This document shows positions 1 to 64,000 of a stretch of DNA of 64,000 nucleotides, one piece after another. The DNA comes from Gammaproteobacteria bacterium. GTDB taxonomy: Bacteria; Pseudomonadota; Gammaproteobacteria; Xanthomonadales; SZUA-36. Below the pieces are notes generated by a model, which had not been told where the DNA came from, ran no database searches, and saw only the letters and a list, made by a program, of their open reading frames with translations. Where the stretch lies: positions 1 to 64,000 of the forward strand of contig JAJFLB010000033.1 in assembly GCA_021772915.1 (NCBI GenBank), in the 5' to 3' direction. The stretch's first letter is position 1; each line of letters begins with the position of its first letter. The position numbers and the translations under genes were made by a program.

Positions 1-702
1 CGTGCCTTGCTGTTGGAAGAGCAAGACGATGAGTTACTGGTCCGGTTCGAGGTGCAGGATTCAGGGATTGGCATCAGTGCTGAGAGTCAAGCCGAATTAT
101 TCAAGGCCTTTGAGCAGGCCGATGCCTCCACCACGCGTAAACATGGTGGCACGGGTCTGGGTTTGGCCATTACCAGCCGCCTGGCAAAATTGATGGGGGG
201 AGAGGTGGGTGTGGAAAGCGAGCCGGGTAATGGCAGCACCTTCTGGTTTACTGCCCGGCTTGGCCGCGGTGACGGGGAGATGCAGGTTGTGGAGCATGAC
301 AAGGCAGAGGGCATCGAGACCCAGTTACGCACGCAATACAAGGATACGCCGATCCTGCTGGTGGAAGACAATGCCATCAACCGCATGGTGGCGGTGGCAT
401 TGCTTGAGGGTGTGGGTTTGGTGGTGGAGACCGCTGAAGACGGTGCCGCGGCGGTGGCGATGGTGGCTGAGAAAGATTATGCGCTGATATTGATGGATGT
501 ACAGATGCCGGTGATGGATGGTCTGGAGGCGACCCGGGTGATCCGTAAGGAGAACGCCGAGTTACCCATCCTGGCGATGACTGCGAATGTGTTTGCCGAG
601 GATCGCCAAGCCTGCCAGGAGGCGGGTATGAATGATTTTATTGCCAAGCCGGTTGATCCTCGGGACCTGTTTTTGACACTGGTCAAATGGTTAGCCGGTT
701 AG
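1..702 (+). CDS. Hybrid sensor histidine kinase, C-terminal part (ATPase plus receiver domain)
   Basis: The frame is open from the first base of the window, so the N-terminus (sensor and HisKA regions) lies outside; 233 residues are visible. The HATPase_c G1 box DSGIGI is at about residues 20-25, followed by an F-box-like stretch (LFKAFEQAD) and the G2 box GGTGLGL at about 49-55. A receiver domain begins near residue 116 (PILLVEDN), with the likely phospho-acceptor Asp in LILMDVQMP at about 166, and the conserved Thr (AMTAN) and Lys (AKPVD) downstream. The protein would pass phosphate from its histidine to its own receiver and onward to a phosphotransfer partner. No such partner is visible and the signal sensed is unknown. 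The next gene starts about 180 bases downstream and is probably a separate unit. Confidence 0.93.
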
Positions 703-884
703 AATACTGGCAATTGGCCGGAAACTTCACAAGACAAGACGTGTAGAATTCAGTAGCTCTCTCCTCACACATCAGTACCGCAGTGGAAACAGAGACTCCG
801 GTGAGTTTTCCAGTCGTCTGTTCAGGCAGTTTGTGGGGTGGATTTAGTGGCGAACGCGGCTCCAGAGCCAGGGTAGCAAAAACA

Positions 885-1505
885 ATGATCGAGAAGTTCG
901 AACAAAACAGTTGCCTGCTGATGATTGACGTCCAGGAAGGTGTGGACGTCCTCCACTATTGGGGTGGTGAGAACGGCCACCGTAACAATCCGGGTGCGGA
1001 GGCCAACATCAAAGCCCTGTTGACGGCCTGGCGTCGGAAAGGTTTGCCGGTGTTCTACACGGCGCACGACTCGCGTGAAGCGCACTCGCCGCTCAAACTG
1101 GCCGAGACCGGAGGGGCTTTCAAGCAGGGGTTTGAGCCACGCGATGACGAGCCGGTATTCATAAAGAATGTCAATAGCGGGTTTATTGGTACCAAGCTTG
1201 AATCTGCATTGCGCAGAGCAGGAGTGCGGCGACTGGTCGCCGTGGGGTATTTCACCAACATGTGTGTGGCCACCACGGTGCGCATGGCAGGCAACCTCGG
1301 GTTTGACACCTATCTTGTTGACGACGCCTGTGTCTGCACCAACAGAGTCGGCCCCGATGGCACGAACTACGACGCAACACTGGTTCACGACATCTCCGTC
1401 GCAAATCTCAATGGTGAGTTTTGTACGGCACTTATGACTGCAACCACCCTGGGACTGTTGGATGGCAGTAACAGTCAAGTGGAAAGGGTACAGGGCAATG
1501 AATAA
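885..1505 (+). CDS. Isochorismatase-family cysteine hydrolase (amidase)
   Basis: This 206-residue protein of the isochorismatase/nicotinamidase fold has the expected catalytic triad: Asp15 (LLMIDVQEG), Lys94 (FIKNVNSGF) and Cys127 (YFTNMCVATT). The frame is open upstream to a GTG at 783, but the extra 34 residues do not look like the family, so the ATG at 885 is chosen. Members hydrolyse small amides such as nicotinamide, N-carbamoylsarcosine or ureidoacrylate in the cytoplasm. The substrate cannot be read from the sequence. The stop overlaps the start of the DDAH-like gene by 8 bases, so the two are translationally coupled, which suggests an amide or ureido product of guanidino-compound breakdown as substrate (inference). 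Confidence 0.88.
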   Translation: MIEKFEQNSCLLMIDVQEGVDVLHYWGGENGHRNNPGAEANIKALLTAWRRKGLPVFYTAHDSREAHSPLKLAETGGAFKQGFEPRDDEPVFIKNVNSGFIGTKLESALRRAGVRRLVAVGYFTNMCVATTVRMAGNLGFDTYLVDDACVCTNRVGPDGTNYDATLVHDISVANLNGEFCTALMTATTLGLLDGSNSQVERVQGNE

Positions 1506-2373
1506 ATTCGGCACCCAAGACATGGTCGCGCCGTTGCGACGGGTGATGATGAAACGTCCGGGTTCGGTAATGAGCAACGCCAATTCTGAACAATGGCACT
1601 ACGCGGGGACGCTGAGCCTGGAACGCTTACAGACCAATCACGACGGATTGGCCGATCGAATTCGCGCAGCCAGTGCGGAAATCGTGTTCCTGGACGAAGA
1701 CATCGCCGAACTGGCGGACCTTGTATTTACCCACGACCCATCTCTGGTCACGGACCAGGGTGCAATCATTCTGCGGATGGGGAAACGGCTACGCCGGGGT
1801 GAGCCGAATGTCCACACCGGGTTTTACCAACGCCACGGCATCCCCATTCTGGGCACCATCGAAGAGCCCGGCACCGTCGAGGGCGGTGATTGTGTTTGGC
1901 TGGATGAGCACACACTGGTTGTGGGGGTGGGCTTTCGAACCAACGATGCCGGCGTGGAGCAACTACAGCAAATTCTTGCGGACCATGGTGTCGTGGTCCA
2001 GCCGTTCGATCTGCCGGTCTTCAAGGGAAGAGATGCTTGTCTGCACCTGATGTCGCTGATCAGCATGCTGGACCATAACCTCGCGCTGATCTACCAGCCG
2101 TTGTTTCCGGTGCGACTGCTACAACTTTTGGAACAACGCGGCATTAAGTGCCTTCTGGCCCCGGAGGAAGAATTCATGTCGAGTGGTGGCTTAAGTGTCA
2201 ACGTACTAGCGCTGGCACCACGCAATTGTGTGATGGTAAGTGGGTTCCCCGCCACGCTTGGGTTAATGCAAGCGGCCGGTTGCACCATCTCTACATTTCA
2301 CGGTGACGAACTCTGTCTCAAGGGCGAGGGTGGGCCGACCTGCCTGACACGGCCAATCCTGCGTAGCACTTAA
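1498..2373 (+). CDS. Dimethylarginine dimethylaminohydrolase-like amidinohydrolase
   Basis: This 291-residue member of the DDAH/arginine deiminase/amidinotransferase superfamily shows the Glu-Gly-Gly-Asp loop (GTVEGGDCVWL, about 126-135), a catalytic His candidate at 183 (DACLHLMSL) and the nucleophilic Cys at 282 (GGPTCLTRP), in the order expected. The family cleaves guanidino groups through a covalent amidino-cysteine intermediate; true DDAH turns N-methylarginines into citrulline plus methylamines. The length fits DDAH better than arginine deiminase (about 400 residues). The ATG at 1498 is preferred because it overlaps the amidase stop; an upstream start at 1462 would lie deep inside that gene. 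An amino acid permease follows 7 bases after the stop, so uptake and hydrolysis of a guanidino amino acid is plausible. Confidence 0.85.
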   Translation: MNKFGTQDMVAPLRRVMMKRPGSVMSNANSEQWHYAGTLSLERLQTNHDGLADRIRAASAEIVFLDEDIAELADLVFTHDPSLVTDQGAIILRMGKRLRRGEPNVHTGFYQRHGIPILGTIEEPGTVEGGDCVWLDEHTLVVGVGFRTNDAGVEQLQQILADHGVVVQPFDLPVFKGRDACLHLMSLISMLDHNLALIYQPLFPVRLLQLLEQRGIKCLLAPEEEFMSSGGLSVNVLALAPRNCVMVSGFPATLGLMQAAGCTISTFHGDELCLKGEGGPTCLTRPILRST

Positions 2374-2380
2374 AATAGCG

Positions 2381-4021
2381 ATGCCGCAAAAATCAACAGT
2401 TACGATAGATCCTGCACAGCACGGCTTGAAACAATATGAGATGAAGACATCCACCGTTGTCTTCATGATCTTTTGTATGACTGCAGCCGGTGCCTACGGA
2501 ATCGAAGAGATGATCCCGCAGGCAGGACCCGGGCTCACACTGGTCATGTTGATCGTGCTGCCCTTTGTGTGGAGTACCCCGATGGGACTGGTAGCGGCCG
2601 AGCTCGGCTCCGCTCTGCCGCAAGAGGGTGGATATTACAAATGGGTGCAGCGGGCCTGCGGTGAGTTTTGGGGCTTTCAGGCCGGCTGGTGGCGGACAGT
2701 CTCTGTCTACTTTGACAATACCCTGTATGTCGTGCTTGCCGGATCCTATCTGGGCTCGGTCCTGAACATGTCGGGGCTGGAGGAGTACCTGTTCAAGGCC
2801 GCCATTGTCATTTTCTTCACCTATATTAACATCCGGGGCATCAGGGATGTGGGCGCGGTAAGTACGATCATCTCCATCCTGGTGCTGGTGGCTTTCGCCA
2901 TGGTTGCCGTTGTTGGCTTCTCGCAATGGCAGACAAATCCCTTCGTGCCTTTCATACCACCGGATCAATCCCTGCTGCAGAGTGTCGGGGCCGGGCTTGC
3001 CCTCGGGATGTGGATGTACTCTGGCTATGAATCGATGTCCACAGTGGCGGGTGAACTCAGAGATCCACAAATAATTCCGAAAGCCACCATGATCACCGTG
3101 CCCCTGATCATGGCGGTTTACATATTACCCACGATGGGTGGTCTCGCGTCGCTGGGCAAATGGAGTGAATGGGCTTCAGAAGGCGGCTTGAGTTATGGAG
3201 ATGTCGTGACCCAGGTTGCACCTGCACTGGGGATGTTCTTCGTTTTCATAGCGATCATTGCCCAGTTCTCGCTCTTCAATACCTATGTTGCGTCCGGCTC
3301 GAGGGGCTTCTTCGCGCTGGCCGAGGACAATCTGGCGCCCAAGGCTCTCGTCAAGTGCAGCAAGGAGCGCGGTGTTCCCTATGTCGCGGTGCTGTCGTTG
3401 GGTGTCTTCAGCCTGATCATGTGCACGTTTCCGTTTGGTGTCATCGTGGTCGTGGACGTGATGCTGTTCATGTCTGCTTACGCATTGATCTTTATTTCGG
3501 CCTGCATATTGCGTGTCCGGGACGGCGACTTGCCCAGACCCTTCAAGGTTCCGCTCGGGACGAAGGCCTTCATTGCGATGTGCATCCCATCGCTGATCAT
3601 CATTTTCGTGGCCTTCTTCATCAATGGGACGGACTATTTCGTGGGTGGAATGATTGCCCTTGTCAGCGGACCGGTCATGTATTTTGTCTTCAAGAGAAAG
3701 TACGGGGGTCTGGCGAAAATCGATCCCGTGAGTTACCCGTTAAATTCTCGTACCAGGCTCGGTCTTGGAGATACCAGGAGAATGGCGTGGATGTTCGCCG
3801 CCATGACATTCGTCGGGCTCATCGCGGTCTTCTTCCTGCCATGGTACGACGACCCGACGTACTACACTGAAACCTACGGCATCGAAGGCCTCTTTGGCAT
3901 TCTCATGAGTATCATAGCTTGGATGACGGCCGCCTCCGGCGTGCTCACGGTAATCCTGGTGGTCCTTGCCGGCAGGCTTGAACCCAAGACCACCGAGCCG
4001 GTTACAACCGGAACTGAATGA
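2381..4021 (+). CDS. APC-family amino acid/amine permease
   Basis: This 546-residue polytopic membrane protein has about twelve hydrophobic segments. The first carries the GAYGIEEMIPQAGPG stretch, typical of the substrate-binding unwound helix 1 of APC transporters, followed by PMGLVAAELGSALPQEGG (helix 2 and loop) as in amino acid and polyamine permeases. It lies 7 bases after the DDAH-like gene and is surely co-transcribed with it, so it probably imports the guanidino or N-methyl amino acid used by the two upstream enzymes (inference). The C-terminal 90 residues include two more hydrophobic segments and a short polar tail. A 68-bp sequence that recurs at 5742 begins directly after the stop. 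Confidence 0.93.
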   Translation: MPQKSTVTIDPAQHGLKQYEMKTSTVVFMIFCMTAAGAYGIEEMIPQAGPGLTLVMLIVLPFVWSTPMGLVAAELGSALPQEGGYYKWVQRACGEFWGFQAGWWRTVSVYFDNTLYVVLAGSYLGSVLNMSGLEEYLFKAAIVIFFTYINIRGIRDVGAVSTIISILVLVAFAMVAVVGFSQWQTNPFVPFIPPDQSLLQSVGAGLALGMWMYSGYESMSTVAGELRDPQIIPKATMITVPLIMAVYILPTMGGLASLGKWSEWASEGGLSYGDVVTQVAPALGMFFVFIAIIAQFSLFNTYVASGSRGFFALAEDNLAPKALVKCSKERGVPYVAVLSLGVFSLIMCTFPFGVIVVVDVMLFMSAYALIFISACILRVRDGDLPRPFKVPLGTKAFIAMCIPSLIIIFVAFFINGTDYFVGGMIALVSGPVMYFVFKRKYGGLAKIDPVSYPLNSRTRLGLGDTRRMAWMFAAMTFVGLIAVFFLPWYDDPTYYTETYGIEGLFGILMSIIAWMTAASGVLTVILVVLAGRLEPKTTEPVTTGTE

Positions 4022-4089
4022 ACTGCTCTCACAACCGCCCCAGATTCGGTTGGTGTGATATGTGGTATACCCAGAGTGTCGACCGCTGA
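4022..4089. repeat. 68-bp direct repeat, copy 1
   Basis: The sequence from 4022 to 4089 recurs in the same orientation at 5742-5809 with four substitutions (64 of 68 identical). Copy 1 begins directly after the permease stop codon. The two copies bracket the Kelch gene and an IS91-family remnant, so the 1.65 kb between them looks like an inserted or duplicated unit. Confidence 0.92.
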
Positions 4090-4204
4090 GTAGCCTTCGC
4101 AGGCTCTCGGAGGCACCTCAAAATCGTTTATTTATTACACAGTAGGCGACTGAATCATCAGAGTCGGACCAGTTTCGTTCCGTACAAAGCTGACGCTCCC
4201 AAAA

Positions 4205-5197
4205 TTACTGACTGATCTCTCGCCACCCCCCTGCTTCCCAGATCCACATGTCGTTGAGAGGTTTTTGCTCATCTTGAAAGTATATCTTACCCCCAAAGAG
4301 CAGGCCACGCCCGCGTTTTTTGTCAAAAGCTATCGCTACACTATGCCGAGCGGAAGGGTTATCTCGGACAAGCGTTTTTACTAAGCCTGATGAATTCATC
4401 ACACGTGTTTCATAACGCAAAGTATAGCGATAATCTTTACCACCAAAAATAAGTGTCTGCCGTAGAGAAGAATCGTAAAACATCGTGTGATGATCCAGTG
4501 AGGAGTTATCATATGGGCCGGATAATTGCCTCCAGTTTCCATTTTTCCACGCCCAGGAATCTGCATATTGCCCATTGATCCACAGACCACCATAAAGCTC
4601 CACCTGGCCATGTTCACCATTGTAGGTCATCCCAAATGCTGATCGTGGCGAAGGTCCACATCCATCATCTGAAATTTTTTCCCACTCGCCATCCCAAAAC
4701 CATGTTTCTCCTGTCACTTTTTTTCCGGTCCATCCTCCAAATAGGAAGACGCCCCTTGCGTCAGGGAGATAAACCATTGCGTGATGATCAGACTGAAAGG
4801 GACTTTGCAGATCAACTTCACTCCACTTCGTTCCATCCCACTCCCACAAATCTGACAACGTTGAGTTATTATTGCCCCGGCCGCCATGAATCATAATTGA
4901 TTTACGTTCTGGGTTGTAAGTCGCAGCTGCGAATCCGCGAGCTGGTGGTGAGCCGACGTCCACGTGGCGCCAACCATCTTTGCTCCAAACCCAAGTGTCA
5001 TTTAGATACGAGCGACGTTCGCTGGCACCGCCAAATATTACATAACTATCAGAAGGCGGATGATAAACAAATGAATGTCCCCACCGGGCAGAGGGCTTTT
5101 CTATCGCTTCTGTCGCTGCATTAACATCTATTGCCGCCAGCACTAATAAAAGGAAAACCAAAAAAGCTGCGCATTGTGTTTTATGTACTGGCCCCAT
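4205..5197 (-). CDS. Secreted Kelch-repeat beta-propeller protein
   Basis: This 330-residue protein has an N-terminal signal peptide (a hydrophobic run at about residues 10-24, cleavage near VNA-A). The rest consists of Kelch-type repeats about 50 residues long, each with a Gly-Gly doublet and a Trp-rich strand: YVIFGGASE, IMIHGGRG, FLFGGWTG, VELYGGLW, LIFGGKDY, LLFGGKIY. That makes six blades, so it should fold as a periplasmic or surface propeller for binding protein or sugar. No enzyme motif is visible. The stretch looks richer in A and T than its neighbours and lies between direct repeats beside an IS91 remnant, which suggests acquisition by transfer. An SD-like GAGGG precedes the ATG at 5197. 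Confidence 0.85.
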   Translation of the reverse strand: MGPVHKTQCAAFLVFLLLVLAAIDVNAATEAIEKPSARWGHSFVYHPPSDSYVIFGGASERRSYLNDTWVWSKDGWRHVDVGSPPARGFAAATYNPERKSIMIHGGRGNNNSTLSDLWEWDGTKWSEVDLQSPFQSDHHAMVYLPDARGVFLFGGWTGKKVTGETWFWDGEWEKISDDGCGPSPRSAFGMTYNGEHGQVELYGGLWINGQYADSWAWKNGNWRQLSGPYDNSSLDHHTMFYDSSLRQTLIFGGKDYRYTLRYETRVMNSSGLVKTLVRDNPSARHSVAIAFDKKRGRGLLFGGKIYFQDEQKPLNDMWIWEAGGWREISQ

Positions 5198-5221
5198 GTT
5201 GCCCTCATTGATGTAGTTTAG

Positions 5222-5247
5222 AGTTTAGGAAGGGAGTTTAGGAAGGA
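5222..5247. repeat. 13-bp tandem duplication
   Basis: AGTTTAGGAAGG(G) occurs twice head to tail, at 5222-5234 and 5235-5247, about 25 bases upstream of the Kelch gene start. It is probably a slippage product. It could alter the promoter of that gene, but no clear -10/-35 pair is visible. Confidence 0.7.
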
Positions 5248-5392
5248 TTAAAGCCCTTTTCCATGAAACTGACAAGTACCGAAGCAGTTTACTGCATCAA
5301 CTTTTCACGCTTTCCAGTTAGATTGCCGTGAAATCTCGGTTTCACTCCGTCAAAAAAATAATCCCGTTGCCGGCGAAGCCCTCGTCTCCGGC

Positions 5393-5527
5393 CATGGCTT
5401 TGGGGTTACTGGCAAACAGAAATCGTAACGGGAACGGTACACTCAGCACCCACTGACGCATGGGCTGATGCGGGAGGATTTCGTCCACCAGCAGGGCGGC
5501 GCGGATTGAACAAACAGCTGACCGCCG
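5393..5527 (-). pseudogene. IS91-family transposase fragment (N-terminal region)
   Basis: A minus-strand frame open from 5713 to 5342 contains, at its residues 63-107, a stretch ending in VDEILPHQPMRQWVLSVPFP and LRFLFASNPKAM. This closely resembles the conserved segment just after the zinc-binding region of IS91/IS801 transposases (Arg-Gln-Trp-Val-Leu-Ser followed by Leu-Arg). The zinc cysteines upstream are missing and the catalytic tyrosine part downstream is absent, so this is a decayed fragment. The rest of 5198-5810 holds no gene that I can support. The fragment lies inside the unit bracketed by the 68-bp repeats. Confidence 0.75.
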
Positions 5528-5741
5528 TGTCTGCAAAGGACCCTGCTGCAGCCGGATTCTGGAAGTACTAAGTTGCTCAGGGGACGATGTGGAACCATAT
5601 TCGCACAGTGGCGGGAATGTTGACGGCACTTCTGTACAGCCTGGGTCTCGCGCACATTTAGAGGAGGAATAATATCGAAACTCCATATGTCCACGAAAAG
5701 GTGTGGCCCACAATAATTCGTGGTCTACTCCTCAGTAAACT

Positions 5742-5809
5742 ACTGCTTTCACAACCGTCCCAGATTCGGTTGGTGTGATATGTGGTATACGCAGGGTGTC
5801 GACCGCTGA
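5742..5809. repeat. 68-bp direct repeat, copy 2
   Basis: This is the second copy of the sequence at 4022-4089, same orientation, with four mismatches. It ends two bases before the stop codon of the minus-strand dimethylglycine-dehydrogenase-like gene at 5811. The copies therefore lie exactly at the two gene ends that would be adjacent if the segment between were removed. Confidence 0.92.
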
Positions 5810-5810
5810 A

Positions 5811-8234
5811 TTACGCTTTGAGTAGCTGATTGTCCGGATCGTGTACGGCTTGTTTCAGCACCGTGGCAACACAGGGTTCACCAAGGAGTTCGACACTAAA
5901 GCGGGTGCCGGGCCTGGCGTACTGGGTATCTACATAAGCAAAGCCGAGACCCTTTTTCACGAAGTGCCCGTAACCACCGGAAGTGGTCACACCAATACAG
6001 GTTTCCCCATTAAAAATGGGCTCGCTGCCACGTACATCGGAATCAGGACTGTCGATACTGAAGTAGACCAGCTTGGTAGTAAAGCCCGCCTCCTTTTGTA
6101 GCAAGGTGGCTTCGCGGCCCACAAAGCTGTCTTTATCAAACTTGATAAAACGTTCCATGTCGGAATCCAGCAAAGTTACCTCATTGGTCAGTTCTGCGCC
6201 CCAACCCCGGTAAGCTTTTTCAATACGCAAACTGTTGACTGCGTAGAGTCCAAAATTCGCAATCCCGAAATCCTCTCCTGCCTGCCAAAGCGCGTCGTAT
6301 AAGTCCACCATCCGGTCCATGGGTGGATGCAGTTCCCAGCCGAGTTCACCCACGTAATTCACCCGCAGGGCACGTAGTTCTACACCAGCAACGGAGATTT
6401 CCTGACCGGACAGCCAGGGGAAAGCGGCATTGTCCAGGGCAGCGTCGGTAAGCTTGGAAAGCACTTTCCTGGAGCGGGGGCCCGCCAGGACCAGCACGCC
6501 CCTGTTATCGGTGATGTTATTTATACTGACGGTTTCGGCGTCAAGTTTGCCCAGCAGCAGGTGATCGTAGTCACGTACTTCAGCTGCGGCTGCCGAGAGT
6601 GCGTAGTAGTGGTCATCGGCCAGCCGGGTGAGCGTCATTTCGGCCTGGATTCTGCCGTTTTCCGACAGGATGTGGGTCAGTACGATACCACCGGGTCTGG
6701 TGGGTATCCGGTTGGCACAGATCCGGTCCAGGAAGCGACCTGCATCGGGACCGCAGATGTCATATTTGGCAAAACCGGAAAGATCCAGCAGGCCAACCCG
6801 TTCACGTACGGCCAGACACTCATCACGAACGACATTGAATACATTGCTGCGCCGAAAACTGAATGCCTCCTCACGGCCATCCAGAGAGAACCACTTGGGT
6901 CGCTCCCAGCCAAAGGTTTCGGTGTAGACGCAGCCTTGTTTGCGCAATTTTTCATACAAGGGGCTGGTGCGACAGGGGCGTCCTGCTGGCAACTCCTCGC
7001 CGGGCAGGGGTGTCGTGTACGTCAACTTGTAGTCCTGGAAGCCCTTGGCATTCGCGTAGCTTTCGTCCGCGTACACACCAAAACGCCTGGGGTCATAGCC
7101 GGTCATGTTGATCTCGGCATCACCATGCAGCATCCATTGGGCAAGATATTTTCCGCAGCCGGCGCCCTGGGCGATGCCGAATGACGCGCCGCAACACATC
7201 CAGAAGTTCCTGAGCCCCGCGACCGGTCCAAGCATCGGCGGGCCATCGGCGGAATGCGGGATGGCGCCGTTGACGATCCGCTTGATGCCCGCTTTTTCCA
7301 ACACCGGCATACGTTCCATGGCGTTTCCCAGCCACGGCATCAGGCGATCCAGGTCTTCGGGAAACAATTCGCTGTCGGAATCCCAGTTGGGAAATCCCCG
7401 CGGTGACCAGGCCTGGGTCATGCCGACATGTTCGTAGATACCGATCAGACCAGATTTTTGCTCCTGCCGGATATAGGCCGAGGCGTGTGGATCACGGATG
7501 ACGGGAATCTCTTCATCGCGGTCCATAAATTCCTGTACCGGCCCGGTAACGATGTAATGATGCTCCATGTTCGAAATCGGCAAATCGGCACCGACCATTT
7601 GGGCGACACGGTGGGCGAAACAACCCGCGGCATTAACCACCATTTCAGCAATCACCGTGCCTTTTTCGGTGCTCACTTCCCATTCACCTGAAGGCAGTGC
7701 CGTGATATCGGTCACCCGGTTATGGCGCTCAATGCTTGCACCCATACTTCTTGCGCCCCGGGCCATGGCATTGCACAGGCCCGAGGGATCAGCATGACCG
7801 TCATCCAGGGTCCAGGCCCCGGCCAGCACGCCATCGGTATTCAGGAATGGATTGATTTGGCGAATTTCATCGGGTCCGATGATCTGCATGCGAAAACCGA
7901 CATTCCTGGCGATACCCCGCATGAATTTAAACCAGTCGAGGTCATCACGTGTCCTGGCAAGTCGAATACCGCCCGATGCATGCCAGCTGACACACTGACC
8001 TGTGAGTTCTTCCAACCGGGGATAGAGCGTATTGCCGTGGTGGTGGATTTTGGCCATGTTGAAGTTGCCCACCAGGCTGGGGCACTGGCCTGCGGCGTGC
8101 CAGGTAGAGCCGGAAGTCAGCTCCCCTTTTTCAAGCAGCAGCACATCGCTGCAACCCGCCTCAGCAAGGTGGTATAGCAGGCCGACACCCATGATCCCAC
8201 CACCCACAATAACGATACGAGCGTGACTTTTCAT
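5811..8234 (-). CDS. Dimethylglycine/sarcosine dehydrogenase-like flavoprotein with GcvT domain (paralog 1)
   Basis: This 807-residue protein has the DMGDH/SARDH architecture: an N-terminal FAD-binding DAO domain (IVGGGIMGVGLLYHL at about 8-22), the central FAO_M region, then GcvT and GcvT_C domains from about residue 440. His46 in SGSTWHAAG matches the histidine that carries covalent FAD in mammalian DMGDH. Such enzymes oxidise N-methyl groups of glycine derivatives and pass the one-carbon unit to tetrahydrofolate bound by the C-terminal half. The two other copies in the window (36038-38479 and 45145-47601) share the layout but differ widely in sequence, so substrates probably differ. An AAGGAAA Shine-Dalgarno precedes the ATG at 8234. 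The choice between dimethylglycine, sarcosine or another N-methyl amine is open. Confidence 0.9.
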   Translation of the reverse strand: MKSHARIVIVGGGIMGVGLLYHLAEAGCSDVLLLEKGELTSGSTWHAAGQCPSLVGNFNMAKIHHHGNTLYPRLEELTGQCVSWHASGGIRLARTRDDLDWFKFMRGIARNVGFRMQIIGPDEIRQINPFLNTDGVLAGAWTLDDGHADPSGLCNAMARGARSMGASIERHNRVTDITALPSGEWEVSTEKGTVIAEMVVNAAGCFAHRVAQMVGADLPISNMEHHYIVTGPVQEFMDRDEEIPVIRDPHASAYIRQEQKSGLIGIYEHVGMTQAWSPRGFPNWDSDSELFPEDLDRLMPWLGNAMERMPVLEKAGIKRIVNGAIPHSADGPPMLGPVAGLRNFWMCCGASFGIAQGAGCGKYLAQWMLHGDAEINMTGYDPRRFGVYADESYANAKGFQDYKLTYTTPLPGEELPAGRPCRTSPLYEKLRKQGCVYTETFGWERPKWFSLDGREEAFSFRRSNVFNVVRDECLAVRERVGLLDLSGFAKYDICGPDAGRFLDRICANRIPTRPGGIVLTHILSENGRIQAEMTLTRLADDHYYALSAAAAEVRDYDHLLLGKLDAETVSINNITDNRGVLVLAGPRSRKVLSKLTDAALDNAAFPWLSGQEISVAGVELRALRVNYVGELGWELHPPMDRMVDLYDALWQAGEDFGIANFGLYAVNSLRIEKAYRGWGAELTNEVTLLDSDMERFIKFDKDSFVGREATLLQKEAGFTTKLVYFSIDSPDSDVRGSEPIFNGETCIGVTTSGGYGHFVKKGLGFAYVDTQYARPGTRFSVELLGEPCVATVLKQAVHDPDNQLLKA

Positions 8235-8498
8235 TGCTGTTTCCTTCGCTGGGTGAGTAGCATAAAAGCTCTGGTATCAGAATTCCATGGTTAGCAGAAT
8301 ACTCGCCACCCCATGTTTTCCTCACAGAACGTTAACCCTGGCGAGGCTGGCGTGCCGGTGGTCGTATTTAGATCCAATGAGCTCAAAGTCCGGGTCAGGC
8401 CAAGCGTCGACCTGGCTGAAGAGTCCACACGAAAAGCTGTTTAAGACTCTGGGGTTTCTGGCACTATGGTGTCATGAATCACCGATACTCTAAAAGCC

Positions 8499-9776
8499 AT
8501 GATCCAGCCGCAGCAACACACCGGCTCATATTACGCAGCCTCAGTTAACGAGGTCACTGATTTCGCACCTTTGCGTGGCGCACAAAGGGCTGATGTCTGC
8601 GTCATCGGGGCAGGATTCACCGGCATCTCGACCGCACTGCACCTTGCCGAACGTGGCTATGTGGTGCATGTGGTCGAGGCCAATCGGGTTGGCTGGGGTG
8701 CGACCGGACGCAACGGGGGCCAGATCATCGGTGGTATTTCCGGCGAGGAGAGAATTGCCCGACACCTGGGTCGCGACGGCGAGCAGATTGCGTGGCAGTT
8801 GGCTTGGGCGGGAAATGACATTATTCGTGAGCGGGTGCAGACTTACGCTATTGATTGTGATCTCAAGTGGGGGTACCTCGACGTTGCGATCAAGCAGCGT
8901 CATCTGCGCGATCTGCATGGGCAGGTAGAAGCGCTGGAGAAGCACGGCTCTAAACATGAATACAGATTGTTATCCCGGGAAGAGACGGCATCCACAATCG
9001 GCACCGAAGTTTATACCGGCGCCCTGATGAACATGGGCAACGGCCACCTGCATGTTCTGAACCTGTGCATCGGTGAAGCGCGGGCAGCCGTATCCCTGGG
9101 GGCAAAGATTTTTGAGCAGTCTCCGGTGTTGCGTATCGAACATGGGGACAAGCCACGTGTTGTTACCGAGCAGGGATCGGTCACAGCCGATTTTGTCGTG
9201 ATCGCCGGCAATGCCTATCACTACATTGAGCCAAAGCTGCGGGGCTATATGTTCCCTGTGAATAGCTTCATCATCGCAACAGAGCCGCTTTCTGCAGAGC
9301 ACGTGTCAGCCATCAACCCACAGGACCTCGCCGTATGCGATCCAAATTTCGTGCTGGAGTACTTTCGTCTTTCCGCGGACAAGCGATTGCTGTTCGGTGG
9401 GCGGTGTAATTACAGTGGTGACGACCCTGAAGTCATCAGGGAAATGATGATTCCGAAAATGCACAGAGTCTATCCCCGTCTGGCCGATACGAGGATCGAC
9501 TATGCCTGGGGCGGCAGGGTCGGCATAACGCTCAACCGGGTACCCCAGCTGGGAAGAATCTCATCCAATGTTTTTTACTCACAGGGCTACTCCGGGCATG
9601 GCGTCAACGTGACCCATCTCGCCGGACAGATCATGGCCGACACCGTGGCTGGAACTCTTGAGCGTTTCGACATTTTTGCCAGCATCAAGCCGTTGGTTAT
9701 TCCCGGGGCCCACACTTTCCGCAGACAAATGACCACGCTTGGCGTGCTTTATTACAAAATTAAAGACCGCTTGTAG
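8499..9776 (+). CDS. FAD-dependent amine oxidoreductase, PuuB-like
   Basis: This 425-residue DAO-family flavoprotein resembles E. coli gamma-glutamylputrescine oxidase PuuB over its whole length: HTGSYYAASVN at the start, the dinucleotide motif VIGAGFTGISTALHL, the GATGRNGGQIIGG flavin loop, VIAGNAYHY, and QGYSGHGVNVTHLAG near the end. PuuB oxidises the free amine of gamma-glutamylputrescine to an aldehyde with release of H2O2. No PuuA-type glutamine-synthetase-like ligase is present in the window, so the substrate may be another primary or secondary amine. The gene is divergent from the DMGDH-like gene (264 bases between starts) and convergent with the MetE-like gene (7 bases between ends). 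Confidence 0.88.
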   Translation: MIQPQQHTGSYYAASVNEVTDFAPLRGAQRADVCVIGAGFTGISTALHLAERGYVVHVVEANRVGWGATGRNGGQIIGGISGEERIARHLGRDGEQIAWQLAWAGNDIIRERVQTYAIDCDLKWGYLDVAIKQRHLRDLHGQVEALEKHGSKHEYRLLSREETASTIGTEVYTGALMNMGNGHLHVLNLCIGEARAAVSLGAKIFEQSPVLRIEHGDKPRVVTEQGSVTADFVVIAGNAYHYIEPKLRGYMFPVNSFIIATEPLSAEHVSAINPQDLAVCDPNFVLEYFRLSADKRLLFGGRCNYSGDDPEVIREMMIPKMHRVYPRLADTRIDYAWGGRVGITLNRVPQLGRISSNVFYSQGYSGHGVNVTHLAGQIMADTVAGTLERFDIFASIKPLVIPGAHTFRRQMTTLGVLYYKIKDRL

Positions 9777-9783
9777 CGGCGTT

Positions 9784-10893
9784 TTACGACTCGCCCCAGA
9801 CTTCCCGGGCGACATCTACGACCAACGCCAGCTTGCGCATTTGTTCCTCTTCGCTCAACGAGTTACCACCGGCCACGCTGGCAAACCCACACTGTGGACT
9901 AATGGACAGACGCTCCAGCGGCACATGGGCAGTTGCCTGGTCAATTCGGTGTTTTAGCGCATTTTTGTCTTCTAATTCAGCTATTTTACTTGAAACCAGT
10001 CCAAGCACGACTTTCTTGTCGCTGGCCATAAAGCGCAGGGGTGCAAAGTCTCCGGCCCGGGGCGTGTCGTATTCAAGGAAAAAAGCGTCGACATTCAACG
10101 AAGAGAAAAGGTACTCCGCCACGGGTTCATAGCCGCCCTGCGCCATCCAGCGTGAGCGGAAATTACCCCGGCACAGGTGCATGCCCACCGTCATTTCTGC
10201 TGGACGGGCCTCCAGTACGTTATTGATGCTGGTGATATAGCGCCGGGTGAGATCATCGGGATCACGTCCCATATCAGCAACCTGCTGCCTCACATCACTG
10301 TCACAGAGCATGGCCAGTGGTACTTCGTCCATCTGCAGGTAGCGGCAGCCCGCTTTTGCAAGAGCCTTGATTTCCGCCTGGTAGATTTTCTCCAGATCAT
10401 CCCACCATTCTTCAATATCCGGGTATACCGCTGGGTCCCTGCACTGATCACCGCGAAAAAAGTGAAAGGCACTGGGGCTTGGCATATTTGCCTTTGGGGT
10501 TTCATGGGTCAGTCTTTGCAGACGATTAAATTCAGCGGTGCAAATCGGGTGCTCGCGGCGCATTTTTTCACTTGCATAGCAGGTATGCCACTCATAGTCA
10601 TGGCCGTGTTCATCATGAAAACGGAACAGGGACGGTTTAAGTGAGAGACCCAGGAGTCGCTCAAAGAAAAACCCGAACCAGGACGACCGGCAAAATTCGC
10701 CGTCGGTGATTGATCGCAGCCCAACGGACTCCTGGAGTTTTACAACCCGCGCGATTTCCTGCTCCTGGGTAGCATGGAATTCAGTTTCGGTTAGCGTGCC
10801 TTGTTTGAAGTCATCGGAAGCTTGTTTGAGTGCACGTGGGCGCAACAAACTGCCAACATGCTCAGCCCGAAAAGGTAGGTTTTGCGTATCCAT
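9784..10893 (-). CDS. Cobalamin-independent methionine synthase C-domain-like methyltransferase
   Basis: This 369-residue protein corresponds to the C-terminal, zinc-containing half of MetE and to the stand-alone YxjG/YxjH type. The likely zinc ligands are in the expected order: His239 and Cys241 (GMHLCRGN), Glu274 (FFLEYD) and Cys335 (ISPQCGFAS). The N-terminal EHVGSLLRP motif is also typical. These proteins transfer a methyl group to a thiol, usually homocysteine, but lack the N-terminal half that helps hold polyglutamated methyl-folate in full MetE, so the methyl donor may differ. Its place between N-methyl amine oxidases suggests a link to one-carbon metabolism (inference). It stands alone, about 80 bases from the TPR gene downstream of it on its upstream side. 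Confidence 0.85.
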   Translation of the reverse strand: MDTQNLPFRAEHVGSLLRPRALKQASDDFKQGTLTETEFHATQEQEIARVVKLQESVGLRSITDGEFCRSSWFGFFFERLLGLSLKPSLFRFHDEHGHDYEWHTCYASEKMRREHPICTAEFNRLQRLTHETPKANMPSPSAFHFFRGDQCRDPAVYPDIEEWWDDLEKIYQAEIKALAKAGCRYLQMDEVPLAMLCDSDVRQQVADMGRDPDDLTRRYITSINNVLEARPAEMTVGMHLCRGNFRSRWMAQGGYEPVAEYLFSSLNVDAFFLEYDTPRAGDFAPLRFMASDKKVVLGLVSSKIAELEDKNALKHRIDQATAHVPLERLSISPQCGFASVAGGNSLSEEEQMRKLALVVDVAREVWGES

Positions 10894-10972
10894 CGTGTTA
10901 AAAAAGCATCCTCAATTCTGATTGTCATTCCGGGACATATTATAGGTGTGTTTCACTTACTCCGGATGACGG

Positions 10973-13183
10973 TTACGGTGTTGCTTCCTCACCTCGCAAT
11001 AGACCCGGCTTTCGGAAAGCCGGGTCATCAATTTGGAGAATTTCTTCCCTGGCGGCAGTGATGAGGACTTCGTAGCTCTCCAGCCAGCGCTTGATGTGCT
11101 GGTTTTTTCGTACCAGCTGGGTGATGGCACTGTGCTTCACAGTTACATACGCAATGGGTTTTCCGACTGTCAGTGCGTCGAGGATAGCAGCGGCCCCCGT
11201 GTAATCGCCACGCGCCAGGCTAATAAACACCTGCGAAAGATTGTCCTTCGTGGCGGGCGATTCAGGGTCATTCAAGCGCCTGTCCCATAAGGTCTCCAAT
11301 TGCTGCAGATAGTGGTCCGCTTCCTTGCTCAGGCCTTTTATCCGGTAACCCATGGTCAGGTAGAAAGCGATCATCCCGTCTGCTCGGAGGTTGGCCTGGT
11401 CGCTTTGTGCAGACATTTCAAAATAGCGCTCGCCGAGCTTGGTAGCCCGGTCGAAAAGACCCAGGTGGCTGGCAGTCTGGATTACTTTGCCGATTGCTCC
11501 CACAGAGTCCGGATTGGCGGTGAATTGTTGTTCAACCTCGGCCATATACGCTTCTTCCTGATGGTGATACGCACGGAAAAAATGATCGGGAAAACTCCTG
11601 AAGTGAGGTCTCAATTCAATGGCGATATTCCACCATTGCTCGGACAGTTCGCGTTCGTCAATATAGATAAACCAGTTAGCCATCATCATGTAGGACCTTG
11701 CACTGTTGGGATCGTGTCGGGCGACTTCAAACAGCGCTAGCGTAGAGTCCGTAATTCGGTTCACACGGATGTACATGAGCGCAAGGGACTGGTACGCCAT
11801 GCCAGGATTGAGATTCAGTGCCACCGTTTCCTCGGCAATCCTGATGGCCTGATCGGTATCCTTGTGTACTTCCATGAGGTACAACGCATAGTCAAAGCGA
11901 ACTTTCACATTCAGTGGATCAGTTTCATAGGCTCTTCGATACAGGTCGCGGGACTGGTCAAATTCACCGGCTTCATCCAGCAGGTCTGCAAGCTGGACCA
12001 TGATCTCAACATCACTGGGGTTCAATGCCAGAGAATGCTCATAATCGGCACGTGCTTCGCCAATTTCGTCCATCTTCTCCCACAAGGCCGCGCGTACCGC
12101 GTAGGCGGTTGCATCCTCTGGATTGAGCTGCAAGGCAATGTCAATTTCCTGTTGAATGCGTGGGCGCTGGTCGTCGAAATCACTGGCTACATAAATGGTA
12201 CTGAAGTAAATGGCAGCAGCCATTTCCGAATGCGCAGAGGCGTAGGTCGTGTCCTCCGCGATTGCTCGGTTGAGCAATTCGATGGCCTGTTGAATGTCGG
12301 GTGCATTGCGATTGCGCACGAGTTGCCGTGCCTGCAGTACCAGTGCATACACTTCCGGTGTCGTCCGACTGGATTTAATGGGTGTTACGGCATCCTGATC
12401 AACCCCGGCAACCTCTGCAACCACCGCGTTGGCGATCTCGTCCTGGATGGCAAAAACATCTGCGCGCTTACGGTCAAAAGTCCGCGACCAGATATGGGTC
12501 TGATCCGAGGTGCGTACCAGCTGGGCAATGATCCTGAGCTGGTCACCCGCCACCTGCACACTACCCTCCAGGACTGACTCCACGCCCAGTTGAGACCCAA
12601 TCGTGGCAACATCCACCTTCCCTTCACGAAAGCGGAAAGAGCTCGTGCGTGCTGCGACTTTCAGACCCTCAACTCCCGCCAGCATGTGCAACACGGTGTC
12701 AGCAATACCTTCACCGAGGTAAGCCTGGTCGCCCGCTGCGCTGAAATCGGCAAATGGCAAAACCGCAATCGAATCAATAGTGTCATCCTGAGGTGCCACG
12801 GATACATCAACGGTTTGTGGCAGAGTTTCCTGCTCAGACACATAGAACCGGTCAAGTGCCAGCAATCCAATTGCAATCAGCAGCAACACGATTACCGCCG
12901 TGTTCATCTTGTTGGCAATCTGTTGACGGAAAGGTGAGTTTTCCGCTATCTCGGATTCCTTCTTCAGACCATCCGGGGTGACTTCATAGACCCATGAAAT
13001 GATCAGCACCGGTATGAAACCCAGCAACAGAACAATTGTAAAAATCTGCATCAGGCTTTCGGGCAGCCCGAAAGCCGGTGTGATAAGGGCGATGACCTGC
13101 AGTAAGACCCATGACAGGGCGAGGTAGGTTGCTGCCGCGCGAAATACATTGCGCCGTTTGAGTTGCTCAAACAGATTACTCAT
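10973..13183 (-). CDS. Inner-membrane TPR protein with TolB/FlgO-like domain
   Basis: This 736-residue protein starts with LKRRNVFRAAATYLALSW, a signature of a gammaproteobacterial family. Hydrophobic segments lie at about residues 18-36, 46-64 and 93-112. A periplasmic domain at about 135-255 (DSIAVLPFADFSAAGDQAYL, then RIIAQLVRTSDQTHIWS) is the TolB-N/FlgO-like module often found with adenylate cyclases or transcription regulators. The remaining 480 residues are tetratricopeptide repeats. No cyclase or kinase domain is present, so it may be a scaffold or sensor. A perfect 12-bp-stem hairpin lies inside the 3' coding end at 11002-11026. Function is unknown. Confidence 0.85.
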   Translation of the reverse strand: MSNLFEQLKRRNVFRAAATYLALSWVLLQVIALITPAFGLPESLMQIFTIVLLLGFIPVLIISWVYEVTPDGLKKESEIAENSPFRQQIANKMNTAVIVLLLIAIGLLALDRFYVSEQETLPQTVDVSVAPQDDTIDSIAVLPFADFSAAGDQAYLGEGIADTVLHMLAGVEGLKVAARTSSFRFREGKVDVATIGSQLGVESVLEGSVQVAGDQLRIIAQLVRTSDQTHIWSRTFDRKRADVFAIQDEIANAVVAEVAGVDQDAVTPIKSSRTTPEVYALVLQARQLVRNRNAPDIQQAIELLNRAIAEDTTYASAHSEMAAAIYFSTIYVASDFDDQRPRIQQEIDIALQLNPEDATAYAVRAALWEKMDEIGEARADYEHSLALNPSDVEIMVQLADLLDEAGEFDQSRDLYRRAYETDPLNVKVRFDYALYLMEVHKDTDQAIRIAEETVALNLNPGMAYQSLALMYIRVNRITDSTLALFEVARHDPNSARSYMMMANWFIYIDERELSEQWWNIAIELRPHFRSFPDHFFRAYHHQEEAYMAEVEQQFTANPDSVGAIGKVIQTASHLGLFDRATKLGERYFEMSAQSDQANLRADGMIAFYLTMGYRIKGLSKEADHYLQQLETLWDRRLNDPESPATKDNLSQVFISLARGDYTGAAAILDALTVGKPIAYVTVKHSAITQLVRKNQHIKRWLESYEVLITAAREEILQIDDPAFRKPGLLRGEEATP

Positions 13184-13298
13184 TATGAGATGCCCCGGAC
13201 TGTTTTTGACTGATGCTTAATTAATACTAGCACGTGGCTCGCCAATTGCAGGATTCCGGATTTGTTTCCATCTGGTGGGGTGTAAACCTGACCTGATA

Positions 13299-13910
13299 CT
13301 ACATTGGTGCCCGGGCTTTTATGGTTTTCACCACATCGAGGAATATGTGTTCCACTTTGACAATGTCAAAGCCGGCTTCTTCAACATTTTCGACAGTTGT
13401 TCGATCCATAGATGGACCCAATTTCTCGGTCACGCGGGTCATCAATTTCATCATTACATTAAACGGAAAATATCGGCTTCCGGTATGTTCAAACATGTAC
13501 AACTCGCCACCGGGTTTCAATACACGTCTGAGCGAGATCAGGCCGTCTATCGGATTGGGCACCGAACAAAAGGTACAGGAAGTAAATACCTGGTCGAATT
13601 GGTCGTCATCGAAGCTGAGTTCGTGCACATCCATCACCTCGGCGGTCAGTGAACCATGATAGTCATCGATCCGGTCCTGGGCGTGTTTGATCATCTCCGG
13701 ACTCAAATCAATGGCAGTAATATCCTGGTTGGGCGGGAATGTGGGTATGTCAAGCCCCGTGCCCAGGGCCAGGAACAACACCTTGCCACGCATGTTGGCA
13801 AACAATTTCTGTTTATGCGGTTCCCAACGCCATTCAGCCCCCTTTCCTGCCATCAGATCAAAATTGGGGGCTGCTTTGTCCCATTTACGCTGTGTTACAA
13901 GATCGGTCAC
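13299..13910 (-). CDS. Class I SAM-dependent methyltransferase
   Basis: This 203-residue protein of the Methyltransf_11/25 type has the SAM-binding motif I FLALGTGLDI at about residues 46-55, the acidic motif II end ITAIDLSPEMI at about 64-74, and motif IV SFDDDQFDQVFTSCTFC. The fold is complete, but the substrate is not evident. Relatives act on small molecules, phospholipid head groups or quinones. The ATG overlaps the stop of the upstream membrane-protein gene by four bases (ATGA), so the pair is translationally coupled. Confidence 0.85.
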   Translation of the reverse strand: MTDLVTQRKWDKAAPNFDLMAGKGAEWRWEPHKQKLFANMRGKVLFLALGTGLDIPTFPPNQDITAIDLSPEMIKHAQDRIDDYHGSLTAEVMDVHELSFDDDQFDQVFTSCTFCSVPNPIDGLISLRRVLKPGGELYMFEHTGSRYFPFNVMMKLMTRVTEKLGPSMDRTTVENVEEAGFDIVKVEHIFLDVVKTIKARAPM

Positions 13911-14296
13911 GACCTGTTCTCCCGCTCAATAGCAACACCACGCAAAGCAGCATTGGCAAACCAGACTACAATCAGCACCGCAAAGCCGGTCACCGCCCCG
14001 ATGGCCCCTCCCTGGATCGCAGACAATTCTGCCATTGCCCCCCACATGCCTAAAATCATACCGCTCATCATCCCCGTTAACATGCCAGGGACCATGACCT
14101 CCATGGCGCCAAAACAGATCGCAAAGCCAAAAGACAAAAACAGGCTGAGCACCATGCCGAGCATCATCATCAACACCATGGCCAGCCACATGTTCCAGCC
14201 AGTCCCGACCAACACCACGGCCAGCGTACCTATCAGTGCCCCTATGCAGATATTTGTCAGCAAGTCTCCGAGTACAAAATACAGTCTGTTATCCAA
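13907..14296 (-). CDS. Small polytopic membrane protein of unknown function
   Basis: This 129-residue, very hydrophobic protein has about four membrane segments (residues 12-32, 35-57, 63-87 and 97-119). It is unusually rich in Met and Gly (for example WLAMVLMMMLGM). I do not recognise a family. It is coupled to the methyltransferase gene by an ATGA overlap, so the two may act together, for instance in modification of a lipid or of a transported compound (inference). The Gly/Met-rich segments could pack tightly as a small channel or an accessory subunit. Confidence 0.7.
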   Translation of the reverse strand: MDNRLYFVLGDLLTNICIGALIGTLAVVLVGTGWNMWLAMVLMMMLGMVLSLFLSFGFAICFGAMEVMVPGMLTGMMSGMILGMWGAMAELSAIQGGAIGAVTGFAVLIVVWFANAALRGVAIERENRS

Positions 14297-14370
14297 TTTG
14301 TTATTTACCTTTGTGGCCTGCCTTATTTAACATTTCGCACATCGGTGATCTAGTCATCCTAGCAGAACAG

Positions 14371-14393
14371 AGTATAAAACGGCTATTCATAGC
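14371..14393. repeat. Short degenerate copy of the 53.5/55.4-kb repeat
   Basis: The 23 bases from 14371 match 53521-53543 at 20 positions, with the last 17 identical. The following 25 bases show only loose similarity. It lies between the small membrane protein gene and the amidohydrolase stop and may be a decayed third copy of the repeat that flanks the sugar dehydrogenase. Confidence 0.45.
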
Positions 14394-14484
14394 TGGTCTG
14401 CAGCAGAATCGCCACGCAGTTTGATTATAATTGTACGTTCAGGACCGAAATTTAGGTGTGATTGTCCCTTTTTCGGCCCATTCT

Positions 14485-14502
14485 GGGGACTGACTCTGAC
14501 CC
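14485..14502 (-). repeat. Dispersed GGGTCAGAGTC-type motif, copy 1
   Basis: Read on the minus strand, the motif is GGGTCAGAGTCAGTCCCC. It shares GGGTCAGAGTCA with 50706-50723 (minus strand) and, with one change, with 49087-49104 (plus strand). It sits directly downstream of the amidohydrolase stop at 14504. Similar sequences occur near REP-associated tyrosine transposases in gammaproteobacteria (from general knowledge). Confidence 0.55.
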
Positions 14503-14503
14503 A

Positions 14504-15880
14504 TTATCTTTTAACAATCAGACCACCCTTGACCACAACTTCTACATTTTCCAGCAACGTAATGTCTTCAAGCGGGTTGCCCTTTACCGCCACAAGATCA
14601 GCCAGCATACCGACTTCTACTGCACCGACCCGGTTTTCCCAACCCATATACAGGGCGGCCCTGGATGTCGCAGCCTGAATGGCTTCCATCGGCGTCATCC
14701 CCCACTCCACCATATAGGCAAACTGAATACCGTTCATTCCGTGTGGATAAATGGCGGCATCGGTTCCAAACACGATGGGTGCACCCGCATCATGTGCCCG
14801 TTTGAAGCTCTCCCGCTGTACTTGTGTGGTCTCAATGGTCTTACGCAGAAACTCCTCGACCCACCCCTGTTTGCGCCCGTTCTCGATCATCCAGTCACCG
14901 GCACCGATATCCATAACCAGGGCAACGTCATGCTGGATAGCCAGCCTGATACCCTCATCATCAATATAGGTAGCGTGTTCTATGGTATCGGCCCCGGCCA
15001 GGATCGAGTCCTTGATGGACTGAGCACCGTGGGCATGGGCGGCCACCTTCAGACCGGCGTCATGAGCGACTTGCGCAACTGACTGTATCTCCTCGCGACT
15101 CATTTCCGGTTCACCCGGAACACCGCCATACGCCAGCACTGCACCGGAAGCGATTAGTTTCAGTACATCTGCACCCCCTTCAACAGCCTTTAGTGCGTTT
15201 GCACGAAACTCTTCCGTGGACCTGGAGACACCTGCTCTGAGATGCCCCGGAATCGACTCCTCTGGGATACCGGGTGCCAATAAATCTCCGCCACCACCGG
15301 GGATGGTCAGGTAAAACCCTGACACCTGCAAACGCGGTCCTGCAAGCTCGCCGCGATCAATTTTATCGCGTAGCTGACGATCGACAAACGCATAGTAATT
15401 GCCAAGATTACGTGCAGAAGTAAATCCGGCCTCCAGGGATCTGTGGGCGTACTTCCGGCCTGCCGCCATGTAGTCATCCACGCTGTAATCAAAATACATC
15501 GTCAGGTCCACCAACTCTTCAAAGCTTTCCAGGATGTGGGTGTGCATTTCAATCAGACCGGGCAGACAGGTGTAGTCGGAAAGATCAAGAACCGGGACGG
15601 TGGCAGCGATGTCTTTCGCGGCTGTAATTTTTGAGAAATGCCCGTCGACAATGAGTACAGACACCTTGCTTTTTGGTGTGTCTGAGCGACCGTCAATAAG
15701 CGCACCGCAATGCACCAGCAGGTTGCCGGAGTCCGGTTGATACGGAATACTGGCCGGTTGTGCTGACTTTGACAGCGCTACCTGAGTCTGCCCTGGGGCT
15801 TGTGCAGGCCCACAGGCGGTGAGTGAAATGACCAGCAGCCCCACCAGCAGGTTACCCAGGATAAGATGACTGCCGCGCAT
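14504..15880 (-). CDS. Amidohydrolase lipoprotein (imidazolonepropionase/prolidase-like)
   Basis: The mature start is placed at the ATG at 15880, which gives 458 residues and a clean lipoprotein signal ending in the lipobox LTAC. A longer start at 15949 overlaps the kamA stop (TAATG) but would add 23 residues before the signal. The TIM-barrel amidohydrolase carries the metal HxH pair in EMHTHI, a VAAHAHG strand and the terminal metal Asp in VFGTDAAIYPHG. Relatives hydrolyse dipeptides, cyclic amides or imidazolonepropionate. The lipobox puts it at the membrane facing the periplasm, so it may release an amino acid for the cytoplasmic KamA-like enzyme encoded just upstream (inference). Confidence 0.85.
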   Translation of the reverse strand: MRGSHLILGNLLVGLLVISLTACGPAQAPGQTQVALSKSAQPASIPYQPDSGNLLVHCGALIDGRSDTPKSKVSVLIVDGHFSKITAAKDIAATVPVLDLSDYTCLPGLIEMHTHILESFEELVDLTMYFDYSVDDYMAAGRKYAHRSLEAGFTSARNLGNYYAFVDRQLRDKIDRGELAGPRLQVSGFYLTIPGGGGDLLAPGIPEESIPGHLRAGVSRSTEEFRANALKAVEGGADVLKLIASGAVLAYGGVPGEPEMSREEIQSVAQVAHDAGLKVAAHAHGAQSIKDSILAGADTIEHATYIDDEGIRLAIQHDVALVMDIGAGDWMIENGRKQGWVEEFLRKTIETTQVQRESFKRAHDAGAPIVFGTDAAIYPHGMNGIQFAYMVEWGMTPMEAIQAATSRAALYMGWENRVGAVEVGMLADLVAVKGNPLEDITLLENVEVVVKGGLIVKR

Positions 15881-15948
15881 GCTGTTCGAACTCCGGATTT
15901 CTTGCCCAAAAGGGATAAGCAGAGTAGCAAGTCCGTAGGGGTTGGGCA

Positions 15949-17367
15949 TTAGTCTCTGTTTTTCTCAACTCGCGTGTAGTCGTACAAACCGGCCTCGTCG
16001 AAGATAACGCGATCCTCGTAGTCGTCGAACCAGGTTGCGTCCGGGTTACGTCCAACGATACAGACCTTGCCGCGGTCCGGGGCGTTCAGTGCGTTACGGA
16101 GTATCTTAAAGACCAGCACACCGTTCTCAGTTCCGGGAACACCGGGGATTGGCTCGCTGGTGACGGCCGAAACCTCGGTCTTACCTTTGTAGTGAGTGAT
16201 GGACAAACGGGCGTGCGTCTCCACACCGGACAGACCTTTCTGGGATTCGTTCAGGATCTTCCATGCCGTTTCGATTGGGACGTTGAAGGCTCTGTAGGCA
16301 ACGATGTCCCTGCCACAGAAGAAATAGTGGTTGCCGACACCAACCCGGTAAAGGGCACGTTGCATCACCCTGAGTGCATCTGGGTCGTCATTGATGCCTT
16401 TAATAATCGGTGCCTGGTTTTCGACATTGATCCAACCCCGGGACGTTACTGCTTCCATTGCCTGTCGGGTGTCTTCGTGCCACTTTAGCGAACCGTTCGC
16501 GTTCGTGAGATATGCACCGTCGGGCCCCTTGAGGAGAAATTCATCGGGATGGTTAAAGTGGATCATCAGCCTGAAGCCGACCAGGGGATAGGTGTCGTGA
16601 AAGTTATCCAGCATTGACAAAAAAGCGTCATCAAAACGTTTTGGGTGAAACGAGATTTCTTTGGTGCCGAGCCGGATTGATTCCACACCCGCTTCTGCGA
16701 GCGCGGCCATCCACGCGCCAATCTTTCTGTTTGGCAATACCATGGGGTCGCCACCGGAAAGCAGGACCTCGCGGAGCTTCTCACGGCCTGATTCAGGGTG
16801 CAGACCCCCGTTTGCGGTAACGGTTTCATTGTGTGCACGTACGTAATCGGTGACCTCTTTGATCTTTGCCAGTCCTTTTTTGGCGACGGTGCCGTCCTGG
16901 CGTTCTATGTCCTTCTGGCTGATCAATTCTTCGCGGTAGCAGAAACGACAATGCGCCGAGCAGGTGGAGACGGCATACAAAAGACCCATTTCATACTTGT
17001 GTAGAAGACCTTCGACCGGGGCGAAGTCCATCTGGTGTCCGGGGTCTTCTGAACCCGCCAGGTTGAGTGTTTCGTTCGGATTGGCCTTGACGATCCTTTT
17101 CAGTGGCCGGCTGTTGCGGGCCATTTCGAAGAAGTGCCGGGTCATTTTTACCGGCATGCGATTTTCCACATCACGCTCTGTGCCTTTCACGCTCGACAGC
17201 GCCGCGAGTTCATCGGGGGAATAGAACCCTTTGATGTCCTCCGGTGCCTTGTCTTCAAAGAAGGGTTTCAGACCATTGATGATCTGGCGGTCGTATTTGG
17301 GGTTGTCGATCGTGTCCAGAAACGCCTGTTCCCTTGCTGCGGGGACGTATTTACCTGCGTTTGTCAC
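15949..17367 (-). CDS. KamA-family radical SAM amino acid 2,3-aminomutase
   Basis: This 472-residue protein has the radical SAM cluster C136-x3-C140-x2-C143 (STCSAHCRFCYREE), then LLSGGDPMVLPN and VENQAPIIKGIND, as in lysine 2,3-aminomutase. The family moves the alpha-amino group to the beta carbon using SAM, a 4Fe-4S cluster and PLP. The usual PLP-lysine motif PGGGGK is not seen in the C-terminal part; the best candidate lysines are in THYKGKTE near residue 400. The lysine-binding Asp that precedes that motif in clostridial KamA is also not evident, so the substrate may not be lysine. It is longer than the EF-P-modifying EpmB (about 340) and lies beside catabolic genes, divergent from an RpiR regulator. 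Confidence 0.88.
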   Translation of the reverse strand: MTNAGKYVPAAREQAFLDTIDNPKYDRQIINGLKPFFEDKAPEDIKGFYSPDELAALSSVKGTERDVENRMPVKMTRHFFEMARNSRPLKRIVKANPNETLNLAGSEDPGHQMDFAPVEGLLHKYEMGLLYAVSTCSAHCRFCYREELISQKDIERQDGTVAKKGLAKIKEVTDYVRAHNETVTANGGLHPESGREKLREVLLSGGDPMVLPNRKIGAWMAALAEAGVESIRLGTKEISFHPKRFDDAFLSMLDNFHDTYPLVGFRLMIHFNHPDEFLLKGPDGAYLTNANGSLKWHEDTRQAMEAVTSRGWINVENQAPIIKGINDDPDALRVMQRALYRVGVGNHYFFCGRDIVAYRAFNVPIETAWKILNESQKGLSGVETHARLSITHYKGKTEVSAVTSEPIPGVPGTENGVLVFKILRNALNAPDRGKVCIVGRNPDATWFDDYEDRVIFDEAGLYDYTRVEKNRD

Positions 17368-17402
17368 TTAACACCTCATGCTTTCGTGCTTTAGTCTGGT
17401 GC

Positions 17403-17442
17403 TAATGTAACACATTGAACCCTTGAATTGTGTTAATGTAAC
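17403..17442. promoter_or_regulatory. Candidate RpiR operator between kamA and rpiR
   Basis: The 78-bp divergent gap holds an inverted repeat TAACACA (17408-17414) and TGTGTTA (17429-17435), embedded in a direct repeat TAATGTAAC at 17403-17411 and 17434-17442, 31 bases apart (three helical turns). This arrangement suits a dimeric regulator of the RpiR type controlling both directions. Confidence 0.6.
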
Positions 17443-17445
17443 GTG

Positions 17446-18288
17446 ATGAACATAATGGAGTCAGCGACCTCAACGCCGGACCTCGTTGCCGCGGTCAGCG
17501 GTGAGCTGACACCCACAGAACGGCGCATCGCCAGGGAGGTGCTTGCCGAGCCAACGCTGCTGGCATTCGGTACGGTATCGGACCTGGCCTGCCGTGTGGG
17601 TACCAGCCGACCTTCTATCGTGCGCTTTGCCAACAAGCTTGGCTTTGATGGCTACACCCAGTTGCAACGACATGTTCGCAGCGATTTATCCCATCGTCTC
17701 ACACGTCCAAGCGAGCGAATCAGGCATGATGATGAGACGGTTCCAGGCGCAAGATCGGCAATGGACAGCGCGATTGCATCCGTTTTTGAAGCGGTTGAAG
17801 GTGGTCGCCTGACGGAACTCGCCGGGGCCATCGTCCGGGCTGAAAATGTCTGGATTCTCTCCGGGGAGACTTCGCGTGCAGGTGCCCATGCATTTTACAG
17901 TGGTCTGTCCATGGTCCGGCCGGGTGTGCGTATACTTGAGACCCACTCGATGAGCACCGACCTGAGTGGTGCAGGATCAGGGGACGCTGCCGTGGTGTTC
18001 GACTTTTCCCGATACCGGCGGCAGGTGATTACTGCGACCCGTGTTCTCGCGAACGCCGGTGCTGCAGTTGTAGCGATTACCGACAGCCCATTATCTCCAC
18101 TGGTCGAGCTGGCCGACACCTGGTGTGAAATCGAGGTGCCGGCAATTGGCCCGTTTGACAGTTCTGCACCCGTCGTGGCGATTGCCGAGTTGCTCGTGTC
18201 CCAGGTTGCCAAGGACCTGCACAACGAGGCGACGGTTCGTATCGACCGCATTGAGGCCCTTTGGGAAAAAACAGAGGTGTTCTTGTAG
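17446..18288 (+). CDS. RpiR/MurR-family transcriptional regulator
   Basis: This protein of about 280 residues has an N-terminal HTH_6 domain (LTPTERRIAREVL, then SDLACRVGTSRPSIVRFANK as the helix-turn-helix) and a C-terminal SIS domain (about 120-260), with the typical AENVWILSGETSRAGAHAF and VVFDFSRYRRQ strands. The frame can start at a GTG at 17443; the ATG directly after it is used here. SIS domains usually bind sugar phosphates, but several RpiR members control amino acid catabolism. The gene is first in a row with two CoA-transferase subunits and an aminotransferase and is divergent from kamA, so it probably controls both transcripts through the repeats at 17403-17442. Confidence 0.9.
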   Translation: MNIMESATSTPDLVAAVSGELTPTERRIAREVLAEPTLLAFGTVSDLACRVGTSRPSIVRFANKLGFDGYTQLQRHVRSDLSHRLTRPSERIRHDDETVPGARSAMDSAIASVFEAVEGGRLTELAGAIVRAENVWILSGETSRAGAHAFYSGLSMVRPGVRILETHSMSTDLSGAGSGDAAVVFDFSRYRRQVITATRVLANAGAAVVAITDSPLSPLVELADTWCEIEVPAIGPFDSSAPVVAIAELLVSQVAKDLHNEATVRIDRIEALWEKTEVFL

Positions 18289-18318
18289 TGAGTGTAGTGT
18301 ATCGAAGAGGAGTACCAG

Positions 18319-19029
18319 GTGATTGACAAGCAGGTTTTATCGGTCTCGGAAGCAGTAGCTGATATTCCCGAGGGGGCTACGGTTATGGTGGGGGGGTTTG
18401 GCGCATCAGGTAGCCCGATCGAGCTGCTCCATGCATTGATTGACCAAGGTGTAAAAAACCTGACCGTGATCAATAACAACACCGGTAACGGTGAGGTGGG
18501 CCTGGCCGCCCTGATTGGCAACGGGCAGGTGCGTAAGATGATCTGTTCATTCCCCAGGTCCAGTCAGTCCAAGGTGTTCCCTCAGTTGTACAAGGAAGGC
18601 AAAATCGAGCTTGAACTTGTCCCGCAGGGCACCCTTGCCGAGCGAATTCGAGCGGCGGGTGCCGGAATACCGGCATTTTACACACCCACGACAGTAGGCA
18701 CGGTCCTGGCTGAGGGTAAAGAGGTGCGGGAGTTTGATGGGCGCGACCACGTGATGGAGCCCTGGCTCAAGGCTGATTATGCACTGATCAAGTGTGAGGT
18801 GGCCGACCCCCTTGGCAACCTGACCTATAACAAGACCGCCCGCAATTTTGGCCCCATCATGTGCATGGCGGCCACCACCACCATCGTGCAGACGAAGAAA
18901 CTGGTGGCCAGGGGTGAAATTGACCCGGAGCACGTCATCACCCCCGGCATTTTTGTAAACCGCATTGTCGAGGTTCCTGACCCGGTTCACGAGGACACGC
19001 TGATTGCCGCAGGCAGGAGGTTCCCATGA
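18319..19029 (+). CDS. 3-oxoacid CoA-transferase, subunit A
   Basis: This 236-residue protein is the alpha subunit of a family I CoA-transferase (ScoA/PcaI/AtoD type). The CoA-binding glycine-rich stretch GGFGASGSP is at about residues 26-34, followed by LTVINNNTGNGEVG and a conserved KTARNFGPIMC strand. It starts with GTG; a GAAGAGGAG Shine-Dalgarno about 7 bases upstream supports this start. With subunit B it transfers CoA, usually from succinyl-CoA, to a 3-oxo acid. The genes overlap by four bases, as expected for subunits made in equal amounts. The close PcaI-like match favours a 3-oxo acid substrate over a simple short-chain acid. Confidence 0.92.
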   Translation: MIDKQVLSVSEAVADIPEGATVMVGGFGASGSPIELLHALIDQGVKNLTVINNNTGNGEVGLAALIGNGQVRKMICSFPRSSQSKVFPQLYKEGKIELELVPQGTLAERIRAAGAGIPAFYTPTTVGTVLAEGKEVREFDGRDHVMEPWLKADYALIKCEVADPLGNLTYNKTARNFGPIMCMAATTTIVQTKKLVARGEIDPEHVITPGIFVNRIVEVPDPVHEDTLIAAGRRFP

Positions 19030-19670
19030 GTGCCGGTTGGACAAGAGAGCAGATGGCAGCGAGAGCCGCCCAGGACATCCCCGATGGTGCCTGTGTCAAT
19101 CTGGGTATTGGCATCCCGGAGCTGGTCGCAGGGTTTGTGCCCGAAGGCCGTGAATTTATTTACCACACTGAAAACGGGCTGCTTGGAATGGGACCGCCAC
19201 CGGCTGAAAATGAACGCGATCTGGACTTGATGAACGCCGGCAAGAAGTATGTCACGGCAGTTCCCGGCGCGGCCTATTTTCACCACGCCGACAGCTTCAG
19301 CATGATACGTGGTGGGCATATCGATGTTTGTGTTCTCGGCACCATGCAGGTGGCCGCAAACGGAGATATTGCCAACTGGTCCACGGGAGCACCCGGTGCC
19401 ATTCCCGCGGTAGGTGGTGCCATGGATCTGGTGCAAGGTGTTAAGCGCATCTACGTGATAACCCAGCACACCACAAGGAATGGCGATCCAAAGCTGGTTG
19501 AAAGGTGCAGCTATCCCCTGACGGGTCCTGGTGTCGTGTCACGCATTTACACCGACCTGGCCGTGGTTGATGTCACTGACGACGGGTTCCGGGTGGTTGA
19601 ACTGGCGCCCGGTGTTGATTTTGAAGAGGTGAAAAACAAGACTGGCGCGTCCATTCTGCCGTCGGACTAA
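19026..19670 (+). CDS. 3-oxoacid CoA-transferase, subunit B
   Basis: This 214-residue beta subunit has the catalytic glutamate in the conserved FIYHTENGLLGMG motif (about residues 40-52), where the acyl-glutamyl-CoA intermediate forms. GIGIPELV near the N-terminus and VTDDGFRVVELAPG near the end are also family features. Its ATG overlaps the subunit A stop by four bases. In this operon its most logical substrate is the 3-oxo acid made by the aminotransferase encoded 43 bases downstream from the KamA product (inference). The thiolase needed for the next step is not in the window. Confidence 0.92.
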   Translation: MSAGWTREQMAARAAQDIPDGACVNLGIGIPELVAGFVPEGREFIYHTENGLLGMGPPPAENERDLDLMNAGKKYVTAVPGAAYFHHADSFSMIRGGHIDVCVLGTMQVAANGDIANWSTGAPGAIPAVGGAMDLVQGVKRIYVITQHTTRNGDPKLVERCSYPLTGPGVVSRIYTDLAVVDVTDDGFRVVELAPGVDFEEVKNKTGASILPSD

Positions 19671-19713
19671 TTGTTATGCACTCCGTAATTGATCAAGGGA
19701 CTGGATAGACAAA

Positions 19714-21024
19714 ATGGAAACGCTGAAGCAAGCAACTGAATCTGCCCGTGACCGGTACGTGGCAGCTAACCCTCTGAGTCAGGCCGCAGATCGCCATGCT
19801 GAACAGTTCTTGCCCGGGGGTAACACACGTTCAGTTTTGCATTATGAACCGTTCCCTCTGACCATGGTTGCGGGGGAAGGCGCCGAGCTTGTTGACCTGG
19901 ATGGCCACCGATACGTTGATTTCGTTGGTGAATATTCGGCAGGGCTGTTCGGGCATTCAGACGAAACCATCAAGTCGGCGGTGACAGCGGCCCTGGATAA
20001 AGGGATTGTCATGGGTGCGCCTACCTCGTATGAAAGAGAACTTGCAGGTTTGTTGTGCAATCGGTTTCCTTCAATTGAGCAGATCAGATTCTGTAATTCA
20101 GGGACCGAGGCCAATCTCATGGCATTGACCACCGCAAGAGTGGTAACGGGTCGCGAAAAGATACTCGTCTTCAACGGCGCCTATCACGGGGGTGTGATCA
20201 AGTTTCCAAACGGGGACTCGGTACACAATGTCCCTTATGATTTCTTGTTTGCGGAATTTAACGACACTGAAGGTACTGCTGACCTGATCCGCCGGACGGG
20301 TGATGAACTTGCTGCGGTCATTGTCGAGCCCATCCTGGGTGCCGGTGGAAACATCCCGGGCAGTCGGGAGTTTATGGGAATGCTCCGACTGGTGACGAGG
20401 GAAATTGGGGCCCTGCTGATTTTTGATGAAGTCAAAACGGCCCGTCTTGGCCCGTCAGGTGTACAGGGTATGCTGGGCATCACTCCCGATCTGACCACGC
20501 TGGGGAAATTCATAGGCGGTGGTTTGCCGACCGGTGCATTTGGGGGCAAGGCCGAGTTCATGGCCCACTACAATCCTAAACTGGCGGGCAACTGGAATCA
20601 CGCCGGCACCTTCAACAACAATGCCTGTTCAATGGCCGCCGGCAGTGCCGCCATGAGTAATATCTATACACAGGAACGTGCCCGGGAATTTTTTGACTGG
20701 TCTGAGAATTTTCGCATCTCGCTTAATGACATGTTCGCGACGCGGTCGGTACCGATGTATTGCAATGGCATGGGCTCAATTTTTGCGATTCACTTTTCGA
20801 GCAAGCCGACCCGAAGAACGTCTGACATAAGTACCGGATGCCAGTCACTACGTCCACTACTACACATGGAGCTACTGCTGGAAGGTGTGCTGGTATGCAG
20901 CCGTGGTGACCTTTTCATGTCGCTACCCATGACCGAGGCACATCTTTCCACGGCACGCACCGCGCTGGAGAAATTTATCGATCGCTACAGACCTCTTATC
21001 AGCATGGTACTGGAGGTAGCCTAA
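19714..21024 (+). CDS. Class III aminotransferase, glutamate-1-semialdehyde aminomutase-like
   Basis: This 436-residue PLP enzyme has the class III hallmarks: NSGTEANLMAL for cofactor phosphate binding (about 128-138), GAYHGG, the Asp pair FDEVKTARLG (about 237-246) and the Schiff-base Lys265 in TTLGKFIGGGLP. It resembles glutamate-1-semialdehyde 2,1-aminomutase, but its place after a CoA-transferase and opposite kamA argues for a catabolic role, most likely transamination of a beta-amino acid to a 3-oxo acid (inference). The C-terminal part is complete for the fold. It is the last gene of the rpiR operon. Confidence 0.88.
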   Translation: METLKQATESARDRYVAANPLSQAADRHAEQFLPGGNTRSVLHYEPFPLTMVAGEGAELVDLDGHRYVDFVGEYSAGLFGHSDETIKSAVTAALDKGIVMGAPTSYERELAGLLCNRFPSIEQIRFCNSGTEANLMALTTARVVTGREKILVFNGAYHGGVIKFPNGDSVHNVPYDFLFAEFNDTEGTADLIRRTGDELAAVIVEPILGAGGNIPGSREFMGMLRLVTREIGALLIFDEVKTARLGPSGVQGMLGITPDLTTLGKFIGGGLPTGAFGGKAEFMAHYNPKLAGNWNHAGTFNNNACSMAAGSAAMSNIYTQERAREFFDWSENFRISLNDMFATRSVPMYCNGMGSIFAIHFSSKPTRRTSDISTGCQSLRPLLHMELLLEGVLVCSRGDLFMSLPMTEAHLSTARTALEKFIDRYRPLISMVLEVA

Positions 21025-21526
21025 GTACACTCCTGTCAACAAACAGTAGCTTGGAGTTGTGTCGACTGTAGACAAACAATTAAACCTGCGAGCACACTAC
21101 TTTGCCGCTTTGGGAGTTGTGTTTGAGGGTGCTTTCTAACAGGGGAAGAATTCTGCAGCAAGTTCAGTTTTGCTTGACCTGGATCAACAAGAAATTGTTC
21201 TGTGTAGGTATTCTGGCTTCGCCGTCCTGGTTGACATACACGGGTCGTTTTCCAACCCCCACCGGAACTCGTATGCTGCCAGGGCGGTTTTGTTGATCTG
21301 GGTCATCACCCTATAGCCCCAGGTATGTAATGATGCAATGCTGCCCTGGATAGTGACCTGCATTCCTCTGGCTGATAGCTGATGTTGGTTATTACCGGGG
21401 CGGCTTCTTGCTCGCCTACATTGCAGTCCTCAGGTCCAGGTTACCCTTGATGGGTCCACAACGCTGTGTTACCTCTCCGAAAGGTAATGTCCAAATGAAT
21501 CAGGGAGCCCTGGCTGGTGCTTATGA
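21025..21526. other. Intergenic stretch without a supported gene
   Basis: These 502 bases separate the convergent aminotransferase and GcvT-like genes. A 40-codon minus-strand frame (21184-21306) and two short plus-strand frames exist, but none shows a recognisable domain or a convincing ribosome site. A small hairpin, TTACCT/AGGTAA, lies around 21470-21490. The stretch may be a gene remnant; I see nothing firm. Confidence 0.5.
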
Positions 21527-22732
21527 TCAGAAATCAGCCGGTGGTGTTTGGCGTCTGCGTGGCGGATTCCAGAAAACGTCCCTGACCACTCGACAGGGCT
21601 CCATCACACGGCTCCATCTCAATTCCCGCTGGTAGTAGATCTCAACTTCGAGTTCCTCACCCGGCTCACCGTGCGGTGCTTCCAGTGAAGCCAACGCAAT
21701 GCTGGCCTTGGCCGAGGGTGACCACATGGCGGAGGTGACCGTGCCCGCATACTTCCCGTTCCTGGTGAAAACGAAGGCGTCTTTTGCCGGCTTGTTGCCG
21801 TCGATATCGAGTTTCACCAGGTGGTAACGTGAGCCATTTTTCTTCTCTTCCAGCAGAGCCTTGCGGCCGTTAAAAACACCCTTGTCGAAAGACACCAGCC
21901 AGCCCAGACCCAATTCAAAGGGTGAGCGTGTGTGGGTAGGCCGCACGGCCTCCATGGCGGGGAGAAATTCAACGCCTGCCAGGATAAATCCGGCCTCAAT
22001 GCGCAGCATTTCAAGCGCATCGCTTCCCATGGCCCGGATGCCACGGGTGCTGCCGGCCTCGAATAAACGGTCCCAAAGCAGTTCGGCATGATCAGGATCG
22101 ATCCATAGCTCGTAGCCTAGGTCGCCGGTAAACCCGGTGCGTGACACCATCAGTTCAACGCCCTCGAAATCGAAGTAGTCCAGACCGAATGGCGTGAGGC
22201 TTTCAACGTCAGCCAAACCCATTTCCCTCAATACCGCGCAACTGGTCGGTCCTTGCAGGGCCAGGCCGGCCACATCATGGGTGTCCTCTACGATATTGAC
22301 ATCGAAGCCCGTGGCACTGGTCAGGAACCAGTCAATCTGGTGTTCCTGGGAGCAGACACGGTAGATACCCTCACGCAGGTGAAAAATCGTACCATCATCA
22401 ATCACCTGGCCGTTATCATTGCACCAGACACTGTAACCGACGCGGCCAGGTTTGAGCTTGCTCACATCCCGGGTCATCAGCCGGTTGAGGTACGGTAGCG
22501 CATCTGGGCCGGTGACAAGGTGCTTGACCATCGGTGTGATATCGAACACGCCACAGGTGTTGCGACCGGAAAAGTACTCCAGTGATTCACACCAGTAAGC
22601 CGGTACTGAAAGATAATCACTCCAACGGCTCCACTCCTTGAGCTGGTTGTGTTGCTCCTGCCGTGAATGAAACGGGCTGGGGTATACGGCTGTCTTGTGG
22701 TGATCCGCGTTTGTAATATTTACAGTTCTCAT
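21527..22732 (-). CDS. GcvT-like aminomethyltransferase-family protein, stand-alone
   Basis: This 401-residue protein corresponds to the folate-binding T-protein fold: YFSGRNTCGVFDITPM at about 55-70, the GQVIDDGTIF segment whose Asp matches the catalytic region of GcvT (IDDLIV), SRTGFTGDLGYELW, and LRIEAGFILAG. It is not linked to gcvH or gcvP, so it is not a housekeeping glycine-cleavage gene. It is the last gene of a four-gene run after an aminotransferase and two phytoene-desaturase-like flavoproteins and probably takes a methylene or methyl group released by one of them onto tetrahydrofolate (inference). The C-terminus ends in a short basic, Pro-rich tail. Confidence 0.87.
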   Translation of the reverse strand: MRTVNITNADHHKTAVYPSPFHSRQEQHNQLKEWSRWSDYLSVPAYWCESLEYFSGRNTCGVFDITPMVKHLVTGPDALPYLNRLMTRDVSKLKPGRVGYSVWCNDNGQVIDDGTIFHLREGIYRVCSQEHQIDWFLTSATGFDVNIVEDTHDVAGLALQGPTSCAVLREMGLADVESLTPFGLDYFDFEGVELMVSRTGFTGDLGYELWIDPDHAELLWDRLFEAGSTRGIRAMGSDALEMLRIEAGFILAGVEFLPAMEAVRPTHTRSPFELGLGWLVSFDKGVFNGRKALLEEKKNGSRYHLVKLDIDGNKPAKDAFVFTRNGKYAGTVTSAMWSPSAKASIALASLEAPHGEPGEELEVEIYYQRELRWSRVMEPCRVVRDVFWNPPRRRQTPPADF

Positions 22733-22751
22733 CGTCGTTTCCGGCTCCTTG

Positions 22752-24302
22752 CTACTGTGCCAACACGACAGTAGCCGCGTTCCTGCCAGCGCTGCCCATC
22801 ACACCACCACCGGGGTGGCAACCGGCGCCGCAGAGGTAAAGCCCTTCCACAGGTGTTTCGTATTGTGCCGATCCGGGCACCGGGCGCAACATCAGGAATT
22901 GGTCCAGTGACAACTCGCCGTGGTGCCAGTGACCGCCTGCCATGCGGAACTCATTCTCAATATCCTCGGGTGTGAGCAACTCAGTGGCGATAACGTTTTC
23001 ACGGATACCGGGGGCGTATGCAGAAAGTGTTTCCAGTACTGCGTCGGTGAATGCTGCCTTTCCTTCACTCCAGCCCGTACCGAGATTCCGTGGGGCGTAC
23101 TGAACGATGGCGGAAAGCACGTGTTTTCCGTCCGGTGCCAGAGTTTCGTCGTGGATACTCGGTATGGTTATTTCCGCCACGGGATGGGTTGAGAACTCAC
23201 CATACTTGGAATGATTAAACGCCCGTTCCACGTACTCCATGTCAGACGCGATCACCAGACGATGACCCAGCTGCGTCGGACTGACACCTTTGAAATCGGG
23301 CAGCTTGTCCAGTGCCAGGTGCAGCTTGGCCGCGTTGCCGCTAGCCCGAATGTTGTGGAATTTTCGCGCGACCCCTGCTTCGAGATGTTGTGCGCCCAGC
23401 AGGTTCATCATGGTGGTTTTCGGGTCGGCGTTGGAGATTACCACCGATGCTGCAATTTGCTCACCACCTGACAGTTGCACACCCCTTATGGTGTCACCGT
23501 CCATCAAAATTTTGTCAACCGGACTGCCAGTGTGAGTTTCAGCGCCATATTCACGTGCTGCGGCCGCCATGGCTTGTGTCACGGCACCCACTCCGCCATT
23601 GGGTAGTGACAGCTGACCGGCAGCACCACGGGTATTGCCGCTTGTACGGTGAAGGGCTGTGAATACGCTATTGTTTGATCTTGGTCCGGAATTTGTGCCC
23701 AGCACGGCATCCAGACTCAGCGCCCCCTTGAGCAGTGGATTATCAAAGTTTTCCTGCAGGACATCATAAATGTTGATGGCGCCGATACGCAGCAGCTCAC
23801 GCATGTCATTACGGCCCAGCATACGCACCTTCAGGGCCATTTTGCCGAGGGCGATCATGTCGCTGCGCTCACTGGTGATACGTGGTGGGATCTTGTTATG
23901 AAGACCGCTGATTACGCCCGCAAATTTTCTCATGAAACGGCGGTATTCCCGGTACGCTGCCTTGTCTTCAGTTGACAGGTTCGCACCGCTCAAGCGACGG
24001 GTACTGATGGTAATGTGATCGCCGCTTTCTGCCAGGGCAATTGTCTTGAGACCGGATTTGGCCATCTTCAGCCCGTGAGAGTCCAGCGCAAGATCCTTGC
24101 TGATGTCCTTGTCCAGCAGGTAAAGGAGGTGCGCTACTGAAGCCCGGAAACCGGGTGCGAATTCACGCGTTGCAGCAGCACCACCAACCTGGTCCGCGGC
24201 TTCGAGTACCGTGACGTTTCTCCCCGCCTTTGCCAGGTAGGCTGCGCATACGAGGCCATTGTGGCCGCCACCGATAATGACGATTTTGTCAGAATTAATC
24301 AT
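22752..24302 (-). CDS. Phytoene desaturase/PYROXD2-like FAD oxidoreductase (copy B)
   Basis: This 516-residue flavoprotein has the N-terminal Rossmann motif IVIIGGGHNGLVCAAYLAKA with a GxGxxG variant and the second FAD contact near the C-terminus (GLYLCGAGCHPGGGVMGSAG). That ending is typical of PYROXD2-like proteins rather than true carotenoid desaturases, and no carotenoid genes are nearby. Its start overlaps the end of the paralog at 24295-25914 by 8 bases. The two copies share the whole fold but have diverged, which suggests a heterodimer or two successive oxidations of the same substrate (inference). Confidence 0.87.
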   Translation of the reverse strand: MINSDKIVIIGGGHNGLVCAAYLAKAGRNVTVLEAADQVGGAAATREFAPGFRASVAHLLYLLDKDISKDLALDSHGLKMAKSGLKTIALAESGDHITISTRRLSGANLSTEDKAAYREYRRFMRKFAGVISGLHNKIPPRITSERSDMIALGKMALKVRMLGRNDMRELLRIGAINIYDVLQENFDNPLLKGALSLDAVLGTNSGPRSNNSVFTALHRTSGNTRGAAGQLSLPNGGVGAVTQAMAAAAREYGAETHTGSPVDKILMDGDTIRGVQLSGGEQIAASVVISNADPKTTMMNLLGAQHLEAGVARKFHNIRASGNAAKLHLALDKLPDFKGVSPTQLGHRLVIASDMEYVERAFNHSKYGEFSTHPVAEITIPSIHDETLAPDGKHVLSAIVQYAPRNLGTGWSEGKAAFTDAVLETLSAYAPGIRENVIATELLTPEDIENEFRMAGGHWHHGELSLDQFLMLRPVPGSAQYETPVEGLYLCGAGCHPGGGVMGSAGRNAATVVLAQ

Positions 24303-25914
24303 CGAGCCAGCCCTCCGGAACCGTGTTGGGTTTACGCAGATCCCTGAGGATTTCGCGTGCAGCGTTGGCCCCCGGCGCTGCCATCACACCACCACCGGGT
24401 GGGTTGGAGGAACCACACATGTAGAGTCCTTTTACCGGTCCGCGGTACTGGGCGTAACCGGGGATAGGCCGGTTGAACGCCAGCTGGTCGAGGGTCAGCT
24501 CACCGTGGAAAATATTGCCCTCGGTCAGACCGATGTCGTTGTCAAGTTCACGCGGCGTACGCACTTCCATATGCAAAATCAAATCCTTGAAACCGGGTGC
24601 GTATTTTTCGATCTGGTCAATCACGGTCTGGCCAAATTGAGTCACCTGCTCATCGGTCCAGTCCTTGCCACGGATTTTTGGTGGCACATACTGTACGAAC
24701 ACCGACATAAAATGCTTGCCCGGCGGTGCCATGGTTGGATCGGTCAATGAGGGAATCAGCATGTCGATGTAGGGGTCCTGCGACCAGGTTCCGTTCTTCC
24801 AGTCATCGTAGGCGCGCTCCAGGCGTGCTATGGAGTCGATCAGGTGCATGTCGCCATAAATCATTTGCTCGTTGCCACGTAGTGCAACAAAGTCCGGGAG
24901 ACCGTCGAGGGCAATATTCACCTTTCCTGAGGAGCCACGGATTTTGAAATTTCTTACCTTCTTGAGAAACCCGGGCTTGAGATCCCCGGCGTCCATACAT
25001 TCGAGAAAGGTGCGTGGGAAGGTCATGTTGGAAACCACGACATCAGAGTAATACTCACTGCCGTCTTTCATGGCCACACCGCTGATTTTGCCTTTTTTGA
25101 CGATGATCTGCGCGACCCCCTCGCCGGTTATGGTCGTGCCGCCATGGTCTGTGAAGCAGTCGTTCATGGCCCGCGCCACGGCACCCATGCCACCGCGTGC
25201 AAATCCCCAGGCACCCATGCTGCCGTCCACGTCGCCCATGGCGTGGTGGAGCAGGATGTAAGCTGTACCGGGTGACATGACGCCAAGTGCCGAGCCGATG
25301 ATGCCACTACCGGCATAAGATCCCTTGAGTAAGGGGCTTTCGAAATACTCATCCAGGAAATCGGAGATGCTCATGGTGTAAAAACGCAAGGTGTCGTAAA
25401 TCACATCTTCACCCAGATCCATCAACTCCTTACCCATATACAGCAGTTCAGACAGATCGCGGGGTTTGAAAGAGGTTGGGTCCGGTGGTGTACGCAGTAG
25501 CAGCTTACGGATAAGACGGCATTGCCGCATGATGTCGCGGTCAAAGCGGACACTCGCATCCGCGTCCCGATGACTGTGTCGCGCTATTTCCCTGCGGGTA
25601 ACATCCGGGTCGACGTAATTGCCGATATAGTCGCCATTCTCGGCCAGCGTGACGCTGCCGCCGTAGGGTACGACCTGCAGCCCGTACTTGGCCAGGTCCA
25701 GGCTGCGGTAAACCTCGGGGCGCAACAGGCTGCAAACATAGGAGCAGTTGGAGTAGGTCCAGTCCTTGTACATATCCAGGCTCACCGAGGCACCGCCAAT
25801 GTAGTCGTTTTGCTCCAACATCAGGACATTCAGCCCGGCCTTGGCGAGGTAGGCGCCATTGGTCAGGCCGTTGTGACCTGCGCCGATAACGATCGCATCA
25901 TACTTTGTTCTCAA
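24295..25914 (-). CDS. Phytoene desaturase/PYROXD2-like FAD oxidoreductase (copy A)
   Basis: This 539-residue paralog of the downstream gene has AIVIGAGHNGLTNGAYLAKA at about residues 8-27, the segment VLMLEQNDYIGGAS, and the closing flavin loop GLYMCGSSNPPGGGVMAAPG. The frame begins with TTG at 25914. A GGAG Shine-Dalgarno about 9 bases upstream, and the fact that the FAD motif begins only 8 residues in, make this start convincing. It lies 44 bases after the aminotransferase gene and overlaps the next gene, so the four genes from 27305 down to 21527 form one operon. The substrate is unknown. Confidence 0.87.
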   Translation of the reverse strand: MRTKYDAIVIGAGHNGLTNGAYLAKAGLNVLMLEQNDYIGGASVSLDMYKDWTYSNCSYVCSLLRPEVYRSLDLAKYGLQVVPYGGSVTLAENGDYIGNYVDPDVTRREIARHSHRDADASVRFDRDIMRQCRLIRKLLLRTPPDPTSFKPRDLSELLYMGKELMDLGEDVIYDTLRFYTMSISDFLDEYFESPLLKGSYAGSGIIGSALGVMSPGTAYILLHHAMGDVDGSMGAWGFARGGMGAVARAMNDCFTDHGGTTITGEGVAQIIVKKGKISGVAMKDGSEYYSDVVVSNMTFPRTFLECMDAGDLKPGFLKKVRNFKIRGSSGKVNIALDGLPDFVALRGNEQMIYGDMHLIDSIARLERAYDDWKNGTWSQDPYIDMLIPSLTDPTMAPPGKHFMSVFVQYVPPKIRGKDWTDEQVTQFGQTVIDQIEKYAPGFKDLILHMEVRTPRELDNDIGLTEGNIFHGELTLDQLAFNRPIPGYAQYRGPVKGLYMCGSSNPPGGGVMAAPGANAAREILRDLRKPNTVPEGWLDD

Positions 25915-25958
25915 GGTGCTTAACTCCGCATTGTTGCCCTGTTGTGTTGCTTGTCCGG

Positions 25959-27305
25959 TTACGCGGACTTGCGCGTCTTCGCTTTGGATTTGGCGGCCCG
26001 TTTTTCCAGGGTTACATCGACCGACTGCTCAAATGCCCTGAGGGTGTGCGCGAGACTGTTGTCTTTTGCATGGGCCTCGCTAATGAATAAGGGCTCACGT
26101 GAGTCCGGTTCGCAAAGAACACCCCGGTCGTGTAGTTCGGGGGCCATCTTGTCGTAAAAACTGTAGTCTGAACTGGACCAGGCCCGGTAATTGTCGGGTG
26201 GCGGATCATCGAATATCAAACCGCCCATTGAAGGGTGACCAACAAAGGAATGCGGGATGCCCCTTGCGGCCAGGATTTCGTGTATACCCGCCTGTAGAGC
26301 GGACCCGTAGTCGGCAATGGTTTCCAGGGCGTCGGTTTCGTCCAGAATTTCCAGGGTTTTTGCGGCCGCCGCCAGGGTAACGGAGTGGCAGGTGTAAGTT
26401 CCACCGTGCATCACGCCATCGCCGATCTGACGCATGATGTCCTCGCGTCCGGCCACGGCTGAGATGGGGTACCCGTTGCCAAGTGCCTTGGCAAAGGTAC
26501 ACAGGTCGGCCTTGAAACCCATGAGTTCCTGCACACCGCCTCTTGCGACCCGAAAGCCGGTCTTCACTTCGTCAACAATCATGACGACGTTGTATTTGTC
26601 GCACAGTTCCCGGGCAGCGTGCACGTATTCCGGGTTAGCCGTGATTGAGCAGCTGTTACCCATAATGGGTTCGATCAGAAAAGCACCTATATCCTGGTGA
26701 TGACGTTTCAACAGGTCTTCAAGGTAATTGGAGTCATTAAGCGGCGTGAAGTGGGTCAGCTTTTTAATCAGACTGGGTATGCCTTCACCTTCTGCCTCAA
26801 TGGGTGGATCATCCATACCCGGTTCCCACTCATCGATATCGGCGTACCACAAAACAGAATCGAACATGCCGTGGTAGCCGCCTTCTACAATGATGTGAGA
26901 GTCCTTACCGGTATGGGCCCGCGCCAGGCGTAAGGCCGCCATAACCGCCTCCGTACCGGAGTTTGAAAACCGCACCAGCTCGGCCGCGGGTACCATATTT
27001 GAAATTCGTTCCGCCACGTCAAATTCAAGTTTGGTGGACAGGGCGAATACGCCGCCCACTTCCATACCCTTGCGGGCTGCCTCATCCACCCTGGGGTCAG
27101 CATAGCCCAGGATTCCCGGACCGTAGCCCAGGCGGTAATCGACGTACTCGTTGCCATCAATATCCCACAAGCGACTCCCTCTGGCATGGTCAACGTAAAT
27201 GGTTTTGTTTTCACCCCAATAGCGAAAATTTGAGGACACACCGAGCGGTAGTTTGCCCAGGGCCTTTTGGTGGTGAAGGTTCGATTGTTGCAATGAACGA
27301 GGCAT
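25959..27305 (-). CDS. Class III aminotransferase, GSA-aminomutase-like
   Basis: This 448-residue PLP enzyme has FSNSGTEAVMAALRLARA (about 113-130), GGYHGMFDS, MIVDEVKTGFRVARGG and Lys273 in CTFAKALGNGYP. It is only distantly related to the aminotransferase at 19714. It opens the operon with two PYROXD2-like flavoproteins and a GcvT-like protein and is divergent from a BetI-like regulator. A perfect palindrome at 27368-27385 lies 63 bases upstream of its start and probably controls it. Likely role: removing or moving an amino group from an amine or amino acid before or after flavin oxidation (inference). The tail is rich in Lys and Ala. Confidence 0.88.
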   Translation of the reverse strand: MPRSLQQSNLHHQKALGKLPLGVSSNFRYWGENKTIYVDHARGSRLWDIDGNEYVDYRLGYGPGILGYADPRVDEAARKGMEVGGVFALSTKLEFDVAERISNMVPAAELVRFSNSGTEAVMAALRLARAHTGKDSHIIVEGGYHGMFDSVLWYADIDEWEPGMDDPPIEAEGEGIPSLIKKLTHFTPLNDSNYLEDLLKRHHQDIGAFLIEPIMGNSCSITANPEYVHAARELCDKYNVVMIVDEVKTGFRVARGGVQELMGFKADLCTFAKALGNGYPISAVAGREDIMRQIGDGVMHGGTYTCHSVTLAAAAKTLEILDETDALETIADYGSALQAGIHEILAARGIPHSFVGHPSMGGLIFDDPPPDNYRAWSSSDYSFYDKMAPELHDRGVLCEPDSREPLFISEAHAKDNSLAHTLRAFEQSVDVTLEKRAAKSKAKTRKSA

Positions 27306-27367
27306 ACGTCTCCCCAGCTTTTCAAGAACCCTAGAATCTCATATCTCAACCAGTTTTGTCCATACCA

Positions 27368-27385
27368 AATGAATAATTATTCATT
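27368..27385. promoter_or_regulatory. 18-bp perfect palindrome, candidate operator of the BetI-like regulator
   Basis: AATGAATAATTATTCATT is a perfect palindrome lying in the 180-bp gap between the aminotransferase operon and the TetR-family gene. The same half sites with four different spacer bases recur at 32464-32481. TetR-family dimers commonly bind such sites and repress both divergent transcripts. Confidence 0.72.
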
Positions 27386-27485
27386 CATTGCAAAGAAAAA
27401 AAGAAAGGCTTATATTATTTGTCATGAATGAAGAAACCAAGTCTGTGCGGTTAGCAGAAGCTTGCTTTGCCGGCAGGAGAGCTTA

Positions 27486-28133
27486 ATGGGCAAAGCTGTT
27501 GTGAATGGACCGACAAAAAAGAGAACGGCCTCGAAACAGGAGCGACAGTTACAGCTGATCCGCGCTACGGTCCGGTCGGTTGCCAAAAATGGTCTTGCAG
27601 ACACCACCATGTCTACCGTTGCCAGGGAAGCAGGTCTTAGCCAGGGCATTATCAATCTGCATTTCCAGAGCAAGGATCGTCTGCTCGCAGAGACTCTCCG
27701 CTACATCACTGATGAGTATGACGTCAGTTGCAGGAAGGCCCTTAGTGGCGCTGGTCCTTCCCCGGCTGAGCGGCTGGAGGCCCTGGTTGACGTGGATTTC
27801 AAGTTGCCGGTATGTGACCGTAATAAACTGGCTGTCTGGTTTGCTTTCTGGGGAGAAAGCAAGGCTCGTCCAACCTATCGAAAATTATGTGCGTCCAGGG
27901 ATATTCAATACCGCAAAGAGTTGGCTGCCCTGTGTCAGTTACAAATTGAAGAAGGTGGCTACGAAGGACTTGACGCCATGGTACTGGCCACTGGCCTTTC
28001 CGCCATGACGGAGGGTTTGTGGCTGGACTTACTGATCAGCCCGCGTTCAATGACGCGTAAGCAAGCCCGGAATATCTGCGTGGCCTACCTCGCCAGTGCT
28101 TTCCCCCACCATTTTTCAGTCCAGCCCATTTGA
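27486..28133 (+). CDS. TetR-family regulator, BetI-like
   Basis: This 215-residue protein has an N-terminal TetR helix-turn-helix (TMSTVAREAGLSQGIINLHF) and a BetI-type C-terminal domain, with WFAFWGESKARPTYRKL matching the E. coli BetI segment around WLAFWASSMHQP, and a conserved TEGLWLDLLI near the end. The ATG at 27486 is preferred over an upstream start at 27462 because a GGAGAG Shine-Dalgarno lies 6-10 bases before it. BetI represses choline and betaine genes and responds to choline; here the genes next to its operators encode aminotransferase, flavoprotein and aldehyde dehydrogenase functions. The effector may be a related quaternary or aliphatic amine (inference). Confidence 0.87.
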   Translation: MGKAVVNGPTKKRTASKQERQLQLIRATVRSVAKNGLADTTMSTVAREAGLSQGIINLHFQSKDRLLAETLRYITDEYDVSCRKALSGAGPSPAERLEALVDVDFKLPVCDRNKLAVWFAFWGESKARPTYRKLCASRDIQYRKELAALCQLQIEEGGYEGLDAMVLATGLSAMTEGLWLDLLISPRSMTRKQARNICVAYLASAFPHHFSVQPI

Positions 28134-28267
28134 AGTTACACGCTTTGCCAATCGCCGCACAGGAGCGCTGCAAATCAACAATAATGGATGTCAGTTGATT
28201 TGAATCAACCAAACCACGTTCGCCTGGTGTAGGCTTAGGTCTCGACGCCAGACCCACAGGTCCGATT

Positions 28268-29035
28268 GTGTTTAAAGAAGCCGAAACTCGGCAAGACCCG
28301 GAATATACTTTCACGGTTTCCGCCCGGAGCAAGAAACCGGAGGTGCCGATATTCCTGTTTTTGCGGCGTCAATTCGGCCAGCTTCCGCTGGAGCGGATCG
28401 AAAGCATTTTCGGCTTTGTCCAGCAATCCACCCTGTATGGGGGGCGTATATTTCGTCAACGGGAGTTGTCGGACCGCGACGTAGCCCAACTCAACAGTGC
28501 GGGTATTGGTGTCCGGCTGGCAGTATCGAATCACTTTGTGACGCGCGAAGACTATGAGGAAAACCAGGAATTCCTCGCGCGATATCACTACAAGCCCAAC
28601 TCGGTGATAGTCACCAATGATGACCTGGCGCGCTGGATAGCAGAGGACTTTCCGGATTACCGCATTGACGCCAGCGTCATCAAAAACGTCGACACCACAA
28701 AGAAACTGGACAAGGTTTTGGAAACCTACCACGAGGTTGTGTTGCCCATGACAGCCAATGAGGACTTCAAGTTCCTGGAGTCTATTGAGGCCAAAGATCG
28801 GATCACCTTGTTTGCCAACGCTGGATGCGCCTTCACCTGCCCTTCGAAAACCTGTTACGCCTCGGTCTCAAAAATCAATAAGGGTGATGAAGATGCGGCG
28901 TTCCTCTGCTCCAGCTCACTCAAGGAACGTGAGCAACTGGGAATGATCGACTTTGACCTGAAGCCGCTGGTAGACATGGGCTTCAGCAGCTTCAAGTTAC
29001 TCAGGGCAGCGCCTGGGCGGATGACCGGATTCTGA
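28268..29035 (+). CDS. Uncharacterised protein with a C-terminal cysteine cluster
   Basis: This 255-residue protein starts at GTG. I do not recognise a family with certainty. Alternating strands and helices (IFLFLRRQFG, VIVTNDDLARWIAED, DRITLFANAGCAF) suggest an alpha/beta barrel, and the GCAFTCPSKTCYASVSKIN cluster at about 187-205 could bind metal. The layout is somewhat like the U32 peptidase/TIM-barrel group, but the match is weak. There is no signal peptide. Its neighbours are the TetR gene 134 bases upstream and a long inverted repeat downstream. No strong Shine-Dalgarno is visible, so the start may be a few codons off. Confidence 0.6.
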   Translation: MFKEAETRQDPEYTFTVSARSKKPEVPIFLFLRRQFGQLPLERIESIFGFVQQSTLYGGRIFRQRELSDRDVAQLNSAGIGVRLAVSNHFVTREDYEENQEFLARYHYKPNSVIVTNDDLARWIAEDFPDYRIDASVIKNVDTTKKLDKVLETYHEVVLPMTANEDFKFLESIEAKDRITLFANAGCAFTCPSKTCYASVSKINKGDEDAAFLCSSSLKEREQLGMIDFDLKPLVDMGFSSFKLLRAAPGRMTGF

Positions 29036-29151
29036 TTCTGACTCACTCTTCCAACCAGCCATTGGGTGCTACCCTTGCCGTTTCGAAACTGACTATTCCT
29101 ACGCTAGTGCAGTCTACCCAGCACACTGAGATCAAAATTCGTGGGCCGCTG

Positions 29152-29299
29152 CGGGATTGCACCATTTCCCTTCAGGACCCGCCGTGAACCCCTGGCCCAG
29201 GCCAGCCTCTCGACCGGTTCCCGCTCTCACCTTCTCCCTGGGGGCTTGGATGCAACCTCCCTGTTGCATACAGTCCTGAAGGGAAATGGTGCAATCCCG
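29152..29299. repeat. 27-bp perfect inverted repeat around 93 bases
   Basis: The arms at 29152-29178 and 29273-29299 are perfectly complementary over 27 bases, and the inner segment has its own small hairpin (TGCAAC/GTTGCA near 29250-29268). The element lies between convergent genes ending at 29035 and 29376. The rest of this 340-bp gap shows no gene. The long arms exceed what a terminator needs, so a MITE-like insertion or a structured RNA is also possible. There is no clear run of T after either arm. Confidence 0.85.
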
Positions 29300-29375
29300 A
29301 TGCTGTGTCGCTGTTGATCCGAAAACCAGCTCCCCTTGTTGACTGTGTGGGATAGTGGTGTGTTCTTCTTGTGGG

Positions 29376-30776
29376 TTAGGGAAACAGGGTGTCCAGTGTT
29401 TTGCTGATAAAGGGTGCGAAGAAGCTTCCCCTGTATTCTGCCTTGTCGGCCAGCTGCATAAATTGTCGCCGGGTATTGATACCCAACCACCGAACAGGTT
29501 CCGGCTCCCATTTGTCATGACCGTCGGGTGGATTTACCCAGGGGGTGTCGACACGTTGTGTGTCCCGGCCCAATACCAGGTCGGCCAGCGTTCGGCCGGC
29601 CAGGTTGGCCGCGCCCACGCCATTGCCGAAGTAGCCACCGGCCCAGGCCAAACCCTTGACAGGATCATGATTGATGGATGGCCGCAACGAACGGGACACA
29701 CCCATGGGGCCTCCCCAGGCATGCGTGAAACGAATGTCCTTTAAATCAGGGAAAAAGCGGAGCAGGGTTTTTCGTACAAGGCCGAACTCGGCTTCCAGGG
29801 GGTCGAAGTCGTGGACTCTTGAGCCGTAGCAGTAGGAACCCCGGCATCCAAAGGCGATGCGATTGTCGTTGGTCAGCTGACCATAGGTCACAATGTGGTC
29901 CGGCGTACCAAAGGTATAGCGATCAGGAGAGCCAATGGCCTTGAGCTGTTCCGTGTTCAGGGGCTCGGTAACCACCATCATCGAATGCACAGGGACCAGG
30001 CGCCTTTGTTGGTCGGGCAGGGTGTTGGTGTAGCCCTCGGTTGCCAGCACTATGGTTTGTGCGGTTACTTTCCCGTGTGGGGTACGTAACTGTCGTCCGG
30101 TGATTTCCAGTACCGGTGTCTTCTCATAGAGCCTGACTTGCTGCTTTTCGACCCGCTCCGCCAGCCCCCGCGCGAGGCGGGCGGGGTGGATCGCAGCGCA
30201 GTGACTCATCAGCAAGCCACCCCCCACCTTGTCGATATTGATCATCCCGCGGGTTTCGTCCGGGCTCAGCCAACGGTAGTCCGTATCCGTGAAGCCCTGG
30301 GCGTGCATATATTCCAGTTCCTCTCGCAGACGCTTGAGGTGTACGGGCAAAACAGCAACTTCCAGTGCGCCGGACTGATCAAAGTGACAGTCGATTGATT
30401 CTTGTTGGGTGACGTGTCCGACCTCTTTTACGGCATCAAACATCTGCCGTTGTAAGCGGACGGCGCCAGCCCGGGTTTCCGGGTCATCAAACCAGTGCTC
30501 GATTCCTGTGATGTAAGATGCACACCAGCCACCGTTGCGACCCGAGGCACCAAAACCGGCAATTTCTGCTTCGAGGATGACAATGTTAAGTCCGGGGTGG
30601 TGTTGTTGTAGATACCAGGCGGTCCACAAACCCGTATAACCAGCTCCGACGATAGCAATGTCGACCTCGATATCGTCTTCCAGCGCGGCCCGTGGTGCCA
30701 GTGAGCCGGGGATGGTGTCGAGCCAGAAACTCTGTTTCCGGTAGGGCTGCTCCAGGCTGTTTTGCTGTCCACTCAT
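29376..30776 (-). CDS. FAD-dependent amine oxidoreductase (DAO family, PuuB/OrdL-like)
   Basis: This 466-residue flavoprotein has the Rossmann motif IAIVGAGYTGLWTAWYL at about 41-57, the FAD loop GFGASGRNGGWCASY at about 74-88, and a C-terminal flavin contact GLAWAGGYFGNGVGAANLAG. It belongs to the same broad group as the genes at 8499 and 47662, but carries a longer C-terminal tail with EPVRWLGINTRRQFM. The PuuC-like aldehyde dehydrogenase gene lies 68 bases upstream on the same strand, so the pair would convert an amine to an aldehyde and then to an acid. Control from the palindrome at 32464-32481 is likely (inference). Confidence 0.88.
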   Translation of the reverse strand: MSGQQNSLEQPYRKQSFWLDTIPGSLAPRAALEDDIEVDIAIVGAGYTGLWTAWYLQQHHPGLNIVILEAEIAGFGASGRNGGWCASYITGIEHWFDDPETRAGAVRLQRQMFDAVKEVGHVTQQESIDCHFDQSGALEVAVLPVHLKRLREELEYMHAQGFTDTDYRWLSPDETRGMINIDKVGGGLLMSHCAAIHPARLARGLAERVEKQQVRLYEKTPVLEITGRQLRTPHGKVTAQTIVLATEGYTNTLPDQQRRLVPVHSMMVVTEPLNTEQLKAIGSPDRYTFGTPDHIVTYGQLTNDNRIAFGCRGSYCYGSRVHDFDPLEAEFGLVRKTLLRFFPDLKDIRFTHAWGGPMGVSRSLRPSINHDPVKGLAWAGGYFGNGVGAANLAGRTLADLVLGRDTQRVDTPWVNPPDGHDKWEPEPVRWLGINTRRQFMQLADKAEYRGSFFAPFISKTLDTLFP

Positions 30777-30844
30777 GATGTTTTTGTGGTGCCTGTGTTT
30801 ATTCTCATTACCCGGTGAGCCGAATAGTTGCCGGAAAATTTGGG

Positions 30845-32371
30845 TTACCCACTCGTCAGTCTGATCCAGGCAGATTTACTCTGGGTGTAACTTTTGAGGC
30901 TCTCCATGCATTTGTCACGTGCATGACCGGACTGTTTGTATCCACCGAAAGGCTGCGTCATGTCACCGTCTTCATAATTATTGACCCAGACCACACCGGC
31001 TTCGATATCCTTGACCAGCCGCAATGCCCGGTTGATATCACTGGTCCAGATACCGGCTGCCAGTCCATAGATGGTGTCATTGGCAATGGCGATGGCTTCA
31101 TCTGCGCCATCAAACGGTATGACGCTGGCCACCGGGCCGAATATTTCCTGCCGGGCAATGGTCATGTCGTTACTGACATCACCAAACAAGGTTGGATTGA
31201 CGTAGGCTCCTTGAGCCATGTCTGCCGGTGAGTCACCACCAAAGTGCAGCGTGGCCCCTTCGCTTTTGCCGGATTCAATCATACCCAGCACCCGTTGCTG
31301 GGACTCACAGTCAACCAGTGGACCCATGTTGGTGGACGGGTCCAAAGGCTCACCGGCCTGAAAGGCATGCTGGCCCTTGGCGATAAACTGCTCAACAAAC
31401 TCGTCGTAGATGGGGCGGTCTACAAGCAGCCTGGAACCAGCGCTGCAGACTTCACCCATGTTGGAGTATATGCCTTCAATGGCGGAACCTACTGCGTGGT
31501 CAAGATCGGGCAGATCGGACATAAAGATCTGTGGTGATTTGCCGCCACACTCGAGTCCGGTGCGTTTCATATTGGATTGGCCCGCATACTGCAATATCAA
31601 CTTGCCGACTTCGGTTGAGCCGGTGAAGCTGATCTTGGCGACATCGTTGTGCAGGGCCAGCGCCTTCCCCGCAGTCTCTCCATAGCCATTGACCACGTTA
31701 AACACACCGGCAGGGCCACCGGCTTCCATAAACAGTTCAGCCAGACGGATGGCACTCAAGGGTGATTGCTCAGCCGGTTTGAGTACCACGGTATTACCGG
31801 CAGCGAGCGCCGGCGCAATCTTCCAGGTCTCCATCAACAGCGGGTAATTCCAGGGCGAAATACAGCCGACCACGCCCAGTGGCTCACGTAATACCATGTG
31901 AATGGCATCGTTATCCGTGTTGGTAACCGAACCTTCGAGTTTGTCGACGCCCTCGGCCATGAACTGGATGGTGTCGATCACCGATGGCAGGTCAACGTCG
32001 ATCATATCGGCAATCGGTTTGCCCATGTCCAGCGTGTCGAGAACGGCCAGTTCTTCGGCATTTTTGTCCACCAATCGGGCAAATCGATACAGGGTCTCCA
32101 TGCGCTCGCGTGGTGCAATTTTTGACCAAACCCCGGACTTGAACGCATGTTTCGCAGCACTCACAGCAAGATCAATGTCTTCCTGTTTTCCTTCCGACAT
32201 CTCTGCCAGGGTTTCACCGTTGTGGGGGTTGATCGTTGCGAACCGGCCACCACCAATGGCGTCAACATGTTTGCCATCGACAAACAAACGGGTTTCCAGT
32301 TGTTGGCTGATACCGTCGGCAATGGACTGCCACTGTGTCAGGTCATGATTTTCAATGCTGGCCAGGCTCAT
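30845..32371 (-). CDS. Aldehyde dehydrogenase, PuuC-like
   Basis: The frame is open up to 32476, but the ATG at 32371 is chosen: an AAGAG ribosome site lies about 9 bases upstream, and the longer form would run through the operator at 32464-32481. This gives 508 residues. ALDH signatures are present: CISPWNYPLLMETWK, FTGSTEVGK, the general-base Glu in LECGGKSPQIF, the catalytic Cys in NMGEVCSAGSRLLV, and the closing QPFGGYKQSGHARDK. The sequence is close to gamma-glutamyl-aminobutyraldehyde dehydrogenase PuuC. It probably oxidises the aldehyde made by the amine oxidoreductase encoded downstream. Confidence 0.92.
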   Translation of the reverse strand: MSLASIENHDLTQWQSIADGISQQLETRLFVDGKHVDAIGGGRFATINPHNGETLAEMSEGKQEDIDLAVSAAKHAFKSGVWSKIAPRERMETLYRFARLVDKNAEELAVLDTLDMGKPIADMIDVDLPSVIDTIQFMAEGVDKLEGSVTNTDNDAIHMVLREPLGVVGCISPWNYPLLMETWKIAPALAAGNTVVLKPAEQSPLSAIRLAELFMEAGGPAGVFNVVNGYGETAGKALALHNDVAKISFTGSTEVGKLILQYAGQSNMKRTGLECGGKSPQIFMSDLPDLDHAVGSAIEGIYSNMGEVCSAGSRLLVDRPIYDEFVEQFIAKGQHAFQAGEPLDPSTNMGPLVDCESQQRVLGMIESGKSEGATLHFGGDSPADMAQGAYVNPTLFGDVSNDMTIARQEIFGPVASVIPFDGADEAIAIANDTIYGLAAGIWTSDINRALRLVKDIEAGVVWVNNYEDGDMTQPFGGYKQSGHARDKCMESLKSYTQSKSAWIRLTSG

Positions 32372-32463
32372 AGTGCAATTCTCTTTTGGGGGGATTGTGC
32401 AGTGTGATTGTTTTAGGCACATAGGTTCGCACAACGTTACTCGCCTGTCCACAATGATGAATG

Positions 32464-32481
32464 AATGAATAACCATTCATT
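32464..32481. promoter_or_regulatory. Second copy of the AATGAAT-N4-ATTCATT palindrome
   Basis: AATGAATAACCATTCATT has the same 7-base half sites and spacing as 27368-27385. It lies between the two divergent aldehyde dehydrogenase genes (starts at 32371 and about 32609), 93 bases from the first. It is probably a second operator of the BetI-like regulator at 27486. Confidence 0.72.
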
Positions 32482-32608
32482 TATAGACAGGAAATGAAAC
32501 TCGCGGCCCCGACCCCGCCTAAAAACTGTCGCATCTCCCTGTTGGGATGGGTACCATTGGTAGCGCTGAAGGTGCTGCCATCCAAGAGCGGCAAATGAGC
32601 AACGCATA

Positions 32609-34114
32609 GTGAGCCAAAGCATGCTGGACAAGACGATTGCCGAAAGACAAGCAACTGTTAGCCAACTGGACATCGAAGGCCGGGCATTTATCAATGGGCG
32701 AATGACCCATGCCCTGTCCGGTAAAACGCGCCCGTCTATCAATCCCGCCACTGGTGAGGAACTTGCCGACGTCGCCAATTGCGGTACCGAAGACGCGGAC
32801 CTCGCAGTCGGGTATGCCCGCGCGGCTTTCGACAGGGGCACCTGGTCAACAATGCCTCCCGCGGACCGGAAAATGGTGTTGGTTCGCTGGGCGGAACTCA
32901 TCGCGGAACACGCGGAGGAAATCGCATTACTGGAATGTCTGGACGTGGGTAAACCCATCTCGGATACCACCGCCGTGGATGTGCCCGCCGCGATCAGGAC
33001 GATTCGCTGGAGTGGCGAGGCCATTGACAAAGTCTACGACGAAATCGCCCCCACCGGTCCGGGTAGTCTGGCCCTGGTGCAGCGGCTTCCCCTTGGGGTG
33101 GTAACGGCCATCGTGCCATGGAACTTTCCATTATCGACCACGGCCTGGAAACTCGCCCCTGCTCTTGCCACGGGCAATTCGGTCATTTTGAAACCGGCAT
33201 CCAATACACCCCTGACTGCGATCCGCATCGCCACGTTGGCCGCGGAAGCGGGTCTCCCCGAGGGCGTGTTGCAGGTCCTGCCCGGACCGGGTGGTAGCCT
33301 GGGTGAACATCTGGCCACCCACATGGACATTGATGGAATGACTTTTACCGGGTCCACGATCGTGGGCAAGAAGTTGATGGGATACTCGGGTCGGTCCAAT
33401 CTGAAGCGGACCTTCCTGGAGTTGGGAGGCAAGAGCCCAAATATCGTTTTTGCCGATTCCAATCTGAAAAAGGCAGCCAATTTGGCAGCGGTGGCAGTGT
33501 TCTATAACGGCGGTCAGACCTGTACCGCCGGTACGCGGCTTATCATTGAAGAATCTATCAAAGATTCATTCCTGGAGATGGTGGTCGAGGCGGCCAGGCA
33601 CTGGATGCCCGGTGACCCCCTGGACTCGGCAACCCGCATGGGTCCAATGATCGATAAGGATCAGTTCAGTACGGTCGCCGATTATGTGGAGATTGGTTGC
33701 AACGAGGGCGCCCAGTTGCTGTTCGGAGGTGGACAGACACTCACCGAATCCGGTGGTTACTACCACGAGCCTACCGTGTTCACGGGTGTTACCAATGGCA
33801 TGCGAATCGCCCAGGAAGAGATATTCGGACCGGTGTTATCTGTATTGACCTTTACCAGCGCCGAACAAGCGGTCGAAATCGCCAATGATTCCGTCTACGG
33901 TCTGGCCGGCGCCGTGTGGAGCAATAACATCAACACGGCCCACAAGGTCGCAGCCGCGGTCCGGGTGGGCACCATGGGTATCAACAACTACTTTGGCGGG
34001 GATATCACGGTACCGTTTGGTGGCTTTAAACAAAGCGGCAACGGACGGGACAAATCGATTCATGCTTTTCACGATTACACCGAGTTGAAGACCACCTGGC
34101 TGGAGTTGGAATAG
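32609..34114 (+). CDS. Aldehyde dehydrogenase, PuuC/betaine-aldehyde-dehydrogenase-like
   Basis: This protein of about 501 residues starts at GTG 32609, or at ATG 32621 (neither has a strong ribosome site). It carries AIVPWNFPLSTTAWK, MTFTGSTIVGK, the Glu base in FLELGGKSPNIVF, the catalytic Cys in NGGQTCTAGTRLI and VPFGGFKQSGNGRDKS. It is about as close to E. coli PuuC as the divergent ALDH is, so the two are paralogs with probably different aldehydes. With the operator between them they seem to be controlled together. The TPR gene follows 90 bases downstream and may be read from the same message. Confidence 0.92.
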   Translation: MSQSMLDKTIAERQATVSQLDIEGRAFINGRMTHALSGKTRPSINPATGEELADVANCGTEDADLAVGYARAAFDRGTWSTMPPADRKMVLVRWAELIAEHAEEIALLECLDVGKPISDTTAVDVPAAIRTIRWSGEAIDKVYDEIAPTGPGSLALVQRLPLGVVTAIVPWNFPLSTTAWKLAPALATGNSVILKPASNTPLTAIRIATLAAEAGLPEGVLQVLPGPGGSLGEHLATHMDIDGMTFTGSTIVGKKLMGYSGRSNLKRTFLELGGKSPNIVFADSNLKKAANLAAVAVFYNGGQTCTAGTRLIIEESIKDSFLEMVVEAARHWMPGDPLDSATRMGPMIDKDQFSTVADYVEIGCNEGAQLLFGGGQTLTESGGYYHEPTVFTGVTNGMRIAQEEIFGPVLSVLTFTSAEQAVEIANDSVYGLAGAVWSNNINTAHKVAAAVRVGTMGINNYFGGDITVPFGGFKQSGNGRDKSIHAFHDYTELKTTWLELE

Positions 34115-34204
34115 CAAACGGTTACCGCGAAGTACCCGCCCCGGCGGACCGATTGTTTAACAACCAGCGTCTTGTTGGGCTGAACTGCAGGAGATTTGCC
34201 GACT

Positions 34205-35083
34205 ATGGTCGGAGCCAGTACATCAAATAGCGTTTTGAGCGAAGTCATCGCGCTGATCAAAACGGGTCACATTGACAAGGCCGAGGCGCTTTGCCGCTCG
34301 GGTGTCGAACACAATCCCGACGATGTCAACATGGTGGCTTTGCTGGGGGCGACCCTGTTGAAGAGCAGGCAGTTGGCCGAGGCTGAGAAACATCTTCGCC
34401 AGGCCACGCGGTTGGCGCCCGGTTTCGCCAAACCATACGAAGATCTGGGTATTTTGATGCTGGAAAAGGGCAAACCCGAACAGGCTGCCAATTTCCTGAA
34501 GAAAGCGACACGGCTGAACCCGAAACTCGATCTTGCGTATTTCAATCTTGGCAAGGCGCTGGCAATCCTGGGCCGGGGAGAGGAGGCCGACCGGGCATTC
34601 GAAAGCTCCTTTGAGCTGAATCCGGAAAGAAAGGCACTGGCGCTGGCGGCGGAGCACCAGAATGCTGGCCGCTGGACGGAAGCCGAGCAGATCTACCAGG
34701 AGGTGTTACGTAACAACCCCACCAATGTTGACGCCATGAGCCTGCTGGGCAAGGTGGCCATGCAAAATGGCCGGGTTGATGTGGCGGAGCGCATGTTCCG
34801 ACAGGCGGTGTCAAACGCCCCGGACTTTGTTGCTGCGCACCTCGACCTTGGTCGCTGCTTGAAGGAACAGAATCGGCTGGAAGAGGCCATTGGTAGCTTC
34901 AAACAGGCCACCACGCTGGAGCCAGGCAATATCGAGGCCCTCTACCTGCTGGCGTCAACCCTGTCACTCACAGCCCTGACCGACAAGGCGGTTGAAGCCT
35001 ATCAACGGGTGCTCGAACTCAGCCCTTCGCATTCTGGAGCCACGCAGGGTCTCGAGCAACTCCTGGGTGGGGAGAGCACATAA
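34205..35083 (+). CDS. Tetratricopeptide-repeat protein
   Basis: This 292-residue, soluble-looking protein is made almost entirely of TPR units about 34 residues long (for example AEKHLRQATRLAPGFAKPYE, AERMFRQAVSNAPDFVAAHL and VEAYQRVLELSP). The ATG at 34205 is favoured by a CAGGAGA Shine-Dalgarno ending 10 bases upstream; the TTG at 34196 is too close to that site. There is no signal peptide, catalytic domain or glycosyltransferase part. It probably mediates protein contacts. It sits between an aldehyde dehydrogenase and an SDR dehydrogenase gene (18 bases to the latter), so it may belong to the same operon. Confidence 0.85.
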   Translation: MVGASTSNSVLSEVIALIKTGHIDKAEALCRSGVEHNPDDVNMVALLGATLLKSRQLAEAEKHLRQATRLAPGFAKPYEDLGILMLEKGKPEQAANFLKKATRLNPKLDLAYFNLGKALAILGRGEEADRAFESSFELNPERKALALAAEHQNAGRWTEAEQIYQEVLRNNPTNVDAMSLLGKVAMQNGRVDVAERMFRQAVSNAPDFVAAHLDLGRCLKEQNRLEEAIGSFKQATTLEPGNIEALYLLASTLSLTALTDKAVEAYQRVLELSPSHSGATQGLEQLLGGEST

Positions 35084-35101
35084 TCAACACAAAGGAATAC
35101 T

Positions 35102-35860
35102 ATGGAAGTTGGATTAAGCGGTAAGAAGGTGGTGGTAACAGGTGCCGCCCGCGGTATTGGTCGGGAGATCTGCATTGGCTTTGCCGACAATGGTGCCGAG
35201 GTGATCGGGGTCGATATTATCGACCTCGAAGAAACGGGTGCAGCCGTTACTGCTGCCGGTGGTTCCTGGTATGCCTGTACCATCGATATCGGTAATCCTG
35301 AGAGTGTCGCCGAGGGCTGTGCCTGGATTCTTTCTGGTCACCCGAGAATCGATGCCCTGGTCAATAACGCAGCACTTTACGGTGGTCTCAGGATGCAGCC
35401 GATGGAGCAGATTGACCTCGACGAGTGGGACCGCGTAATGAGCATCAATGTGCGTGGAACTTTCTTGATGATTCGTGATCTGCTTCCCGGTCTCAAGGTG
35501 GCGGCGGGCAAAGTGGTTAACATCTCCTCGGGTTCGGCGTTGCGTGGATCACCGGGTTTGATGCACTACGTCGCCTCAAAGGGTGCGATTATCGGGATGA
35601 CGCGTTCTTTGGCGACCGAATTGGGTGCGCACAATATCAATGTCAATGCTATCGCACCGGGGTTTGTGGCCACCGACGCCTCCAAAGGCCTGAGTGAAAT
35701 GTACGAAAAATACATGGAAATGACCATCATGGCACAGTCAATCAAACAACCCAATAATCCTGCGGATATCGTCGGCACAACCTTATACCTGTGCTCGTCA
35801 TGGGCCGATGCCGTGACCGGTCAGCTCTGCGCCGTTGATTATGGACTCAACAAGCATTAA
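35102..35860 (+). CDS. Short-chain dehydrogenase/reductase
   Basis: This 252-residue classical SDR has the cofactor motif TGAARGIG at residues 13-20, NNAALYGG, a catalytic Ser in VNISSGSALRG and the YxxxK pair in HYVASKGAIIG. An Asp at the end of the second strand (VIGVDIIDLEE) suggests preference for NAD(H). The substrate is unknown. It follows the TPR gene by 18 bases and precedes a DMGDH-like gene on the same strand by 177 bases, so it may act on a hydroxylated intermediate of the amine pathway (inference). Confidence 0.92.
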   Translation: MEVGLSGKKVVVTGAARGIGREICIGFADNGAEVIGVDIIDLEETGAAVTAAGGSWYACTIDIGNPESVAEGCAWILSGHPRIDALVNNAALYGGLRMQPMEQIDLDEWDRVMSINVRGTFLMIRDLLPGLKVAAGKVVNISSGSALRGSPGLMHYVASKGAIIGMTRSLATELGAHNINVNAIAPGFVATDASKGLSEMYEKYMEMTIMAQSIKQPNNPADIVGTTLYLCSSWADAVTGQLCAVDYGLNKH

Positions 35861-35914
35861 CCCGTGCCGAGAACGACTGGTTTACCTATAATCCACGCTG
35901 GCAGTCATCGAAAA

Positions 35915-35952
35915 CCCTGCAGGACCTTGATGGGGGGTCGGGGAGTTTTTTT
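35915..35952 (+). terminator. Possible rho-independent terminator
   Basis: An imperfect hairpin (CCC...GACC with GGTC...GGG, 35915-35942) is followed by seven T residues at 35946-35952, about 60-90 bases after the SDR stop. The stem is short and interrupted, so this is only a weak call. Confidence 0.3.
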
Positions 35953-36037
35953 CGGTGTGGTCGTGGCAGTAACCACTGCGGAAAAGCGGACTGTTTATTT
36001 CGAAATCTGACAGCACAAAAGTGAAGGCATTGCCGTT

Positions 36038-38479
36038 ATGAGTGATAAGAAGAAGCTCCCATCCAGCGCCCGGGTCGTGATTATTGGCGGTGGCATTGTC
36101 GGTTGCTCCATTGCCTACCACCTCGCAAAGCTTGGTGTAAACGATGTGGTGTTGCTGGAGCGCAAGCAGCTTACCTGTGGCACCACCTGGCATGCGGCCG
36201 GGCTGGTCAGCATGCTTTGGCCCACCCCCTACCTGACCGATCTCGCCAGGTACAGCCACGAACTCTATGCCTCTTTGGAGGAAGAAACCGGCCAGGCCAC
36301 CGGCTACCGGCGCATTGGCAGTCTCTCGGTGGCAAGGACACCGGAACGGCTGGAAGAACTGCTCCGCACCGCCTCCATGGCCAGTGTTTTTGGGGTCGAG
36401 TCTGAAATGATCGACAATCAGCGTCTGGTCGGGTTTTACCCGGGCATCAATATAGAGGGTGTGCTGGGCGCGCTTTACATTGAAAAGGACGGCCAGACCA
36501 ACGCGATAGACACCACCATGGCCCTGGCCAGGGGTGCTCGCATGCACGGGGCCAGGGTGCTCGAAAACGTCAAGGTGGAAGAGATCCTGGTGGAAGACGG
36601 CCAGGCGGTGGGTGTAAGAACAGAGCATGGCTCGATAGCTGCCGACAAGGTCGTGCTGGCCGGAGGACTCTGGTCACGGGATATCGCTGCAAAAATCGGT
36701 GTCGATCTGCCGCTCTTTGCCTGTGAGCACTATTACGTGGTTACCGATGATATGGACGACATGACCAAACGTCCCGTATTGCGGGACTTTGACAAGGGCG
36801 TCTATTTCAAGGAAGACACGGGCAAGATACTGATGGGCTGGTTCGAACATAACGCCCGTGGTTGTCCGATGGACCGTATCGGCGAGGATTTTAGTTTCGA
36901 TGAATTCCCCTGTGACCTGGAGCACATGGAAGACTACCTGATGCGGGGTATGGAGACCTTGCCAGTGCTTGAGGAAGCAGGCATCCGTCTGTTCTTTAAC
37001 GGCCCCGAAAGTTTCACCCCCGACAACCTGCACCTGCTGGGCCCGACACCAGAAGTAGACAACTTTTTTGTTGCCTGCGGGCTCAATTCAAAAGGTTTGG
37101 GCGCCGGAGGAGGTATCGGAAAACTGATGGCGGACTGGATCGTTGATGGTTACCCGCCGGGTGACATCTGGGAGTGCGACGTACGTCGTCATCACCCGGT
37201 GCAGCGTGAGCAGGACTATGTCGAGGCACGTATTCCCGAGGCTCTGGGTCATACCTATGCCATGCACTGGCCTTTTTATCAGTACCGGACCGCCCGCAAC
37301 CGCATGCAATCGCCGTTGCACGACGTACTCAAGGAGCAGGGTGCCTGTTTTGGTGAGGTGGCCGGATACGAGCGCCCCAACTGGTTTGCACGTGACGGCG
37401 CCAGTGCCGAATACCAGTACAGCTACAAACGTCAAAACTGGTTTGAATTTTATGCCGCAGAGCACCGGGCCATGAGGGAAAACGTGGGGATCTACGACAT
37501 TTCCTCGTTTGGTAAATTTGAGGTTTCCGGACCGGACGCAGAGAAGGCGTTGCAGTGGATCTGTGCCGGGGACATTTCGGTGGAACCCGGTAATCTTGTC
37601 TACACCCAGTGGCTGAACGAGCGTGGTGGAATCGAGGCCGATTTGACGGTCTCCAGGACCGACCCGGAGCGCTTCATGGTGACCACGTCAATCGGTTCTT
37701 TCAACAGAGACTGGTGGCACCTCAAAAAACACCTGCAAGGGGACGTGCAGCTGCGTGACATCAGCGCCGACTACGCCTGTCTGGCCCTACAGGGACCCAA
37801 TGCACGCGCCCTGCTGGAGAACTTGGCCGAGACCGATGTCAGTGCGCAAGGCTTTGCTTTTGGTAGCGGACGTTACGCCCGGATCGCTGGTGTGGAGCTG
37901 TGGGTACAGCGACTTTCCTATGTGGGTGAATTGGGCTGGGAAATTTTTGCGCCGACCGCTGAAACAACCAGGGTCTTTGCAGAACTGCAACAAGCGGGAG
38001 CGGCGTTTGATGTAAGTAATGTTGGCCTGCACGCGGTTAACAGTCTGCGTCTGGAAAAAGGCTTTCGCCACTGGGGCCACGATATTGGTTCCGAGGACAA
38101 CTTGTTGCAGGCCGGACTCAGTTTTGCGGCCAAACCCGATGCCGGTGACTTCATCGGACGCAATGCTTTTCTGGATCAAAAAGCCTCGGGTATTCCTGAC
38201 CGACGCTTGGTGCAATTCCAACTGGATGACCCGGAACCCCTGCTCTACCACAATGAGCCGATCGTCATGGATGGACACATCGTGGGCTACCTGACTTCTG
38301 GTATGTACGGTCACAGTGTCGGAGCGGCTATCGGAATGGGGTATGTGGAAGCCCCCGGTTTGACAGCGGACCGTATCAGCGAAGCAACTTTTGAGATTGA
38401 AGTGGCCATGCAACGTTTCAGCGCACAGGCATCATTGAGGGCTCTTTATGACCCTTCAGCCAGTCGCATGAGGAACTAA
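36038..38479 (+). CDS. Dimethylglycine/sarcosine dehydrogenase-like flavoprotein with GcvT domain (paralog 2)
   Basis: This 813-residue protein has DAO, FAO_M, GcvT and GcvT_C domains in order. It shows VVIIGGGIVGCSIAYHLA at about 13-30, His52 in CGTTWHAAGLV as the probable covalent FAD site, GPESFTPDNLHLLGP in the middle, and the folate domain from about residue 450 (GIYDISSFGKFEVSGP, GGIEADLTVSR, YVGELGWEIFAPT). It resembles paralog 3 (45145-47601) more than paralog 1, judging by shared stretches such as FFNGPESFTPD/FFCGPESFTPD. The product should be a demethylated amino acid plus a one-carbon unit on tetrahydrofolate. It is transcribed alone, 177 bases after the SDR gene. Confidence 0.9.
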   Translation: MSDKKKLPSSARVVIIGGGIVGCSIAYHLAKLGVNDVVLLERKQLTCGTTWHAAGLVSMLWPTPYLTDLARYSHELYASLEEETGQATGYRRIGSLSVARTPERLEELLRTASMASVFGVESEMIDNQRLVGFYPGINIEGVLGALYIEKDGQTNAIDTTMALARGARMHGARVLENVKVEEILVEDGQAVGVRTEHGSIAADKVVLAGGLWSRDIAAKIGVDLPLFACEHYYVVTDDMDDMTKRPVLRDFDKGVYFKEDTGKILMGWFEHNARGCPMDRIGEDFSFDEFPCDLEHMEDYLMRGMETLPVLEEAGIRLFFNGPESFTPDNLHLLGPTPEVDNFFVACGLNSKGLGAGGGIGKLMADWIVDGYPPGDIWECDVRRHHPVQREQDYVEARIPEALGHTYAMHWPFYQYRTARNRMQSPLHDVLKEQGACFGEVAGYERPNWFARDGASAEYQYSYKRQNWFEFYAAEHRAMRENVGIYDISSFGKFEVSGPDAEKALQWICAGDISVEPGNLVYTQWLNERGGIEADLTVSRTDPERFMVTTSIGSFNRDWWHLKKHLQGDVQLRDISADYACLALQGPNARALLENLAETDVSAQGFAFGSGRYARIAGVELWVQRLSYVGELGWEIFAPTAETTRVFAELQQAGAAFDVSNVGLHAVNSLRLEKGFRHWGHDIGSEDNLLQAGLSFAAKPDAGDFIGRNAFLDQKASGIPDRRLVQFQLDDPEPLLYHNEPIVMDGHIVGYLTSGMYGHSVGAAIGMGYVEAPGLTADRISEATFEIEVAMQRFSAQASLRALYDPSASRMRN

Positions 38480-38526
38480 AGGCCGGTAGTGATCATTTCT
38501 GCGCTCGGTTTACCCGTGTGACGTCC

Positions 38527-39315
38527 TTAGTGCTTAATCTCACTTTGGGTTGAAGGCATACTGAAAATCAGTGGATCGATCTCTACACCGGCCTCGATGC
38601 GGTTATAGGTCGTGATGACCAGTGGTCTCCTGTCTGATGAACGCGAGGTAGCATCGAACCACTGGTTGATTACCGTTTGGCTGACGACGCGATGGGCCAT
38701 CTGTACACCTTTGACGGGACGGTAGTCTTCGAAGGTTGTAGTGACTTCAAAGGTCTTTTTTCCTTGTTTCCTGCTAATTCTTTTATGGCGAACGAGATGG
38801 TCCATGGCACCGAGGAAAATGGTTTGTTGGTTGCCGGTGTCGAAGTGGACTTCGAGACGCCACATATCCTCTCCGCGGATCTGCTCACGTCCCGCCAGCT
38901 CGACCTGTGCTCCCAGCTCCTCGTGTTGGATGAGCACACCATCAAAGGCCGATTGCATGATGAGGCTGGCGGCAGGACCATCTTCCATCAGTTTTGCTTT
39001 TGATTCACCGGACAGACTGTCTACCAACCAGGCGTTTTCACCATCATAGGCCTGTATCATTGTGCCTTCGTCGAAGTCCATTTCAATTCGGATCGAGCCG
39101 GGTCGGGTTCGTCGGACACGAAAGGGTGTCGTCGTGCCGAGCGAATCAATAACACCGTCTGTGGCCAGGGTGCTGATTGCCTGAATTGCCTCAAGCCCGC
39201 CGCGGGCTCCAACGTGACGTATGAGCACAGTATCGAGATCTTCAGCGTACAGTCCTTCCACGAGAATGAGCCAAAGCAGCAGAAATCCGCCACATCTACC
39301 AAACTGAACTGTCAC
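38527..39315 (-). CDS. Periplasmic protein of unknown function, possibly LolA-like fold
   Basis: This 262-residue protein has an N-terminal signal peptide (hydrophobic FLLLWLILVEGLYA, about 11-24). It starts with GTG at 39315, supported by a strong AGGAGG site about 8 bases upstream. The mature part is beta-rich with repeated strands (SIRIEMDFDEGTMIQAYDGE, MWRLEVHFDTGNQQTIFLG, KTFEVTTTFEDYRPVKGV), a pattern seen in LolA/outer-membrane-lipoprotein-sorting-like proteins. That assignment is tentative. It is convergent with the DMGDH-like gene and divergent from the CAP-domain gene. Confidence 0.7.
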   Translation of the reverse strand: MTVQFGRCGGFLLLWLILVEGLYAEDLDTVLIRHVGARGGLEAIQAISTLATDGVIDSLGTTTPFRVRRTRPGSIRIEMDFDEGTMIQAYDGENAWLVDSLSGESKAKLMEDGPAASLIMQSAFDGVLIQHEELGAQVELAGREQIRGEDMWRLEVHFDTGNQQTIFLGAMDHLVRHKRISRKQGKKTFEVTTTFEDYRPVKGVQMAHRVVSQTVINQWFDATSRSSDRRPLVITTYNRIEAGVEIDPLIFSMPSTQSEIKH

Positions 39316-39486
39316 GCAAACCTCCTTTTGGGGAATGGCAGAAGCAATTCAACGTGCTATCATAAAAGAGTAAGGAAGTAAGTTCATCATCTTGTGGCGT
39401 TATTTTGACACTGCACTCGACGTAGTGATGAAGTGCGTCCGGGGTTTTAATAGAATGCAGGCTACCTGGGCCTTGGGAGAAAGAGA

Positions 39487-40191
39487 GTGAAATCACGAAT
39501 TGTAGGTGTAATTGCAATGTTGGTGCTGTTCTCGACTGGTACCGCCCTGGCGGTTTGTACCATCGATAACACCTGGACCACGGCCGATATGACGGCACAA
39601 CACAACGTGGTGCGAGCGGCGATCAATGCCGGAGCCCAGATTGGCCCAGTGGCAACTGGTAATGTCCAGCCCGTGCCGACCAATGCGCTGCCAATGTTTA
39701 CCTACTCAGCCGGGATTGCGGCGACTTCCGCCACCTGGGCAGCTACCTGCCCACAGATTCATGACCCCAACCTATCGACCAACTGCACTTTCGCTGGCAC
39801 GGGCGGAAATGGTGGCTCTTCTTGCGGGGAAAACCTCTTCTGGTCGGCTTCGACCCTTAACCCAACCACCTGGACCGCCGCGGCGGCTGTGGTCGCCAGT
39901 TGGGCAAACAGTGAGTCGGTAAACTACAATCACACAACAAACACCTGTGGTGCCGGGCAATGTGGGCACTACACTGCCATCGCCCATCATCCATCGAATT
40001 TGGTCGGTTGCTCAGCCTATCAGGAAAGTGGCGTCGCAGCTCCGTTCGGCTTCACTTTTGGGGGGGTAATGTCAGCGGTTGGTCTGGTGTGCCGCTACAA
40101 CGGCATCCAGATTACTGGTAACAGCCCCTATTGTCCTCGGGCTGCTGGCTGCGCGCTACCAGTCGAGCTTATGAATTTCGAGGTCAATTAA
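39487..40191 (+). CDS. Secreted CAP-domain (SCP/PR-1-like) protein
   Basis: This 234-residue protein has a signal peptide (VGVIAMLVLFSTGTALA, about 6-22) and a CAP domain: early AQHNVVRAAINAG with the first His, GENLFWSAS, SESVNYNH, and CGHYTAIAHHPSNLVGC, which includes the second conserved His. Many Cys residues suggest disulfides in the periplasm or outside the cell. The start is GTG at 39487, with AGAAAGAGA upstream. The C-terminus ends in LPVELMNFEVN, which recalls the PVEL..F beginning of some Bacteroidetes sorting regions, but it stops there. Function in bacteria is largely unknown; roles in adhesion or defence are possible. Confidence 0.87.
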   Translation: MKSRIVGVIAMLVLFSTGTALAVCTIDNTWTTADMTAQHNVVRAAINAGAQIGPVATGNVQPVPTNALPMFTYSAGIAATSATWAATCPQIHDPNLSTNCTFAGTGGNGGSSCGENLFWSASTLNPTTWTAAAAVVASWANSESVNYNHTTNTCGAGQCGHYTAIAHHPSNLVGCSAYQESGVAAPFGFTFGGVMSAVGLVCRYNGIQITGNSPYCPRAAGCALPVELMNFEVN

Positions 40192-40250
40192 TTCGTCGCA
40201 GCCCCGCCGTGCTACCGACCCGGGTGTACGGTATAAGTTGCGAGAACGAA

Positions 40251-41510
40251 CTATAGTCTTCCGAGACACACATCCAGTGCAGCAAGCAACTGGTCGGCGT
40301 TTTCCTTTGAAAAAACCATTGGGGGTCTTATCTTCAGGGTGTTTTCATAGCGTCCGTGCGTGGATATCAGCACGCCCTCGTCTTTCATCAGGTCTGCCAT
40401 TTTACGTGCGGTGCTTGCAGCAGGCACTTTCGAGTCCCGGTCCTTTACCAACTCGACACTGAGGAACAGACCGCGCCCCCGTACATCACCAATGATGTCG
40501 TATTGATTCTTTAGTTGCTGCAGTCCTGCCCTTGTATGGGCACCGACCCTGGTAACATTTTCGAGTACACCCTCTGCGTCAATGACATCGATAACCGCCT
40601 TGCCGACCGCAGCTGACACAGGATTACCGCCAAAGGTATTGAAGTAATCAGAGCTGGCCGCAAACCGGGCCGCGATATCGGGGGTGGTCACAACCCCAGC
40701 CAGCGGATGGCCACCACCCATGGGTTTACCCAGGGTCACGATGTCGGGCACGGCACTGTCGTGCTGGAAACCCCACCAGTGATTGCCGGTACGGCAATAG
40801 CCGGCCTGTACCTCGTCCACAATGACCAGACCACCCGCATCACGTACCGTCTTGAACACCTGTGGGAAATACCCTGGCGGTGCTTCGATCGTCCCAGGGC
40901 AATCAAAAATGCTGTCAATTATGATCGCGGCAGGCTGCTGGCCACGGTTTTGCAGGTCACCAATGGCATTACGAACGGACCCGACGTATCCGTCGAGCAG
41001 ATTTTTGCCCTCAAAAGCCAGGTGATAAGAGCAGGGCGCTTCAAAAAGCGCCAGCCAATCAGGGCGCTCGTCACTATCGGCAGTCGACAGGGTGTACACC
41101 AGGGTTGAGTTCCCGTGATAACTAAACTCGGATGCCAGCATACCTTTGTGGCCAGTGACAGTACGGGCGATGCGGGTCGCCAGATCATTGGCTTCCGTGC
41201 CGGTACAAACGAACATGCAGACGCTTAGATCGCCAGGCATTTTCGAGGCAATTTTTTCTGACAGCTCGATCACATTTTCGTGCAGGTAACGTGTGTGCGT
41301 GTTCAGTGTGGCTGCCTGTCCGGCAAGCGCGGCTACCACATCCGGATGACAATGCCCGACAGAGGCGACATTGTTGTAACAATCAAGATACTTGCGACCG
41401 TCAGCGTCCCATAGCCAGACCCCTTGCCCCCGCACGAGGTGGGCCGGAGTCTCGTAAAACAGTTCGTATGCCGGACCCAGGGCTCTTTTTCGGCGTTCCG
41501 TCAATTCCAT
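40251..41510 (-). CDS. Class III PLP phospho-lyase-like enzyme (AGXT2L/PHYKPL type)
   Basis: This protein has 419 residues from the ATG at 41510; an earlier in-frame start at 41534 would overlap the upstream gene by 22 bases. It has VCTGTEANDLATRIAR, FSYHGNSTL, IVDEVQAGYCRTG and Lys262 in TLGKPMGGGHPLAGVVTT. The GKP/S-x-GxGHP form of the lysine motif is typical of ethanolamine-phosphate phospho-lyase and 5-phosphohydroxylysine phospho-lyase, not ordinary aminotransferases. The gene directly upstream (2 bases) encodes a kinase of the hydroxylysine-kinase type, which supports phosphorylation followed by elimination of phosphate and ammonia. Ethanolamine phosphate or another phospho-amine remains possible as substrate. 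Confidence 0.85.
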   Translation of the reverse strand: MELTERRKRALGPAYELFYETPAHLVRGQGVWLWDADGRKYLDCYNNVASVGHCHPDVVAALAGQAATLNTHTRYLHENVIELSEKIASKMPGDLSVCMFVCTGTEANDLATRIARTVTGHKGMLASEFSYHGNSTLVYTLSTADSDERPDWLALFEAPCSYHLAFEGKNLLDGYVGSVRNAIGDLQNRGQQPAAIIIDSIFDCPGTIEAPPGYFPQVFKTVRDAGGLVIVDEVQAGYCRTGNHWWGFQHDSAVPDIVTLGKPMGGGHPLAGVVTTPDIAARFAASSDYFNTFGGNPVSAAVGKAVIDVIDAEGVLENVTRVGAHTRAGLQQLKNQYDIIGDVRGRGLFLSVELVKDRDSKVPAASTARKMADLMKDEGVLISTHGRYENTLKIRPPMVFSKENADQLLAALDVCLGRL

Positions 41511-41512
41511 GA

Positions 41513-42565
41513 TCACATCCCACATGCCGCCCACAATCTTTCGACCACGAATTTGGGGTCCAGATTGCGAATAATCTCAAGTATGCCGTATGCCCCCGCT
41601 CTCTCCTCAACGACGGCAGGATCCTGATCAGTGTCCATATTCAGCTTAATGTCACTCAGCAAAATGGTGATAAGCACACGCAATGTCATAGCATCCCACA
41701 ATAGAGAAACCTCTGCATCTGATAGCGGGTGTACACGATGAAATCCAATGAGCAGGTTTGCAACAGTATCCAGGTCTTCTTTGTCGGGGTCATGAAAGGC
41801 AGCGGCTGAAACTGCCAGATCATTGATAATGGGGGCGTGGACCATGTCTCCAAAATCAATCAGGCCAGTCACGTCCTGCGAAATGGTATCCGCCCGCAGG
41901 AGATTGTAGGGATGGGCATCATTGTGAATGACTTGCGATGGCCCCGCGTTCAGTTTTGGCAGGACCTCATGACGTAATCTGTGTAGCAATGGTGTCGCAA
42001 GTTGCCTGGCATCCGCAGCAGCCTCTGCCCACAAGGGTTCGGATACAGCCACACCGTTTGACAGATTCCAGGGCATAAAATGTCTTGATGCCCTGTGTTT
42101 GAACCCCGCCAACGCATTTACGGACGCTGCCTGAAAAGCACCGATGTTTTGCAAGTGCTCTGCATCAGGAAAAACTCCGTCGCCGTAAGGAATGCCATCA
42201 AGATAAGTGACGACCCGTAGGATATGCTTTACGCCGCTTCCGTTCACAAGCTCACACAGGCGGTGACCGTGCCTGGCCCGGATGATGCGTGGGACGGGTA
42301 TTTGGGGACTGCCTTTTTCAAGAAAAATCAGTGCCTGCACCTGGAAATCGGCTATATCCGGGTCTTCATCCGGACCGGCGATTTTCACAACAAATTTACA
42401 GCCGTCTTCGGTGCTTAGTCGAAAATTCTGATCGCGTTCCCCGCTGATCGGTACCCACTCCCCGCTCAGCCCATACTCGTCTGCCACCTTTTTCGCAACC
42501 GCTGTGGCCGTAAACGTTGGCGGGTTAAAACGCATGTCCTGCGGAGTAAATTCATTCATCGTCAT
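41513..42565 (-). CDS. Aminoglycoside phosphotransferase-fold kinase (hydroxylysine-kinase-like)
   Basis: This 350-residue APH-fold kinase has GERDQNFRLSTEDGCKFVVKI as the ATP-binding strand with the Lys, VIHNDAHPYNLL as the catalytic loop (Asp and Asn) and LIDFGDMVHAPI with the metal-binding Asp. GERDQNF matches the DDQNF stretch of human hydroxylysine kinase. It is coupled to a phospho-lyase gene two bases downstream, so the pair probably turns a hydroxylated amino acid such as 5-hydroxylysine into a phospho-ester and then a semialdehyde. In some bacteria these two functions are fused in one protein. The start at 42565 gives the expected length. Confidence 0.85.
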   Translation of the reverse strand: MTMNEFTPQDMRFNPPTFTATAVAKKVADEYGLSGEWVPISGERDQNFRLSTEDGCKFVVKIAGPDEDPDIADFQVQALIFLEKGSPQIPVPRIIRARHGHRLCELVNGSGVKHILRVVTYLDGIPYGDGVFPDAEHLQNIGAFQAASVNALAGFKHRASRHFMPWNLSNGVAVSEPLWAEAAADARQLATPLLHRLRHEVLPKLNAGPSQVIHNDAHPYNLLRADTISQDVTGLIDFGDMVHAPIINDLAVSAAAFHDPDKEDLDTVANLLIGFHRVHPLSDAEVSLLWDAMTLRVLITILLSDIKLNMDTDQDPAVVEERAGAYGILEIIRNLDPKFVVERLWAACGM

Positions 42566-42653
42566 AACAAAAACAACCCTCGATTCCAGGCGGCCCGCAG
42601 TCCGGTTGGCAATTTAACATCACCTTGAAAGAATACGAACGTTACCCCGTTAC

Positions 42654-43067
42654 CTACTCCTCTTCGGGTATGTCCCTGGCATACCTGGGTAGGTCGTCGT
42701 CGAGCTTGAACCAGCCAATCTGCCGGTCGGTCCATATGTGTGAGGCGGGCTGAATCAGGTTTGGGTCATCCAGGCATCCGACATGTGGGAAGACGAAATC
42801 TGGCTCATCGAGACTCGAAAAAAATAATTGTGAGCCACAGTTTGAGCAGTAGTTACGTCGCCCCGTTTCAGAGGATTCATAGATGGATGGTGTGCCTTTT
42901 GTCAGCTTGAAATTTTCAATTTCAACATCCATCCAAACCTGCGCAGCGGAGCCGGATGTTTGCTGGCAATCCCGGCAATGACAGTAACCGGACTCGGGAA
43001 GCGGTCCTTCGACTCGATACCGGATGGCGCCGCAGTGACAGCCACCCTCCAAGACAATCGTGTTCAT
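42654..43067 (-). CDS. GFA/CENP-V family zinc protein
   Basis: This 137-residue protein of the glutathione-dependent formaldehyde-activating (Gfa) family has the zinc-binding cysteine groups GGCHCGAIRY (about 8-17), YCHCRDCQ (about 28-35) and YCSNCGSQLFF (about 73-83). The family name comes from one member reported to help formaldehyde react with glutathione; for most members the role is unproven. Formaldehyde release by the many N-demethylating flavoproteins nearby makes that role attractive here (inference). It is divergent from a second GFA gene at 43243. Confidence 0.88.
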   Translation of the reverse strand: MNTIVLEGGCHCGAIRYRVEGPLPESGYCHCRDCQQTSGSAAQVWMDVEIENFKLTKGTPSIYESSETGRRNYCSNCGSQLFFSSLDEPDFVFPHVGCLDDPNLIQPASHIWTDRQIGWFKLDDDLPRYARDIPEEE

Positions 43068-43242
43068 TCAATTTTGCTCCTTGAGAATTTCGACTTAATG
43101 GAAATGTTGTACCGGTTTTGCTCAATCCTTTGGTGCAATACAGCCAACACCAGCGATTTGATTTGCGTGACCGATCGTAACCCAATATCGTGCACAGTTA
43201 TACTTAATGACTGTACTCAAAATACATTGACGGGAGGTGGCC

Positions 43243-43689
43243 ATGGAAACATGGACAGGGGGTTGCTTGTGTGACGCATTGCGTTACCAGGTAACGGCAT
43301 CTGAATCAGAGAATTGGTACTGTCATTGCAGCATGTGCCAAAAGGCGACGGGAACTGTTGTCTCTACCAGTGCCATTGTCAAAAAAACCGAGTTGCGCAT
43401 GCTCAAGGGCACAGCAAAGTTCTATCGATCCTCAAATTCAATTGAGAGGGGATTTTGTGCAGACTGTGGCTCCCCCATGTTTTTTCGCCCAATCGAGGAA
43501 GACTGGATATCCGTTCTTTCGGGCACGCTGGATGACCCGGAGGTCGCCCCACCGATGGGTCATTATGGAGTTGAAAGTCGAGTCAGCTGGCTGAATATCG
43601 TGGATGACCTAAAGCAACTACCCACGAAAGATGACGTGTCACTTCAGGAAAACAAGGAATCAGACTCGGTCGGCCCTGACTCAATATAA
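43243..43689 (+). CDS. GFA/CENP-V family zinc protein (second copy)
   Basis: This 148-residue protein has the same zinc cysteine pattern: GGCLCDALRY, WYCHCSMCQKATG and GFCADCGSPMFF. In the first group the second conserved Cys is present but the following Gly is Asp. The ATG at 43243 is favoured by GGGAGG six bases upstream; the GTG at 43237 overlaps that site. Sequence similarity to its divergent neighbour is modest, so the two are not a recent duplication. The protein ends in a polar tail of about 20 residues. Confidence 0.87.
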   Translation: METWTGGCLCDALRYQVTASESENWYCHCSMCQKATGTVVSTSAIVKKTELRMLKGTAKFYRSSNSIERGFCADCGSPMFFRPIEEDWISVLSGTLDDPEVAPPMGHYGVESRVSWLNIVDDLKQLPTKDDVSLQENKESDSVGPDSI

Positions 43690-43859
43690 GCTTCTGATTG
43701 CTTGATGAATTATCCGTGTATAGGCAAAACAAACGTCATATTGCCAGCCCCGCACATGTGATGTGAGATACCCGCTCTTAATGTCAGTCACGGTGACCGC
43801 CGAGAAGCCCCGATGATGTGTTTGATAATACGCTACGCCATTTACCCGGCGTGGTGACA

Positions 43860-44888
43860 TCAGGAACGCTCACTTTCTTCCAAGCCTTTTCGGTAGCGAT
43901 TTTTTTCATCGTCATCAAGAAAAGCGGCTTCCAATGCATTCTGATTGAGTTGCTGTAGTTCAGGCCAACTGAAACCAAGAGATGCCAGCGTTTCAAATTC
44001 ATTGGTCAGGTTGGTGGAAAACATTGCCGGATCATCGGAGTTAATGCAACAGTTCAAGCCGGCATCAAGCATTTCCCTGATGGGGTGCATTTCGCCCTGT
44101 TCTACGATTCCAAGACAGTAATTACTCACCGGGCATACCTCCAGTGGTATCTGTCTTAAACGCAGTGCTTCCACCAATGCGGGATCTTCCATGCAGCGAA
44201 CACCGTGCCCAATTCGTTCAACCTGCAAATCGTCGATGGCACCCCATATGCTTTCCGGTCCATCGGACTCTCCGGCATGGGCAACCGTTCTGAGCCCTCC
44301 ACGCCGGGCTTCCTGGTAGGTTTCAGTAAACAAGCCCGGGGGGTAACCCTTCTCCGGGCCACCCAGACCCAGGCCAATAAACAGACCGCGTTGTTTGCCC
44401 TTTAGTACGAAATCAAGCACCTGCTGTTGGGTTTCAGGGATCATACGGCCAATGTCAGGAATCAGCTTGACAACGCAGCCATATTTTTCCTGGCCGGATT
44501 TTATCGCCGCCTCGATGGCGTCCAGGGCATCTTCGTCTTCAAATTTCTCAATGATAAAAGTTGCACTCAGGTATGCCTCGGAATACAGAATATTTTGCTC
44601 GGCCTGATGCTGGAAGAAGTTATCGATCAAAAAACCGTAATCTTCGGTTGCTCTCAGAGAATTGACTGCCGTCGTATAAACTTCAATAAAATGTGGAAAA
44701 TCACGGAATTCAAAATAGTGTTGCCACGCCTGCCTGGAGGATACCGGCAGCTTAACCTTGTTTTTCTGAGCAATATTGAAATAGGTATCAGCGTCGGCAG
44801 CCCCCTCGATGTGCACGTGCAGCTCAAATTTTGGCATCAGACGCAAGCGCTCCTGATGGTTAGCGGATAACTGAAGAGTTTTAGTCAT
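43860..44888 (-). CDS. Adenosine deaminase-family protein
   Basis: This 342-residue protein of the metal-dependent ADA family has PKFELHVHIEGA (metal HxH), VAHAGESDGPESIW (His and Glu of the active site), VERIGHGVRCMEDP, ICPVSN-like LEVCPVSNYCLG and NSDDPAMFST with the metal Asp. These are the full set expected for adenosine deaminase or the closely related adenine deaminase. It converts the purine amine to the keto form and ammonia in the cytoplasm. The ATG at 44888 is preferred over a TTG two codons earlier. It is probably separate from the flavoprotein gene at 45145, with a gap of 256 bases in which nothing else is visible. Confidence 0.92.
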   Translation of the reverse strand: MTKTLQLSANHQERLRLMPKFELHVHIEGAADADTYFNIAQKNKVKLPVSSRQAWQHYFEFRDFPHFIEVYTTAVNSLRATEDYGFLIDNFFQHQAEQNILYSEAYLSATFIIEKFEDEDALDAIEAAIKSGQEKYGCVVKLIPDIGRMIPETQQQVLDFVLKGKQRGLFIGLGLGGPEKGYPPGLFTETYQEARRGGLRTVAHAGESDGPESIWGAIDDLQVERIGHGVRCMEDPALVEALRLRQIPLEVCPVSNYCLGIVEQGEMHPIREMLDAGLNCCINSDDPAMFSTNLTNEFETLASLGFSWPELQQLNQNALEAAFLDDDEKNRYRKGLEESERS

Positions 44889-45144
44889 AGGCAAGTTTGG
44901 TTAATTTTTCGACCCCCTCAGCAGGAGACCTGGTGTAGTTTAGCAAGGTCGGTCTCGGTTGAGTATAAGCGTTCAGTTGTGCCGGGACCATGGACCGGTT
45001 ACCCATGGTGAATGAGGAAAAACCCTTGGGGTCATCAAACTCAAAATCTGCCATGGAATTGCGGTCCAACCGGGAACATTGCGTGACATTGTTTGAAGAA
45101 CCCGGTTTTCACTTCTATAACCAATATCCCTTCTTTTCGGGCAG

Positions 45145-47601
45145 TCAGGCTTTGATTCTGGCCATTCCGGGATCGTACATGGGTTTCAGGGATACCTCGG
45201 CCGGGTAGATATTGCCGGCAATATCTACTTCCCATGTGGCGTCTTCAAGGTAGGTCGAATCGACCGGGTTACCCTCGACCATGGCCAGGCCGACCGCACC
45301 ACCCAGCGTATGGCCATATGCCCCCGCCCGCACGTCGCCCACGGGAATGCCGTTGCGTAGTACGATTTCAGCATGGAGCAATTGTGGCTCCGGATCCTTG
45401 AGAAAGATCTGGACCAGTCGATGGTCATAATGTGGGTTGGCTTTGCGTTCAATGCAGGCCTGTTTGCCAATAAAGTCACACTCCTTTTCCAGCCTCACCG
45501 CGAACCCCAGGCCAACCGAGTATGGATCGTCCAGGTTGTCGATATCGTGTCCGTAGTCGCGGTAGCCTTTCTCCAGACGCAGACTTGCCAGAGACTTGAG
45601 ACCGGCGTGACGCAGGCCAAATGGCTCTCCGGCCTGGACAATCCGGTCATAAACATGGACCGCTTGTTCAGAAGGAACGTTCAGCTCGTATCCCAGTTCG
45701 CCGGCATAAGTGATGCGTACGCACATGACCCGTGCCAACCCAATGTCGATTTCCTTGACGCCGCGGAACGGAAACGCCTCGTTGCTGAGATCACAACTGG
45801 TGATCGACTGCAGTAACTCTCTGGATTTTGGGCCCTGGATATTCAATTGGCCGTAGCCCGATGTCACATCCGTGACGAATACATTCTGGTCATCGGTGAT
45901 ATGGCGTTTCATCCAGGTTTCAGTGTGACGGTGGGCGATGTCCGAGGTCACCACCATGAAGGTTTCTTCATCGAGCTTGATGACGGTAAGATCGGCCTCA
46001 AGTGTGCCCGCCTCATTCAGCCACTGGGTATAGGTAATCCTCCCTGCTGCACCGTTGACCTCGTTGGCCGAAATGTAATTCAGAAAGGTACCGGCGTCAC
46101 GACCCTGTACCATGAATTTACCCATGAAAGACATGTCCATGGCAATCACGTCTTCGCGGCAGGCGTGGTGCTCGGCGGCCCACCATTCAAACCAGTTGGG
46201 TCGGCCCCAGGTCAGGCAGTCTGCAACCGGTTCGTGTCCTTCCGGTGCGTACCAACCTGGGCACTCCCAACCACTGACATCCCTGAAATGGGCTCCTTTT
46301 GCCGCCAGCCGGTCATGAAAAGGGGACTTGCGTGCGCCCCGCGCTGTTTTCGGAGAGCGATCGGGATAATGGCAGGCATAGACGAGACCGAGTGACTCCA
46401 GCGCCCGCTGGCGACGGTATTCCGGGTTGCACTGGTAACGTTGGAAGCGGTCTATGTTGAAGCCGGTGACATCGACATCGGGGCTTCCGTTGAGTATCCA
46501 GTGCGCGAGCACTCTTCCATAGCCACCCCCGGTGATAATGCCGACGGAGTTAAGACCGGCTGCGACAAAGTAGTTACGCAGCTCCGGTGCCTCACCAATC
46601 ACCGGGCCGAGGTCGGGTGTAAAACTCTCCGGGCCGCAAAAAAACTTTCGAATTCCGGCTTCCATGGAGATTGGTACACGCTCCATTGCCCTTTCGAGAA
46701 ACGGTGTCAGGCGGTCCCAGTCGGGTGGGAGCTCACCGAAAGAGAAGTCATCGGGAATGCCCTCAACTTTCCACGGTGCACAGTCCGGCTCGAACAAACC
46801 GATCATCAGGCCACCTGTTTCTTCACGAAAATAAGCATGGGTTGAAGGGTCTTCCAGTATTGGAAGATCGGCACTCATCCCATCGATCTTGTCGGTGATG
46901 AGGTAGTAGTGCTCGGCGGCCTGGTTGGGGATAACTACACCGGACTGTTCACCCAGTTGGCGTGCCCACATACCCGCGCAATTAACGACAAACTCCGAGC
47001 GAATCTCCCCCTCTTGTGTTCTCACACCTGTTACGGTGCCGTTGTGCGTCAGCACGCCATCCACTGGTGTGTTCTGAAAAATCTGTACGCCCTTCATGCG
47101 TGCACCCTTGGCCAGCGCCATGGTGACATCAACCGGATTAATACGTCCGTCGTTCTCCGCGTAGAAACCCCCGCTGATCGTGTCGACCTCGGCAAGCGGG
47201 AACAACCCCTTCACTTCCGTGGGTGACAGCTCATGGATGTCGATCCCGTGCAAACGGTTAAATGCGGCGATCCGGCGATACTCTTCCATGCGGTCGTCAT
47301 CGGCGGCGAGTTCGATGAAGCCAACCGGCATAAAGCCGGTTTCCTGACCGGTCTCCTCTTCGAGACGTTTGTACAGTTCCATTGAGTGACGACGGATGTC
47401 GAGGATCGTTTCCGAGCCAGAACCGAAGGTGGTCATCAGACCGGCCGCATGCCAGGTTGTGCCGGACGTTAGCTGGTCACGCTCCAGCAACACGACTTCC
47501 TTACAACCCATTTCAGCCAGGTGGTAGGCCACCGAGCAGCCAATGATACCGCCACCAATGACAACGACCCTTGCATATTCCGGAAGATTCTTATCAGCCA
47601 T
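45145..47601 (-). CDS. Dimethylglycine/sarcosine dehydrogenase-like flavoprotein with GcvT domain (paralog 3)
   Basis: This 818-residue protein has DAO, FAO_M, GcvT and GcvT_C domains. VVVIGGGIIGCSVAYHLAEM is at about 12-31, His51 in SGTTWHAAGLM is the probable covalent FAD site, and the folate half starts near residue 460 (AMDMSFMGKFMVQG, GTLEADLTVIK, TYAGELGYELNVP). It is followed downstream by adenosine deaminase and preceded by a DAO flavoprotein (60 bases) and an aldehyde dehydrogenase, so these three genes probably form one operon. Two oxidative steps plus aldehyde oxidation fit stepwise removal of N-substituents (inference). A palindrome GATGAATTCATC lies 18 bases upstream of the start. 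Confidence 0.9.
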   Translation of the reverse strand: MADKNLPEYARVVVIGGGIIGCSVAYHLAEMGCKEVVLLERDQLTSGTTWHAAGLMTTFGSGSETILDIRRHSMELYKRLEEETGQETGFMPVGFIELAADDDRMEEYRRIAAFNRLHGIDIHELSPTEVKGLFPLAEVDTISGGFYAENDGRINPVDVTMALAKGARMKGVQIFQNTPVDGVLTHNGTVTGVRTQEGEIRSEFVVNCAGMWARQLGEQSGVVIPNQAAEHYYLITDKIDGMSADLPILEDPSTHAYFREETGGLMIGLFEPDCAPWKVEGIPDDFSFGELPPDWDRLTPFLERAMERVPISMEAGIRKFFCGPESFTPDLGPVIGEAPELRNYFVAAGLNSVGIITGGGYGRVLAHWILNGSPDVDVTGFNIDRFQRYQCNPEYRRQRALESLGLVYACHYPDRSPKTARGARKSPFHDRLAAKGAHFRDVSGWECPGWYAPEGHEPVADCLTWGRPNWFEWWAAEHHACREDVIAMDMSFMGKFMVQGRDAGTFLNYISANEVNGAAGRITYTQWLNEAGTLEADLTVIKLDEETFMVVTSDIAHRHTETWMKRHITDDQNVFVTDVTSGYGQLNIQGPKSRELLQSITSCDLSNEAFPFRGVKEIDIGLARVMCVRITYAGELGYELNVPSEQAVHVYDRIVQAGEPFGLRHAGLKSLASLRLEKGYRDYGHDIDNLDDPYSVGLGFAVRLEKECDFIGKQACIERKANPHYDHRLVQIFLKDPEPQLLHAEIVLRNGIPVGDVRAGAYGHTLGGAVGLAMVEGNPVDSTYLEDATWEVDIAGNIYPAEVSLKPMYDPGMARIKA

Positions 47602-47661
47602 GGCTTTTATGTTCCTCGGATGAATTCATCAGGTTTGAGCATGGATTGGATCAGTGTTTGG

Positions 47662-49071
47662 CTAGCAGGCGAAACCTAAGCCTATCCAATCTAAAAACCT
47701 GAGCCACAAGCCCCGCTTACCATTGTTTTTGTCGGCTTTAACAAGTGCATGTTGAGTGAATCTCACACCCAGCCAACGGAGAGGCTCAGGGGCCCACGGC
47801 AGAGCCTTTTCAGTAACAAACTTCATGTCCAAAATATCTGAAGGACCATAACCCAGCAGCTCGACACCGATTCGGGCCCCAAAACGTGAAGCTGCGACCC
47901 CGTGACCGGTATAACCGACTGACCAGGCCACACGGCCATCGTAAGCAACGCCGGGCACCATGCAAAAACGTGTAGAGGTTGCAATTATCCCCCCCCATTT
48001 ATTTGAAAACTTCACATCACTCAATTGTGGAAAGGTCTCAAAAAACTCCTGCGCCAGTTGCTCATAATGTGCCGGGGCATCGTCAAGATTGATACCGATG
48101 CCGTTATTGTAGTAATAGCAAACGGCTGCACCGCCACCATAAGTGATCCGGTTATCCTTGGTCATACGGAAGTAGTGGAACATATTTTGATAATCAGACA
48201 ACGCGTGTCGCGAACTGCCCCAGCCAATTTTCTTGAGCTGCGCCTCACTCAATGGCTCAGTTGCTATCTGGTAATCCCAAATCGGAATAACGGAGCGCCG
48301 AATTTTCCCGATTGAACTGGTAAAGGCGTTGGTCGCCATCAGGACCTTGTCGCATCGAATGACCCCACCTTCACAGTTGGCCTGCATAGCCTCTTTGCCA
48401 ATGGGTTTAACACCGAGCAATCTGGTGCCTTCATAAATACGAACACCAAAGTGATTTAAAAGTACTTCTTTCAGACCCCAGCAAAGACGGGCGGGGTCGA
48501 TGATGCCGTCCTGGCCTCCGCGATACCACAGGCCGGCGAAGAATGTCGGCGAATTTACCTGTTCTCGTACGGCATTCTTGTCGAACCAGACGACATCGTC
48601 ACCTGCGGCTTTTGCCAGCTCGTATTCTGAACGCAAACTTTGGCTGTACTGTGGATTTAGGGCAACGCTCATAGTCCCGGTTTTTTCATAACGGGCATCG
48701 ATATTGTAGCGTTCCAGGGTCTCAAGCAGTTCCTTCATGTTCTGCGTTCCCAGTTCCCAGAGACGATCCGCCTCATCCGAAAACCGGTACCCAACATTGG
48801 TTTCACTGTGTGCCAGGGTTGAGCTCAAAAAACCGCCACAGCGTCCCGAAGCCCCGTTACCGACAAATGTTTGCTCTACTAAAATAATATCTGTGTCAGG
48901 CTCGCGTTCCTTTACCTGCATGGCGGCCCAAAGCCCCGTAAAGCCACCACCGACAATTAACAACTCACATTTTTCGTCGCTTGCCAATGATGGCAAACCC
49001 TCAGGCATGACCTCGGGGTCATGCCAAACAGGACAGGCTTTTGCGTCTTTTAGGGCTTCAATATGCTGCAT
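47662..49071 (-). CDS. FAD-dependent amine oxidoreductase (DAO family)
   Basis: This 469-residue flavoprotein has LLIVGGGFTGLWAAMQV (about 34-50), the flavin loop GNGASGRCGGFLSS (about 70-83), WDYQIATEPL in the middle and SVGYTGHGVAASRFGAR near the end. It ends with a basic, aromatic region (LRWLGVRFTQHALVKADK) similar to that of the protein at 29376, so those two are closer to each other than to the PuuB-like gene at 8499. The likely reaction is oxidation of a primary or secondary amine. The aldehyde dehydrogenase encoded 70 bases upstream would use the product. Confidence 0.88.
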   Translation of the reverse strand: MQHIEALKDAKACPVWHDPEVMPEGLPSLASDEKCELLIVGGGFTGLWAAMQVKEREPDTDIILVEQTFVGNGASGRCGGFLSSTLAHSETNVGYRFSDEADRLWELGTQNMKELLETLERYNIDARYEKTGTMSVALNPQYSQSLRSEYELAKAAGDDVVWFDKNAVREQVNSPTFFAGLWYRGGQDGIIDPARLCWGLKEVLLNHFGVRIYEGTRLLGVKPIGKEAMQANCEGGVIRCDKVLMATNAFTSSIGKIRRSVIPIWDYQIATEPLSEAQLKKIGWGSSRHALSDYQNMFHYFRMTKDNRITYGGGAAVCYYYNNGIGINLDDAPAHYEQLAQEFFETFPQLSDVKFSNKWGGIIATSTRFCMVPGVAYDGRVAWSVGYTGHGVAASRFGARIGVELLGYGPSDILDMKFVTEKALPWAPEPLRWLGVRFTQHALVKADKNNGKRGLWLRFLDWIGLGFAC

Positions 49072-49086
49072 CGGATCTGCTCAAGA

Positions 49087-49104
49087 GGGGTCGGAGTCAA
49101 GTGC
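49087..49104 (+). repeat. Dispersed GGGTCAGAGTC-type motif, copy 2
   Basis: GGGTCGGAGTCAAGTGCC on the plus strand matches, in inverted orientation and with one change, the motif at 50706-50723. The two copies stand on either side of the aldehyde dehydrogenase gene at 49142-50560. Confidence 0.6.
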
Positions 49105-49141
49105 CAGAGACACCTTTGCCATCTTTGCTAGACTGGCACGA

Positions 49142-50560
49142 TCAATATTGCATCGCTTTCAGCTCACAGTACTCGTGTAATCCCTCAATACCAAATTCTC
49201 TGCCGTTTCCGGATTCCTTATAGCCACCAAATGGTGCCTCATGATTCGCTTCGCCACCGTTGATGGTGCATTGCCCCGCCCGAATTCTTCGGGCGATGGC
49301 AGTTGCCTTGTCCTTGTCTCCTGCCCATACCGCGGAAGCCAATCCGTAAGGTGTATCGTTTGCAATTTCTACCGCCTGATCTACTGAGGAATACTTGATC
49401 ATCACCAAAACGGGTCCAAAGACCTCTTCCTGTGCGATTTTCATGTCATTTGTAACGTCGGCAAAGACGGTAGGAGAGACATAATACCCGGTCATCAGTC
49501 CCGGCGGCATACCGGTCCCGCCCGTAACCAGACGTGCTCCGTCGCCGATGGCCTGATTAATATAATCCAGCACGGTCAGTCTTTGTTCGGTGGACGACAT
49601 GGGACCCACAAAAACGCCCGGATCGGTTGGATCGCCAACAACCAGGGCTTCAGTCTTGGACTTGGCCAGCTCGACAGCTTCTTCATACCTGGATTCATGA
49701 ACAATCATCCTGGTCAGCGCGTTGCAGGTTTGGCCAGTGTTTACCATCACATCATTGATACCGAAATCTACCGCAGCATCCAGGTCTGCTTCTTCGGTAA
49801 TGATATATGGGGATTTACCGCCCAGCTCGAGACAAACTCTCTTAACATCAGGTGCCGCTTTGTTGGATACCTGTATGCCTGCTGCAGTTGATCCTGTAAA
49901 CGTCACCAGATCAACTTCCGGATGTGAACTCAGAGCCGCGCCAATTTCTCTGCCGCTGCCATGAATCATGTTAAATACACCAGCCGGCAATCCAACCGCG
50001 TCACACATTTCGGCAAATATGAACAAGTGGCTTGGGGTCTGACTCGCTGCTTTCACCACCATGGTGCAACCCGCTGCAATGGCCGGAGCAACTTTTCCGA
50101 TCAATTGCCAGATAGGGTAATTCCAGGGGTTGATCATTGCACATACGCCGATTGGCTCATTGATTATTATCGAGTTGCCTACCTCTCTGGACTCTTCCAT
50201 GTGTTTGGCCTTGTCAGCGAAGGACTCACAAATAATGGCCAGGGGATCTACCTGAAATTCGGCTGCGTTTTGAATCGGCATTCCCAGCTCATCAATAATT
50301 GTCTGGGTTAGATCGGCGTTTCTTCTGTGGCCCTCTGCCGCGAGTTTTCTCAGAAAATTTGCTCTTTCAGCAGCAGTAGTCTGGGACCAGGAAGCAAATG
50401 CATTGCGGGCTGCATTGACCGCAGCGTCAACGTCCTCGACATTGCCATAGGGCACTGTGGCTGAGACCTCGCCGTTTGCAGGATTGATAACCTCACTCGT
50501 TCCCTTTCCGATCGGCTCTACCCATTCGCCATTGATATAAAATTTGTTGTAAGTTCTCAT
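49142..50560 (-). CDS. Aldehyde dehydrogenase
   Basis: This 472-residue NAD(P)-dependent ALDH has AMINPWNYPIWQLIGK, VTFTGSTAAGIQV, the base Glu in LELGGKSPYII, the catalytic Cys in NTGQTCNALTRM and EAPFGGYKESGNGREFG. It is shorter than the two PuuC-like copies and closer to generic group X ALDHs. It heads the run ALDH / DAO / DMGDH-like (50560 down to 45145). The 188-base upstream gap is AT-rich and contains the direct repeat TTGTATTA described separately. A pair of inverted 18-bp motifs brackets the gene, which could mean that it moved as a unit. Confidence 0.92.
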   Translation of the reverse strand: MRTYNKFYINGEWVEPIGKGTSEVINPANGEVSATVPYGNVEDVDAAVNAARNAFASWSQTTAAERANFLRKLAAEGHRRNADLTQTIIDELGMPIQNAAEFQVDPLAIICESFADKAKHMEESREVGNSIIINEPIGVCAMINPWNYPIWQLIGKVAPAIAAGCTMVVKAASQTPSHLFIFAEMCDAVGLPAGVFNMIHGSGREIGAALSSHPEVDLVTFTGSTAAGIQVSNKAAPDVKRVCLELGGKSPYIITEEADLDAAVDFGINDVMVNTGQTCNALTRMIVHESRYEEAVELAKSKTEALVVGDPTDPGVFVGPMSSTEQRLTVLDYINQAIGDGARLVTGGTGMPPGLMTGYYVSPTVFADVTNDMKIAQEEVFGPVLVMIKYSSVDQAVEIANDTPYGLASAVWAGDKDKATAIARRIRAGQCTINGGEANHEAPFGGYKESGNGREFGIEGLHEYCELKAMQY

Positions 50561-50626
50561 ATTCCGTCCTTGCTAATAAGTAAATGACCGAAATGCCACA
50601 AGCCTTGTGACGTGAGTGATATCAAG

Positions 50627-50665
50627 CCCACTATCTTAATACAATGTATAATTAAGTAATACAAG
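50627..50665 (-). promoter_or_regulatory. AT-rich upstream region with repeated TTGTATTA
   Basis: On the minus strand, TTGTATTA occurs twice with starts 20 bases apart (about 50636-50643 and 50656-50663), and CTTAAT/ATTAAG (50635-50640 and 50651-50656) forms an inverted pair. It lies about 80-100 bases upstream of the ALDH start and is a plausible regulator site or promoter. No experimental support exists. Confidence 0.4.
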
Positions 50666-50705
50666 AATATAAAGGAAGTTAACGCTCTTTTCCCTGATAT
50701 CAGCG

Positions 50706-50723
50706 GGCACTTGACTCTGACCC
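50706..50723 (-). repeat. Dispersed GGGTCAGAGTC-type motif, copy 3
   Basis: On the minus strand the motif reads GGGTCAGAGTCAAGTGCC, matching 49087-49104 at 17 of 18 positions in opposite orientation. It lies 26 bases before the end of the TMADH-like gene. Confidence 0.6.
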
Positions 50724-50748
50724 TTTTTCACTCTGTTGCTGGCAACGA

Positions 50749-52812
50749 TCAGTCTGGATCAAACACCCTGTCCTGGCGCGTAACATGACGCCGCTCCACG
50801 TCAGCTCCCAATTCACGGGCGTAACGGTGTCCCGCGTAAACGGCGGCGGCGATTATGGCGGGTGCGTCGCAATCACCTATCTTTTTCAGAGTGGGGGTTG
50901 GGTCGGCGTCCTGCTCTGCTACCTTCCTGACAATCTCGTTGTAGAGGCCATCCACAGGTGTTCGCGCAGTAACCAGAACCAGTGCGTGAGCTGTAATCTC
51001 CCGCGTCTGTCCAGTGTAGACACAGCTCAAACGGGCCCTGGAACCGTCGAATTCGTCCAGCCCGTGCGCGGTGATTATATCCACTCCCAATTGCATCAGA
51101 TGCTGCTGGACCTCGAATTGCTCATTGGTCATTACCCCCCAGGCCGACACCAGGTTTTCCGTTGTGACGAAACATACCTCAACACCCTGCGCCACGAGTT
51201 CCTCAGCCACGACACTACCCATGTAATAGTGATCATCGTCAAACAAAACCACCTTGCCACTTGGTAGACGACCCATGAAAATGTCATTGGGTGTGAACAC
51301 CTGCGCCGAGGGCCCCAGATTCGGAGACGGCTTTTTGTGGTAACGACCAAAGCCGTCGGCACGCCACCTGGAGCCGGTTGCAATGACAATGTGTTCTGCG
51401 CCGATACTCAGCGCTTCTTCTGCATTCAGATCGTTATCCAGAAAAATATCTACGTTCGGCATGGTCTGAATCTGATGCACCCGATAGTCTCGTACACGCA
51501 CCCACTCGGCCAGGCCAGGCATTTCGCACTCCTGGGTGATACGCCCTCCAAGCACTGCTGAAGCCTCGGCCAGCATCACATTGTAGCCACGTTGACCGAG
51601 CGCCCGGGTTGCCTCAAGACCTGCCGGGCCTGCCCCGACTACCAGGACTGTTGCATCAGTGTTTTTGGACTGGATGTATTCTGGGTGCCAGCCCCGGCGC
51701 CATTCCTCACCCATGGTCGGGTTCTGCGTGCAGCGAATGGGTACGCTCAGGCTGTCTCCCGTGTAACAGATGTTACAACCGATGCACTCACGAATCTCCT
51801 CGCCGCGTCCCTCTTCTATCTTGCGTGGCAGGAACGGGTCGGCGATGGAGGGACGGGCTGCCCCAATAAAGTCCACGATACCCCGGCGCACTTGGGAAAC
51901 CATGGTGTCCGGGGACGTGAAACGCCCCACGGTCACAACAGGTTTGGAGGTGACGGACTTGACATAATCCATCGTTTTTTCCAGAGAAGCCTCCTGAAAA
52001 AAACGTGACACACCCATCTCTTGCTCGTAGTTAAAGATGTTGATGTCCCAGAGATCGGGCAGTTCAGCCAGTATTTCGAACATTTCCCGGCGTTCATCGG
52101 AAACCGGTTGTTCGGGTGTACCGGTGCCATCATCGGCCGCCATGCGCACGGCCACCGCACAACTGTCGCCGATTGCATCCTTGGTTTCTTCAATCAGTTC
52201 ACGCACCAGGCGAACTCGGTTTTCTACTGACCCACCATACTCGTCGGTCCGATGATTATGCTGGGGGGAAAGAAACTGGGCCAGGAGATACATGTGTGTG
52301 GCGTAGACGTAGACGATGTCAAACCCTGCTTCCCGGGCGCGTAATGCAGCTGCTCGATGCCGGCGGCGGAACTCGCGGATATCTTTTAAGTCCATCGCCC
52401 GGGTGCTAAATGGGTGGCCCGCCAGGTTGGGCATGCTACCAACCCCCAGGGGGACCTCCCGGGTCATGAGATTGGCGCTGCTGGCACCCCCCGCCCACAA
52501 CTCCACTCCCGCCAGGGAACCGAACTCGTGTACTTTCTCGGTCATCAACGCATGTGCCTTGATGTCAGACTGGTTCCACAGGCTGGCAAAGACGTGGGGC
52601 AAGTCATCGGAGCTGGGGTGAATTGAACAATACTCGGTACACACCACCCCCCATCCACCTTCAGCCTTTACACCCCGCATGGCTGCCACCATTCGGGGGC
52701 GCAAATTTCCCATGCCATTGCAATGGGGCACCTGGTAGAAGCGATTAGGTGCCTGCACGGGTCCGATACGTACGGGTTCAAACAAGATGTCATAACGAGG
52801 ATCACGGGTCAT
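50749..52812 (-). CDS. Trimethylamine/dimethylamine/histamine dehydrogenase-type Fe-S flavoprotein
   Basis: This 687-residue protein is similar to trimethylamine dehydrogenase from end to end. Cys31 in NRFYQVPHCNG corresponds to the residue that carries covalent FMN, EGGWGVVCTEYCSIHPSSDD follows, the 4Fe-4S ligands are C-x2-C-x2-C-x11-C (CIGCNICYTG to CTQN), and a second nucleotide domain begins at VLVVGAGPAGLEATRAL. The tyrosine of the TMADH substrate bowl is kept (TEYCS), but the two tryptophans expected near DI..AEW and CISRW are replaced (NYEQEM and CYTGD). The substrate is therefore unlikely to be trimethylamine itself; another methylated or cyclic amine is more likely. Electrons would pass to ETF, whose genes are not in the window. 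Confidence 0.88.
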   Translation of the reverse strand: MTRDPRYDILFEPVRIGPVQAPNRFYQVPHCNGMGNLRPRMVAAMRGVKAEGGWGVVCTEYCSIHPSSDDLPHVFASLWNQSDIKAHALMTEKVHEFGSLAGVELWAGGASSANLMTREVPLGVGSMPNLAGHPFSTRAMDLKDIREFRRRHRAAALRAREAGFDIVYVYATHMYLLAQFLSPQHNHRTDEYGGSVENRVRLVRELIEETKDAIGDSCAVAVRMAADDGTGTPEQPVSDERREMFEILAELPDLWDINIFNYEQEMGVSRFFQEASLEKTMDYVKSVTSKPVVTVGRFTSPDTMVSQVRRGIVDFIGAARPSIADPFLPRKIEEGRGEEIRECIGCNICYTGDSLSVPIRCTQNPTMGEEWRRGWHPEYIQSKNTDATVLVVGAGPAGLEATRALGQRGYNVMLAEASAVLGGRITQECEMPGLAEWVRVRDYRVHQIQTMPNVDIFLDNDLNAEEALSIGAEHIVIATGSRWRADGFGRYHKKPSPNLGPSAQVFTPNDIFMGRLPSGKVVLFDDDHYYMGSVVAEELVAQGVEVCFVTTENLVSAWGVMTNEQFEVQQHLMQLGVDIITAHGLDEFDGSRARLSCVYTGQTREITAHALVLVTARTPVDGLYNEIVRKVAEQDADPTPTLKKIGDCDAPAIIAAAVYAGHRYARELGADVERRHVTRQDRVFDPD

Positions 52813-53059
52813 TGCTGCTGGTTCTCCAGAGCGGATTGCGTGAGTATAGCGGATTATCCAACGCGTAAGCAGAGTCTCTCCTGCTCCCTTTTCTGTACGG
52901 CTTTAGCCACTATTACGGCATGGTTTTTTTGTCCCGCCGGAGCATGCCTTATGGCATTTCAGCTGACCTTGCCTGACGAGCCCGATCGTTCATTAAGTAC
53001 CTCGATTCTGCGATCGATCCGGTTTCTGGGGTATCGTCAGTGGATTTGCATTTAATGCC

Positions 53060-53266
53060 GTGCCCAAGGCCCTGGCCGTTTACAGCGTCACCGTCTGCGT
53101 CGTTTTGATCACGGTATACGTGCAGCCCTACCAGGCCGCCACCGGCACCCTGAACACAGGTGGCAGCTTCAACTGGTTGAGCACTGAATCCCTGTTGGTA
53201 TTGTCCGGCCCGGTCGTGGTCTTACCAACGGCCTGGATTGCCTGGCGCATGATCCCCAAGTCCTAA
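53060..53266 (+). CDS. Small putative membrane protein
   Basis: This 68-codon frame with a GTG start encodes two likely membrane segments (AVYSVTVCVVLITVYV at about 5-20 and LLVLSGPVVVLPTAWIAW at about 45-62) joined by a polar loop. I do not recognise it. An ATG at 53055 lies in a different frame. There is no clear ribosome site. The hydrophobic pattern is better than expected by chance for a spurious frame, but the call is weak. Confidence 0.35.
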   Translation: MPKALAVYSVTVCVVLITVYVQPYQAATGTLNTGGSFNWLSTESLLVLSGPVVVLPTAWIAWRMIPKS

Positions 53267-53485
53267 TTAATCTGATTGTTCTCACCACCAGTTTTTTCCG
53301 GGAGTAATTGCAGCGAGTTACGAACAAGCGATTACTGCATGATCCTCAACAAGTTCTTCACCATTGAGAGAAATGTCGATGCGCCCAACGACAACTCTAT
53401 GTGACCCGGCATTCAGCGAAACATCCTGGCTTCCTTTGACACTACAGATACCCCCCCACCACGAACCAAGACTGTTCATGAGTAT

Positions 53486-53651
53486 AAGATTTTTAAACAC
53501 CATAATTCGAATAACCCCAAAGTACTGAACGGCTATTCATAGCGGGGTTTTGGACAGACTGCTACACAAATGGATCATATTTGGGCATACCAGTATCAAT
53601 TTTGGCCGAATACACTTGTATTTCACGCCAATTCCTGTGTTGGAGGTGAAA
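53486..53651. repeat. ~165-bp direct repeat, copy A
   Basis: This segment recurs in the same orientation at 55349-55512, with a 2-base gap and a small number of substitutions. The pair brackets recombinase and IS91 remnants and the sugar dehydrogenase gene. Copy A begins about 140 bases beyond the end of the IS91-like frame and overlaps its last codons, where the origin end of an IS91 element would be expected. The rest of 53267-54193 holds no other gene that I can support. Confidence 0.92.
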
Positions 53652-53721
53652 AACGGTATGCCGCTCCCAGGTCGAGAACAGCAAGCAGGTGATTGGGTGG
53701 GTTTGTCATTTCAGTCAAATA

Positions 53722-54018
53722 ACCCGTTGCCGGCGGGGCTCGGCATTGAGGCAGTTGGGCTGTTTTCACAGGAGTCACTTTATCATCCAGATAAGTAAGT
53801 ATCTTGCTGATTACCACCGGGTCTTCGATACAGGCGATCATGCGCACATCACCACTGCATTCACTGCAGGCTTTCCAAGCCCGCCGCCATGCACTGCTGT
53901 GCAGCTTCCCTACAGGCCTTCCCCTGTAGGTGAAAACACGCTCGGCATGCATGCTGCGTCGAGACTCAATCACCCTGTGCGCCACAGCATTTAGCACCAC
54001 TACCCGCTCGGTACTGGT
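53722..54018 (-). pseudogene. Fused remnant of a tyrosine recombinase and an IS91-family transposase
   Basis: A minus-strand frame open from 54126 to 53623 has two unrelated pieces in series. Its residues 37-86 (RVVVLNAVAHRVIESRR, then VFTYRGRPVGKLHSSAWRRA) resemble the catalytic part of a phage-type tyrosine recombinase just before its HxxR motif. Residues 87-135 (CSECSGDVRMIACIEDP, VVISKILTYLD, LPQCRAPP) resemble the C-terminal end of IS91/IS801 transposases, with the CxxC and the Ile-Glu-Asp-Pro signature. Neither has a complete catalytic site. The junction must come from a deletion or recombination. A different IS91 fragment (N-terminal part) lies at 5393-5527. Confidence 0.68.
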
Positions 54019-54193
54019 CTTCGTGATGGATGCGCCCAGTATGAACACTGAGGGTCCATACATGTCAGTACCCCTTAATGCCCTAAAGTCAGGCTGCGGA
54101 CATGACCATCGCGTGTAAATAGCCACTCATCGCAACCATTATGGCGTGCGCCAATGTCGTTCGATAGACTAGCGGGACACTCACCACCCAATT

Positions 54194-55339
54194 GTGAAGA
54201 CGATGACAAAACCCCTGACAATCATGATCTCTGTGCTTGCTATGACTTGCGTGCAGGCACAAACCGAGGCGCCATTCGACGTTACTGAAGTAACAAAATT
54301 TGACGAACCCTGGTCAATGGCGTTTCTGCCCGACGGACGTATGCTGGTGGCAGAGAAAAAGGGCAGACTTCAGTTGGTCGGTCAGGATGGCCAGCCATTT
54401 GGGTCAGTACGGGGAATACCGGACGTTGACTACCTCGGGCACGGTGGTCTGGGGGATGTTGTCTTGCACCCGGAGTTCGAAGAGAACGGACTCGTCTACC
54501 TGAGCTACGTCGAGGGCGCTGTTGGTAGAACGCGTGGCGCCGCTGTTGCGCGCGGTAGGCTCACGCTGACCGACCGCCGTGGAACGTTGTCCGACCTCGA
54601 GGTTGTCTGGCGGCAATACCCGAAGATGGTTGGCTATGGACATTACGGCCATCGCATCGCATTCGATGATGACGGCTACCTCTGGATTTCGTCGGGTGAT
54701 CGACAGAAGTTCACGCCGTCACAAGACATGCAAAGCAACGTCGGCAAGATCGTTCGATTGCACGATGATGGATCGATTCCTGCAGACAACCCGTTCGTCG
54801 AATACGACAGCACAGACGCGCTCGTTGATGATGAAGGCGTTTATCCTGAAATCTGGTCGTTGGGCCACCGTAACCCGCTCGGCATGACCTACGACCTCAA
54901 CGGCCAACTATGGGCTATCGAAATGGGGCCACGCGGTGGCGATGAGCTGAATCGTATTGTGCGCGGTGGTAACTATGGTTACCCCACTGTTTCCAATGGC
55001 GAGCACTATGACGGTCGCGCCATTCCGGACCATGATACGAACCCGGAATTCAATCAACCAGTCCTGTGGTGGACGCCGGTCATTTCACCGGCACACCTGA
55101 TCGCCTACAGCGGCGATGCGTTTCCGGAGTGGCACGGCAATCTGATTACTGCTGGATTGTCGTCGCGAGCGATTATTCGAATCGAGATTAATGGTGACAC
55201 TGCAACGGAAGCCGAGCGCTTCCCGATGGGCGCACCGATTCGCAGCGTCGTGCAGGGGCCGGAGGGTGCCTTGTGGGTGCTTGAGGACGAGTCGCGCGAG
55301 GGCACTGGGCGGCTACTGAAATTGACGCCGCGAAACTGA
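54194..55339 (+). CDS. PQQ-dependent sugar dehydrogenase-like secreted protein
   Basis: This 381-residue protein (GTG at 54194; an ATG at 54203 would remove three residues) has a signal peptide (LTIMISVLAMTCVQAQ, about 8-23). It belongs to the soluble aldose/glucose dehydrogenase B group, with MAFLPDGRMLVAEKKGRL, YLGHGGLGDVVLHPEF, YGHYGHRIAFDDDGYLWISS with the catalytic His, SLGHRNPLGM and GGDELNRIVRGGNYGYP. It should bind PQQ and Ca in a six-bladed propeller and oxidise aldoses in the periplasm. PQQ synthesis genes are not seen here. It lies between ~165-bp direct repeats together with recombinase debris, so it was probably acquired by transfer. Confidence 0.9.
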   Translation: MKTMTKPLTIMISVLAMTCVQAQTEAPFDVTEVTKFDEPWSMAFLPDGRMLVAEKKGRLQLVGQDGQPFGSVRGIPDVDYLGHGGLGDVVLHPEFEENGLVYLSYVEGAVGRTRGAAVARGRLTLTDRRGTLSDLEVVWRQYPKMVGYGHYGHRIAFDDDGYLWISSGDRQKFTPSQDMQSNVGKIVRLHDDGSIPADNPFVEYDSTDALVDDEGVYPEIWSLGHRNPLGMTYDLNGQLWAIEMGPRGGDELNRIVRGGNYGYPTVSNGEHYDGRAIPDHDTNPEFNQPVLWWTPVISPAHLIAYSGDAFPEWHGNLITAGLSSRAIIRIEINGDTATEAERFPMGAPIRSVVQGPEGALWVLEDESREGTGRLLKLTPRN

Positions 55340-55348
55340 GTGGAGTAC

Positions 55349-55512
55349 AAGACTTTTAAACACCATAATTCGAATAACCCCAAAGTACTGAACGGCTATT
55401 CATAGCGGGTTTTTGGACAAACTGCTACAAATGGATCATATTTGGGTATACCAGAGTCAATTTTGGCCGAATACACTTGTATTTCACGCCAAATCTTGTG
55501 CTCGAGGCGAAA
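55349..55512. repeat. ~165-bp direct repeat, copy B
   Basis: This is the second copy of the sequence at 53486-53651, beginning 10 bases after the sugar dehydrogenase stop. CAAG, a tetranucleotide used as target by IS91-type elements, stands at its left edge (55348-55351). Confidence 0.92.
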
Positions 55513-55543
55513 GAGTGAAGCTGAGGGGCTCGTGGTTGCGGGT

Positions 55544-57115
55544 TCAGCCAGTCTCCACCACCGGCTGGGCCAGAATCCAGAGACTCAATATGGTGTAACC
55601 AACCATCAGCAACAGCATGGGTATCTGATTGAGCAACGCCGCCCGGTTGGTACGGAGAGTACGCAATGCCATCACGTGTCCCAACCACACGGCAACGATG
55701 TGCCCGGTCACGATGGCAACCAGCGAGGTAATCCATACAAAACGCGCATTGACGATACCGATGTCAACCATATACAAACGTGTGCCCAGCAGGTCCCAGC
55801 CCCTGCCGAACGGGTCCGAAACCAGCGGAATCATGTATTGACCGACGATCAGCAGGAATGACAGGTAGTGCGCCAGATGATAGGCCAGCGCGATCGGCAC
55901 CAGGCTGAGGACAAACAGACCTGCGAACTGGTTAACACTGATCCCGGTTCGTGCCGTGTTTGGTGTGGACAGCAGCATCAGTACGCTGAACAGTTTGTAA
56001 AGTACAAGAAACAACAACAGAAATGTCAGCATGGCAATGCTACTGATCGCGGTGATTGCATTGCCGGTGAGATCCTGCAATGCCAGGATCAAGGGTCCCA
56101 ACGACTGCGAGCCGAGCATCCAGGTAGCGATATCGGCCCACAGGGGTGTGGCCAGTAAGCCATCAAAGGTCACACTGGCCAGCATGATCAATACAAATGC
56201 CGTGGCTGGGACCGGCATGGGGTATTTGGTCAGGAGGCCAACGGCCCAGGGACGCAGATTGAGTTCCCGTTTTGCCCGGGGGGCGTTTTCAAAGCACTCC
56301 AGACAATCAATACTGGCGTCATCTTCAACGTGGACGGCACTGCAGGCCCGGCAAACGTCAGCATCTGTGACCCGAGTCTCGGTGCAGGAAAAGCGTGCCA
56401 GAAATCTGAAGACCAACGAAAATGCTTCACCATTTCGCAGCCAGTGGTGACGCCCAAACAGGAACATGCCGAACCAGGTCACGAGGCTGTAGGTCAATGT
56501 TGCCTGAGCAAGGTTTGCAGGGTGGTCACTTTTGGGCCATACGAGTTCGGCCCATACAAACCAGACAAACAGCAGCACCGCTGGCCAGCACGCCAGCCAC
56601 TCCGGCCAACGCAACCGTGGTCCGAGTTGTGTCACTGGTGTCCAGCGGACCAAAAGCCACTCAACCGCCCGGAAAACTGCGCTCCACGGATTGAGCAGTG
56701 ACCAGAGGTTACCAAACAGCCCGCAAATGTAGGCAAACCCGACCCACCAGACTACCCACACAGTGGTCGGGGCGATATTTTTATAAGGGTTCTCGTTGCC
56801 AATGAAACCCGCCACGACCACCAGCACCAGCCAGGCTACTGACAAGGTCTGTAGCAGCCCGATCAGCCAGTGGTGTGAGATGAGTTTGCCTGGTCTGGTA
56901 CCGAGCAAGTTAACAGTCGGGTAGCTTTGTAGGCGACGATCGCCGCGCACAAAATAGGCAATTACAACGAATGACACGGCAACGGTCAAGGCTGCGCCTA
57001 TGAGGTAGAGACCGAGTGGCACCGGCAGGTCATAGCGCTGTGCAAAGCCGTGTGCCTGCGCTGGTGTTGGCAGCAACAGTATGAAACCAGCAAGCAGGGT
57101 TTTCACGGCAGGCAT
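55544..57115 (-). CDS. Polytopic membrane protein with a cytosolic CxxC-CxxC loop
   Basis: This 523-residue integral membrane protein has about eleven or twelve hydrophobic segments and a signal-like N-terminus (LLAGFILLLPTPAQAHG). A long hydrophilic loop at about 240-290 holds CRAC (255-258) and CLEC (271-274), a possible metal or disulfide site. I do not recognise a named family. Its start follows the stop of the cupredoxin-like gene directly, with no intervening base, so the two form an operon. A membrane partner for a periplasmic copper protein, or a metal or redox transporter, would fit (inference). Confidence 0.75.
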   Translation of the reverse strand: MPAVKTLLAGFILLLPTPAQAHGFAQRYDLPVPLGLYLIGAALTVAVSFVVIAYFVRGDRRLQSYPTVNLLGTRPGKLISHHWLIGLLQTLSVAWLVLVVVAGFIGNENPYKNIAPTTVWVVWWVGFAYICGLFGNLWSLLNPWSAVFRAVEWLLVRWTPVTQLGPRLRWPEWLACWPAVLLFVWFVWAELVWPKSDHPANLAQATLTYSLVTWFGMFLFGRHHWLRNGEAFSLVFRFLARFSCTETRVTDADVCRACSAVHVEDDASIDCLECFENAPRAKRELNLRPWAVGLLTKYPMPVPATAFVLIMLASVTFDGLLATPLWADIATWMLGSQSLGPLILALQDLTGNAITAISSIAMLTFLLLFLVLYKLFSVLMLLSTPNTARTGISVNQFAGLFVLSLVPIALAYHLAHYLSFLLIVGQYMIPLVSDPFGRGWDLLGTRLYMVDIGIVNARFVWITSLVAIVTGHIVAVWLGHVMALRTLRTNRAALLNQIPMLLLMVGYTILSLWILAQPVVETG

Positions 57116-57496
57116 CTAGTCGGGGTGAACCTCAAAGTACAACAGGGTGTCGTGATCGTGTTGATCACTAAAACCATGACTTGTGATTGGAAACCGTCCG
57201 GTGGCATGGGCCTTGAATTGCCTGGCGGTTGGCTTGCCCGGTTCAATACTAAATTCGATGTCGTATCCGTGAAGGTGTAGCTGGACTGACTCATCTGTTG
57301 TCCACAGCAGTTTGACGCTTTGGCCCTGCGTGACCCGAATCACCTTGGAGTCGTACTGCACACGACGCTCCCGGATATCCAGAACAAAGTGCTGTACTTC
57401 GTTCTCTTCAATCTCCGTCTGTGCCGTTGTCATGCAGGGGCTCGACATCAACATCAGACTGAACAACCAGCGGTAAACGCAATGGGTGACCCTCAT
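57116..57496 (-). CDS. Periplasmic cupredoxin-like protein
   Basis: This 126-residue protein has a signal peptide (LFSLMLMSSPCMTTAQT, about 11-27) followed by a small beta-rich domain. VIRVTQGQSVKLLWTTDESVQLHLHGYD resembles the first half of a cupredoxin, with HLHGYD in the place of a copper His, and the later ATGRFPITSHGFSDQHDHD is His-rich. The usual C-x-H-x-M copper loop is not clear, so copper binding is possible but not proven. It is co-transcribed with the membrane protein downstream. Confidence 0.72.
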   Translation of the reverse strand: MRVTHCVYRWLFSLMLMSSPCMTTAQTEIEENEVQHFVLDIRERRVQYDSKVIRVTQGQSVKLLWTTDESVQLHLHGYDIEFSIEPGKPTARQFKAHATGRFPITSHGFSDQHDHDTLLYFEVHPD

Positions 57497-57636
57497 GGGC
57501 TACTTCTCCTTGTCGGGAGTTTCCGCCAACATGAGTTCACTATAGGGTATCGGGATCAGCGCGCTGGCCGGGTGGAGCGATCCCGCAGCCCAGTGGGATC
57601 CTTGAAAATGCCACTGGGCTGGCCTGACGGCCGGTC

Positions 57637-59343
57637 CTAATGACCGGCCGCGTTATTTTCCCCACCGCGCTCCCGCACCCAGGTCCTGGCCTCTGTTAGA
57701 CGTGGCCAATCCACGGTAGCTCCCTGCGTCATCTCGACCAGTTGTCCAAAGTATCGATCCGCAGTCCCGGTGTCACCCGCAAGATCGGCTGCCACTGCTG
57801 CGCCATAGAGGCTGTTGAAGCGATTCGGGCTGCGTGCCATGGAGGTCTGGTAGGCCGTCAGTGCCGCATCCGGTTGCTCAAGTTCCAGCAGCAGGTCACC
57901 CAGCAACTCGGTTAACGGCAAAACCTCACCTGGTGTGATGGCGTGTTTACGGGTTGACAGCTCAAGACCGGAGGCCTCACGCATCAAATTGACGGCTCCT
58001 TCGTTGTCTTGTTCGGCATGTGCGATCCACGCCAATACGGCGGTCTCCTGACCTTTGACCTGCTCTGCCCAGTAGGCATCGCCTCTTGCAACCAGATCCT
58101 CTCTCAAGGCGTCAAGCTGCTCGGCGGCATCCCGTGCCACTTCCAGCTGGCCACTGCGGGCTGCGCCGATACCGCGTGCAAACCAGCTGATGGCCTCGAA
58201 TTCAGAATATGCCGTACTCCACGGGAAGGTCTCGGGTGAGCGCGGTACGAGTTGTGCCGCTTCCGCCCAGTTGCGTCTTTCCAGCGCCATGCGGGCCGGC
58301 ACCGCCGCCAGTGCGTAGGCAGCAGCACCCCTTGCATTTTTGTCCCAGGGTCCCTGCAAGCCGGCAAATTCAGTCATTACCGCACGTGCCTTCTGCTCTT
58401 CAGCCTGTTGCAAATGTGCATAAGCCATGTAGTCCTGCGCGTGGAGGGCTTGCGAGGAAGTGAATTTACCGTCAGCGTGACGCTTGGCAGAAACGGTCGA
58501 GCGGGCGTTCAGGTCGACCGAGTCCGGCCATAGACCCAGGCGTGTAAAAATATGAGTAGGCATGTGCAGCGCATGGTGGAACTCGGGGGCTACTTCGCTG
58601 TAGCCATATGCCACGTCCAGCGCCCGGCCGGCGAAACGGGGTGTGTCGTAAGCGTGGATGATGTAGTGGTGTGCAGCCGGATGGTCGGGTACCTTGGCCA
58701 GTACCGCCTCAACGATGGAACCGGCTTCCGAGTTCTTGACCATCAACTGGTCCTTGGGGTCGGCGGTTGCGAGGTGTGCGAGCGCGAAAAAAGAAGCGGC
58801 TTCTACATCCCCTGGATGTTCCCGGTAGACGGACTCCCAGCCATCACGAAAGTGCTTCAGACTTTCCGCTTCGGGTCGATCAGCCGCGCCCTCATAATAT
58901 GCCAGTGCTGCGGCAATATATCCTGCTTCCCGCCCGGTTTTATTGGTCGTTGTCTCTGCGGTGCGGAGCATTTCCAGACCACGTTCAACACGCTCAGAAG
59001 TTGGTGGATCATGCCACAGGGGGTGGATGTAGGTCATTGCGACACCCCAATACGCGAGGGCACAATCCGGGTCCGCCGCAGCCGCACTGGAAAAATCAGC
59101 CTCAGCCATCGTGTAGGTCATGTGGTGCAGCAGGGCCAGCCCACGCTGCATAAACGGCTGTGCTGCGTCGTTACACGACACCGGAAATTCGACCGTGCCG
59201 AGTTGCTCCGGTGCAGCAGACGGGCTAGCCGTCCCAACCGGTGGTGCAGCGGTTACGACAGGCGGTTCACCGCTCTTGTCACCGCACGCCGCAAGCATTA
59301 GCAAGACGAGTGAGCCCGTCAGGAAATATCGCGCATGATTCAT
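57637..59343 (-). CDS. TPR-repeat lipoprotein
   Basis: This 568-residue protein has a lipoprotein signal (LTGSLVLLMLAAC, lipobox LAAC, Cys at about 20) and a Pro/Ala-rich linker (PVVTAAPPVGTASPSAAPEQ). An extended set of helical repeats follows, beginning with FMQRGLALLHHMTYTMAEAD and including HHYIIHAYDTP and MPTHIFTRLGLW. This His-rich TPR-like family is found in many proteobacteria, but its role is unknown; it is probably anchored to the outer membrane. Two palindromes, ATTGAC-N4-GTCAAT, lie about 180-220 bases upstream of the start and may control it. Confidence 0.85.
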   Translation of the reverse strand: MNHARYFLTGSLVLLMLAACGDKSGEPPVVTAAPPVGTASPSAAPEQLGTVEFPVSCNDAAQPFMQRGLALLHHMTYTMAEADFSSAAAADPDCALAYWGVAMTYIHPLWHDPPTSERVERGLEMLRTAETTTNKTGREAGYIAAALAYYEGAADRPEAESLKHFRDGWESVYREHPGDVEAASFFALAHLATADPKDQLMVKNSEAGSIVEAVLAKVPDHPAAHHYIIHAYDTPRFAGRALDVAYGYSEVAPEFHHALHMPTHIFTRLGLWPDSVDLNARSTVSAKRHADGKFTSSQALHAQDYMAYAHLQQAEEQKARAVMTEFAGLQGPWDKNARGAAAYALAAVPARMALERRNWAEAAQLVPRSPETFPWSTAYSEFEAISWFARGIGAARSGQLEVARDAAEQLDALREDLVARGDAYWAEQVKGQETAVLAWIAHAEQDNEGAVNLMREASGLELSTRKHAITPGEVLPLTELLGDLLLELEQPDAALTAYQTSMARSPNRFNSLYGAAVAADLAGDTGTADRYFGQLVEMTQGATVDWPRLTEARTWVRERGGENNAAGH

Positions 59344-59524
59344 GTTTGCTCCTCTGGGACATGACTTGGAAAAGCCACTGCCGTTGTTGACTGACTAAAA
59401 CAGTTTGTCTCTCCTACTCAGAAATATAGCCGATGATTGCAAAGTTTGCTTGGAAAAGAGCGGTATCAATAACTGGTTACAAACCCTTTCTTGTGAAATT
59501 GGTATGGGAGCGGGTTGGCTTTTG

Positions 59525-59564
59525 ATTGACTTCGGTCAATCGACTCTAATTGACCTAGGTCAAT
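59525..59564. promoter_or_regulatory. Tandem ATTGAC-N4-GTCAAT palindromes
   Basis: ATTGACTTCGGTCAAT (59525-59540) and ATTGACCTAGGTCAAT (59549-59564, fully palindromic) have the same half sites and are centred 24 bases apart. They lie in a 337-bp gap (59344-59680) without a gene, upstream of the TPR lipoprotein. The TTGAC-N4-GTCAA arrangement resembles sites of CRP/FNR-type regulators. No such regulator is encoded in the window. Confidence 0.6.
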
Positions 59565-59680
59565 CCATTTATTAATCAGTGCGTGTAGTCTAGTATTGCC
59601 GTCTTGGTATGTAACCTGCAATCTCCTCGTTTGACTTTAGTTTGGATGCCGCCAAGGCGGCTCTACATTTTCCAATTTCA

Positions 59681-60667
59681 TTACGAGCATTGCGGATCGG
59701 CATTGCTCCGCACCGGACTGCCCGTCGCACCGATCCGGTTGGTCGCCGCTACCAGTTCCCTGGTAATACCCGGCTCATGTGACGAGTGCCCTGAGTCCGG
59801 TGAAATCACGCAATCAAGTTCCGGCCAGGCCAGCCCCAGGTCGACCAGGTTTTTCACCGAACAGATAATGTCGTAACGCCCATGTACTGCGAAGGAGGGG
59901 ATGTGCCGGATGCGCTCCACGCGGTCCAGTAACATGGAATCCGGTTCCGGCCGCAGATTGCGAAAATAATGTGCCTCCAATCGTGCGACCGCCCAAGCGG
60001 TATCAGCATCAGCAAATTGGCTGCTGAATTCCTCGTTGGGCAACAAGGTGCAGCAGGAGCCTTCATACACTGCCCAGTGCCTCGCAGCCTCCAGTGCCAG
60101 ATCACGGTCATCACCGGTCAGTCGCCTCCAGTAGGCTTCCAACAAATCCCCGCGTTCTTCCTCCGGAATGAATTCGGCGAAGGTGTTCCAGAGCTCAGGT
60201 TGTAACCAGCGTACGCGGTACATCCACCAGTCAATTTCCTCGTCACGCAACATCCAGATACCACGAAGCGTGAGGCTTTGGCAGCGTTGTGGGTGTGCCT
60301 GGGAATAAAAAAGCGAAAGGGTGCTGCCGTAGGAGCCGCCAAATACATGCCAGCTATCAATACCCAGGGTTGCGCGCAACAGCTCGATGTCCCGCGTGGT
60401 GTCAATCATGGAATTATTGCTGATGTCTCCGACCGGTGTTGAACGGCCACTGCCGCGCTGGTCAAACAGCACGATACGAAACTGCTCCGGATCGAAAAAA
60501 CGGCGGTCGATTTCGGTACAACCAGCCCCGGGTCCCCCATGAAGAAACAGGATCGGCTTGCCGTCAGGGTTTCCGCATTGCTCGTAGTAAAGTTCATGGG
60601 GTTCATCGACAACTAATCTGCCGGTGTCATAGGGCTCGATCTCAGGATAAAAGTATTGGTTGGCCAT
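59681..60667 (-). CDS. pip: Prolyl aminopeptidase (proline iminopeptidase)
   Basis: This 328-residue alpha/beta hydrolase of peptidase family S33 has the oxyanion-hole motif FLHGGPGAGC (about 42-51), LFDQRGSGRSTP, nucleophile Ser112 in FGGSYGSTLSL, the acid Asp in VHGRYDIICS and the His in DSGHSSHEPG. It removes N-terminal proline from peptides in the cytoplasm. Length and motifs are a full match, and the start at 60667 agrees with the family. It is divergent from the cupin gene at 60789. Confidence 0.93.
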   Translation of the reverse strand: MANQYFYPEIEPYDTGRLVVDEPHELYYEQCGNPDGKPILFLHGGPGAGCTEIDRRFFDPEQFRIVLFDQRGSGRSTPVGDISNNSMIDTTRDIELLRATLGIDSWHVFGGSYGSTLSLFYSQAHPQRCQSLTLRGIWMLRDEEIDWWMYRVRWLQPELWNTFAEFIPEEERGDLLEAYWRRLTGDDRDLALEAARHWAVYEGSCCTLLPNEEFSSQFADADTAWAVARLEAHYFRNLRPEPDSMLLDRVERIRHIPSFAVHGRYDIICSVKNLVDLGLAWPELDCVISPDSGHSSHEPGITRELVAATNRIGATGSPVRSNADPQCS

Positions 60668-60788
60668 TGTTTCTCCCCGGTTGTAGGGTGATTATACGGG
60701 CGCACCGGGAATATGAAATCCGATTAGGCGCTCATTTTGCCAATATCTGAAACTTACCTAACACGACATCAGCAAGGGATTAAGTATC

Positions 60789-61559
60789 ATGACTGCAGAA
60801 AGGAGAGTTATTCGTTTTGAACCAAACGGCCCTGCGGGGTCCGGCTTGCAGGCCATGAAACTGCACCGGGCAGACTTTCAGTCAGAACTGCCAGAACAGC
60901 ATCTACACGTCTATTTTGAGGATGAAGCCTCGGGTTTGAGCGTTGGTGTCTGGACCACAACTGATATGCAGGAAGCCTTTGGTCCTTATCCCGGCGACGA
61001 ATTCATGTGGCTGCTCGAAGGTCAGGTTGCCATGCTGGATGTCGATGGAAATGCCACACATATCAGGCAGGGGGAGACTTTTTGCATTCGCAACGGGTTT
61101 CCCACCAGTTGGAAGCAGGTTGGATTTCTCCGTAAATTTTATATGACCTGCGAAGATCCAAAAGCAAAAACCCCTGACAAGAAGTCTGCTGAAGGTGGGG
61201 TGTTGGTTCTTGACCCAGACGCATTGCAAAGTGGAATGACAAGAATGGACACCACAGACCCATTTGAAATCAAAGGGGAACCACCCTTGCAGCATGACAA
61301 CATGGCGTTTACCAATGATGCAGGAAACATGTTCATGGGAATGTGGGACAGCACGGCATTTGAAAGCGAGATGCAGCCTTTTCCTTGCCATGAATTTGTA
61401 CAGTTGCTGGAAGGCGAAATAACAATAACAGAAGGTGATAGAACCACCCATCAATTCGTTGCGGGAGATGGCTTCTTGATTCCTGAGGGAACGATTTGCA
61501 GCTGGAAGACCAGCGGATATGTAAAGAAGTTGTATTCTATCCTGGACCTGTCGGTTTAG
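60789..61559 (+). CDS. Double cupin (cupin_3/DUF861) protein
   Basis: This 256-residue protein is made of two similar cupin units. The first is at about 30-115 (VGVWTTTDMQEAFGPYPGDE, then FMWLLEGQVAMLDVDG and CIRNGFPTSWKQ) and the second at about 165-255 (MFMGMWDSTAFESEMQPFP, then HEFVQLLEGEITITEG and FLIPEGTICSWKT). The metal His residues of the classic cupin motif are mostly replaced, with HEF in the second unit the best candidate, so metal binding is uncertain. Similar proteins are found near amine and ureide catabolism genes. The exact function is unknown. Confidence 0.82.
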   Translation: MTAERRVIRFEPNGPAGSGLQAMKLHRADFQSELPEQHLHVYFEDEASGLSVGVWTTTDMQEAFGPYPGDEFMWLLEGQVAMLDVDGNATHIRQGETFCIRNGFPTSWKQVGFLRKFYMTCEDPKAKTPDKKSAEGGVLVLDPDALQSGMTRMDTTDPFEIKGEPPLQHDNMAFTNDAGNMFMGMWDSTAFESEMQPFPCHEFVQLLEGEITITEGDRTTHQFVAGDGFLIPEGTICSWKTSGYVKKLYSILDLSV

Positions 61560-61638
61560 AAGTTAATGGAGTAGGGCCCAGAAAATATGGTGATTGCTTC
61601 TTGCGCCCAATTTCAGGTTGCGAACACGAAATGTGAAA

Positions 61639-62904
61639 TCAGAATTCCTTCAATGTACGAGCACATTGCTTTTTAACGACAAGTTCCACTCGCTGCAAAG
61701 CCGGATATGGTCCGTAGTGTTCGTCAAAATCAGCCCTTGTTTGAGCCAAGCTGGCCATTAGTTTTTGTGCCACGTCTTGCACCAAACGCAGTAGGAATTT
61801 TGGTCTAATCTCACAGTTTCTCGCTTCAACCTCCCAATGCTGTAGTCGAATCAGTTGTGGATTTTGCTCACCACCGACGCGGAAAGCCAAGTTTTCTGCG
61901 ATACGTTCTATCGCCCGGGTGCAGACGAGGTCATAGAATGGCGCCTGTCTAACTTCATTACCCAAACCATAGAGCAGGGAAAGGTTTTTGGCATGTCCAT
62001 CCGAATTTCCAGCCAGCACGTTGAAGACCTGCCAACGTAGTAAGTTGGGCAAATCGATGGCGGGTTCAGTAGAAGCTTCTTGCACCAACTGATAACACTG
62101 AGCGAAAGTTGGCCCCGCATCATCCTCGTACTTGTTCTGGAATCCGTATCCAAGCGCCTGACAGAAATCTTCCTGATGTAACCGATGTATAACCCCCTCT
62201 TCATTCTCGTATCGATCATACCGTTCGATACACACATAGTTTCTCTTCTTCAGGCTGCATAGGCGTATATCAACGGCAGGTAAACCCGCGCGCCGGGCGA
62301 GCATTGTGGTAAAAGTTTCGTATGCTGGAACATTTTTGTAGTCCGGGATTTCAAACTTGAGAATGTGGCTCGATGGGGCCTCTCGCAATGGCAACAGGAT
62401 CTGATCGTCCCGCATGAGTACTGGGCATTTATCCTGGGCCCCGGCTAGAGAGAGTCGTGGGAGTTTGTCCTTCGAAATGCCCACATAACTGCTGCCGCGT
62501 CGCATAACGAGGTTTTGTAATTTTTCATCAGATAGGGGACTGTAAAGCTGTTCCGCTGCCGGGGTCTCATTTGTTGGCAGAATGCTTAGCGCACCCGCAC
62601 AATCCCCGCCAATTGCCCGTAACAAATCAAAATCTGTATCGGGGATCTTGAGGTCGCGCACGATGCGTATTCTTGCGCCACTTTCTGGAAGCAGGTTGGC
62701 AAAAAACTGTTGCGGCCCACCCCCCGGCTGCACGGGGAATTCGTCTGTCTTTAACGGTAATGTTTGTGAAATCGCAAATCCTCCGTTATTCACCCAGTCA
62801 TCGGCGTAGCGCAACCCCATGCCCTGTGGATTGAACTTATCGCGCCAGAGGCGCGCTACGAGACGGTCTTCGCTCCAGACATTAAGTGAATTCGTGTCGT
62901 TCAT
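61639..62904 (-). CDS. hipA: HipA-family serine/threonine kinase toxin
   Basis: This 421-residue HipA homolog has an N-terminal subdomain with FFANLLPESGAR, then IGGDCAGALSI, the SLAGAQDKCPV loop, the catalytic NSDGHAKNLSLL (catalytic Asp and Asn) and YDLVCTRAI with the metal Asp. HipA kinases phosphorylate an aminoacyl-tRNA synthetase and slow growth until balanced by HipB. The motifs are intact, so the enzyme is probably active. The ATG overlaps the hipB stop by four bases, the usual antitoxin-first arrangement. Confidence 0.92.
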   Translation of the reverse strand: MNDTNSLNVWSEDRLVARLWRDKFNPQGMGLRYADDWVNNGGFAISQTLPLKTDEFPVQPGGGPQQFFANLLPESGARIRIVRDLKIPDTDFDLLRAIGGDCAGALSILPTNETPAAEQLYSPLSDEKLQNLVMRRGSSYVGISKDKLPRLSLAGAQDKCPVLMRDDQILLPLREAPSSHILKFEIPDYKNVPAYETFTTMLARRAGLPAVDIRLCSLKKRNYVCIERYDRYENEEGVIHRLHQEDFCQALGYGFQNKYEDDAGPTFAQCYQLVQEASTEPAIDLPNLLRWQVFNVLAGNSDGHAKNLSLLYGLGNEVRQAPFYDLVCTRAIERIAENLAFRVGGEQNPQLIRLQHWEVEARNCEIRPKFLLRLVQDVAQKLMASLAQTRADFDEHYGPYPALQRVELVVKKQCARTLKEF

Positions 62905-63164
62905 GCTTCTTGATTGCGCTTCACATTAGATCTGACGGGACGGACAATAACTTCGAGCCCTAGTATCCTCAGTGCTTTCAGCACCTTGCCGATTTCTGCG
63001 GTTGGTTTTCCTCGTTCGAATTCAGACAGGAACTTCGGACTTAGGTCGCTAAGTCCGGAGAGGGTATCCAATGTCAGACGCCTGGTTTTGCGATGCGCTC
63101 GTGCAAGCTTTCCCAACCCTTCAGTCGTCCGTATTTGCCCATATTGTGGTGTGTATTTGCTCAT
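62901..63164 (-). CDS. hipB: HipB-family antitoxin, XRE helix-turn-helix
   Basis: This 87-residue protein has an XRE/Cro-type helix-turn-helix (LGKLARAHRKTRRLTLDTLS, then SDLSPKFLSEFERGKPT) at about 17-60 and a short tail. It lies directly before hipA with a 4-base overlap. It should bind its own promoter as a dimer and neutralise the kinase. Three evenly spaced palindromes upstream (63182-63293) are its likely operators. Confidence 0.92.
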   Translation of the reverse strand: MSKYTPQYGQIRTTEGLGKLARAHRKTRRLTLDTLSGLSDLSPKFLSEFERGKPTAEIGKVLKALRILGLEVIVRPVRSNVKRNQEA

Positions 63165-63181
63165 TTTCCTGCTATTAATTG

Positions 63182-63293
63182 CACCGTTCGGTACAAAATA
63201 GCAGTTAGAGGCTACTAAATCAACATAAATGTACCGAGCGGTAGTATTTTATCAATTATCATTCCGTAGGATCCATAAATGTCCCGTACGGTA
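63182..63293. promoter_or_regulatory. Three evenly spaced operators of hipBA
   Basis: CACCGTTCGGTA (63182-63193), TACCGAGCGGTA (63232-63243) and TCCCGTACGGTA (63282-63293) share the palindromic core ACCG-N2-CGGTA (the third with one change). Their centres are exactly 50 bases apart. The first lies 18 bases upstream of hipB. Cooperative binding of HipB is a natural reading. Confidence 0.72.
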
Positions 63294-63367
63294 AAAATAA
63301 ATTACGCCAAACTGCTAGCTGTGCGGATTAGTCATCTGATCTGCCCTTTCAATTGACTTCCTTATTG

Positions 63368-63387
63368 CTCCCGCAAAACTCCCGCAA
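63368..63387. repeat. CTCCCGCAA direct repeat
   Basis: CTCCCGCAA occurs at 63368-63376 and 63379-63387, 11 bases apart, about 50 bases from the tRNA-Phe fragment. Such short repeats beside an attachment site can be arm-binding sites of an integrase (inference). Confidence 0.55.
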
Positions 63388-63433
63388 GGATACTGAGCTA
63401 AGCTCCTGAATTGACATAACTATTTGATTTTAT

Positions 63434-63478
63434 TGGTGGCCAGAGGTGGAATCGAACCACCGACACGCGGATTTTCAG
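63434..63478 (-). tRNA. Truncated tRNA-Phe 3' end, probable attachment site
   Basis: On the minus strand, 45 bases match the 3' half of a gammaproteobacterial tRNA-Phe: part of the anticodon loop CTGAAAATC (anticodon GAA), the T arm with GGTTCGATTCC, an acceptor end CTCTGGCCA and CCA at 63434-63436. The D arm and 5' half are absent; what lies upstream on that strand is AT-rich DNA without similarity. Such leftover 3' ends mark the far end of an element that inserted into a tRNA gene. Confidence 0.8.
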
Positions 63479-63542
63479 AACCAACGATCAATTTTTAATA
63501 TGATATAACTCAGTCACTTGCGGTGTTTGTTCGTTAACAAAG

Positions 63543-63572
63543 TGTCGGTAAACGCCAGTAAATGTCGGTAAA
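63543..63572. repeat. TGTCGGTAAA direct repeat
   Basis: TGTCGGTAAA occurs at 63543-63552 and 63563-63572, 20 bases apart (two helical turns), on the other side of the tRNA fragment from CTCCCGCAA. These may be integrase arm sites. Confidence 0.6.
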
Positions 63573-63578
63573 TAACAG

Positions 63579-64000
63579 GTGGTAGTACACAATTTTGACA
63601 CAATGTGATTCATGGCCGTCATTTTCTGAGCGTCCGCTGTTTAGTCAGCAAGTGGATAGTCGTGGAGGTCAAATATTGGTGTCACCAATAGCGGTTTTCG
63701 GCCTACTCTGTTGAAAAACTCCAAATGTGAGTAATGCTGGCCGGCATCAGGGGTCTGTTGTGCCACTTGACCGGAGACAGCTAATCGGTGACCCCTTAAT
63801 TTTCGTGAGTCTTTACCATTATGTTGTTGTAATATCGTAACCAGCGAGAAGCCAGAGCGTTCATACCATGCAGCCAAACGTGGCAAAACCAGGCAGGCCT
63901 AGTTTCTTGATGAGGACCAAACACCTGCTGAACAACGTGTAACCATGACTTGGGCACAAAAATCGAAGCGTATATTCAGCATTGATATCGAGACCTAACC
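63579..64000. other. Right end of window, no supported gene
   Basis: No gene can be supported here. A minus-strand frame (63641-63886, 81 codons) begins with PRLAAWYERSGFSLV, which faintly recalls the end of a GNAT acetyltransferase, but the rest matches nothing that I know. By its position beyond the tRNA-Phe fragment, this DNA probably belongs to an integrated element that continues past the window. Confidence 0.4.

Follow-up and report, generated by a model that had tools for sequence, protein, structure and literature searches.

A conserved bacterial gene module with a KamA-like enzyme and its possible role in 2-aminoadipate catabolism through 3-oxoadipate

Described aminomutase and lysine-degrading systems

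The clostridial lysine 2,3-aminomutase (KamA/AblA; structure 2a5h) shares its fold, the CxxxCxxC motif, the carboxylate arginine and the PLP lysine with the KamA-like enzyme described here. It has, however, 416 residues rather than 472, and its two side-chain aspartates are both replaced in the new enzyme, which reaches only 72.6 bits against the cut-off of 525.4 for the lysine 2,3-aminomutase model TIGR03820. Glutamate 2,3-aminomutase, which carries Lys and Asn at the two aspartate places, is similar in lacking Asp at both and in that an acidic substrate is probable, but differs in profile, with 81.7 bits obtained against the TIGR04368 cut-off of 650. In the sporulation operon kamA-yodPQRST of Bacillus subtilis, which includes an acetyltransferase/deacetylase pair, a 2,3-aminomutase likewise occurs with a CoA-transferase pair and a class III aminotransferase. 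In contrast, the present block has no acetylation genes; its aminomutase is of another family, and it is associated with an RpiR regulator and with a thiolase of the PcaF type. KamA of B. subtilis, treated together with YodT in one article, is a verified lysine enzyme (PMC6522883).

Lysine fermentation in clostridia and Cloacamonas also begins with a 2,3-aminomutase and may use a HemL-like aminotransferase and a CoA-transferase (PMC3149608), whereas 5,6-aminomutase, diaminohexanoate dehydrogenase and the cleavage enzyme are missing among the recurrent neighbours of the block. The lower steps of the beta-ketoadipate pathway (PcaIJ, PcaF) involve the same CoA-transferase and thiolase families, although there they are fed by aromatic ring cleavage and not by an aminomutase and a transaminase. 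The described routes from 2-aminoadipate proceed by deamination at C2 to 2-oxoadipate and then through HglS or glutaryl-CoA (PMC7286885, PMC5653290); their starting pool from lysine is identical to the one proposed below, but the C2 deamination sets them apart, as does the lack of an HglS match in 14 aminomutase-bearing genomes. Enzymes deaminating lysine, beta-lysine or 2-aminoadipate are stated as not known in a further study concerned with lysine-to-adipate conversion (PMC7241714). No aminomutase-led route of the kind proposed here was found in the open-access articles searched.

The gene block and its conservation

The window, a stretch of 64,000 nucleotides from a gammaproteobacterial contig (JAJFLB010000033.1), contains five ORFs which a reading-frame check confirmed as intact and full-length (Table 1). 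This bears out the initial annotation, in which a KamA-type gene had been placed divergently from genes for an RpiR regulator, CoA-transferase A and B and a class III aminotransferase. A downstream amidohydrolase ORF (14504-15949) overlaps the aminomutase stop codon; a role for it was rejected, as a homologue almost never occurs at the relatives' loci (none in one search, and only that of L057, 26%, in another).

Table 1. Features of the block and its divergent promoter, in window coordinates
Feature	Position	Strand	Basis
KamA-like radical SAM/PLP 2,3-aminomutase, new family, 472 aa	15949..17367	-	Motifs, profiles, predicted fold; function inferred
Operator-like direct repeat 1 (TAATGTAAC)	17403..17411	+	Divergent promoter; similar pairs in relatives
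Operator-like direct repeat 2 (TAATGTAAC), 31 bp past repeat 1	17434..17442	+	Divergent promoter; similar pairs in relatives
RpiR-family regulator (HTH_6 + SIS), divergent from aminomutase gene	17443..18288	+	Profile matches
3-oxoacid CoA-transferase subunit A (PcaI/ScoA family)	18319..19029	+	TIGR02429, 357.9 bits (cut-off 128.5)
3-oxoacid CoA-transferase subunit B (PcaJ/ScoB family)	19026..19670	+	TIGR02428, 295.2 bits (cut-off 243.55)
Putative beta-amino acid:2-oxo acid aminotransferase (class III, beta-transaminase type)	19714..21024	+	Similarity to 6iz9, 2yku, 4ao9; activity inferred

Conservation was assessed in the best 80 of at least 524 confirmed relatives, where neighbouring genes were counted within 8 kb of the KamA-like gene; these counts exclude L129 and the G-handle loci, several G-handle contigs agreeing in length and match with loci among L049-L128. 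Both CoA-transferase subunits were present in 72 of these 80 loci, a class III aminotransferase in 68 and the full set in 67, a grouping far beyond chance, so that a conserved gene module is well supported. Judged by their record titles, the full-set loci belong to at least eight phyla. The co-occurrence that the initial annotation had proposed to look for is thereby observed, and the combination that would have refuted it, KamA with efp, was not seen: it is the catabolic block that recurs, with no translation-factor gene, efp not having been sought by name. The gene set occurs in many environmental bacteria. Every further gene family was limited to at most five of 85 loci, which does not fit an acetylated beta-lysine route of the B. 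subtilis yod type. Since acetyltransferase, 5,6-aminomutase and diaminohexanoate dehydrogenase were likewise absent among the recurrent neighbours at these 85 loci, the route is not that of the clostridia and not the acetylated one either, as had been proposed.

An RpiR regulator lies within 8 kb in 51 of the best 80 of at least 524 relatives. Of the 51 relatives whose RpiR and KamA-like genes diverge, 27 have TGTAAC pairs spaced 30 or 31 bp, against a mononucleotide-shuffle rate of 0.0002. The classical ligand of a SIS-domain regulator is a sugar phosphate, and such sensing would classically count against a reading based on aminoadipate.

The KamA-like enzyme and its partner proteins

The KamA-like enzyme constitutes a distinct family, forming a clade of its own apart from EpmB-type sequences and falling far under all NCBIfam KamA cut-offs. 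In addition to the scores given above, 93.6 bits were obtained against TIGR00238 (KamA family; cut-off 199.2), 84 against TIGR03821 (EpmB; 369.3) and 24.5 against Pfam Radical_SAM (29.5). It is the sole KamA-family match in the window's genome, and in the one annotated family member examined the aminomutase is labelled 'hypothetical protein'. The AlphaFold model (pLDDT 89.4) has the fold of 2a5h, the best Foldseek match by a wide margin (E 3.6e-20, TM 0.60/0.68, rmsd 7.3) and the only solved homologue found by sequence. The catalytic core resembles that of lysine 2,3-aminomutase, from which activity is inferred: the cluster motif C136/C140/C143 is present in 83/83 KamA-like sequences and the PLP lysine, Lys396, in 82/83, the remaining one having a gap at that column, while Arg145 stands at the place of the carboxylate arginine.

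The substrate pocket is another matter. In lysine 2,3-aminomutase, Asp293 and Asp330 hold the side-chain amine of lysine. In ungapped alignment, the Asp293 column is Arg353 in 83/83 KamA-like sequences and the Asp330 column Ser389 in 81/83, whereas Asp is retained at the Asp293 column in four sequences of the lysine 2,3-aminomutase/EpmB type. The replacement of both aspartates argues against lysine, ornithine or arginine, and cationic substrates appear unlikely on this alignment, which is the base of the whole pocket argument. Distant KamA-like clades whose function is not known also have Arg353, so it may be structural instead of substrate-contacting. Lysine itself was rejected as a substrate with the loss of both aspartates.

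The window aminotransferase belongs to Aminotran_3, and its closest solved relatives over the full length are beta-transaminases (6iz9, 4e-123; 2yku, 8e-123; 4ao9, a beta-phenylalanine aminotransferase, 7e-116), followed by the next entry at 9e-74; these relatives act on free beta-amino acids. Elsewhere a glutamate-1-semialdehyde (GSA) aminotransferase-like (HemL-like) class III enzyme prevails, with 57 of the best 80 of at least 524 loci against 11 with the window type. Both CoA-transferase subunits exceed their cut-offs and thus belong to the PcaIJ/ScoAB families, and subunit B contains a TENG motif at the catalytic Glu position.

In 29 of the best 80 of at least 524 relatives, the block has a thiolase gene no more than 250 bases away. 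Of these genes, 14 run in line with those for the CoA-transferase and 15 are on the opposite strand, the latter therefore outside the block's transcript; in gammaproteobacterial loci the thiolase gene is located between CoA-transferase B and the aminotransferase. No thiolase occurs within 8 kb in 37 of the 67 full-set loci, many of whose contigs are short. The thiolase that the initial annotation expected elsewhere is beside the block in those 29 relatives; in the window's genome the best copy is in a phenylacetate-degradation-like cluster. Fifteen thiolases were scanned (those of L029 and L041, and 13 out of 31 in the 80 loci), 14 of them adjacent or in line and that of L114 1.5 kb off. A 3-oxoadipyl-CoA thiolase (PcaF) model fitted best for 15/15, with five above the TIGR02430 equivalog cut-off of 597 and ten below it (nine at 545-590 bits, one at 476). 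One genome with the block, G006, has no thiolase over the cut-off, its two best reaching 495-507 bits. Across genomes, the cut-off was exceeded in 11/14 aminomutase-positive genomes (G023 and G036, with gene fragments, excluded) against 5/20 hand-picked, non-random negatives (Fisher 0.0045). Eight of the 11 owe their score to operonic copies, and among positives without an operonic thiolase the excess is not significant (3/4 against 5/20, p 0.09).

Proposed pathway, alternatives and significance

Somewhat on balance, the block is read as a catabolic module for 2-aminoadipate via 3-oxoadipate, with the substrate inferred. Under a single RpiR-type regulator and from a pool of 2-aminoadipate made from lysine, the radical SAM/PLP enzyme would move the amino group of L-2-aminoadipate from C2 to C3, yielding 3-aminoadipate, which the beta-transaminase would convert to 3-oxoadipate. 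A succinyl-CoA-dependent CoA-transferase would then form 3-oxoadipyl-CoA, to be cleaved by a PcaF/PaaJ-type thiolase to succinyl-CoA and acetyl-CoA. The order of aminomutase, transaminase, CoA-transferase and thiolase had been suggested in the initial annotation and is supported by gene co-occurrence; every reaction, the order itself (CoA transfer possibly preceding transamination) and the substrate remain inferences, no activity being known for any member. The candidate substrates listed there fared less well: 2-aminoadipate, the best candidate, was missing and the three cationic amino acids are unlikely, while glutamate is kept as a rival. We consider it an even question whether an L-2-aminoadipate 2,3-aminomutase family opens a lysine-to-beta-ketoadipate route over at least eight phyla, in four steps that would bypass 2-oxoadipate and glutaryl-CoA.

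The supply of 2-aminoadipate counts partly for and partly against this reading. L-piperidine-6-carboxylate dehydrogenase, the 2-aminoadipate-forming enzyme (NF050084), was detected in 13/14 aminomutase-positive gammaproteobacteria against 19/20 negatives, hence without discrimination near the window's genome. In planctomycetes, matches of at least 690 bits occurred in 20/21 aminomutase-bearing genomes against 114/294 sampled (Fisher 2e-7, two aminomutase-bearing genomes having first been removed from the sample), but at the strict cut-off in only 13/21 against 109/294. This excess is confounded by lineage, and its background may be understated, since at most five candidates per genome were scored in the phylum sample and all in the aminomutase-bearing set. 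No match was found in 8/14 aminomutase-bearing Actinomycetota. The 43 aminomutase-bearing genomes were hand-picked from loci not titled gammaproteobacterial; among them, L066 and L116 are without CoA-transferase and aminotransferase genes and L083 without the CoA-transferase. On plasmid pTM2 of Tistrella mobilis, relatives of the window CoA-transferase (70 and 68% identity, B being the best plasmid match) lie near a piperidine-6-carboxylate dehydrogenase and near a protein of the DUF1338 family, to which the 2-oxoadipate-using HglS belongs. HglS is absent from 14/14 aminomutase-positive genomes and also from 19/20 negatives, and says little as a complementary marker. Inside the block loci, the search for both enzymes gave only weak aldehyde-dehydrogenase matches (L077, L033), and no lysine-catabolism genes were found to recur beside the block in relatives.

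Other substrates can be envisaged for the same module. With L-glutamate, beta-glutamate would pass through 3-oxoglutarate and 3-oxoglutaryl-CoA to malonyl-CoA and acetyl-CoA, or the osmolyte beta-glutamate would be recovered. An arginine at the Asp293 position fits any acidic side chain, and the known KamA-type enzymes include glutamate 2,3-aminomutase, but its profile is far from met, the neighbouring thiolase is of the 3-oxoadipyl-CoA type and far simpler glutamate catabolism exists, which makes this rather improbable. Use of lysine, ornithine or arginine without acetylation is doubtful in spite of the structural kinship with 2a5h and of the B. subtilis kamA-yod operon, which joins a true lysine 2,3-aminomutase to CoA-transferase and aminotransferase genes: one amine-binding aspartate has become an arginine and the other is lost too, no acetyltransferase recurs, and unprotected 6-amino-3-oxohexanoate should, by chemical inference, cyclise. 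The kinship of the window aminotransferase with beta-phenylalanine aminotransferase would suit phenylalanine or leucine, giving aryl- or branched acyl-CoA and acetyl-CoA; such neutral or aromatic substrates are equally doubtful, as the invariant Arg353 is unlikely in a hydrophobic pocket, the thiolase type disagrees and most relatives carry the GSA-aminotransferase-like enzyme instead.

That same HemL-like enzyme favours a different order of reactions, compatible with 2-aminoadipate as substrate, where the CoA-transferase would first activate the beta-amino acid, leaving the 3-aminoacyl-CoA for the aminotransferase to act on. This is a possible but unlikely arrangement, given that the window aminotransferase resembles enzymes using free beta-amino acids. 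The precedent is Kat of Cloacamonas, a HemL-like 3-aminobutyryl-CoA aminotransferase studied experimentally (PMC3149608). A chance placement of an EpmB-type enzyme for EF-P modification is hardly credible: the lack of another KamA-family match in the window's genome would allow it, but it was rejected on the EpmB profile score, the separate clade and the conserved catabolic context.

If the 2-aminoadipate reading is true, lysine would gain an entry into the beta-ketoadipate pathway that starts with an aminomutase, and the substrates of radical SAM aminomutases would include a new class. An enzyme acting on C2 and C3 of 2-aminoadipate could also interest work on lysine-to-adipate conversion. 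Many uncultured planctomycetes, acidimicrobiia and gammaproteobacteria carry gene sets to which functions would then be assigned.

Gene organization and conservation of the block

The locus comprises five intact genes (listed below), where those for CoA-transferase A and B overlap by 4 bases and a gap of 43 bases precedes the aminotransferase gene. The region between the KamA-like gene and rpiR contains TAATGTAAC twice, 31 bp apart. Among the best 80 of at least 524 confirmed relatives, the divergent RpiR/aminomutase arrangement was found in 51 loci, 27 of which carry two TGTAAC copies spaced by 30 or 31 bp (rate in mononucleotide shuffles, 0.0002). These 27 loci are related to one another and do not represent 27 independent events. 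Judged from sequence, the paired repeats would tie the aminomutase promoter and the RpiR-side promoter to one regulator.

Coordinates and strands of features in the window
Feature	Positions	Strand
KamA-like radical SAM gene	within 15949-21024	minus
rpiR, CoA-transferase A, CoA-transferase B, class III aminotransferase, in this order	within 15949-21024	divergent from the KamA-like gene
Amidohydrolase gene	14504-15949	minus
FAD oxidoreductase-rich regions	5811-9776 and 21527-30776	

The amidohydrolase gene, with a lipoprotein-like start and Xaa-Pro dipeptidase as its best NCBIfam match (428 bits, cut-off 500), overlaps the aminomutase stop codon (TAATG) and may therefore be co-translated with the aminomutase in the window. 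It was rejected as a block member, since the block of relatives does not include it. Elsewhere in the window, many FAD oxidoreductases (dimethylglycine/sarcosine-dehydrogenase, GcvT and phytoene-desaturase-like types) and a second class III aminotransferase, all recognized by eye in translations, suggest the use of methylated amines.

Relatives were sought in one genome per species across 84,980 species. The 80 best loci fetched (of at least 524) are nearly all metagenome-assembled and, according to record titles, belong to Pseudomonadota, Actinomycetota, Planctomycetota, Gemmatimonadota, Acidobacteriota, Chloroflexota, Verrucomicrobiota and Krumholzibacteriota. The initial annotation had proposed a search for co-occurrence of this KamA subfamily with the CoA-transferase pair and aminotransferase, and the full set indeed lies no further than 8 kb from the aminomutase gene in 67 of these 80 loci; counted separately, both CoA-transferase subunits are present in 72, a class III aminotransferase in 68 and RpiR in 51. 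The full set is missing from 13 loci: in seven an operon gene reaches the contig end (L054, L057, L106, L107, L110, L118, L125), and the other six count as genuine or partial misses (L066, L067, L115, L116, L123, and L083, which retains the aminotransferase only). CoA-transferase A is encoded on the same strand as the aminomutase in 60 loci, on the opposite strand in 14 and is absent from six. The aminotransferase is of one of two types: 11 loci have the beta-transaminase type seen in the window and 57 a GSA-aminotransferase-like type. When all open frames of 85 loci were clustered and the 45 largest clusters placed on the block genes, each cluster found in more than five loci was a block gene or a frame antisense to one, and non-block families were present in at most 5/85 loci. 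The module and the enzyme order advanced in the initial annotation, namely aminomutase, transaminase, CoA-transferase and thiolase, are well supported.

Variant loci were also observed. Two planctomycete MAGs (L073 and L080) carry the gammaproteobacterial-type version of the block, with 83% (CoA-transferase A), 85% (B) and 69-70% (beta-transaminase) identity to the window and only 72-73% for the aminomutase, while their thiolase is 77-78% identical to that of the relative L029; this pattern would correspond to operon transfer or mosaicism. On a plasmid of Mesorhizobium sp. 113-3-3 (L129, 12001-16852), a 63% identical aminomutase annotated as 'hypothetical protein' is followed by genes for ferredoxin, a class III aminotransferase and another type of CoA-transferase beta subunit, with no alpha-subunit gene annotated; the ferredoxin could be the reductant of the radical SAM cluster. 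A second module version occurs in the same family as the window's genome (L040, genome G012), where genes for aminomutase, both CoA-transferase subunits and a GSA-aminotransferase-like protein are co-directional and a LysR-like gene (by eye) is divergent; its aminomutase clusters with the Mesorhizobium one (support 98/100). Frames resembling branched-chain-type amino acid ABC transporters (by eye) lie upstream of the aminomutase gene in L077, L081 and L084, recur in up to 4/85 loci and represent a possible substrate uptake system in Acidimicrobiia.

Family membership and active site of the aminomutase

The KamA-like protein matches TIGR00238 only weakly (93.6 bits, cut-off 199.2) and stays below the lysine (TIGR03820, 72.6 against 525.4), glutamate (TIGR04368, 81.7 against 650) and EpmB (TIGR03821, 84 against 369.3) models. 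Its gene is the sole TIGR00238 match in the window's genome; the whole-genome search with that model thus gave no EpmB-type protein. Lysine 2,3-aminomutase (LAM, 2a5h) is the only solved relative by sequence (3.5e-14). It also ranks first in a Foldseek search with an AlphaFold model built from 37 sequences, the window's and relatives (mean pLDDT 89.4; E 3.6e-20, TM 0.60/0.68, rmsd 7.3), the next entry from another family appearing at about 1e-5. In a 36-sequence tree, arbitrarily rooted and with several very long outgroup branches, the window's family forms a clade of 26 (support 97/97) and four LAM/EpmB-type sequences are separated from all others (100/99). On this evidence the protein is placed in a new family.

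The three cluster cysteines and Arg145, at the place of the carboxylate binder of LAM, Arg134, are present in 83/83 family sequences, and the PLP lysine Lys396 in 82/83, the remaining one being gapped there. A profile-profile alignment places Arg353 (83/83) on LAM Asp293 without gaps and Ser389 (81/83) on LAM Asp330, and MAFFT gives identical columns; the actual 2a5h sequence agrees with the local motifs around both aspartates. Arg387 is found in 80/83 sequences, with Lys in the other three. In LAM, Asp293 and Asp330 reportedly hold the side-chain ammonium of lysine. Since both are replaced in the window's family, a cationic substrate would be improbable and an acidic one becomes attractive. 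This calls for caution, as an equivalent of Arg353 also occurs in distant KamA-like clades of unknown function. Several types of such proteins (L042-L048; identity about 28-42%, varying with the alignment; L047 unaligned), where aligned, have Arg at the Asp293 place and lack a block-like context; they apparently represent further non-lysine aminomutase-like families.

Thiolase and the inferred substrate

The initial annotation had placed the thiolase elsewhere. This holds for the window's genome, where the block lacks a copy and the best thiolase (64% identity to that of L029, 698 bits to the 3-oxoadipyl-CoA thiolase model TIGR02430) is encoded on a different contig, together with genes that look by eye like phenylacetate-degradation genes. 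It does not hold for many relatives: among the best 80 of at least 524, 31 loci have a thiolase no further than 8 kb from the aminomutase gene. In 29 of them a block gene is at most 250 bases from the thiolase, with 14 copies collinear with the CoA-transferase genes and 15 encoded on the other strand; the remaining two are 1.5 and 4.8 kb away. In relatives of the window's family the thiolase gene sits between CoA-transferase B and the aminotransferase. For all 15 thiolases scanned, in batches of five and ten, a 3-oxoadipyl-CoA thiolase model was the best match; five exceeded the TIGR02430 cut-off (L029, L041, L065, L073, L074), nine scored 545-590 and L084 scored 476. Over 34 genomes, the TIGR02430 cut-off was exceeded in 11/14 with the aminomutase vs 5/20 without (Fisher 0.0045), a test which partly restates the neighborhood, as eight of the 11 have operonic copies. 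Among positives without an operonic thiolase (G000, the window's genome, and G006, G012, G040) the figure is 3/4, which is not significant (0.09).

The PcaIJ-family CoA-transferase together with the PcaF-like thiolase points to 3-oxoadipate as an intermediate. 2-Aminoadipate, a normal lysine intermediate, is our inference as the substrate, the aminomutase activity itself being inferred; the case rests on thiolase type and active site together, and the putative acidic-pocket signature fits it. Were lysine the substrate, an unprotected 6-amino-3-oxohexanoate would be expected to cyclize, presumably the reason why other organisms acetylate; for glutamate, a detour through an aminomutase would make little sense.

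L-Piperidine-6-carboxylate dehydrogenase, which forms 2-aminoadipate, occurs in 13/14 aminomutase-positive gammaproteobacteria, yet also in 19/20 negatives. It reaches at least 690 bits in 33/43 aminomutase-bearing genomes of other groups (25 over the NF050084 cut-off of 730), with no match in 8/14 aminomutase-bearing Actinomycetota. In planctomycetes, 20/21 carriers reach 690 bits vs 114/294 genomes sampled from the phylum (13/21 vs 109/294 at the strict cut-off). This excess may reflect lineage, most carriers being titled Phycisphaerae or kin, and the background may be too low, with at most five candidates scored per genome of the phylum sample. The alternative enzyme for 2-oxoadipate, HglS, is missing in 14/14 positives and likewise in 19/20 negatives. 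In Tistrella mobilis, a single case, relatives of the window's CoA-transferase (A 70%, B 68%, B being the best plasmid match) lie a few genes from the dehydrogenase, which scores 797.8 bits and so exceeds the cut-off, and from a DUF1338 protein.

According to a B. subtilis survey, the physiological function of KamA is still to be determined and the role of YodT is listed as unknown (PMC6522883); Kat is described in PMC3149608. Neither an aminomutase route from 2-aminoadipate to 3-oxoadipate nor a 3-aminoadipate route was found in the open-access literature searched, most subscription journals and preprints being outside the scope. In the proposed route, the aminomutase would convert 2-aminoadipate to 3-aminoadipate and the beta-transaminase would yield 3-oxoadipate, on which the CoA-transferase and then the thiolase would act. 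As the thiolase would return the succinyl-CoA spent by the CoA-transferase, the route is inferred to need no ATP.
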